Part shown: in pieces, positions 1 through 64,000 of the stretch
Layout of the letters: the number at the start of each line of letters is the position of its first letter
Numbering within the stretch: position 1 is the stretch's first letter
Source of the DNA: Corella eumyota
Lineage: Eukaryota > Chordata > Ascidiacea > Phlebobranchia > Corellidae
Direction: 5' to 3'
Assembly (NCBI GenBank): GCA_963082875.1
Contig: OY720097.1
Location: 7,076,501 to 7,140,500, forward strand
DNA length: 64,000 nt
Program-made: the position numbers and the translations under genes
Notes under the pieces: model-generated
What the model was told of the DNA's origin: nothing
What the model saw: the letters and a program-made list of their open reading frames with translations, nothing else
Databases searched by the model: none

Positions 1-267
1 AACTTTTTGGAATCCACTTTTTATATGTATCGGTACATTGCCTGCCTCGTGCATTTTAATGGTCACAGCTTACAACTTATATTTTTCACAAACAGCAGTT
101 TCTATACGCTTAAAGAAGTATAAATTTGACATAAATATTGGTGTAATATATATTGATATTCTTCACTGAGCGCCATTATATGGAAAATACATCCGACAAT
201 GAATAATATTTAATTTTTGAGTGTGTTTCGAAATGTATTTTAGTTGGGAAATTTTACATTATTTTAG

Positions 268-2410
<2,143 letters not shown>

Positions 2411-4988
2411 GTTTGTTTCTTATTTCGTGTGTTTTATTTTTACTGTACTTTTTATTTTAAGTCGTGTTTTTTCTGTTGACACAAGAAACATGTATATATT
2501 TCTAGTAATTTGCATTTTAAAAAGTGTTACAGCGAGAAGATATAAAACGAATAACTTTTTAATTTTATTTAGAAAAATTTTTAATCATGTAATAAAAAGT
2601 TTTTTTTATTTAGATATTTACCCATTTTTTTATTTTTTCGGACCAATTTTACGATTCTTGCAATACAAATTCCTTTCAATATAATTTATTATAATAAACT
2701 TCGGCTTCACAAAAGATTTAGGGAAATAGCCGATTTTTAATAAAAGCGCGCTTACCATAATCTTTATGGGTATTACATCAGTATATTTTGTCAAGTTAAA
2801 ATATTGGTTGTCTAAAAATTTTGAAAAATTCAAAATTTAAATGTTCACGTTTAACAAATATATTTAAAAGGTTACGTATTCTAAAAACGCTGCATTCTGA
2901 ATAATATTTACATTTATCGAAAAGGGATTTTGGGTCTATATCCGGAAAAAGCGTTTCCAACTGTCTGGGCTTACAGAATTAAATCCCTTGCCAACAATAG
3001 AACGTGGAAAGCCTAGAAGGTGTGCACAAAAGAGTTTAAATCGTAAACCCGAAATCCGCGAAAACATAACGAACTCTAAAAAGCAAGTAACATGCACTTA
3101 AAACAGATTTAGACTGTAATCTTTGAAGCTGTTTGACTTTTGGCATGTAAGCTGTAATTACATCGTTTACAGCAGATGACGATCGGGTTTAGATACCTCG
3201 AAAACAGATTTTTTAATTTGAGATTATGGTTTTCGCTACAGCGAGTCTATAATGAGAAAACAATGATGAGTACCCTGTAATTATTTTAAATTAATTTTGA
3301 GCATGGAAAGGAATTAGCTATTGGTGAATAAAATAAGTTTTTCGGTCAATTTAAATGGTAATTTACGCGTACCACAATACCCCGAAATATCCAAGTGCTT
3401 GGAGCGAGTTAAAAATAGTTAAACCGTGTGTGTAATGACGGATATATATTTCCAAGTACTTTCATAACACTTTTCTCTTCAGAACTACTTAATCAACTCA
3501 AATGGGATACCCGAGTTACATCATTATGTTGCGTCACTAATCCCACGAAATCCATCAATTTCTTAAGCTACGTGCAAAGAAGACCGCGGGTTTATTTTAA
3601 ATGATAAGCAGTATGTATACGTGAGACAATCTTTTTAACAAGCGGTTTTAGCTTACGATAAATAGATTTTCTTATCCGAGATTTGGAAGTTACGTCATTT
3701 TTAATTATGACCACTATATTGTTATTTCAAACAGATAATTTCTCTTTATTGATTATTGCAACAACGTAACGCAATTTATTTTAAGACATATTGTTAAAAA
3801 ATTATTTTTAGAAAGACGTGTAAAAATATGAACTGAGAAATCTATAGTGAGAATAATGTAAAGCGAAGTAAGTGAGAAATTGTTTATCACAAAAAGCCAC
3901 TAGGCACTAATCTCTTGTTTACTTTCTATTGTTGGAAAGGTATTTAGTTCTTGGAAGTTGGAGGAAATAAACGATGTTTATTAAACAAGAAAATACTTTG
4001 GAATTTCACGAAAATTAAAATTTATTTATTTAACAGAAAACAGTTATTTATACAGTAGCTGGCATAGAAGATGTTGTTATTTGGCAAATAAATCATTTAA
4101 TTTACCCCCTAATAAATTCCAAAAAATTAGAGAGATTCCATTGTCACTACTCAGCACATTGATTAATATAAAAATAGCTAGCGAATGACAATACAGGCCA
4201 AGAATAGCAGTGCTTATTTCCCTTTTTCGCAGTTACATAGTAAAGGGCGATTGGCAAACGATCATTTCATTAAACTTGAGCACAGACTTCGCCGCATGTT
4301 GTTGGTTTCCTTTTAAGCCCGTGTTCGAGCGAGCTCGTTCGCCGGAATTAAGTGCTCGGTTTGCGGCAGAATAACATCAAAGAGCCACAACGTTTGAGAT
4401 TATTATATGTCATGCACAGAGAGACGAAAGTCTTAGTACCTCAAGCAGTAAATGACCGACTTTAGGTCAGTGGGTGATTAATTTCTGCTTTTGCATATTG
4501 TAATAGGAAATAATTACAGTTTTGTGGATTTCAAAGGTAAATTTAATTCAACTTAGAGCCTTAATTAAAAAATATGAAAAATGCGCTTTTTAAATGTGGT
4601 GTCAATGTTAGAAAATGATAAAAATTATTAAGTTAAACTCTATATTGAATTTCGATTAGGTCAAGCGGTTTTTACTGTTTTTATTTCCGCGTTTTAACTT
4701 TCTTCAGTTACTTTCAAACCATAATATTTTGAGGCAAAGCGGGTGTTAAAATTAACTCGGGGCGATCGAATTACAAAAATAAAAACAGTTTCGGCGTTGT
4801 TAGTGAACTTTTTTAAACTCGTTTTTTCAACAGTTTTAATTCTTTTATACTTGATCGATGATAACAAAGTTTACGGTAGACAAATCTACATGATTTCAGT
4901 TTGGAGCAGCCAATAACCTTACTTGATTTGTTTACAGATTTAAAATTGTATATTTGTGTACTGATAGCGCATTGTAAAAGCTATATAA
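2411..4988. other. Intergenic: presenilin 3' flank and CCN upstream region
   Basis: No gene recognised. The first few hundred bases are probably presenilin 3' UTR. A less AT-rich stretch at about 4240-4400 includes a CGAGCGAGCTCGTTCG near-palindrome, and could be proximal regulatory DNA of the CCN gene. That role is inferred only from position and composition. Confidence 0.5.
2591..2596 (+). terminator. Candidate presenilin poly(A) signal
   Basis: AATAAA lies about 180 bp after the presenilin stop codon. A second AATAAA is at 2693-2698. Either would give a short 3' UTR. The region is so AT-rich that the hexamer alone is weak evidence. Confidence 0.45.
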
Positions 4989-7900
4989 ATGAAAAACTTT
5001 GTTTTTAAAATAATTCTGTTGACCCTGGCGATCGAGTTCGGATCTTCACGGAGTTCAAGACGGTTGTTTCCGAGATTTGATCTTAACAACCAAACAGCTG
5101 GTTCAGAAACGGACTTTTACCCACAGGTAGTTTTCTATTTACAAAACAACTAAGTTTACGTATATTTTCATACATTTCTCACGCCAAGTCTTTCGGTATC
5201 CCAACCAACTTTTTGATTAGGTAATTTAATATTTAAAAAATAACGATTTTTTTAGAATAATAGTTAACATTTCCCACGGTAAAGGGTTAAGTTGGACGCA
5301 TAGTCTATCAATCAAATACTTCAACGTGTGTAACCAGTAATATTTTAGGTGACATTAAATATTGTAATTTACCACACCGCGCGTAAGTCGTCGTGAATAC
5401 TTGTAAGTATGTGATTAACAGTTATTGGTTGGTAAATTTGTTTGTAGTTTACGAGTATAGTAAAATCTCTTAAACACTTTAAAGAATGAGCGCGTGAACA
5501 ATAAAATATGCCCCTTTCGAACGACGTGCCGTTGCCAAAAACCTAAAAATATTTGAATTAATTTCGGAAGTTGAAAGACTTGGTTGAATCAAAAGAATTT
5601 CGTATTATTACCCGCACATGTGTTTGTATGACGTCATTAAAATTCCGTAGCTGTGTTTTTTATTATAATTGGCATACCTACATTTGGAACGGGATAGCTT
5701 TCCTGAAAAGAAATTATGTTGTTGTCGATCTAATTATATTCGTAAACATGTATTTTCTATTCACGCGTACACGTGTTCAGGTGAAAAAATTTCCTGAATT
5801 TAGTTGTTAAGAATGTACGATCAAAGGTATTTCGCTTCGCCCTAATTTAAAATATTACCTTAAACCATTCCTTAAATCATTGTTTAAAATAATTAAGGTA
5901 TCATTTTATGTATATGTGTGAACGTGCATAAACTATGTATGCATTTTGTTTGTTTTTTAGTAAAATTATGATTTCGTTTTTGACACATAATCAATTTAAA
6001 CTTGCCGAAGGAGCGCATATTTTACCTATACCAAATCAACATGCGCAGTTATTGTAAATGTTTGTCTTGCCAAAAATAGTTCATGACATCGTTTATTAAA
6101 GCAAAAAATTAATTAAGTTAAAAACACCAAGGTTAAACGGGTTAAATACCCACTTGTTTTTCCTAAAAAGCAAATTTTAGATTACAATATTTGTTATCAG
6201 TAATATTCACACAGCACTTACGATCGCTAAATTTTGCTGATTATGTCATGAACTTCGAGCTGTCGGCTTAAGCGATTGTTTGCATATTTATACAAAAATT
6301 ATCTAAGATATGTTGTTCTACTTACCTAGTAAGTGTTAAGCTAACAATCATATTCCGGAAGTATTCAATCCGCAATGAATGACACATCAAATTTTCGCAA
6401 AATTCGTCACTTTCGGCTGAAGTGGAAGCATTTCAACTATGAGTGGCATGTTTTTGCCTATTAAAATGACTCTTGAGTCATCACAACACTTGAAGATGTC
6501 ATTTGTCTTACTTAAGATTGATTCAAGTAATGTCAGTCCTGATAAAATATTTATCTGTAGAAGGGAGATTCCTTGGAATGTCAAGACTGCAATTGTGGCC
6601 AGCCTCCGATATGTGCGCCGGGAGTTAGCCTTATAACGGACGGCTGCGGTTGCTGTAAGATTTGCAGCAAACAGTTACGCCAGGAATGTTCACTCAGAAT
6701 GATTTGCGATCCACACAAAAATCTATTTTGTGGCAGGGATGGCTTTTGCGAAGGTATGTTCAACTTGATAACTAGACCCATATATTTTTAGTTTTACGTA
6801 TTTTTCCTCGAAATTTGGAAGTTGAGTGAGACCGCACCTTGAGCAGTAAACCGACTAAATTAAAGTTCAACTCTCTGCTTTGATGTAATAGTGTGTGTAC
6901 ATTTGTTTTTGTCTAAACACATCTTAAAATGCCCAATATTGATTTATTACACCTACCATAAAATTTTAACGGCATTTTTAACTTTTAAAGATTATTGAAT
7001 GTATAATTATTAACATTTACAAAAAAACTTTTTGGTAAAAGTAAAATTGTGTTGTTTTAAGCTGATACTTTAAGTTATTAAGGCTATAAAACACCATTTC
7101 TTTACAGTTGTATTAAAATGTTAATTGGCGTTTAAATTTTTTGTACAACCAGTTTAACATACTTTGTTAGGTTTTTATAAAGCTTGACTTTTAAAGTTTG
7201 TTGTTGTTAACAATAATCGTGGTTTTATTTTTAGCAAGCCCGGGCCGAGCATGTATAGTGGGAGGGAAATGGTACGAAAATGGCGCTTTGATCAAACCGA
7301 CTTGTAAAGCAACCTGCTCTTGTGTTGACGGTGATATTGGCTGCGTTCCGACCTGTAGTGCTGCCATGAACAAGCCTCAATTGACTACACCAGGCTGCCT
7401 TCACCCTAAGTATGCCACCAAATATTATTTACTCAAAGTTGGCAGGAGTTATTTGATTTCAAAGTGATTGATTAAAAATTGCTTTTTATTGTTTGCTATC
7501 ATGACCGTAGAATTTAACAGATTCGCGCATTTGCTTATTGTTAATATTATATTACAGCCTCTACCCTCGTTTTACCTTGGGTTTTTAAATTTAAAACTAT
7601 TTAAAACTTTTTTGCGGCCAAAAATAACGAAAGAATTTATACTGTCGATATTTTGGGTGGTTTTTAATCAATTTAGTAATGTTTATTCTGCTTGTACACT
7701 AACATTTTGCAAACGGGTTTAATTTTTCCTGGAATTTTTTGTCAGCGATTTTGTGTATTGACTGTTAGGGTTATCTGTTCGCCAGTGATAATGTTGTGGT
7801 GACATTGGCAGCAAGCAAATATAAAGAGGCGCCAGTGTTAAAAACCACAAGACTTATAAAACTTTCAAAATTCGCCGGATTATATTAAAGTGTCACAAAA

Positions 7901-10448
7901 TATAAAATTGACAAATTTATAACAAATGGAATCTTGTACAATTTAAACAAATCATATTCAATACACCAACCTAAAGTCATAATTGTTAATTTCGTTTTTT
8001 AATTTAGGTTGGCACGAAAAAGGGGAGAATGTTGTGGTAAATGGATTTGCCCAGCTAACGGTACCTTAGATCCTAAATGGGAGCTAGTTGGAAATCAATG
8101 TAAGCAAAGTTTACTGATTTCAATTATTTTTATTTTTCGAATCAAAATTTTAATCGATTACACTGTGTTAGGTTTTGATTAGCTGATTATACAAACCGGG
8201 GCAATTAAACCGCATTACCTAATGTATTTTAGCGTAAAATATCTGCTACCGTTAAGTAAATGTTAGCAATGTCATGTAGAACATAAAAGTACACACTTAA
8301 TGTGATAAGACGGTTTGTTATTAGAAAACTAGGCTGCTAAACTTTTGGAATATAGGGCTTATCCATGTTGAATTCGGATTTGGTGAATTATAACACGATA
8401 TTGCGATTATGTAAGCGACATGAGGTCTGCTTTTTATTTAATCTAATTGACCAATTATAATTTAAAACCACGCAAAATTAAATGAATCGATACTGATTTA
8501 CGAGCGTGCCTTGCCGCATCTTTAACCATTTAAGCAAGGTTAATGACATAATGACTTGTTGTTGTTTCTGGGTAGGTGGTAAGGCTTTTAAGGTCGTCTG
8601 CCACCTCCAATAATGCAGAAAGCATGGCGATTATCACGTAACTGTAAACTTGAATAACCTATGCACGAAAACAGTTAATTAGTAAAATAAAGAAATGTGT
8701 TTGAGTGCAAATTCTTTAATTACTTACCAAAGCTCAGCAAAGTGCCGAAAAAAGTATTTTGCTAATTTTTAAAGCCGTTAAATGGATTAAAATTCGCACT
8801 GTCGAACCTCAATAGTGTAAGATAAATTAGGTTAACTTGCATTTCCTCTCACGCCTAAGTGCATGACGAAAAGTTCATGACGCGTGGTGTCTCCTTTTAT
8901 TTTGTTATTTCCCATGGGAATCGTGCTCGCATCCCAGACAAGTTAATAAACTTAACCTCTAATCATGTTATAGTGCGTAACAAATACGACCACACAATGC
9001 GGTGTTTGTTTAATAAAAACAAAAAATCCTAACTAAGCTGCAAAAAAAGCAATGACGTAAATTTATCAAAACGGGATTCAAAAAGTAAAGGTGCGGCTGT
9101 TAATTAAGTCCAGGCTGTGATTCGATTATAGAAAGGCTTAGGCGTGGACAGAAGGATTGGTCGATAGATTTACCGAATTACAATTTAATGCGCACTTGAA
9201 ATCGCGGTTCGATTACCCCGTTATAACAACACGGCTTACTGACCGAAGACGGATTTATTCGAGTTTAAAGGGAATTTTATTCGAGTTTAAAGGGAATTTA
9301 AGATAAAAATAAAATGCAGCGTCACAGGTCATTTATAGCGATAAGCACATTAAACCAACTCAATACAGTTGTTATTAAAACAAAATTAAAGTTCGCCCTT
9401 TATTATTAAATGAACTCTTTCTCGCTTTAACAGGGTCATACAGATTACTTAGTCTATTCTAACCTGATTAAGCTTCGACATTTTACAATAAATTATCTAT
9501 GAGTTTTTAGAAATTCAGCTAACTCTTTAATGGTTAAAATAATTCTTTTTTGTCGTTTTCATTAGTTAAACGAAAGCCTGAAAGGGTTATCACCTTTAAA
9601 GGCTCGTGTATGATTCAAACGTCGGAATGGTCCCCGTGTTCGAAATCGTGCGGATTCGCCATTTCCGACCGAGTTTCGAACGACAACGAGGATTGTAAGA
9701 TGACCAGAGAGGTCAGATTGTGCAACATCCGACCGTGTACCCTACAGGCTTCTGACGTCACTTCTGTAAGTTATTTTTGTATTTTATTTTTGTAACCGAC
9801 ACTCGACTGCACCCTAAATTCCTTGGGTAATGATTTTTCATGTTGAAATTGGCACCCTTTTTTAATTAAAATAAAGTTAAAATTTAATCTGGCGCGCCTA
9901 ATTTTGTTAAGGAATGTCTTAAATTGATATCCTTGATTTTTGTGGTAAAAAAAACTCATTTAAAATCCCGTAACTTAGGAATTTTGTAAAGCGATTTATT
10001 AACTGGCAAAGGAGTTAGTCATTAAATGTAATTGGTGCTTTAACCTTTGTTGGAATTCAGGCAAATATGTGCGTTGCAACAATAATACCAGATTATGCGC
10101 AGAAGAATTTAATAACCTGTTATTTTATAGAAAAAACGGTCTTGTCGCCGGCAAATCCGCAATCGCAGAAAAGTGCGTTTTTCTTTAACTGGTTGTCTCA
10201 GTAGCAACACTTACCGACCAAAATATTGCGGGTTCTGTGGCGACAAATGCTGCAAGCCAAAGAGCAGTAAGACTGTTTCAATTAAATTCGAATGCAAATC
10301 CGAAGAGACAGGAAACGTGACGTCGACATTTAAAAGAAACATGATGATGATTAAAAAGTGTTCATGTGAAGGGGAGTGCATGGGCGACAATGATATTTTT
10401 TCAATGTCGTTTAAATCAGTGGGTTCAGACACTTGGAAAGAAAATTAA
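4989..10448 (+). CDS. CCN-family matricellular protein (CYR61/CTGF/NOV-like), complete
   Basis: Six exons in matching phase: 4989-5126, 6561-6753, 7235-7409, 8008-8099, 9566-9765 and 10131-10448; about 371 residues, the usual CCN length. Exon 1 encodes a signal peptide ([20 protein letters not shown]). Exon 2 is the IGFBP module ([32 protein letters not shown]). Exons 3 and 4 together make the VWC module ([25 protein letters not shown], then GECCGKWIC). Exon 5 is the thrombospondin type 1 repeat ([19 protein letters not shown]). Exon 6 is the cystine-knot CT module ([30 protein letters not shown]). Family members are secreted, bind integrins, proteoglycans, BMP/TGF-beta and VEGF, and guide matrix and skeletal development. 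The start ATG is preceded by an in-frame TAA at 4974-4976. Which vertebrate CCN it is closest to cannot be settled by eye. Unusual points: the VWC module is split by an intron, and TATATAA directly abuts the ATG. Confidence 0.93.
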
Positions 10449-12239
10449 AGTTTCAAGTACGATTTAAAAACGCCTTGTTTCATTTGTGACGTTTATTAAT
10501 GCGCATAACCAACATTTAATTTAACCCTTAAACAATCTGCACGACAATAACTACCAAGTGTTGGTATTAAGTTAAGGCTGTAAATATTTTCTTAAAAGTA
10601 GCATATTTCGCCAAAATTTGGTTTATATGATCTATTTCATTTTTATGTAAAAGTTAACGTATTTAGATAGTGCTATTATTAATTTAGTGTTTTTTTTATT
10701 TACGTGCTTTGTGCTAAGTTTCTATTTTGTCGGTAGACTTCAGTAATTTTTATCTTTTTTATTTTGTTATTTATATTAAGCTTTTTTCACTGTCTTGCTT
10801 AAATAATTCGCTTGGTCACATTTCTTATTCTTTTACTGTTTTAAAATGTGGGTTTAAGAATAATTATCAAGTATTGAGTTTGTAATTTCAAAAAAAATTC
10901 TGGTTGATTAATTCTAAAATTTCATATCAATGTTAAACCAACTTGGATTTAAGCCAAAATAGACGTGCATGATGTGTCAATGTAAAAGTTTCTCAATAAT
11001 TTAATTTAAAGTTAACATATCATAATAATCTAGTAAACGGGGATTTTTTTATTTTTTTAAATACATAAAGACAATATGAATTCAGTCACGTGCGACCTTT
11101 TATAATAAAGTATGTATTAGTTTAGGAGTCTAGGACCAGGTTTGTAGCTGACAATGACAAAATTTAATTTTTGGAAACCTTTTTGACATAAAAGTTTTAT
11201 ATCAACATGAGTAATACTATCTACCAATGTGATTTTTTCATGACCAGATTAATTGCAGACTAATACATGAGGTACAGTGTTTTAATATACTGTATAAGTG
11301 TATTCAAATTATGGGTATGCTTTAATTATTCTTCCTAATGTCAATAACAATAAAAAAATGTATTTATAGAAATCAAATGTTTAATTCAAAAACTTATTTT
11401 TGTGTTAGTTCTTGGTGATCTAAGGCAAGCAATTATTCATTATAAGAAGAGATAGAAAGTTAGAGAATTTCATTTATAAAAATATTTAATATTATACATG
11501 GAAATAGAAAATACTATTTTTTAAACAAAACTGTAATTATAGAGTTTAAAATCAAATCCTTTTGTACAAAACAAAAATTAATTTGTTTGTTTATACTGTT
11601 TGAATAAATAAAATTTGTTTTTAGTTTACAAATAAATAAATTGATTGTTTACTGTTTCTGAATTACTTTTTTTAGTATCTAAATTGATCCAATGCTTTTT
11701 GACTTTAATTTTTATTAAATTTAATGTTAACTTATCATTAAAATACTTTCCCTTTATTTAAACATATTATTAGAAATATCAAATAAACTTTATAAAGATT
11801 GATTGCTGTTAATATATTTTTTCTTATAATTTAACAACTTTTTTATATATTCTGTGTATAGATACAATTAAGAAAAATGAAAATAGATTTAAGATAATTA
11901 CATAAGACTTTTTGGAATCTTATTATAAGTATGTAAAAAAGAAAATAAAAAATCAAAATGCATTCGTCCAATTTAGATACTAGAAAAAGGAATTCAGGCG
12001 AATGTTAAAAAATAAAAATGTTAAAGCACTTTTTTAGACTAAGTTTACATGACGCCATAAAAACAGAAAATCATAATAAAGCACACAATATATCAATAAA
12101 TAAATGTCAGATTTAAAAAATATGTCATTTTAAAATTAACTTTAACATTTTAAGCGAAGTGATTCATTAAACTTCATTTCAATAAAATTGCAAAAAAAAT
12201 TAATATATATAAAAGTTATGTGTCAAAGACTTTCACTAT
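10449..12239. other. AT-rich intergenic DNA, no gene seen
   Basis: Begins with the CCN 3' flank; an AATAAA lies at 11104-11109, about 650 bp past the stop. No conserved coding segment, structured RNA or clear tandem repeat was seen. Confidence 0.5.
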
Positions 12240-12240
12240 A

Positions 12241-12730
12241 AATGTACTAAATTGAAAAACATAAATAAATAGGTTTTATTATAACTCAGATGGCCTAATT
12301 TTTATTTAAAATAAAACATTTAACAAAAATTTCCAGTCAAAAATGTTTAAGCCAATTTAAATTTATGTATAACTGGGTCACGTGACTGTTTTACGGCCAA
12401 TGATACAGTATACAAAATTTAAAAATGTTAAATGAAAATTAATTGTTTTATTAGATCCGCCGGACTAGTTAACGTACGTATAAATATTTTTTTTAATATT
12501 AATATTCCTACTAGTTATGACACTGTTAGTATGAATGTATAAAATTGGAAAACCTAAATAAATATGCTTTTATTATAACTGCGATGGCCTGATAAACATT
12601 CATGATAAAACAATTTGCGAAAATATTCACTCAAAAAAATTTGAGCTTATTGATATTTTTTGTATAATTGGATCACGTGACTGTTTTTCGACTAATGATA
12701 TTATACACATAAAATTTAAAAAATTAAAAT
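12241..12730. repeat. Two diverged copies of a ~293-bp repeat with a GTCACGTGAC/ATCACGTGAC core
   Basis: Copies starting near 12241 and 12534 share many short blocks in the same order: an AATGTA(C/T)-AAATTG(A/G)AAAAC opening, TTTTATTATAACT, GATGGCCT, then a (G/A)TCACGTGAC core (12378 and 12672) followed by TGTTTTTCG-like sequence. They sit just before the main satellite and share its CACGTG core and a similar unit length, so they look like an older outlying branch of it. Confidence 0.6.
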
Positions 12731-13410
12731 TATAAAATCAAACAATAATTTCGTGCTTTTTCGAGTCAATGCGTTTTAATTGGTATAATTGTTGAAAAAA
12801 AATTTGACCAATGTTATATGGTACCAATATAGGTCAAGTGAGGTCAACTTAGGCAAATAAAAAATATCGCTAACTTTTTTTCTACTAAATATTTTTGCAA
12901 ATTTCTTTATCTAATATGTTAGTTAGGTTAATGCGCATTTAATAAACCGCTAAATTTTAAATTTTAAATTTGGCAAAAATTTGGTAAATGTGTCATAACT
13001 TTATTAAATATTAATATTTTTTTATAAATACGCTATTAAGGTCAATGCGTTTCAATGGGCATAAGTGAAATTCAATTTATAATTTTGAGTGTTAGTTAGG
13101 CTTGTGCAGTTCCAACAGAACAATTATTTTTTGATTTAAAATTTAAAATTTTTATTTTTTTAATTTATATGCAATACCATGGGCCAAAAATATCACGTGA
13201 CTTATTTGAACCCAAAATAAAAGTTGGCTCAAACTTTTGTTCTACTGGAAATTTCTGCGAAATGTTTTATCTTGAACGTTGGTTAGGCCAATGCGCGCCT
13301 AATTAAATATAAAATTTCAGGTTTTGAGATTTCATAAATTTTTAATAAAAATTTCATAACTTTTATGAATATTAATATTTTCGAAAAATATTTTGTAAAC
13401 ACGGTAATTG

Positions 13411-15281
13411 GACCTGTGCAGTTCTAACACAACAATTACTTTTCGATTTAAAATTTTTTATTTTTTTTTTTCAATTTGTATGCAATATCATTGGCCAAAA
13501 ATATCACGTGACCTAATTAAACCCAAAATAAAAATTACCTCAAACTTTTGTTTTACTGAAAATTTTCGCGAAATGTTTTATCTTGAATGTTAGTTAGGCC
13601 AATGCGCGTCTAATAAAATACAAAAAATTAGGTTTTGAGATTTCATAAATTTTTAATAAAAGTATCATAACTTTTATGAATATTAATATTTTTGAAAAAT
13701 ATTTTGTAAACACGGTAATTGGACCTGTGCAGTTCTAACAGAACAATTATTTTTCGATTTAAAATTTTTTATTTTTTTTCAAAAAATTTGTATGCAATCT
13801 CATTGGCCAAAAATATCATGTGACCTAATTAAACCCAAAATAAAAATTATCTTTAACTTTTGTTCTACTCAAAATTTTTGCAAAATGTTTTATCTTGAAT
13901 GTTAGTTAGGCCAATGCGCGCCTAATTAAATATAAAATTTCAGATTTTGAGATTTCACTAATTTTTAATAAAAGTTTCATAACTTTAATGAATATTAATA
14001 TTTTCAAAAAATATTTTGTAAACACGGTAATTGGACCTGTGCGGTTCTAACAGAACAATTATTTTTCGATTTAAAATTTTTTATTTTTTTAAAAAAAATT
14101 TGTATGCAATATCTTTGGCCAAAAATATCACGTGACCTAATTAAACCCAAAATAAAAATTATCTCTAACTTTTGTTCTACTCAAAATTTTTGCAAAATGT
14201 TTTATCTTGAATGTTAGTTAGGCCAATGCGCGCCTAATTAAATATAAAATTTCAGGTTTTGAGATTTCATAAATTTTTAATAAAAATTTCATAACTTTTA
14301 TGAATATTAATATTTTCGAAAAATATTTTGTAAACACGGTAATTGGACCTGTGCAGTTCTAACACAACAATTATTTTTCGATTTAAAATTTTTTATTTTT
14401 TTTCAAAAAATTTGTATGCAATCTCATTGGCCAAAAATATCACGTGACCTAATTAAACCCAAAATAAAAATTACCTCAAACTTTTGTTTTACTGAAAATT
14501 TTCGCGAAATGTTTTATCTTGAATGTTAGTTAGGCCAATGCGCGTCTAATAAAATACAAAAAATTAGGTTTTGAGATTTCATAAATTTTTAATAAAAGTA
14601 TCATAACTTTTATGAATATTAATATTTTTGAAAAATATTTTGTAAACACGGTAATTGGACCTGTGCGGTTCTAACAGAACAATTATTTTTCGATTTAAAA
14701 TTTTTTATTTTTTTTCAAAAAATTTGTATGCAATCTCATTGGCCAAAAATATCATGTGACCTAATTAAACCCAAAATAAAAATTATCTCTAACTTTTGTT
14801 CTACTCAAAATTTTTGCAAAATATTTTATCTTGAATGTTAGTTAGGCCAATGCGCGCCTAATTAAATATAAAATTTCAGATTTTGAGATTTCACTAATTT
14901 TTAATAAAAGTTTCATAACTTTAATGAATATTAATATTTTCAAAAAATATTTTGTAAACACGGTAATTGGACCTGTGCGGTTCTAACAGAACAATTATTT
15001 TTCGATTTAAAATTTTTTATTTTTTTAAAAAAAATTTGTATGCAATATCATTGGCCAAAAATATCACGTGACCTAATTAAACCCAAAATAAAAATTATCT
15101 CTAACTTTTGTTCTACTCAAAATTTTTGCAAAATGTTTTATCTTGAATGTTAGTTAGGCCAATGCGCGCCTAATTAAATATAAAATTTCAGGTTTTGAGA
15201 TTTCATAAATTTTTAATAAAAATTTCATAACTTTTATGAATATTAATATTTTCGAAAAATATTTTGTAAACACGGTAATTG
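13411..15281. repeat. Higher-order trimer (~936 bp) repeated twice inside the satellite
   Basis: Six units fall into three types in order A-B-C-A-B-C. Type A has GCAGTTCTAACACAAC, type B GCGGTTCTAACAGAAC or GCAGTTCTAACAGAAC with CATGTG, and type C an A-rich TTTTTTTAAAAAAAATTTG linker. Matching types lie 936 bp apart, and the segments at about 13408 and 15279 look identical over at least 186 bp. This is higher-order repeat structure like that of centromeric satellites. Confidence 0.8.
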
Positions 15282-15659
15282 GACCTGTGCAGTTCTAACA
15301 CAACAATTACTTTTCGATTTAAAATTTTTTATTTTTTTTTTTCAATTTGTATGCAATATCATTGGCCAAAAATATCACGTGACCTAATTAAACCCAAAAT
15401 AAAAATTACCTCAAACTTTTGTTTTACTGAAAATTTTCGCGAAATGTTTTATCTTGAATGTTAGTTAGGCCAATGCGCGTCTAATAAAATACAAAAAATT
15501 AGGTTTTGAGATTTCATAAATTTTTAATAAAAGTATCATAACTTTTATGAATATTAATATTTTCGAAAAATATTATGTAAACACGGTAATCGGACCTGTG
15601 CAGTTCTAACACAACAATTATTTTTCGATTTAAAATTTTTTATTTTTTTTTTTTAAATT

Positions 15660-16910
15660 TGTATGCAATATCATTGGCCAAAAATATCACGTGACCTAAT
15701 GAAAACCAAAATAAAAATTACCTCAAACTTTTGTTTTACTGAAAATTTTCGCGAAATGTTTTATCTTGAATGTTAGTTAGGCCAATGCGCGTCTAATAAA
15801 ATACAAAATTTTAGGTTTTAAGATTTCATAAATTTTTATTAAAAGTTTCATAATTTTTATGGATATCAATATTATTGAAAAATATTTTGTAAACACGGTA
15901 ATTGGACCTGTGCGGTTCTAACACAACAATTATTTTTTGATTTAAAATTTTTAATTTTTTTTCAAAAAAATTGTATGCAATATCATTGGCCAAAAATATC
16001 ACGTGACCTAATTAAACCCAAAATAAAAATTATCTCAAACTTTTGTTCTACTCAAAATTTTTGCAAAATGTTTTATCTTGAATGTTAGTTAGGCCAAAGC
16101 GCGCCTAATTAAATATAAAATTTCAGATTTTGAGATTTCATAAATTTTTAATAAAAGTTTCATAACTTTTATAAATATTAATATTTTCGAAAAATATTTT
16201 GTAAACACGGTATGTGGACCTGTGCGGTTCTAACACAACAATTATTTTTCGATTTAAAATTTGTTATTTTTTTTTTAAATTTGTATGCAATATCATTGGC
16301 CAAAAATATCACGTGACCTAATGAAAACCAAAATAAAAATTACCTCAAACTTTTGTTTTACTGAAAATTTTCGCGAAATGTTTTATCTTGAATGTTAGTT
16401 AGGCCAATGCGCGTCTAATAAAATACAAAATTTTAGGTTTTAAGATTTCATAAATTTTTATTAAAAGTTTCATAATTTTTATGGATATCAATATTATTGA
16501 AAAATATTTTGTAAACACGGTAATTGGACCTGTGCGGTTCTAACACAACAATTATTTTTTGATTTAAAATTTTTAATTTTTTTTCAAAAAAATTGTATGC
16601 AATATCATTGGCCAAAAATATCACGTGACCTAATTAAACCCAAAATAAAAATTATCTCAAACTTTTGTTCTACTCAAAATTTTTGCAAAATGTTTTATCT
16701 TGAATGTTAGTTAGGCCAAAGCGCGCCTAATTAAATATAAAATTTCAGATTTTGAGATTTCATAAATTTTTAATAAAAGTTTCATAACTTTTATAAATAT
16801 TAATATTTTCGAAAAATATTTTGTAAACACGGTATGTGGACCTGTGCGGTTCTAACACAACAATTATTTTTCGATTTAAAATTTGTTATTTTTTTTTTAA
16901 ATTTGTATGC
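15660..16910. repeat. Recent dimer (~622 bp) duplication inside the satellite
   Basis: The unusual variants CGGTATGTGGACC (tatgtgg at 16211 and 16833), CCTAATGAAAACC and TTATGGATATCAATATT each occur twice, 622 bp apart. The two 622-bp blocks appear almost identical by eye, pointing to a recent two-unit duplication separate from the trimer to its left. Confidence 0.8.
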
Positions 16911-19849
16911 AATATCATTGGCCAAAAATATCACGTGACCTTATTAAACCCAAAATAAAAATTATCTCAAAATTTTGTTTTACTGAAAATTTTCGCGAAA
17001 TGTTTTATCTTGAATGTTAGTTAGGCCAATGCGCGTCTAATAAAATACAAAATTTTAGATTTTGAGATTTCATAAATTTTTAATAAAAATTTCATAACTT
17101 TTATAAATATTAATATTTTCGAAAAATATTTTGTAAACACGGTAATTGGACCTGTGCGGTTCTAACACAACAATTGTTTTTCGATTTAAAATTTTTAATT
17201 TTTTTTCAAAATATTTGTATGCAATCTCATTGGCTAAAAATATTACGTGACCTAATTAAACCCAAAATAAAAATTATCTCAAACTTTTGTTCTACTCAAA
17301 ACTTTTGAAAAATGTTTCATCTTGAATGTTAGTTAGGCCAATGCGCGCCTAATTAAATATAAAATTTCAGATTTTGGGATTTCATAAATTTTTAATAAAA
17401 TTTCATAATTTTTATGAATATTAATATTTTGTAAACACGGTAATTGGACCTGTGCGGTTCTAACACAACAATTATTTTTCGATTTAAAATTTTTTTTTTA
17501 AATTTGTATGCAATATCATTGGCCAAAAATATCACGTGACCTAATTAAACCCAAAATAAAAATTACCTCAAACTTTTGTTTTACAAAAAATTTTCGCGAA
17601 ATGTTTTATCTCGAATGTTAGTTAGGCCAATGCGCGTCTAATAAAATACAAAATTTTAGGTTTTGAGATTTCATAAATTTTTAATAAAAATTTCATAACT
17701 TTTATAAATATTTATATTTTCGAAAAATATTTTGCAAACACGGTAATTGGACTTGTGCGGCTCTAACACAACAATTATTTTTTGATTTAAAATTTAAAAT
17801 TTTTTTTCAAAAAATTTGTATGTAATCTCATTGGTATGTAATCTTATTAAAAATATCACGTGACCAAATTAAACCCAAAATAAAAATTACCTCAAACTTT
17901 TGTTTTACTGAAAATTTTCGCGAAATGTTTTATCTTGATTGTTAGTTAGGCCAATGCGCGTCTTATTAAATACAAAATTTTAGGTTTTGAGATTTTATAA
18001 ATTTTTAATAAAAATTTCATAACTTTTATAAATATTAATATTTTCGAAAAATATTTTGTAAACACGGTAATTGGACCGGTTCTAACACAACAATTATTTT
18101 TCGATTTAAAATTTTTTATGTTTTTTCAAAAAATTTGTATGCAATCTCATTGGCCAAAAATATTACGTGACCTAATTAAACCCAAAATAGAAATTATCTC
18201 AAACTTTTGTTCTACTCAAAATTTTTGCAAAATGTTTTATCTTGAATGTTAGTTAGGCCAATGCGCGCCTAATTAAATATAAAATTTCAGATTTTGGGAT
18301 TTCATAAATTTTTAATAAAAGTTTCATAACTTTTATGAATATTAATATTTTCGAAAAATATTTTGTAAACACGGTAATTGGATCTGTGCGGTTCTAACAC
18401 AACAATTATTTTTCGATTTAAAAATTTTTATTTTTTTTTTAAATTTGTATGCAATATCAATTGCCAAAAATATCACGTGACCTAATTAAACCCAAAATAA
18501 AAATTACCTCAAACTTTTGTTTTACTGAAAATTTTCTCAAAATGTTTTATCTTGAATGTTAGTTAGGCCAATGCGCGTGTAATAAAATACAAAATTTTAG
18601 GTTTTGAGATTTCATAAATTTTTAATAAAAATTTCATATCTTTTATGAATATTAATATTTTCGAAAAATATTTTGTAAACACTGTAATTGGACCTGTGCG
18701 GTTCTAACACAACAGTTATTTTTCGATTTAAAATTTTTTATTTTATTTTTTTAAATTTGTATGCAATATCATTGGCCAAAAATATCACGTGACCTAATTA
18801 AACCCAAAATAAAAATTACCTCAAACTTTTGTTTTACTGAAAATTTTCGCGAAATGTTTCATTTTGAATGTTAGTTAGGCAAATGCGCGTCTAATAAAAT
18901 ACAAAATTTTAGGTTTTGAGATTTCACAAATTTTTAATAAAAATTTCATAACTTTTATAAATATTAATTTTTTCGAAAAATATTTTGTAAACACGGTAAT
19001 TGGACCTGTGCGGTTCTAACACAACAATTATTTTTCGATTTAAAATTTTTTATTTCATTTTTTTAAATTTGTATGCAATATCATTGGCCAAAAATATCAC
19101 GTGACCTAATTAAACCCAAAATAAAAATTACCTCAAACTTTTGTTTTACTGAAAATTTTCGCGAAATGTTTTATCTTGAATGTTAGTTAGGCCAATGCGC
19201 ATCTAATAAAATACAAAATTTTAGGTTTTGAGATTTCATAAATTTTTAATAAAAATTTCATAACTTTTATAAATATTAATATTTTCGAAAAAATATTTTG
19301 TAAACACGGTAATTGGACCTGTGCGGTTCTAACATAACAATTATTTTTCGATTTAAAATTTTTTATTTTTTTTCAAAAAATTTGTATGCAATATCATTGG
19401 CCAAAAATATCACGTGACCTAATTAAACCCAAAATAAAAATTACTTCAAACTTTTTTTTTACTGAAAATATTCGTGAAATGTTCAATCTTGAATGTTAGT
19501 TAGGCCAATGCGCGCCTAATTAAATATAAAATTTAAAGTTTTGAGATTTTGTCAATTTTTAATAAAAGTTTCATAACTTTTATGAATGTTAATATTTTTG
19601 AAAAATATTATGTAAACATTATAACAAGACCTACGGTTCTAACAGAACAATTATTTTTTGATTTAAAAGTTTTTATTTTTTTAATTTGTATGCAATATTA
19701 TTGGCCAAAAATATCACGTGACCAAATTAAACCCAAGAAATTTTCGAAAACAATTAAAAAAAGACAAAAATATGAGCATTTTTTTATTTCACGTACATAG
19801 AATCGTTCGCGTGACCTTTTGACCTATCAAAACTGTATACTTAGCTCGA

Positions 19850-19882
19850 CCAATGATCATACAAGGGTTGTATGATCATTGG
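19850..19882. repeat. Perfect 14-bp inverted repeat (hairpin), 5-bp loop
   Basis: CCAATGATCATACA at 19850-19863 pairs with TGTATGATCATTGG at 19869-19882 around AGGGT. It sits about 100 bp past the satellite edge, and a GCTCGACC motif is present on both sides. No terminator role is expected in this genome. It may be a fold-back left by a mobile element or by replication slippage. Confidence 0.8.
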
Positions 19883-20109
19883 CTCGACCAAAAACATTTT
19901 TTTGCCGCAAAACTTAAAATTTTATAGTTATTTAGAATTGTAATGACGTTACTAAGATTCAAGATAAAGAAAGTTTTTCAAAAGGTCAAAAGAACAAAAA
20001 TTTGAGCACTTTTTTTCTTTGCGTATTCATAACATAAATTTTTTTTATATTACAGGTCGTGACTATAGCTATGCGTGAAAAAAAAAATGAAAAAAAAATT
20101 ATTTTCAAT

Positions 20110-20184
20110 GGGAAAGCTGAGTTTCGAACCTTAGAATTTGCTACTTACAACGTATGGCATTACGCGTTGAGCTACCGGACTCGA
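20110..20184 (-). repeat. tRNA-like sequence (tRNA pseudogene or second SINE head)
   Basis: The minus strand reads GAGTCCGGTAGCTCAACGCG with a box A-like TAGCTCAACGCG, and further on GGTTCGAAACTC, a good box B. Spacing is tRNA-like (about 70 nt), but the two ends do not pair into an acceptor stem, so a working tRNA is unlikely. Confidence 0.4.
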
Positions 20185-20293
20185 TATATAAGCGTTACTT
20201 ATTTATATACATATGTTTGCAAGAGACTTTCGATAATAAAAAAATATTATGATCAATTTTATTAAACAAAAATGATTTCATAAAGTTGAACAA

Positions 20294-20588
20294 CCGGCAG
20301 CGTGGTGTAGTGGTAAGAACACTTGCTACACCACATATGAGGTCGAGGGTACAATCCCCACTGATCTCATGCTGTAGCGTCCTTGAGTAAGGTGCTATAA
20401 ACGGTGTGGACTCCTGCTGAGCCAGCACTTGATCAGCAGTATAATTATCGCGCATTTATAATCTATATTATCCCAAACTGCAACAAGCAACTCGAGACTG
20501 GGTCGGAGTAACTGATGTTACTCTATGTTTAAGTCGCGCATTCGACTTTCCCACATCGAGGATAAAGATATATACAAAAAAAAAAAAA
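20294..20588 (+). mobile_element. Full-length tRNA-derived SINE
   Basis: Starts CCGGCAGCGTGGTGTAGTGG (box A region) and continues to GGTCGAGGGTACAATCCCC (box B region), followed by a roughly 200-bp body (GAGCCAGCACTTGATCAGCA, GACTGGGTCGGAGTAACTGA, CCCACATCGAGGATAAA) and a poly(A) tail at 20575-20588. The same sequence recurs on the minus strand at 49100-49375 and 51291-51579, and as older pieces elsewhere in the window, proving a dispersed family. Ciona is known to carry a tRNA-derived composite SINE (Cics-1, from memory); identity with it was not checked. It would be moved by a LINE reverse transcriptase supplied in trans. Confidence 0.9.
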
Positions 20589-21823
20589 CGATGTTGTTAT
20601 GTGTTGTAATGATCAATACTGCCTGTAAAACAAAAAATATATTTAATAAAATATTACATAACGTAATTTGAAAACTTAAATTACAGGCGATATATGAATA
20701 TAAACTGTATACGTAATATAAAAATGATGTAATTTTTGTTCTGTTCAATATTTTTTGAATTTTTTTTTATCTTAGGTGTTCTTTTGAGTGTTTTAACATA
20801 AATATAATCTCAAGTTAAAGTAACGACATCCAACTATTTTGAAGTACTTTAAAAATAAAATTTTACTATGATTGTTTAAGCCAAACACATTTTAAAAGTT
20901 AAAGCAAACGAGCCTAAAACCTAAAAGTAATCAACAAATTAAATTTATTTAAACTTGATAAACGCAGAAATAAAGTTTTGTGATCGTCAGTAGAGATATA
21001 ACAATATTAGAGATATAACAAGACACTTTGGCACGAAGAAATACTTTTGTAAACAGTTAATATTAATAACATGTTAAAACTATGAATTTAACTTCGTCAT
21101 TTTTAGGTTGCACTTGATGAACTTCTTTTGTTAACCTTCCAACTATTTACGTGAAAGCGAGAAAAACCTAATCAAAAAGAAAAAAAAAATTACAATTTTC
21201 TTTTAGACGCTTCGGGGAACTCCCCGATTTCTGTTTTTATTTATCACGCTCGGATGGTTTTAGATGTAAATTGCTTTATCCTCGATTATATAATATTTCA
21301 TGTTAATTAATATTTTACATTTTTAAATATAAATTGAATCACAATGTATGTAACAAATTTTTGTTCTTAATAAGTTATTATTTTTTTGTCTTAATCAAAA
21401 AATTTAAATACAGTTAAATATTTCAAGTTTTCTTAAAAATTTACAAAAATTATCATTAGTTAACCAACTTTGATATATTGTTATTACTACATAAATATTT
21501 ATTTTTTGGGATGTATTTATTTAGATTCCCATACTAAATCAAATACTTTAAAGCTCTTAAACTTGATACACTATCGAACACATCAAACAATCATTTAAAT
21601 TTCTTAAATTTAAAAATAAATATCTATTTAATTTTTAACTTTTTTAGTTTTTAAAAAAATGCTAAATTATGTATTTAACTGAATGTTAAAAATTCAGTTA
21701 ACTTTAAGATAACAAAAAAATAGTTTTTAAAACTTAAATATGTTTTAAATCATTTTTTTTAATTTAACTGTAAAACAATTTTTTAATTTAATTATTTTTT
21801 TATTTTAATTTACTATTGAACCC
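20589..21823. other. AT-rich DNA, no gene seen
   Basis: Long A and T runs only. Small ORFs here carry no recognisable protein signature. Confidence 0.5.
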
Positions 21824-21979
21824 TTATTATGGTTCGAAATCTTAGATTTCGAAACATATTGTTATTGTCAGTGTATTTATTATGGTTCGAAATCTTAGAT
21901 TTCAAAACATATTGTTATTGTCAATATTATTATTATTATGGTTCAAAATCTTAGATTTCGAAACATATTGTTATTGTCC
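21824..21979. repeat. Three tandem copies of a 53-56 bp palindrome-bearing repeat
   Basis: TTATTATGGTTCGAAATC is followed by TTAGATTTCGAAACATATTG three times, landmark starts at 21831, 21884 and 21940. GAAATCTTAGATTTC inside each copy is close to a perfect palindrome. Confidence 0.85.
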
Positions 21980-24620
21980 GTATTTTTATTATTTTTATTC
22001 TTACTAATCCAAATTTTGAAATCGAATAACTTTTGATTTTGTGTAAATAAATTTTTAAAATTAAAGTATGTTGTTTATTATCATATTGTGTTCCAATCCT
22101 CCTATTTTGATAATTTAAATATTATTAATTAGTAATTAATAGGTGTTTGTTTATTAAAATTTAGGGATTGTTATTAGGTTTTCTAATTTTGGTCAGTTAT
22201 ATATCATAATATTAATAACTCGAAAATGGAATAAAAATTCAATTTTTGTTTGTTTATTATATTTAAATTCTTGTTTGTTTATTAAAAGTTAAAGTTTGAT
22301 ATTAACCATTCAAAATGTAGTATAATGTATTTCATAATATTACTAAATAAAAAACAAATTTAAAAAATAATTTTTGTTTGTTTATTATATTTAAATGCTT
22401 GTTTATTTATTAAAAATCAAAAATCCTTTTTAAGCATTCAAAACTTTGTGTAATGTATATTCTGATATTAACAACTTAAAATTGGGTTAAAAAAGTAATT
22501 TTTGTTTGTTAAGTATATTTAATTAATTGTTTGTTGATTGAAAAATTAAAGATTAATATTTTAAAATTTTTAAAATAATTTTGTTCTGAAATTTCCTTAG
22601 TCCAACAATTAAATACGTAACATTTGATTTATTAATTTAATTAGGATTCTTAATTAAGTAATGTTTATGCATAAATTTATTTATTAATACAGATTAATTT
22701 TAAAAATAATTAAATGATTTCGAACCATATTTTATTTATTAAATAAATCTAGTTATTATTATTATTAATCTTTTCCAGTGTCTTATAAGCTGTAAATTTT
22801 GAGTCAACCTAACTTTTGTTTGTGAACATTTACAGTTTTGAAATTTTAGTATGTTGTTTATTATCAGATTGTGTTTTCATTCTCCTATTTACAACATTTA
22901 ATTATTACTAATTACTAATTAATAGGTGTTTATTTAATAAAATTTAAAAATCGTTATTTATTTTTTAAATCTTGGCCATTTGTATACCATGATATTGGTA
23001 ACTCAAAAATGAATTAAAATTATAATTTTTATTACTCATTACTAATTAATAGGTGTTTATTTATTAAAATTTAAAGATTGTTATTTATTTTTTTAAATCT
23101 TAGCCATTTGTATATCATGATATTGGTAACTCAAAACTGAATTAAAATTTTAACTTTTCACTAATTACTAATTAATAGGTGTTTGTTTATTAAAATTTAA
23201 AGGTTGTTATTAATTTTTTTTAATCTTGGTCAATTGTATATCATGATATTACTAACTCAAAAATGAATTAAAATTAAAATTTTTATTACTAACTACTTAT
23301 TAATAGGTGTTTGTTTATTAAAATTTAAAGATTGTTATTAGGTTTTTAAATTTTGGTCGGTTATATCTTATAATATTTATAATTTGAAGATAATTAAAAA
23401 ATAATTCTTGTTTGTTTGTTATATTTAAATGCTGGTTTGTTTATTAAAAATCAAAGGTATGTAATATTCTTGGTTAATGTTTATGCATATATTTTTTTAT
23501 TTATAAAATTTTATGTTAAAAGTAATCAAATAATTTCGAACCATATTTTATTTATCAAATAAATCTAGTTATTATTTTTATTTTTATTCTTACTAATCCG
23601 AATTTTGAAATCAAATAACTTTTGTTTTTGTGTATATAAATTTTTAAAATTTTAGTATGTTGCTTATTATCATATCGTGTTTCAATCCTCCTATTTTGAT
23701 AAATTAAATATTATTAATTAGTAATTAATAGGTGTTTGTTTATTAAAACTTAGAGATCGTTATTAAGTTTTCAAATTTTGGTCAGTTATATATCATAATA
23801 TTAATAACTCGAAAATGGATTAAAAATTTAATTTTTGTTTGTTTATTATATTTAAATTCTTGTATTTTTATTAAAAATTAAAGTTTGATATTCAGCATTT
23901 AAAATGTAATATAATGTATTTTATGATAATAGTAATTAAAATACATGTTTAAAAAATAATTTTTGTTTGTTTATTTTATTTAAATGCTTGTTTATTTATT
24001 AAAAATCAAAAATCAATTTTGGGAATTTAAAATTTAGTAAAATGTATATCTTGATACTAACAACATAAAACTGGGTTTAATTAATTTTATTTGTATAATA
24101 TATATAAATGCTTGTTTGTTTATTAAAAATCAAAGTTATGTAATATTCTTAGTTAAGGTGTAATTATTTTTTTTTTATAAAATAACAAATCAGTGTGAGT
24201 TTAACGCTTGAATAATTTAATAGCGTTCTGGTCGCCGTCAAAAATCGTCCTTTTCGCTGTCCATTAAAGTAAAATATATTGGTTGAAAATTTAAGTAAAA
24301 TGTTAAAGTATAAGTAAAAAATGTGTAAATTTTTTTTTAATTGTTTTGTTATTATTATATTTTAATACTCGTTTGATTACCAAAAATTAGGATCGGTATT
24401 TTGCTTTTAAATTTAGTTTACTTTTATATTACAATATCAATGAATGCGTGTTCGTTTGTTAAAATTAGGTTTAAATTAAAAAAAGTTAATATTTAAATTT
24501 ATAATTTATTTAATAAACCTACTAAATAAATTATATTTATAAAAAAAATCAAACGATTTCGAACCATATTTTATTTATCAAATAAATCTAGTTTAATTAC
24601 TAGTTTTATTTTGTTCTCTA
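21980..24620. repeat. AT-rich composite repeat field
   Basis: Built from related modules. A 126-128 bp tandem repeat centred on TAATTAATAGGTGTTT has aatagg landmarks at 22921, 23048, 23174 and 23302. A longer module around 21990-22280 returns at 23580-23870, about 1.59 kb away, with matching order (TCCTCCTATTTTGATAA, GGTCAGTTATATATCATAAT, ATTAATAACTCGAAAATGG). The module CGAACCATATTTTATTTAT occurs at 22721, 23538 and about 24560, and once more far away at 36771. No ORF or terminal inverted repeats were found, so the origin (non-autonomous element or slippage) is open. Confidence 0.75.
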
Positions 24621-25194
24621 TTTTTAATTAAATAAATAACTTGTTTCTTTTTGCCTACGGTTGTTGTACTTTTCTGCACGTGTTTGTTATGTCATTGTTT
24701 TGATTTTTTGCCAAATTTATTTGATTTAAAATTCAATAATAAAATTGAATAAACTTTAAAGTATTTAAAAATTATATTTTTATTTATTAATTTGTTTATT
24801 TTATTTAACAAATTAGTAATTTATATGTGTAATGTAGAACATTATAAAATCCACATCGAGGATAAAATAAAATTAAAATTATTAATTGGAAACACTAAAC
24901 ATGCACGTTTGTTGTTGTTGTTGTTTATAATTGAAGTTTATAATTGTTGATGTTTATAATTGAAAAACAACTTGTTATTTCTATGCAGTATTATCTTAAA
25001 TAAAAACGTTTTATGCTAGCTAAAGTACTTTAGAAAGGTCTACAATTAGCTATTTCTGATTTGACACAATAAGCCTCTTCTTTTAGGTAAGGATTGTGTT
25101 TGGCCCATTTATAATAAAGTACTTCCAATTTTATTTATATTTATTTTTGATGTGAAAAAGTCATCTTTAAAAACCTAAACATAAAAAGTTTTGT
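24621..25194. other. AT-rich spacer with a SINE tail fragment
   Basis: Nothing gene-like. CCACATCGAGGATAAA at 24851-24866 matches the 3' end of the SINE body in plus orientation, so a very short SINE remnant lies here. A GTT-rich microsatellite is at about 24908-24925. Confidence 0.5.
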
Positions 25195-25397
25195 TACCCT
25201 GACCCAGTCTTTAGTTGCCATTGGAAGTTTAAAATACAAATTGCCTGATAATTTAACCCGTGGTTGGATGTTGAACTTAGCGGGACTTTATACTATGTGT
25301 CTGTTAATAACACTTTAGTTAAGGCTGCTATAAAATGATAGCAGTGAAAATCAAACCGGGAACCGCAAAAAGTTTAGTGTTCTAACCACTTACCAAC
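25195..25397 (-). mobile_element. Old, diverged copy of the tRNA SINE
   Basis: The plus strand shows GACCCAGTCT-TAGTTGCC, ATTGCCTGATAATT, a degraded middle, then ATAGCAGTG and a box B-like AAAATCAAACC, ending TAACCACTTACCAACC. The order matches the reverse complement of the full SINE (compare 49190-49375), but with many differences, so this is an older insertion. Confidence 0.7.
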
Positions 25398-25475
25398 CTT
25401 AGTACTTGATATATCAGATGCTTAGTAAAAGTAGGTAAAAGGAAAATTATAATTTAACAATGTTGTTTATTTCAG

Positions 25476-25729
25476 GGTCAAACAGAGCATGTGTTGTCCA
25501 AGTGGCATGAACACTCTAATGTTAGCGATGAAAACCTGAAAAATCCTATGATCCATCTGGCACTGTTGTCCAGGCAACCATGCAAGAAATGACCATCTCT
25601 AGAATGCCATGTTTAAAAATACCAGCCTGTAGTTCTTTAACAGAGATAATAAATACACATAGAGTAAACCAAGGACCAAAATGGCAGAGTTCAATATTCG
25701 TCGGTAAGGGACGACCAAAAGCTCAATGA
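25476..25729 (+). pseudogene. Orphan exon-like ORF, function unknown
   Basis: A good acceptor, TTGTTTATTTCAG, ends at 25475. It is followed by an open frame beginning GQTEHVLSKWHEH that stops at 25592. A second, overlapping frame is open from 25532 to TGA at 25727-25729 and contains the protein-like text THRVNQGPKWQSS then IFVGKGRPKAQ. The two frames overlap at about 25532-25592. Together they look like the last exon of a gene with a frame disruption, or a partial gene copy. An AATAAA follows at about 25965. No upstream exon was found before the repeat field. I do not recognise the protein family. It could also be chance, since minus-strand ORFs overlap it. Confidence 0.3.
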
Positions 25730-27036
25730 TTTTTTGTTCACCACAAACATGTTTATAAAAAGCACGTTTCCCTCTCTTTTTAAAAAGCATCAGTAAAGTG
25801 TAAAAAACTTATACAACTTAAAATAACTTATTTTGCAAATTTCTAAATTACATTGCCTAACTACATTTATCTGTTATTTTTGCACAACTTTATTCAATGT
25901 TGTAGCTGTATGGAGTAAATTTATGAATGGTTTTCTGTAAAAAGCATAATGCTGAGTGCTGATAAATAAAAATAACATTAAAAAACTTCCTATGAAAATT
26001 TTTTGATTTCTTACTTCAGAAATTTAAAACCGAAAGTTATATATATTAAATCTTTTTATTTAATTTATTCTTATTTGTTTTAGTGTTTAAATTAAAATAG
26101 TTCAATTGTATTATGCTAAATTATATATATATACATATTGTGTGTAAAAATCTATAGTTAAAATTAATTAACAGGAGTAAAACAATTTTATTGAGAATTT
26201 TACTTAAGAAAACAATTTTACTTATCTTTTTGTAAATATTTTAAAATAACAAATTTTGTAGTAAAGTTGTAAATTTCAATGCAGAACAACTTTTGTTAGA
26301 TGATATTAATTAATTAGTTTTATTGGCTATATTTTTGAATTGATTTGAAAACCTAACAATAATGTTTAATACTGTTTTGCTTTTAATCATGAATGTGATT
26401 TGGTCCATGATATTTTGTTAATTGTATATGTAAAAAAATAAAAAACAACAATTAAATGAATTTTGCCAGTCTTTTTAAGTTAATATTGACCTATCAGAAT
26501 GACAAGAATTTTTTCAAAAAAAAACTCAGGTTTAAATTTTTTTGTATTCTTTAATACTAAAGAATAGTTACTGTTTATAACTCCCAATAATTGCAAAGAG
26601 TATTCAACTTGTTAAATTTTATTTTTTTTAATTTAAATTTTTTCATAAATCACAAATAAATTTCCCTTATATTTTATTGTAACATTACCAGCTTTACATA
26701 ACTGGCTTTTAACAAAAAGAGGAACAAATAAATTAAAACATTTACTAACAATAATTTAAAAATTATTAACAATTGTGAGTACATAATCTTATATATATAT
26801 ATATGATAAAGTTAAGCGGTCATAATATTTATGTATGTCCATAACTTCCATATGCGGTGAAAGTGTAATTATCACAGGCAAATATTAGGTAAAATTTGCA
26901 ACCATATTATGACAATTAAAATGCCGACCGTGGAACAGACTATTATGGTTGTACAAAATAATTGTTAAATGATTATTTTTTGTGTTTATAAATATTTAAG
27001 TAGGTAATGTTTTACAATTAAGGGTAAAAATTGTAT
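25730..27036. other. AT-rich intergenic DNA
   Basis: No gene recognised. A short (TA)n run lies near 26790-26805. Confidence 0.5.
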
Positions 27037-27113
27037 GACCTGGTTTTGATAATCATTTTTTGGGAAAAAGGCCAATTTTAAAATTACTGTTTTGTTAAAA
27101 TCAAAACCAGGTC
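27037..27113. repeat. 14-bp perfect inverted repeat with 49-bp loop
   Basis: GACCTGGTTTTGAT at 27037-27050 is the exact reverse complement of ATCAAAACCAGGTC at 27100-27113. It may be a small fold-back or MITE-like element; no target-site duplication was obvious. Confidence 0.65.
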
Positions 27114-29049
27114 ACTCTGGTTTGTTGGTGATAAGCCATTGCACCACGACAAGGTCAACCAGAAAGCAATGGGTTAGTTCTAGGCCAACACCGGAATTTT
27201 ATGGGAGTCGTCAGGAGAAGAAAAGATCGGAAACCCATAAAACCCGGCAAAACCTTTGGATGTATACGGCGGACTAAAACTAACTCTCAGTGGTTGTACA
27301 TATTAGCAGAATATCGGTCTGATCGCGATTGGTTCTGAACCACTAAAAACGGATAATCTAAATTAACATGAACTGAACTGTAAGACTGTAAAACTGTGAT
27401 GATGTGATTGATATTTTGATATTTTGATTTTTCCAATTTAGATTGTTGACCTAAAACCTAAAAACCTTAAAAAAAAGCAAGTTTATGGTTAGTCTTAGTT
27501 TAATATTAGTTAGCCTGTAGAGCTGAAAAAATAAACGGTTAGGGGTTTTAAAGGTTTATCTTAGTTAGCCTGTGGAGCTAAAAAAATAAATGGTTTTTGG
27601 TTAAGGGTTAGTTGTGTAAAAAAAAATATGCCAGCAAGATACTTACATTTGGGACAATAGTTCCCAAAAATTAAAGTTGTTAAGAGGACTTGCAAATTCT
27701 TGAAAATTTATTCTTGAAATGTTTTAAGTCTAATTTAAATAAATAACCTAAACCACCGAGCTAAAATTAAGATGTTTCTAACTTGAAAATATTTAAGTCT
27801 TTAAACTTTTGAACTTTAATCTATAAGTAACTAAATACTTTTTAAAACTTTTTTCTATCATTTTTTGCTAACTCTGGCATTTTTTTTTGAAATTCTAAAA
27901 AATTTAATTTCTCTAAGATTTACTTTCTATCGCAACTACGTAAGACCTAATCGCAAGCAAGCGTAAAAACGTCGGAATCGAGCGTGCCAAAAATTGAATT
28001 CTTATACGGAAGAATTGATCAAAGAATGAACGATTCATTCAAGCGAACATCGCAACACAAAATATCACACAAGTGATATTATAACACATTTAGTGTTTAA
28101 ATTCTTTTCTAAGAATTTTTTAAAGTTTAAATTCTTTTCTGAAAGAATTTAACTTGAACTACGACACCACATTAGTGGTTATCATAGCAACCAACCTTTA
28201 TTTGTTCCATCTTCATTTTTCAGTCCTGAGTTTAGAGGTCAAGAGTTTGATAAAAGTTTGAAGTACAAATCCAACAGCACCAAAATTTTACAATAAATTG
28301 AAGACAGCACCAAAATTTTACAATAAATTGAAGACTTCGTCCAAAATCTTTTTCCTCCTTTTTTGCTCTGCGAAGACTTCGACTCATGTTACAACTTACA
28401 TAATATAGAGAAGTTTAACCCAAGCATAGAAAATACTCGACCAAACTTTTAATTAGAAAGATAAAGAAAAGATCATACCAGTTAGAAAACTGATATGATG
28501 GAGAGTGGCGGAAATTGCGATCGGCTATCCGAATTAAGCGTTTACCGATATCCGTATACATCCAGATTTGCTTTAAAATTACGAAAACTGAGTGAGGCTT
28601 GTCCTCTTTACAGATATTTATATACAAGTTTTTATAGTTATTATAGTTATTTAAGTTAAGTTACTTAAGCCTACAGTTTAAGGACCCCCCCATTATCCTA
28701 ACCTATCCTAACATGACCCCCCCATTAACCCTATTTGTTTAAGGGCCTTAGTTGCAACAATGTTGCAGTTAGTTGAAAATTGAAAAGTGCCAGAAGGCGA
28801 AGCATTACACACATTAGAGCTATCTTAGCCTAGTGAAAATTAACAAGAAGGGTTTAAATAGTAAAAGAGATAGAGTTAATTAATTTAATTAATGAGGTTT
28901 TTTACCATGAGATTCGATTGTATAGTGTGTAGCGATTGTGTGGTGTTACACCACGCAGATTGAATTGTGTGGTAATAGAACCACCGAGGTTTGATTGTGT
29001 AGTCTGGAGTGGAATCCACATTACAGAAGGATAGAAGGATCTCTAAAAC
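27114..29049. other. Unannotated region with small tandem duplications
   Basis: Less AT-rich than its surroundings but without recognisable coding signal; the 61-codon ORF at 27092-27277 has no family signature. A 30-bp unit beginning ACAGCACCAAAATTTTACAA is repeated in tandem at about 28274 and 28304. Degenerate GATTGTGT-type repeats run from about 28917 to 29005. Two near-identical C-runs (GACCCCCC-like, followed by CATTA) lie at about 28684 and 28716. Confidence 0.45.
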
Positions 29050-29315
29050 AAAAAAAGGATTGTAAGATAAAAAAATCTCTTTAAAATTTTATTGTTAATA
29101 AAAAATTGGTCATACTTTAAACCACTATTATAATTAGGCACACATGTATTAGTTTTGTCCACTGATATCGGTAAATAAGAAAAAATTAGCATTTAATAAT
29201 TTAAAAATTAAAATAAATTACAGAGAACAATATTAAACAATTGGACAATATTACAAAGCAATTACTGGTTTTAAGGCTAAGCTCACAGAAAATTATAAAA
29301 TAAACTAAAACTTAC

Positions 29316-31005
29316 CTTGTAGCAGTTGAAGATCTAACAATTCCACGTTGCCCATTTTTCAGAATTATCATTCTTAGACCATTCTGTTAAAACAAAATAA
29401 AAAATATTAAAACTATTGCCATTAAAAACCAAACCAATATTAATGATAATGGATTTAAAAAATATTATAAAATAAAAGATGCCATATGTTCACTAGTCAT
29501 CAGCATATATGTGATGTAAACTGTGTTGTTTTTAATACTTTTGGCACATCCATATTAAAAGTTTATGTTTAAGAGATGTAATTACCGTGAATGTAAATGG
29601 TTTAAAACTTCATCGCTTTTATGTTAAAAGCCTTAATCCATAATAGGCATTGTAACTTTGCCTGAAAAAATAAATTTAGATTAATAAACATACAAAATCA
29701 TGACATTTTAGTTAAACTATTTTATGACCACTTTATAATAAATATAAGAATATCAGTTAAGATGAATAAGGAATTAGTTAGTATAGTAAAGTGATAAAGT
29801 TAAGTTAATATTTTTAATAACCAGTAAGACAATGTTATATAATATACAAAAAATCCAAATTACCTTTTATTATTGGATAGTTTAACAGTGAACTTGTCTT
29901 CTTATTTGATTTGTTTTAAATAGTACAGCAATCTAAAAATCAAAATAATTGTGTAAAGGGTTAAGTTATCTTATCATAAAAACGCCGATTTTTTTTTGTT
30001 TGTCTATGAATGGGATATATATATATATATATATATACATATATACATGGTCACACCAAGTTACTTTATATATTATTAAATACAAGTTATATTCACCTTA
30101 TATCGTAATTGCTGTAGCTTAGTTAAATGAATGATTAAGTCCGCGTCTTTAATTCCCTCCTAAAACATACAAATTAAGGATTTTAACCTCTTTAAAATAT
30201 TGTTTTAAATTATTTAATATCATGGTTCTTTAAAATTTTAGAGCCGTAAAAGTAGCAAAAACAATATCAATATGGTAATTGGTAATTTTTAGGCTGTGTT
30301 TCTAAAAAGCCACTTCCTTTTTCTGTTTCAATATTATATTCCATTGATTTTAAATTTAACAAATTAAATTTTTACCTAGAGCCAAGTAGATCCAAATTGT
30401 TAAATTGGTTGCCTTGTCTGCAGAAACAAAAATCATTTTCAAGCCATCTAAAATAAAAGCAAAATTAATTTTTTTAATCCAGAAACTTAAGTTGCAATAG
30501 CTCGCCACAAGTAATATTATTTGCCTAAAAAAATATGTTATATATTGTAAAAATACAGTTAGTTTTAATTACCTATTTTGTGAATTGCTCTAAATTTTAT
30601 TGCTTTTATATTGAAAGCCTTCATCCAATTGGGCAATGTAACTTAGCCTGTAAAAATAAAAATTACATCAAATTTGGTGCACAAACTAGAAAAAAAATAT
30701 ATAATATGCCATTATTACAATTTCAAATCTAAATTTGATTCTAGTTTTACATTACCTGTTAAGATTGGATTGTTTAGCTGGTTAAATTGGTTTCTTGGGT
30801 AGCGTGAAACATTGGTACGAAGTTATCTGAAATAATAAAAATTTTTAATAAAATAACTAAATGGTCTATTTTTCAGCTTATTATAATTGTCGTAATATAT
30901 TTGCAACTGTTGACTAATAATTGCTTGTGATAATTTTTCAAACACATACCTTATAGCGTGATAACTTCTTCTTTTAGAATGATTTTTGGCTGCGTCTTTC
31001 AGAAT
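29316..31005 (-). pseudogene. Decayed tandem array of eight exon-like segments
   Basis: On the minus strand eight segments of 56-76 bp, most bounded by AG and GT splice consensus, lie at 31005-30950, 30826-30756, 30647-30573, 30447-30376, 30159-30097, 29932-29864, 29661-29586 and 29383-29316. They form two blocks of four in the same order, X-Y-Z-Y'. The Y' members 30447-30376 and 29383-29316 read NGLKMIF and NGLRMII; the Y member 30826-30756 reads NNFVPMF and shares ETNLT with ATNLT of the first Y'. The Z members share W(M/I)KAFNIKA(I/M)KF. The X members share KDA and a TATAAG|GT end. Several members carry in-frame stops: 30826-30756 near its end, 30647-30573 at codon 2 of the conserved frame, and 29932-29864. 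Segment 30447-30376 stays open in the phase set by the upstream exon at 33288-33146. This is probably the 3' half of the gene starting at 34139, duplicated and now mostly decayed. Function is unknown. Confidence 0.45.
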
Positions 31006-31029
31006 CTCCAGTTACCAGATTCCAGTTCT

Positions 31030-31795
31030 TTTTGATAACTACTTAAACAGCATTCCTAATTTTTCCTACCCCTAAAACAGTATTCCTATTTTACTTCTAA
31101 AACAGGACTACAGTATTCCTCCAAAAAAGATTTCAGTATTCCTCAAAAAAAATTCCGGTATTCCCCAAAAAATATATCCAGTATTCCTCCAAAAATAAAT
31201 TTCAGTATTCCTTTAAAAAATTGCAGTATTCCTCCAAAACAATTCCGGTATTTCTTCGAAAAAATTTCAGTATCCATCAAAAAAAATTGCAGTATTTCCC
31301 CAAAAAAATTCCAGTATTCCTCAAAAAAATCTAGTATTCCTCAAAAACATTCCAGTACTCCTCCAAAGAAGTTCCAGTATTTCTCCAAAGAAGTTCCAGT
31401 ATTTCTCCAAAGAAATTTTAGTATTCCTTTTAAAAAAATTCCAGTATTCCTCCAAAGAAATTCCAATATTCCTCCAAAAAAATTTCAGTATTCCTCCAAA
31501 AAAATTCCAGTATTCCTCCAAAAAAATTCCAGTATTCCTCCAAAAAAATTCCAGTATTCCTCCAAAAAAATTCCAGTATTACTCCAAAAATCTTCCAGTA
31601 TTCCTCCAATAGTTCTCAAAAAAAACTCCAGTATTCTTCCAAAAAATATTTCCAATATTCTTTCAATAAAAATCCAGTATTCCGCTCAAAAAATCTAGTA
31701 TTTCTTCATATAAATTCCAATATTCCTCAAAAAAATAAATTCCAGTATTTCTTTAGAAAAATTCCAGTATTCCTCAAAAAAAATTCCAATATGTG
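31030..31795. repeat. 22-bp-class minisatellite (CCAGTATTCCTCCAAAAAAA)
   Basis: More than 30 imperfect copies of a CCAGTATTCCTCCAAAAAAA-TT unit, most regular at 31440-31600. On the minus strand it would read as EEYWNFF-type repeats, but this is a by-product of the unit. It lies in the putative intron upstream of the exon array. Confidence 0.95.
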
Positions 31796-32489
31796 TTTTT
31801 CATAATATTTTTTATGACTTGTTTTGCAACTGCAAAGTCATTTTTGGTAAATTTTTTAAATGTAATTGGTGTTTTTGTCAATTGTTTTTCAACTACAAAA
31901 GTTTTTAGTATTTTACCAACGCAAATAAACAAAAATATATTTATAATTAAATAAAGTTTTAACTAACTTTTGTGTATTATATAAAAACTAACTTAGTTTA
32001 ACTCAATTTTAATGTCCAGTAATACCTAATAATAAAATGCCAATTTAAAATAAATGTCAACTTTACTAATGATGCTAAGTAGTAGTAAATAAATTAACAT
32101 AACTTCAGAAACTGAACAATATTTATTCCAAACTTTTAGTTGACCAAGTTTATAATTTTTTGAAATATGACATGTTCGCAAAAGCTCGCTTGAGCGCTGA
32201 TAATTATAATCGCAAAAAGCAAATGCAGCAGCAGCAGCAGTTAGTAACACCATGCAAAAAATAAAGTCCATGCAGTTCATGCAGCATACATGTAATTTGG
32301 GTAAAGGAGCGGGGAGGATTGTTAAAATTTATAAACTTGGATTCTAAACTTTTAAAATAAAATATTGTTCAGAATTTTAAAGTTACATTAATCTATTCGC
32401 TAGTACTCAACACCTTTAGTTTAGTTAATAAAATATTTTAAATCTTTATATTATTGTTAGGCAGACCTTTCATTAAAATTATGTTAACC
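31796..32489. other. Spacer, no supported gene
   Basis: AT-rich. A minus-strand ORF (32280-32026) begins with a hydrophobic stretch and a short GCT/GCA alanine run, but has no splice context or recognisable family, so it is not called as a gene. Confidence 0.4.
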
Positions 32490-33010
32490 AGGTATAAATT
32501 TGTGTTTTCAAAAACAATAAAATATTGCGTTCGTTTTATAGTAAAACGTCATAGTTACAAAAATGGTAAAAAGTAATAAAATATATATATATTATTTAAA
32601 AATTAGAATTTATGTTTTAAAAATAAAATTATTGCGTTTGTTTAATAGTAAAACGATATAAAAGCGATATAATAAAATAGATTATAAAAGTTAATAAAAT
32701 ATTTATAAAAATTAAGTAAAAATGAAAAAATTTGTGTTCTTGAAAATTATAACAATATTGCATTCTTTTTATAGTAAAACTTTGTAGTATAAAATATATA
32801 TATATATATATATATAAAAATTTATAAAATATGTATCAAAATATAAAAATTAGTTAAAAATGTATAAATTCGTGTTTTAAAAAAGAATTATTGTGTTCGT
32901 TTTATAGTAAAATGACATAATCACACAAAATATTAAAAATTAATAAAATATTTATAAAAATTAAGTTAAAAATGTATAAATTTGTGTTTTAACATTATAT
33001 ATACTACAAT
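32490..33010. repeat. Four to five degenerate ~110-135 bp tandem repeats
   Basis: The block TTTGTGTTTT, TATTGCGTTCGTTTTATAGT, AAAATATTTATAAAAATTAA recurs with TAGTAAAAC/TAGTAAAATG landmarks near 32540, 32648, 32772 and 32908. A (TA)n run sits in the third copy (about 32793-32816). Confidence 0.75.
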
Positions 33011-33145
33011 TATTGCGTGTAAATAAAACAATATGTATATAATATTAAGTAAGAAAAATTATAGTACTTGCACTACAATATTTTAATTGATATTGTTAAT
33101 GTCTGTAGTACAACATTTTTGTAACAATAAAGTTTTGTAACTCAC

Positions 33146-34139
33146 TTAAATCTGCATAACAGTTAAAATTTTCCATAAAATCTTTCAAGTCTGCATAACA
33201 GTTATAGATTTCAAAATTTCCTTCAAATCCACAAACAGTCAAGTTTTCCAATGAAAATCCAAATTTCCAAGTATCCGATCCAGAAATCCTGCATTAAAAA
33301 AATAGACTTCAATTTTTCATAATCATAATTAATATTTTCAAATATTATAATCATACAGTCACCATGCTTTCTGTATTTTATTATTATTAGAATGTGGTTT
33401 AGTAGTTAGAACTTTGCTACACTACACGAAGTCTGGGGTTTGATTCCCACTGCTTTCATTCCGGAGTGCCAAAAACAAAAATCCACATTAAAAATAAAAA
33501 TATATATAAAAAATATATAATCCGCCACAAATGAGATTTTGAAGTAAATTTTAACAATTTCGTCAACTAAAAATGCCCAACAATTTTAAGGGTTACTATA
33601 ACGTCACAAATCTGCGTGTTTTAAACCATGGCAACTATAAGTGACTTAAATATTGGAAGGGTTAATACCAGGTAGTGATTGCAACACATTTTAAAACTCC
33701 TCAATTTTACATGCTTTTTAAAAACGTTTTATGAGCACTTGCATTATTATTTTACGTACTTTAGCAAGTTTTAACAATAATTTCCCTTATTTAACTAAAA
33801 AATGACTTTAACAATAATTCATTAAGCTCTTAGGACCGCCCTTTTAATTTATTTGGTTTGTAAATTAATGACTAACGTTATAAATAGAAAAGTTCCAAAT
33901 TGCCGCAAAAAATTCGCAGATAACACTTTTACGCGCCATTTTATAATATTGTAAGTTATCAAAAATTGTCTTAAAACTATTGGAATAAAATGTTATTCCG
34001 CCCGGCGCAATAGAGGTTTATCATTCTTACGTTATAATATATTATTAGAAACAATTAAATACTAAAATATACCATATCATGTATTAAATAACGTTATTAA
34101 TTATTCTTTAATCAAACAAACTTACCTAAAACGAGACAT
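33146..34139 (-). CDS. Start of an unrecognised minus-strand gene (two coding exons)
   Basis: Exon 1 coding part is 34139-34126, reading MSRF and ending in a perfect AG|GTAAGT donor. Exon 2 is 33288-33146, with acceptor TTTTTTTAATGCAG and donor AA|GTGAGT. The phase-2 join gives one open frame, MSRF then RISGSDTWKFGF, then LENLTVCGFEGNF, then YNCYADLKDFMENFNCYADL. The hexapeptide NCYADL occurs twice, 15 residues apart, and the DNA shows a matching internal duplication (AACTGTTATGCAGA twice). Exon 2 ends in phase 1, which fits the exon-like segment at 30447-30376. No known family was recognised. A copy of the exon 2 end, with its intron flank, lies at 36271-36365. The clean splice sites argue for a real gene, now or in the recent past; the decayed downstream exons argue that it may be dying or lineage-specific. 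Confidence 0.45.
33389..33470 (+). mobile_element. tRNA-head remnant of the SINE
   Basis: AATGTGGTTTAGTAGTTAG (box A-like), then GCTACACTACACGAAGTC and GGGGTTTGATTCCC (box B-like) mirror the head of the full SINE; the body is missing. Confidence 0.6.
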
Positions 34140-34159
34140 CTAAGAACAAAGCTTCAAAA

Positions 34160-34222
34160 CACGTGCGCACAGCAGGACTGCAAAGCGAAAAAAAGAACTT
34201 TTAGAAACGCCCTGTGACGTCA
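34160..34222 (-). promoter_or_regulatory. Likely 5' region of the unknown gene: CRE and E-box palindromes
   Basis: A TGACGTCA palindrome lies at 34215-34222 within TGTGACGTCACA, and CACGTG at 34160-34165, 20-80 bp upstream of the ATG at 34139. Between them the minus strand has TTCTTTTTTTCGCTTTGCAG, a strong acceptor-like string that could serve cis-splicing or spliced-leader trans-splicing (known in Ciona). No transcript evidence. Confidence 0.35.
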
Positions 34223-34699
34223 CAAATCACGTTCCCGCGTTTCAGTTTTGAGCAATTCTTGCGGCAACATTCCAACGCTAATTGTTTTTTTTAATTAATA
34301 AGTTAGGGTAATTATCCTCATTTTAAAGATACAGTTTACTTGTTTAATGTGTTAATATCATATTTTTGCAGAGTCTTTAAAAATAAAGTGTTTTTAAATT
34401 TATTTGTGAACATTTTACATTGTTTTAAATATGTTCTAAAAAAGCTTTTTCTTACCAATTTGTTTATCATAAAATTATTGTTATAAGTCATTGTAACAAC
34501 TAGGTTCGATTTCTGGTGAAAGCTCATTTATTACATATATTTATTACACACATTTCGCTTTTAAATTTTGTTTGATTACATACCACTTTAACTAAAAAGT
34601 TAATTTTGTTCGTTAATTATACTTAAATGCTTTCTTTAATAGAATGTTTAAATAGTTATGTTGCCTTTTTTACATGATATTGAATTTACAAATTTTGTA

Positions 34700-34866
34700 G
34701 ATTATACATGCCCAATAATTAAGCTGCCGATTAAGTATTGGCCCAGCAGAAGTCTACACCGTTTATAGCGCCTTACTGTAGGGCGCTACAGCACAAGAGT
34801 AGTGAGAATCGAACCAAGGACTTCATGTATTGGAGTTAAGTGTCTTAACCACTACACCATGCTGCC
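34700..34866 (-). mobile_element. Truncated SINE copy (tRNA head and part of body)
   Basis: The plus strand runs from AGATTATACATGCCCAATAA through GGCCCAGCAGAAGTCTACAC and GAATCGAACC to CCACTACACCATGCTGCC, matching the reverse complement of the SINE 5' half. The 3' body and tail are missing. Confidence 0.8.
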
Positions 34867-35206
34867 ATTTATTGAATAAGTTTAGTTTTAATTTAAAACA
34901 GCTTTTTACATATTTGTTTAACTTTTTATTTCGTATAACCTTAAAGTTAAAGTTTTAAGGCGACATATCGTATTTAAATAAGTCAATATTTTAAGCAAAA
35001 AACGCATGGTTAAAATAAAATTAAGAACTTGTATCGAAGAACCCTATAAATTTTCAGATTAAAAATTAAATTAAAATGTTTATAAATTAATTTTATTAAT
35101 ATTCAAAACAAATCGAATTGTTTTTAAATAAATTAAAAATTGGATTCTATTCATCATAAAGCCTCCCTTCCCGGCGAAACCTCTAAAATGGGTCGTTAAT
35201 TTTAAC

Positions 35207-36068
35207 TCATGGGATTTTATTACGTAACACTCCAGTCACCCATATGTCATCAATGGGTAAGAGATTTAGTCGTACTAGCGCCTTCGTATAATTGCCTAAT
35301 GATACTAACACTAGTTGTATATAAACCACCTGGACATGTTTTAGGAAAACGAGTCTATTTGTATTCATCCGCCGTTACCCTATTTTTGTTAGTCTCATTT
35401 CGTATTGGGTTAAGATAAATATTTTTACTATACGTGCAAATAATAGAAAACTCTGGCCAGACTTTCTTTATTTGTAGTCTTTATGTTTTGATCAACAAGT
35501 TGTTTAAAAAGCGAAAGAAAATCGTCGTCTCCAAATAAATAAAAGGTCGAGAAAGAAAAGCGGAAACTTGACCATTGCATTCCTGCCAACTTTTTCAGGA
35601 CCACGTTCCTTCAAAAAATTAACAAAATAATCGGCTTCTTATTTTTTCAAAATAAACCTATAATCGTCATGTCCGTCAAATTGTAAAATATCTTCGTATC
35701 TTTCGCTCTCTTTGTTTAACAGCTCTGTATAGCGACCTAGCAATTTCCCAACAACGGAAACTGTGTGAAATATTGCACCTTTCAAGTAACTCATGGACAC
35801 CCACGTGCGGAGAAGTAATTTTCTTCTCATGTAATTTCCAGCAGCAGATTTTATAAAGAAAACCATCTGCCAAGAAACATCTAAAAAAACTATTTCCTAA
35901 AATTATACGTCATATAGGAAGGGGCTTAAAAAAAATTAAATTTTTTATATTAAATAAGTTCCATAAATACCTTTTAACGTTAAGTTGCTTGGTTTGTTGA
36001 ATTTGAATTGTTAAAATGAGTAAAAACAAACCACTTATAACTCCTAATAAAACTGCTATTCGATTCAT
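35207..36068 (-). pseudogene. Beta-1,3-galactosyltransferase-like gene, broken
   Basis: Minus-strand pieces occur in family order. 36068-35971 begins MNRIAVLLGV with a hydrophobic segment, a type II membrane anchor, and ends at a donor-like AG|GTATTT. 35866-35639 has RRKLLLRTW, GAIFHTVSVVG and YEDILQFDGHDDY, matching the Galactosyl_T pattern of an RxxxRxTW motif, a VFxxG strand, and YxDIxQxDFxDxY. After a stop come FVNFLKERGP (near 35600) and, between about 35400 and 35207, CPGGLYTTSVSIIRQLYEGA and LPIDDIWVTGVL, which match the family's C-terminal CxGxxYxxS and EDVYVTG region. There are several stops and a frame change between the last two motifs, and a central stretch is missing. Live members are Golgi enzymes adding galactose or GlcNAc in beta-1,3 linkage. 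It has decayed but is still readable, so the loss is fairly recent. Confidence 0.65.
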
Positions 36069-36180
36069 TTCATCTAAACACTGTAAAAGTGCGCTTTTAT
36101 TAATATGTACTTACTTAAAGGCATACAAAAAAAAAATTATTAATATTTAACCTTAACTTGAACTTAGTATATGGATATTG

Positions 36181-36254
36181 TTATAACTTTTATGAATATT
36201 ATAACTTTTCTGAATATTAATATTTTCGAAAAATATTTTGTAAACACGTTAATT
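36181..36254. repeat. Isolated fragment of the 311-bp satellite
   Basis: ATAACTTTTATGAATATT and AATATTTTCGAAAAATATTT followed by TGTAAACACG match the end of the satellite unit from 12.8-19.7 kb, with one internal short duplication. It lies 16 kb from the array and directly borders the exon 2-like duplicate. Confidence 0.85.
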
Positions 36255-36270
36255 AACAGTCATTGTTTGT

Positions 36271-36365
36271 GATATTGTAAATGTCTGTAATAAGTCATTT
36301 GTTGCAATGCAGTTTTGTAACTTACTTAAATAGAGCAAACAGTTTAAAGTTTTACTGTAAAGATT
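36271..36365 (-). pseudogene. Diverged copy of the exon 2 region found at 33089-33190
   Basis: GATATTGTAAATGTCTGTA, AGTTTTGTAACTTACTTAAA and AACAGTTTAAAGTTTTACT match GATATTGTTAATGTCTGTAG, AGTTTTGTAACTCACTTAAA and AACAGTTAAAATTTTCC in the same order. The copy includes the intron donor side of the exon. It is probably not functional. Confidence 0.55.
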
Positions 36366-37203
36366 CACAATCAAAAGAGTCCATGGAAAACCCTGTATTA
36401 AAAAACACATCTAAACACCCACATTGCATTATGCACATTTCCAAGTTACTTATTTACCAGTACCACTGTGAGTTGCGGGAATATTATAACTATATCAATA
36501 CAAATAATATGTTAAAATTAGATTTTAAAAATATTGTCAACCGATGCTAAATTGTTAAAGAGTTACGATGCCGATACCCTGTCACGTGTGTTAAAGATAT
36601 GCGTCCAAATTACGACAATTAATTCCTGGCAGGGAGGGACATTGACCAGTTATATTAATAAGGTTTCCCATTTTACAAACATATATCGTAAAAAATGCCA
36701 AATATTTAAAAATTAACTTTTGCTTGTTTAATGCACTTGAATAGGTTTTTAATTATTTTGATATTTTTTTCGAACCATATTTAATTTACCAAATAAATCT
36801 AATTAACTTTACTTTCTTAAATATTTATTTGTTATTTGTTAGTAAGTTTTATGTTAAGTTGTACTTAATTGTTAACAGGTTTAACTTTTTTTTTAATATG
36901 TTTAATTAATGCAACAAATTTAGGTAAAATTATAGATAAAATTATTACGTGAAAAATATAAATATATTTGAACTATAAAATTGGGTTTAAATGGCGAAAT
37001 TAAAAAATACAATAAAATAGAGTCGTAAAATAACAAATCAAGTGTCACCATGCATAAAATTAAAAATGTTAGTTTACGCCAGATACAAACTAAGTATTCA
37101 AAATTTTAACGAACTTTTAAAATAAAAATATATGTTCTCATTTTAAGAACAACATCAAATAATATACAGAATATAAAAAACTACAATTTAAGCTTTTTAG
37201 TAT
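36366..37203. other. AT-rich spacer
   Basis: One CGAACCATATTTAATTTACC module at 36771 matches the AT-rich repeat field at 22-24.6 kb. The rest, up to the next stop codon, shows nothing gene-like and may include the 3' UTR of the gene to its right. Confidence 0.5.
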
Positions 37204-39938
37204 TTAACGTAATAAATACTTTTTCCAAACGGGAATAATATTATTTACTAAAACATTTGTGGTATTAAAAGTGTCTTGTTGGCCATTTAAAATAGTGGAG
37301 GTAACTATAAAGTGAGGAATCATTGCTGCTAAGCCTGATTTTGTAATATGTGATTCTCGGTTATTTAAATTAAAAATTTTGTTAGTTATGTAAAGTTTTG
37401 AGTGGCAGGCAAGGTCCTTAAAATTAAGCTGTTTTGAAGTTATATCATCTGTCTGACAACCAACTTCAAGTGTGGTAGGGCATAATGTTTGACAGGCAAT
37501 ATGCAATTTAAGATTACAATCAACTGTAACCTGCTGTTCATCAATAGATGCCGCGTCATTAATATTTGCCACAAAACCATTATCAATTTCGACAATGTTA
37601 TCTATGTCCGGTTCTTCCTTTTTTAGGCTCTTTCTAGGCATTGAAAAGTAACCGTTGTCTTCTTCTGAAATATTGTGTTCGTTTGGTAATATTTTTTCGT
37701 CACAAATTTCTTCGTTTTGTTGCAGGGACAACTGATTTATCACATCAAAAATATCAGAAGAAGATTCTTTAACTTCTATGTTCTGTTTTAAGTTTCGTGC
37801 CAAAAGTTGTTGCTCAAGTTCTTCTATTCTGGCCTGCCGAACAGCATTTTTTACATAAATTTTGCTAAAGTTGGTGACAAACAAAAACTTTAAAAAAATA
37901 AAGTAAATAAAAAACAAACCTTAAACATTCTACTTTCGTTTTCAGCGTTTATTTTCACAATTTCGGTTTCCGTTCGTGTTCTTTCGTCCTCAGCAGCGCC
38001 ATCTCGTGCCCACTCTATTTCAAGTCGAAGCGACTGAATTTCGTTTTCCTTGATAAAAAGTTGATTAGTTTAATATAACATCCGCAATTTTATCATTTAC
38101 CATAAGTTATTTTTCCAACAATTTACTTTCTAAGTTATGATTTAAGGGGTAAAGTCTTTAACACATACTTGTAAATACATGAGCTCCTTTGCTTCACTTA
38201 ATTCTTCTGTGAGCTCACGAAAAATAGGATTATTCTTGTGTCGAGATGAAGAACACCTGCAAAAGAATTGCACTTTACAACATGATTTTAGATCAATGTC
38301 GCCTCAGCAAAACGATTTTTGATAGTACGGCAGTAGTCCGATATGCGTAGTGCCTACCTTTCAGATGAGAATTTTGTCTTTTTACTTTCCCATTCTCTCT
38401 TATGCAATTTTCTTCGATTTTCGGTTGCCCGCAGAAAAAACGAACGATTTGTCGTCCACGATTTGGGAGTTGTGGGATCCCGCCTTGGCGAAGGGGTAAT
38501 TTGGGAAATTTTTCTCGAAGAACTATAATACAAACAAAACATTTCAGCGTTTTATATTGATTTCAAATATCTAATTCTAAAAATCGATAGTTTATTGCAT
38601 TACCCTAATTATCTAATTAGCCAGCATGGTTATGGCGACGCTTTACCAAAAAATGAAAAACTTATATTTTAATTTATTTTTTTTAAATTTTATGGTTTAC
38701 CTTGTTAATTCAGCATTCAGACCAGGCTCGCATTCTGAAGATAAATTCTCCGACTTCAAACTACATGTTGAAGTATTGAGTGACGTATGTTCTTCGTCAT
38801 ATCCACTGTAGAATGATGATGTACTGCGAGCCCCATATTCATCGATATCAAAAGAAGGTAAAACTTTTGGCACGTCTTCTTTAGTGGTAGAACACTGTAA
38901 ATCCGAATTTTCAGCAACACTGTGTTTGTTATCAATTGTAACTGTTTGTTCTGGTTCGTTCATATTACTTTCTAACTTTGTTTTAGCATTATTAGCATTA
39001 CGGCTTTGGATAGTTGAATCTTCGATATCCTTTAAAATTCTTTGTTTCATTAACTTTTCTATGTTCTTGTCTGGCGACAAAACGCCACATACAAGTTGAT
39101 CGTTTTTCTTGACAAGGTTACGTAGTCTAAAGTATTCCTGCGCCTGGTTGTCTTCTAATTCAGACGTCTCAGAATTCTGCAATAGCCCTGTGTTATCATT
39201 GCAAGTATTTAGCTCATCCGACGATAAGCTATTAAGTCGCCTAACAACGCTTTTCTTTATCGATTTCTTAACGACGCTCGATTTTTTCTTGGTCGATGAT
39301 TTTGATTCGTCACTGCTTGACCTTTTGCAATCTACCTTGCTGGGTATCGAAGAATATAGACGAGATCGTTTACGTGGCATGGAAGTAGATGGAGACTCGA
39401 CCAAATAAATGTTTGATGATGTTTTTGAGCAAGATAATGGAACTCGTGATTTAGCTGATGTGTCCACATATTTATTTGATCGGTGAACCGCTCTTCTTGG
39501 GACCGCACGCGGCTTTTGAAAATCGTCGAAATCATTGCTCGACTCTGAAGACGTCGTTTGGCTTGATGGTGACCTAGATAAAATCTTATAAACAGTAGCT
39601 CTCGATCTACTGTTACTTGAACTAAACGAGCTGCTATTCGATTGCGTTGTTTTAGGCCTCTTGCTTTCGCGGGCATCACTGCCAGAAGAATTACCAGAAC
39701 TCAGCGAGCTTATACTTGATTTACTTGAACAAATTTTTGGCATTGCCGGTGAATTAACTTTACTTCGATTTCTTTTTACATTAAGCGATTTAATTGGGAC
39801 GACTTGGTCATTCCATTTACGCTTTCCATTACTGTTTACATTCAGGTTTAAAATTTGATCAAGACTCGTTGCCGAAGGCCTTGGTAGTTTTTTTCTTTGC
39901 TGATAATTTACCTTGCTGACTACTCTTGGGCTTTCCAT
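37204..39938 (-). CDS. Serine-rich, coiled-coil protein of unknown function, complete
   Basis: Five coding exons in matching phase: 39938-38701, 38522-38358, 38256-38169, 38048-37920 and 37833-37204, giving about 749 residues. I chose the ATG opening MESPRVVSK (39938) because no ATG lies upstream in frame before a stop. Residues about 1-410 are low-complexity, rich in Ser, Lys and Arg, with SSSFSSSNSRSR, KKKSSVVKKSIKKSVVRR and several Ser-Pro pairs, suggesting a basic, phosphorylated, disordered region. Exons 3 to 5 hold heptad-like coiled-coil text (FRELTEELSEAKELMYLQ, NEIQSLRLEIEWARD, ARIEELEQQLLARNLKQN). The C-terminal 180 residues have LEVGCQTDD and end VLVNNIIPVWKKYLLR. No enzyme motif or membrane segment was seen. 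The layout resembles centrosome- or cytoskeleton-linked scaffold proteins such as the CCSER type, but I do not recognise an orthologue. The acceptor of exon 5 (GTTCGGCAG) is weaker than the others, so that boundary is least sure. Confidence 0.8.
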
Positions 39939-41328
39939 AGCAAAACAAAAAACCACCAAAATAAATGAAACTCAATATATAAGATTTAATATTTACAAAA
40001 GACACTATAGGTATTTCTGTAAAATACGTTTATAAAAATAAGATTAAATTAACTTTCATCAGAAATAAAGTTAACCTGTATAAATCCCTTTACTTCTGAT
40101 TTTTAAATTTAAACTTGCATGTCAAGTTAAAACACTATTCCACCACTGTTGATTAGCTGACTAACTCTAAATATGCCAGTTACTACATTTTTACAGTGTT
40201 ATAAACAAATTGTTCTCAGTTGGTTACTATTTTAAACTGACGAAACAAAACAAAAGGTGCGAGATACCCGATAAGTTCTGGCTAGAACACTGCGTGCGAT
40301 GGTTTGATGTTAAGTCTACATTTCTAAACCCTTACTCTAATCATTTGTTTGATAACTATAGCCACAATCGACTACTAACTGTATTTTTAATGTAATATCA
40401 AGTTATAAATGAGATCCTCTTGCAAATTAAGTTTACGCTTTAAAAACTACATCGTGTTTTCTTACTAAGTGTTTAACAATTAAACTCATACCGCTTTCAC
40501 CTTGACAAATAAACTTAAATTTAGTAGAAATGTTATGACGCCATTGTTATCTAATTATCGGATTAGGTCCTTGGCAAATGCTAATTAATAATCCCCAGTA
40601 ACTTAATATTCAGAACTAAGTAGCTAAAATTAAATAAAATACTGCTTAGTCTAATGTTCTATTTCCTTAGATGTTTGTTTTTAGTCTGTATTAAGTTAAG
40701 AAATTAATAATGAATTGTTTATATATACTCACACAGCTGCATGCAAATCACTTTACTTTCTCTGCATGTTATGTCTGCTAAAAACATCATTTATTAGACA
40801 AAAGGGTAGTCTGCCTATTAGACATTACTTTGTCAACTACAAAGTAATGGCATTATCAGGCTTTTACCTTGACACTGTTTGATGTCTCCCTAAAACTAAA
40901 CTTCCATATTACCTTTTTTAACAAAAAAAACAAATGAAATGCCCAATTTAAGGAACAGGAACGTATTTTCTCCTTTAAGTCATTAATTATTTAACATAAC
41001 AGATAACACTCTTGTGGCGTTAATATAACCATGATTGCATAAACGCCTACATGTCTAAATAATGTTTAAGACTAACAAGACTAGGTTTTAATGCAATATG
41101 CATTCATATTTTGTTTTATTTATATAAAACAATATTCAAAACAGATTTAAACAAGTGTGATAATGGTTTTTAGGCAGACAAACACAATTTTAGCTAAATA
41201 ATACCAAAAATGTATTAAAATTTCAGAACTAATGATTGTAAAGTAAAATTATTATAATTATTGTATAACGTAGTATAGGACCCTAGGGGTCGGCGCTTCT
41301 GGTGACATCACAAGAATGACGTCATCAG
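39939..41328. other. Intergenic between the coiled-coil gene and DDX46
   Basis: No gene recognised. The right end is the DDX46 3' UTR. A minus-strand AATAAA (TTTATT at 41115-41120) lies about 210 bp past the DDX46 stop and is the likely poly(A) signal. A TGACGTCA palindrome at 41317-41324 falls in that UTR. Confidence 0.55.
41115..41120 (-). terminator. Candidate DDX46 poly(A) signal
   Basis: AATAAA on the minus strand, about 210 bp after the stop codon at 41331-41329. It is the nearest good hexamer downstream; position supports it but no transcript does. Confidence 0.5.
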
Positions 41329-52896
<11,568 letters not shown>

Positions 52897-53497
52897 ACTT
52901 GAACGTTTCGAGTTTTTTTAGATGATAAATATTTTTACGTAAAAAAAACGTGCAGCAACAAACATCAACAGCAACAGCAAGAGTAGAGATTTAGACCTAA
53001 ATGTGCCCCACTTAAAAAAATGTACCCAAGGCGTTCAAAAGTCTTCTTTTAAAATATTTTTAATTTTTAATATAAAAAATTTATAATCAACTAATATAAG
53101 TTTTTTTTTAATTTTTACGCAAATATTACATATATACTTTTTTATTTTATATCCTCAACGTTAAAAAGCCACCTTTACATCCTTAGCATACTCATGACTT
53201 TCATAACTTTGTTCTAGAGAATACAAGTTTTAGAAAAGATTGCCTAAAAAAATTGTCAAAGTCTATTTTAATAATCGAATTGGAAGTATAAATAGAAATA
53301 TAAACCTTATGTAATTCTCAATGTCTCAACCATTCTAAAATATAGATGCTTTTTTTAAATTCTATACAGGTTACCTAAATTGTGTCAAGTATTTATACCT
53401 TCTTATCTTATTAAAAATTTACAATCTTTACATCTACTACCTTAATTCTATGCAAAAACATTTAAATAACATAACAAAAAAGTTATCAATGAAGATT
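52897..53497. other. DDX46 upstream flank
   Basis: This stretch holds the DDX46 5' UTR and promoter, including an AACATCAACAGCAACAGCAA stretch near 52960. No TATA box is convincing in such AT-rich DNA. The cyclin D transcript, on the same strand, probably ends just to the right. Confidence 0.4.
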
Positions 53498-55678
53498 TTT
53501 ATTTGCAACTATTCACAAATTAAAATACACTTGTTCAATAAACAAAAAGTGTTTAATCCAATCATATATATTCTACAAACAATTAGAAGAAAACAACATT
53601 AGGTATTATAAGAGATTCGAAGGTGGTTGTAATGTATATAATCATGTTTAAAAAGCAAATTTTCGAGCAATTTAAAAAACTGTTAAAAATTAAAGGTTTA
53701 AATTAAATAAGTTTAATAGATTTGAGGATATAGGTTCAGTAATTACAATAATGATTTAGCTATTTAGTACATGATAGTGTTAATGCCTATGGTAAATAAA
53801 GAGCAACTTATCCAGCATAAATTCGGAATTAATGGTTGATTTACTTATTTATGGATTTAAAATAAAGCACACAAAAGAAATAACATAAGCAATTAAAAAG
53901 ATGTGACCATACACATAGCAGCATTTCGACAATTAGAGATATATATATTTTTATAACCAGTCGCTTAAATCTATAATATTTTAACACGATATATGGGCTT
54001 ATATATTAGTATAAAATATATACTGGATTTTGCAGTGAAAACAAAAGCAGAGCTAAGAATGAAAAACAAAACAACAAACAAACGATTGCATTGCAATGCC
54101 AAATCGTGCTTAATGCAGCTAAACAAGTTACTTATACTAATAAAGCAAAAGGTTTTGTATCACAGCAAATTTTAACTTGACCTAAATTTTGATTTCAAAT
54201 TAACTTAAAAGCATGAAATATTAAAAAAACTGCATTTTAATGAAAGTATGTCAGTTGATGAGTAATATTTTGTTAACATTTTGGTCCTTTAACATAGGAA
54301 TGTACAGTAAAATAATTGACAAAAAAAATAAGACATTAGTGTTTCTATACATGCTATTATTGTTTAGATAAGATAATATACAAATTATTTTTTATATAGA
54401 GAAAATTGGTAGTTAGAAAAATATACAAAGTAAATTATAAAGCTATACTTGGAAATCTTGGAAAATACCAATGAGCTGTTATTATTATGCCACAGGTATG
54501 TACAAAATACAGCATAGACTGTTGATGATTTATAAAGAGGTTATTTGACACAGAAAATGTACTTTTCAAAGATAGCGCGGCGGTCCCGCATATTTCTCCG
54601 TTGACGTAAAAAAATAAGAAGAAAAAGACAGCTAAAATATGATAACAACAACACATCTAAATCCAACACAAGTTTGTTACGCAACCCAAGCTCGTTCTTT
54701 CATCTTATTTTTTATCATTTCTATATTTCCATCAACATCTGGTTATTAATTTCCTTTCTCAAACAAACGATCGAACGATAAAATCTTTTCGCGAAAAATG
54801 TGAAACAAAAGTGGTAGGATGACGTCATCGATAGGTGGCAGTGTCGGAAGGCGAAAAAAGGCAGCTACGCCGAGTTGGTGCTTATCAAAATAAACGATGA
54901 AAAATCTCGAATACGAATAAAAAACGGACGCGACTCGTCCAGTTGGGCAGTGACCGAGCAAACGTCAATAGGGCAGTGGAAATTTTCATTTAAAAAAGGT
55001 ATAAAATATTGGGCAGTATAGGGCACGTGGCAGTTCTTTAAGGCACCGATTACAATGTCGATATACAAAAAGTTCGCATAAAAAACTATATGGTGGCAAA
55101 TTATCAAAAATTTTGGCACAGTAGCATCACAAAAATAACTGTATGATTGGTATAGGTATTTACCTGGTATAAGTATTTTACCCTTGTTTAAAATAACGTG
55201 GCTTATACATTCTAAGCGGCCACGTGGGTTAATCTGGAAAACGCTCAAAATCATAAAAGCTTTTAAACGAAATCTACGTGAATACCCAAATATAAACACG
55301 CACACAAATAAAAAAAAGTAAGTGGTAAAAAAAGAAGTTCAATATATCTCTGGAGTGAAGTGTAAGATCTTTTTGTACAAATATATTAGGAAATATTTCG
55401 CGGCCTGCTTCTTTTCCTTGTGATGAAAATCATAAAAATTCCCGAAAAAGGCAATCGAAATACCGGTCTGATCCGGTATTTTAACGGCTCGAAGTATGGC
55501 AATATACATGTACACTGTGGCTTTTTGCGTTCCAATGGCTTTAAAGTTGGTAACATTTTGATTGAGGTTGTTTTTAGCATTTCGATGGCTTAAAATCATA
55601 AAATGTCGGCTAAAGACGTTTTAACCCAAGCCAAGGCTGTAGATAGCAAACCATGGCTCAAAAATTTTGGGACTCGGG
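53498..55678 (-). other. Probable long 3' UTR of the cyclin D gene
   Basis: Downstream of the cyclin D stop the first minus-strand AATAAA found is at 53503-53498, which would give a 3' UTR of about 2.2 kb. D-type cyclin mRNAs often have long, unstable 3' UTRs, and this one is AT-rich toward its end. The 146-codon minus ORF at 55305-54865 lies inside and looks like chance. A TGACGTCA palindrome is at 54820-54827. Confidence 0.4.
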
Positions 55679-58600
55679 CTAAAATACCATGTCGACATCG
55701 GTGGGTGTGTTGTCCTCCTGTCGGCATTCGGTGGTGGGGCCCCCGGAGTTGACCCCGTTTCCACAATGCTGACCCCCACCGACATGGTCAGCGTGCTTGT
55801 TTGGGTGATTTGGTGAATAGTTTGTGGCCAGCGTCGATTCGACTTGCTCTAAACATTCCCGCAAAATATCCTAAAAAATGAATAAATTATAAAAAAATGA
55901 AATAACAATATTTTCAGTTAAATTTAATTTTTAGCCCACCCATTTGAACACAAGAAAACAAAATCTAATTAAAGTTACCACACTATAAAATTTATCTATG
56001 ATATTTCACCATGAATGTTGGTAGATAAATTGTAGTAGAGGTTTTGTACGTCACTCAGCGAAAACAAGTTATACAAAACATTACCGGGCAAACAAGAACA
56101 TACCAGTTATTCGAACGCCGATTAAAAATTTAAAAAAATCACAAAAATAGTCAAAAACTTTCCGTAAAACAATTTGTTTTTAAACAAGCTCAAGGCCTGT
56201 GGATACAAACTTTAACTGTGGGTAAAGAGATTAAACAATAACTTGTGTTAAGTTGAACGGCGTGTTTGCTTAGCGCACTTACACACGGGCGAAGGGCTTC
56301 GTGAAAATCTAGTTTGTTAGTTTGTATGGTCGGCAGGTTACGCAATATGGCCTCGACATAAAGCACCGTAATTGATATCCTTTAATTGGAAAATTTTAAT
56401 TGCAAAATTCGACAGCGATTCGAAACACGCCGGGCTTAGTCCTTTTATTCGCAAATAACCTTAATGAATAGAACCGGCGTTTTACTAATAATAGCTCTTT
56501 AATTATGTGGTTTATGCAAATAATTATTGGTTTGGACAATGTCGCCGAACATGAACTAACCGCAACTTTAATCTTACAGTAATACAAAAGCCCTTCAAAC
56601 CCTTCGTATTTTATGACACAAGAGTCAGTAAAAATAATCAATCAGTCAGTAAAAATAACTTGCTTTTTATTGAAATTCCAGCGAGCACAAAAGCAAACAG
56701 GTTTAAAGCTCGAATACACAAACTGAACCGCGCTGTAGCTCTCCAATAAAACGCTGACTTTTACAACCTCCGGTATTTTAAGACTCTGGCATTTAATCAG
56801 CAGGTACGCTGTAACACTTGAGAAAAGTCGCAAACTCGAGGTTAATTCCCCTTTAAACCAAACACCCCAGAGTGGCGCTGTGTTGACTTTGAAATATGGA
56901 CGTGACTAGACCGCCACATTGAGCAGTATGAATGCGCAACTTAGAAAACAACGCACACGAACAAAAATGATTAATTAAGCGAGTTCAAGGCATGTTGAAA
57001 TTGTCGTCGAGTGGCTAAGAGATCAAAGATTGGAGATTATTATAGGCTGATCGATACCTAATACAAAAACCAAAGTTTAATAACAACACACGCGTTGCTG
57101 TTGTGCGCTGGTTTATTGTATCAACCTTCGGCAAAGCCGGGATGAGAGAGGGTGCTCAACAGTGGGAACAGCACTCTGGCCGCGAAGCATTCCACTCCAG
57201 GAGAGTGTTTCCTCTTGGACTGCGCGTTCAAAGGGTGAACGTTCATTCGCGGGCCCCACTTCACGTGCCTGTGCACTCGATCTCGGGCGCTTTGAATACC
57301 TGCGGCTGACGCAGCATTCACACAATGGGCCTAATTAGAGCAAAAAACGGCGCTCGTCAAATAAGACCGAAGAAGAACGCTAGGACTGGACGAGCGAGTG
57401 ATGCTTGTTCAACCAAGAATGATCGATGTGTAGCCTAAAGTATGTTGGCACATGAGCTTTTCCTTGTTAAAATCTCGTCGAATTAAGAGAGTTTAATTGT
57501 TGTCAGCAAACCAGGGCTTTCAAGCTCGCCAACAATGGAATGTCGCGCATACGATTGCACTTCTGCAGAGCACCATCGCCAAAAAAATTCGCCAGTATTA
57601 TCCGAGGCCTTATTTTGATACTGCACGAAATCGCATAATTGTCTCCACACCGCATTTCTCACGGCCTCGGTCTGAAAGTTTGAACTTTAATTATGTCGTC
57701 GCTATGTGCGGGCTTTTTGTCGAGAATAATGACAATGGAGTCTGTTCTACAGACACGCGAGAATCCGACTCGTCTTAAATGACCGAACAGACAAGACATC
57801 AAACCGTCGCTGCCCCTGACATTGAGCCAAAATCCGCTATAGGCCAGCGGCGGATAAAGTATGATTTCTTGCTTTACACGTTATACCGAGTCTAACTTTG
57901 AAGAGCCGAACGGGCATCTCTTTAACGAAAAAGGAACTCACTTCGCACGGCTAAATGCTAAAGTGCACCATAGGCGGTTGCTAGCTTCGGGCCAAAATAC
58001 GTGCGTTTCATAATCTCAAAATATGATGCGTTTCGGATGCGCGTCGCCGCTCAGGTTCATGAATTTCGATATACCATCGCTCATTAACACATGAAAAGGG
58101 AAGTAAAAGCGATTCAACTTGATTTCAATACATATGCATACCAACTTGATCATTAAATTAGCCTACTATAAAGTACAGGCTTAGAGAACAGTCTGGCAAT
58201 TCGACTGGTCCTTACACAGTGTCTTGACTGACGTGGTTTATCGTCTCGAGATTTGGTTGAGCGGTTGAAAAATCATTCTAAGAATTCGATCGATTTAAAG
58301 CACTTGTGATCGCTCGGTTTTAATTCGTTTAATTCGAGATGAATTTCGTTCAATTACGTGTTTTCTGCGTGAGAGGACCAACACGATAAAGAAAAGGCTT
58401 AAAGTAAACGAGTAACCTTCGCACTTGGGTCTTTCGATATTCGATCCCTCCCCGCGAATACCTCGCATTTTTGACATTCAGCCACTTGCAGGTCTTCCTT
58501 GAAAAAGGCGCTGGCCTTTTCACCCCGCAACGCCAGTTCGACTGCCTTAATTGTGTGACGTCATAGTTAAAAATGTAAACAATAAAGAAAACATAACAGT

Positions 58601-61600
58601 GATGACGTAAGTTATCTGTAAACGAGCTTATAAGATTAGTTGAGTAATATAGGCACCTTATCTCTTTAAAATTTGCACGTGATTAAACGGAAACACAATT
58701 ATATAACAAGTACACTTATCGCATAGAATTCAGCGTCATTCCATCCGACGTGACGTCATTGCGCTAGCCGTGACGTAATTAAATTTGCTGGGTATAAATA
58801 TTGTTCCGCGTGTTAAAATAGAAGTTTACGTCAGCGGTGGGTTTAAAAATAAGGGAAGACATTTTTCCCGAAGTAATTCTAAGCAAAAATAAACTTATCG
58901 GAAACCTCCCAATTATTTACACTACGGTGTATACACACACCCACCATAACAGATGCCTGGGCTCAGAGGCCCAAATTATTTTGATAGCGGATTCATGAAA
59001 GCAAAGTAAGAGGAAAACGAGATGCTCGTTAAACCGTGGTGGAACATTTTCTTAACCTAGCCTGACCCACTTTTTTGCTTGTTTAGGCAACAACGGCAAC
59101 TTTGCTCTTTTGATTTCTCGTTTTAGAATGGTCGGTAAGGGCAAAGCATGTTTGTTTGTTCCTAAATGTAACTAGTTTATGCCCTTTACCACATGCGACC
59201 AACAGATCCCCAACAATCGGTTAATTATTACTGCAGGAAATTTCGCCAATAATGGCGCTGTTTGTTCTTTTTGACGAATCGAAATCGAGCGGAAATTGTG
59301 CCCAGAGATGAAGAGTAAGTTCAACATAAAGTCACACTCAGGAAATGAAGCGTAATGCTTTACGACCTCTGGTAAGCCTAAAACACCAGCATATCCATCT
59401 CTAACGAACACGTGAACAGACAAAACCATACCGCTACAGGTGCAGCAATGACGCTTTGCTGAAATCTCTTTCCCACAAGAAATATAACTACAAGAAATAC
59501 AAAGAGCAAGCATACGAGTATAGACAAGAGCGTGGTTTAAATATTTTTCAGTTGCCGGACCGTAGACAGCACTCAACTTGACTTCGCCGCGCACTCGTTA
59601 GAAAGAAAACGGATCTGAAGCAATGATTCTAACGCTTACACTTTAATACCCAGCGCCTCTTAGTTCACACACATACCAAGTATTATCCGCCGTGTTATTA
59701 AGGAAATATGAAAATGGGCCAAAGTATCGTAGAGATTATTCTCTAATAAAGAGAAACTGAGGGATCAGAGCCGCGGAACTGAAAAACCCAACAATTGTAA
59801 TAAAAAAGATCTGTGTGGAATGTACAATGACGTAACGCCTATATCGGCAGTGGCATTTATGCTGATAAAACACTAGGGTCGCCATTGTTGTTAAAAGCCC
59901 TAGAATGTGAAAAGGCCGATTTTGAAACAAACACAAACACACGTATAGAGCTGCTTCAGCGCTGCTGTATATACGATAATAACGATGTATAGTCGAATTA
60001 AACACCGCGTTCTTTGAATTCTTCTCGCCAAAGCCTTAAAAACCGTCAACCGCGGCAATTATCGACGATTATCTGTTAAATCGAAATGAATCAAAAATAA
60101 ACACAGAAAAGATACAGCACCGAGCCGCTTAACTGTAACAAGTGAGGTAATATAATATATATCTCACGAGACAGCCACGTCATAACCTTTGATATGCGCA
60201 TTATATCACATTAAAGCTTGAAGTTAAGATAGCTATGTACTCACTGCGAGCGTGGGCGGGCCGCAATTGAAAATGATAAAGAAACGTCACACGACTGAAG
60301 TTATACATTTTTCCCGGAAGCGGTAAAGAGCAGATGACGTAACGGTGCTTTTACGGGTCAAACTTCTTAATATCAAAACCGTAAAATTCGGAAATCGTGT
60401 AAGTTTAAAGTAGAGTCCAAAATTCGCGAATTGTTTTGAAACTTATTTTGACAATACCAAAAATTTGTTTCGACGCGTACTTGATTTTGCACAAAGAGTT
60501 CGCATTCACTCATGACCAAAAATGACGAAAAAATAACAGAACACAGAGAAAATTATTAGTTTTAATAACAATTTCGTTACCGACGTAATCTGGGCCCAGC
60601 TTTGAAAATTTAGACAAAGCTCGAAAATGAAAAACAAAATTATAATTATAGAAAAGGTGGTTTGTAGGTGTGTCTGTATAGCATACTTGAGGGCAGAAGC
60701 TATTCACATATAACCATAAACCGAATATAATTGATCGTTGGTAATGGAACGTTCACATATCGACTGACAATTAATTTGCATTATTGGTATACCGGCGTTT
60801 CTTCCTCTCATGTACGTGAAATTGACTGTGAAATCGAGTTGATTAAGCACATCAACACATCCGATAGGTTCAAATCGATCACGTGACCGCAATTCTTTCG
60901 TCCGCGTTATATTGTTTAATCGTTAAGTTAGTATTTTGTCAAAGTTGCGGGGTTTACGTAATTCCTATTTATTCGACCGGCTTTTAGGCCTAAAAGCAAT
61001 AGCCAACAGTAACCTTACACCGTCATTAACACTGTTAAAAGCCTTTGCCGGTAATTAAAGGCCAGTTTTCTCGTCCATTTGTATTGTCAACCGGGATTTC
61101 TAAATTCCGTGTGAATGATAAAAAGTGATTCGATCACAAAAAAGATGTTGAAAGAAGTGTTGAAAACATTTTGTCCGCCTATAAATTAATGGCATTCTAG
61201 TCGAAAAAATATGCCAAACTAATCCAAGTTTTCATTGTCCCAACACAAAATATTATCTTCACAAAGAAAGGCGGAGGACGGAAGAATGGGCGAACTGCAC
61301 AATAAGTTCGGGAAACAATAACTTTGGCACTCCCGAGTATTTTGAGGGCATGCTGTATAGTCGTTTGCTTCGCGCTAAAGCACACGACAATAGGCGTATG
61401 TGATAAAGGTGGATCTCACATAAAAAGCAAACAAATGAGCTGAAAAGACCAAAAAGAACGGTTGGCATGGGCGCTCGTTCGTTTAAGAGAACAAACAAAT
61501 CCAACAACCTAACGGAGCCTCCAAATTTTGAGATTTACTTAAGCAAAGCCGATCAGATTCGTGCGAAAAAAGTTGGCCTGCACGCTGAACGGCGTTTACA

Positions 61601-63493
61601 GACAGCTTCGCACCTGAATAACCCGGGCTGTAATCACATAACGATGCTGTGCATACGTCATTTACCGCTGAACGAACGCTAGCTATGTTTCCGTCTGTGT
61701 GAGCTAATCGCCATTGGGCGAGAGTATACTGTTAAGTCCCACGAAATGTAACCGCACGGAGCATTTAAATTGGCTTAAAAATTCATCCGGTGTGCCTTAC
61801 AGCGCATGGCCTATCATCGAAAGAAGCATTTTAAGCTGGCCAAACGCAAACGAAACAGTGATGTCAATCGGAAAAGGTTATCGTTCCACTTAAACACAAA
61901 CCACGTCGTTCGAATTATGATTTTAGGCCGCGTCACGTGACTCCACCCACATTCCAAACATTCTCGAGTGTTTTTATCTTCCAAGTGTCGGATGTTTGTT
62001 TCTGGCCGCCCACGAGAATGTGTTAATGTTTTAACGTGACTAATCCCGCTTGTTTGCTTACCGGCTACGGGGTTTCCCGTGTTCTAAAGCCTTGTTTTAT
62101 CGAACGACCTAACTGCCATCAACCTTCAAGATTGGTTAAGAATTATCGCAACAATCATTAACTGTACCCTGACCACACGCCATGACAGTCACACATATAT
62201 GCGGTTTCGCCAGCGGCGGATCAGGCCCTGTCGCGATTGTTTCTGTTAACTAGGCGTTATTTTTTCAAGAGCATAAAAGGCCCGGTAAGGAAGAAATTAA
62301 ATCAACGTGTCAGATGACACCGCGCGCGGTTTCAGTTGTGGCTCGTATATAAACATCCCCGATCGATTCCTGGTGTTTAAAAGAGGTTATCGTTTGATCT
62401 GGCGCTTGTTAACGAAAGCAGGAATTACGAGCGAATCAGGTCGCCCTAATGAATAGCTCAAATAAAGTCTACGGTGCTGCTAAAATGTCGGGTCGGTGTT
62501 CGCGACAAAAAGACCACTTCGACAAAGTCAATAAATGACCTAGGTAGGAAACGGTTGACAAGTCAAGGTATTTACATGCCAAAGCGTTTTCGCTTGTGCG
62601 CAGTGACCCGTGACCGTTGCCCCACGCACGAATGAAATACGTCATGCGGTCTTCTCGCTTCTTTGCCCGGGTTAAATCGCGCGCACACCTTAGCTAGCTT
62701 ACGGCATACGTGGACACAACTTATTACGTGGGTGGAGTTAACGTACTGGAAAATGTTGTTTTTTTGAGGGTGAGGGGGTTACGGTACACAAATAAAATTC
62801 CTTAAAATCCTTTTAACCTTTTTCGAGCTATTTTTCATTTTTCGCATTTCGCCTTACCGAATTGCGTGGTTTTGCAAAATAAATGACGTCATTTCGAAAA
62901 AAAATTAAACTTTTATTTCGTCGAGTTAGAGAATGGCGTTAAAGAATATAACCGAGATTCGACACTTTTTTATTCCTTCTCTTTGTAAATAAAACGATTA
63001 AATTTCAATTTCATTCATAAAATCGACTTCCAAAACAGCCGCTTTTATTCGAGCAGCCGAATTGCGGGGCTCGAATTAACTGAAAGAGCCAATTAAAAGT
63101 TATTGTGGCTCGATTTGTGTAAAAAGAAGCCGAAACGCAGCACCTCTATGGAAGTCATTAGCGATGTTATAAATAGATTTAGACAAACAAAGATTGGTCA
63201 ATAACGCTGAACTGTAAACAAAACTAAAATGAGGCTAAACCAGTAGAAATCCGAAAAAACGCTTACACGAAAGCTATTTTCTCTAACTTAAATATTCAAT
63301 CGAAGTTAAATATTTATGAATGATTAAGAAAAAAAAAATTTTTTTACCGAGTCAACGGCGGTTATTTCATGTAGTCTTGTTAAAAGATGATGTTTCGAAG
63401 GGAACACTATTTGTGCGTTTGGCAGTCCGGAAACAGCCGCTCCGACGCTGCCAGCAGCAATCGTGGAAGGGGTATAAACCGAAAATTTGTGAT
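55679..63493 (-). CDS. CCND: D-type cyclin, last two coding exons (5' exons outside window)
   Basis: Exon 63493-63348 has acceptor TTTTTTTTTTCAG and enters in phase 1. It reads HKFSVYTPSTIAAGSVGAAV followed by SGLPNAQIVF and LLTRLHEITAVDS, matching the end of the second cyclin fold in vertebrate D cyclins (VKFISNPPSMVAAGSVVAAV, then RLTRFLSRVIKCDP). Exon 55870-55679 has acceptor CATTTTTTAG and joins in phase 0, reading DILRECLEQVESTLATNY, a Gly/Asn-rich stretch, then EDNTPTDVDMVF and a stop. Human CCND1 has DCLRACQEQIEALLESS at the same exon border and ends CTPTDVRDVDI. The TP in NTPTDV corresponds to the GSK3-beta phosphodegron (Thr286 in CCND1) that drives nuclear export and degradation. 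D cyclins activate CDK4/6 and phosphorylate Rb in G1. The cyclin box proper and the LxCxE motif lie right of the window. A single pre-vertebrate cyclin D is likely; CCND1, 2 or 3 cannot be assigned. Confidence 0.88.
55871..63347 (-). promoter_or_regulatory. 7.5-kb cyclin D intron, GC-richer, with CRE and CACGTG motifs
   Basis: This intron is many times longer than any other clear intron here and visibly richer in G and C. It holds three perfect CRE palindromes TGACGTCA (58556-58563, 58751-58758, 62884-62891), several TGACGTAA half-type sites nearby, and CACGTG at 57262, 58676, 60880 and 61934. No further cyclin exon was found in it, and its ORFs (for example 57497-57778 on plus, 59594-59172 on minus) carry no family signature. 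A cis-regulatory role is an inference from size, composition and motifs. Confidence 0.45.
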
Positions 63494-64000
63494 CTGAAAA
63501 AAAAAATCATTAAAGTTTTTTGCAAAATATAACTTTAATATTTTTTTAAATAAAAACGAGAATATATTTAAATTAAATTCTGCCAACTTCAATAAAACGT
63601 TTTTTATAAAACAAAATCAAATTTTTGAATTTTTTTTTTTACTTATAGCAGACAACGGAAAAAGTTTTTAGTTTCTATTGCCCGATACGCTAAAACTTAA
63701 AATGAATAACCCCAGATTTATCAAAAAGCAGATGGTCGATGGGAAACAGTATTGCACTGGCGGTATGCGGGATTTATTTACTTTTCGAAATGGCAAAGTT
63801 AAAGGTAAACATTCGAAAACAAGACCAGTGTATTTATCTCGCAAGTAGGCTGCACTTTTCTAAATTTTAAAGCAACTTAAACCTATAAAAAATATTGTTT
63901 TAAACAAGGCATTCACTCTATACAGCTTTTAATACAACATAACTATTTCTTTTACTGTTACATGAAATCGTTTCTTTTAAAATGGAATTAGTAATTGGGT
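63494..64000. other. Left part of the next cyclin D intron
   Basis: The preceding cyclin D exon was not found before the window end. A small plus-strand ORF at 63702-63850 is discussed among the rejected items. Confidence 0.4.

Follow-up and report, generated by a model that had tools for sequence, protein, structure and literature searches.

A 312-bp satellite array with duplicated multimer blocks and flanking inverted relics in the ascidian Corella eumyota

A tandem repeat in which most units carry the same palindrome, CACGTG, raises the question whether this E-box is kept because a protein binds it or is simply inherited and multiplied along with the unit that contains it. Such an array is found in the 64,000-nucleotide stretch of Corella eumyota DNA analysed here (hereafter, the window, to which all coordinates refer). 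We propose, with a probability of roughly 0.8, that this is a local, non-coding, intergenic satellite that re-expanded from an older array, in which CACGTG was inherited and protein binding is incidental or unproven.

Extent and composition of the array

Tandem Repeats Finder reported a single array at positions 13103-19736, with a period of 312, 21.4 copies, 91% matches and a score of 10610, a regularity far beyond chance. When cut in a single phase, the array extends over 13099-19740 on the forward strand and comprises 21 full units of 298-319 bp (mostly, 310-312 bp) and one partial unit, all in head-to-tail order. A tandem array of a non-coding unit with this period, copy number and match level qualifies as a satellite. 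The pairwise identity of the units within the array is 81-100%, compared to about 72% identity with the inverted units described below, which is the pattern of concerted evolution, and the outermost units are more diverged than the rest (81-90% identity to the other units for U01 and 84-91% for U21). These observations agree with an earlier note on this DNA with respect to the number of units (about 22, of ~311 bp) and the divergence at the edges, but not with respect to the start of the array, which the note placed at 12780: the segment 12780-13099 is a degenerate direct copy (69% identity), not a normal unit.

The A+T content of the array is 76%, and its CpG observed/expected ratio is 1.63, that is, there is no CpG depletion, which speaks against methylation as the cause of the CACGTG losses discussed below. 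The 312-bp unit also shows A/T periodicity, weakly at 10.4 bases and more strongly at 8.6 bases, in an analysis run without a control and not relied on here. An Rfam scan detected no RNA families at the gathering threshold, an exact search of viral contigs with two unit cores yielded no matches, and a full-text literature search for a 20-base stretch of the unit found nothing. The satellite locus is new, yet ordinary in kind.

Degenerate copies around the array

A profile search with the unit identified inverted relics on both sides of the array, an addition to what the earlier note described. On the 5' side, two old inverted units lie in tandem on the reverse strand at 12193-12760 (12193-12461, E = 1e-45, and 12483-12759, E = 2e-51, both values flattered because these two units, along with the array, went into building the profile). 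A single array unit used as the BLASTN query likewise recovers both of them (7e-20 and 3e-31). They are arranged head-to-tail with a period of about 298 bp, are 72% identical to the array consensus and 71% identical to each other, and both contain TCACGTGA. Between these units and the array, a degenerate direct copy at 12831-13029 on the forward strand covers unit positions 92-302 (E = 1e-21). On the 3' side, two degenerate inverted pieces, corresponding to unit positions 69-151 and 110-230, are present on the reverse strand within 19755-20026 (19755-19840, E = 0.003; 19906-20026, E = 1e-8). In addition, a lone 70-bp fragment (unit positions about 240-311, 88% identity) is located at 36183-36252 on the forward strand (profile match 36195-36252, E = 5e-9). 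Shuffled controls for the profile search gave no match below about 0.9. The presence of relics in both orientations flanking the array suggests that the present, young array is embedded in what is left of an older array that was rearranged.

The dispersed fragment and the presence of both orientations might also be taken to indicate an origin of the unit from a transposable element (a MITE or a Helitron-like element harbouring internal tandem repeats), in which case the relics and the 36-kb fragment would be separate insertions; there is a precedent in the bivalve transposon CvA, which has 156-bp tandem cores with 312-bp dimers (PMC5874043). However, a search for long or terminal inverted repeats inside the unit detected short palindromes alone, and no element ends were found in it. 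Furthermore, the inverted units themselves form a head-to-tail tandem. Such an origin thus appears unlikely compared to the remains of an older array.

Monomer types and block duplications

Eleven diagnostic sites in near-complete linkage divide most of the units into two types with about 90% identity, A (U02, 05, 08, 09, 11, 13, 15, 18, 19, 20) and B (U03, 04, 06, 07, 10, 12, 14, 17), with U01, U16 and U21 being mosaics. Starting from U02, the order of the units is A B B A B B A A B A B A B A (mosaic) B A A A (mosaic). In the unit tree, strong support is limited to pairs made by block duplication (U03/U06 and U09/U11), and U10 and U12 are identical; the tree does not resolve most of the remaining units, as expected under exchange between units.

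A 936-bp ABB trimer occupies 13282-15563 on the forward strand, with copies at 13282-14217 and 14218-15152 and a partial third copy at 15153-15563 that reproduces 13282-13692 over 411 bp without a single difference. Units three apart in this region show 98.1, 99.0, 99.7 and 97.1% identity, compared to a mean of about 92% for neighbours, and the comparison of 13282-14373 with 14217-15309 reveals 10 mismatches and one gap in 1093 positions. Several of these differences cluster in a 77-bp patch at 14366-14442 (forward strand), within the A-type unit U05, where the second copy has B-type sequence identical to that of U03 and U06; the tract is conversion-like, that is, it looks as gene conversion would leave it. 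Further downstream, a 622-bp AB dimer is duplicated exactly at 15645-16941 on the forward strand: 15645-16319 and 16267-16941 are identical over all 675 bases, and units two apart show 99.4 and 100% identity. The next 622 bp downstream already contain 33 differing bases. Given that the dimer copies are exact and the trimer copies differ by ~1%, the dimer duplication would be the younger of the two if mutation rates are equal.

These multimers are more alike than their own monomers (100% identity for the dimer, about 99% for the trimer and about 90% between A and B), as in higher-order repeats, but the dimer is present in two copies, and the trimer in two copies and a part, rather than in many successive copies. 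These blocks are local multimer duplications accompanied by a short conversion-like tract, and not a long higher-order array. The excess identity at 936 and 622 bp confirms the trimer and the dimer that had been reported at 13.4-15.3 kb and 15.7-16.9 kb, respectively, and that we locate at 13.28-15.56 kb and 15.65-16.94 kb. The suggestion that several separate exchange events occurred, of different sizes, is likewise supported by the two monomer types, the exact dimer, the apparently slightly older trimer and the 77-bp tract in U05.

A 675-bp exact repeat is the type of stretch that assemblers may duplicate or collapse, so that the identical blocks might be assembly artefacts. An artefact would not readily produce the 77-bp patch and the several single-base differences between the trimer copies, an argument that applies to the trimer and not to the exact dimer, and overall, this explanation seems quite improbable.

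The CACGTG motif

The exact CACGTG is present in 18 of the 22 units, as anticipated by the description of a palindrome in nearly every unit. The other four read CATGTG (13817 and 14753; probably, a single event copied along with the trimer) or TACGTG (17244 and 18164). With recent duplicates counted once, the variation of CACGTG is 0.033 per base; the mean for all 6-mers is 0.053, and half of them vary no more than CACGTG does. Within the array, then, the motif is unremarkable, varying like the median 6-mer. The earlier note described the palindrome as retained in nearly every unit and specified beforehand that conservation no better than that of the flanking bases would refute its reading; the array shows such ordinary conservation.

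The relics give a more mixed picture. The motif with its flanks has the form TATCACGTGACC in the array and GTCACGTGA in the old inverted units. The inverted relics retain GC positions less than AT positions (about 0.55 vs 0.77), and other G/C positions are jointly kept in both inverted units in 36-40% of the cases. Among the 34 8-mers with at least 4 GC positions, TCACGTGA is the only one kept whole in both inverted units; permutation of the kept positions within each base class yields p = 0.004 for TCACGTGA and 0.06 for any such 8-mer. This retention could hint at special preservation of the motif, with the caveat that the two inverted units possibly share ancestry. Overall, CACGTG is retained in 2 of the 4 old relics: it is lost from the direct copy at 12831-13029 and reads CACGCG in the first 3' inverted piece. 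The notion of palindrome retention is thus largely unsupported; when extended to the relics, it survives as a weak hint for the inverted units and fails for the other two.

Binding of a bHLH protein to CACGTG in the array is possible. More specifically, a bHLH-zip protein (of the USF, MITF/TFE or Max kind) might bind the motif, which selection would then maintain, the array being a cluster of such sites. The unique retention of TCACGTGA in the inverted relics is compatible with this scenario, as is the fact that transcription factor sites have been reported in satellites generally (PMC9324158); a literature search on E-box, bHLH and satellite DNA together returned unrelated papers alone, and one on satellites with CACGTG yielded a single paper matching all of its terms, which concerned sloths. 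Against it stand the median-like variation in the array, the 4 units that lack the motif, its disappearance from two relics, and the abundance of CACGTG elsewhere in the window, where 14 instances occur outside the array and the relics (1-12150 and 20030-64000) compared to 4.0 expected from dinucleotides. We consider selection for binding, with the array acting as a satellite RNA promoter, a sponge or a heterochromatin nucleator, quite unlikely. It is very unlikely, too, that selection for a bHLH-zip protein kept the E-box across two rounds of array turnover, making the array an intergenic binding-site cluster.

Genomic surroundings

The array is intergenic. Pfam searches identified presenilin exons (1.0-2.1 kb) and a gene for a CCN-type growth factor with IGFBP, TSP1_CCN and cystine-knot parts (6.6-10.4 kb) upstream of the array, and a DEAD-box helicase gene on the reverse strand (about 44-48 kb) downstream, so that the surroundings are ordinary gene-bearing, AT-rich DNA. 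No centromeric signs were seen within these 64 kb, where the array is flanked by genes. For most stretches, the CpG observed/expected ratio is close to 1; in the helicase gene region, it is 0.61, a pattern that would fit invertebrate gene-body methylation.

The window contains several other features. A SINE-like element is present in 4 copies (20288-20587, 51286-51585, 49100-49375 and the shorter 34698-34866), with 77-93% identity to the first. It reaches a length of about 300 bp, carries TGGTGTAGTGGTAAGA and GGTCGTGGGTTCAATCCC as A- and B-box-like stretches in its tRNA-like head, and terminates in an A-rich segment. A second tandem repeat, at 21981-24147, has a 128-bp unit, 17-19% GC and several blocks of differing identity, and a 22-bp minisatellite, CAGTATTCCTCCAAAAAAATTC, at 31111-31792 is strongly strand-skewed, with several reading frames open over long distances. 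An ARAGORN call of tRNA-Asn(att) at 21887-21962 falls inside a 53-56 bp tandem repeat and is probably spurious. Across 54000-64000, the GC content rises from about 28% to about 40%, with a CpG observed/expected ratio of 1.35; the frames tested there contained no recognisable coding sequence, with one Pfam match below the cut-off. A different isochore, an insertion or a contig join could account for this shift.

Proposed history and comparison with known systems

Around the demonstrated array, blocks and relics, we infer an order of events, a mechanism of exchange and a lack of function. An older array of the 312-bp unit would have been broken up and partly inverted, after which a piece in the forward orientation would have expanded via unequal crossing-over (or slippage, or gene conversion). 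The expansion would have kept two monomer types, with the ABB trimer and the AB dimer being the latest block duplications. The founding unit would have carried CACGTG, and homogenisation, by copying the motif, would account for its presence in most units. The point that counts against an incidental motif is that both inverted units keep TCACGTGA whole, which would fit some selection on it. The locus preserves a compact, legible history of satellite turnover, from an older array and its inverted relics to a newer array with two recent block duplications of different sizes, and would matter more only if the E-box were bound and selected.

In primate alpha satellite, diverged monomers are arranged in multimers, which resemble one another more closely than adjacent monomers do, and the edge units are diverged. 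The present array shares both features, although it differs in having 2-3 copies per multimer, a 312-bp unit and genes on both sides. The CvA-type bivalve transposons, with their tandem core of 156 bp and 312-bp dimer (PMC5874043), resemble the present unit in the tandem arrangement and in the 312-bp length, which in CvA is that of a dimer, a likeness by description. In contrast to CvA, no element ends and no sign of a 156-bp subunit were found here, and the A+T content is 76% compared to about 54%. Satellite DNAs of the root-knot nematodes Meloidogyne form simple and higher-order arrays with conserved short motifs (PMC3694981). Their motif is CENP-B-box-like and located at monomer junctions, whereas CACGTG lies inside the unit, with no link to the block breakpoints seen in the array. 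By description, nevertheless, the Meloidogyne satellites and the present array have in common that simple arrangements occur together with higher-order ones, that monomer types are shuffled, and that diverged monomers share a short motif.
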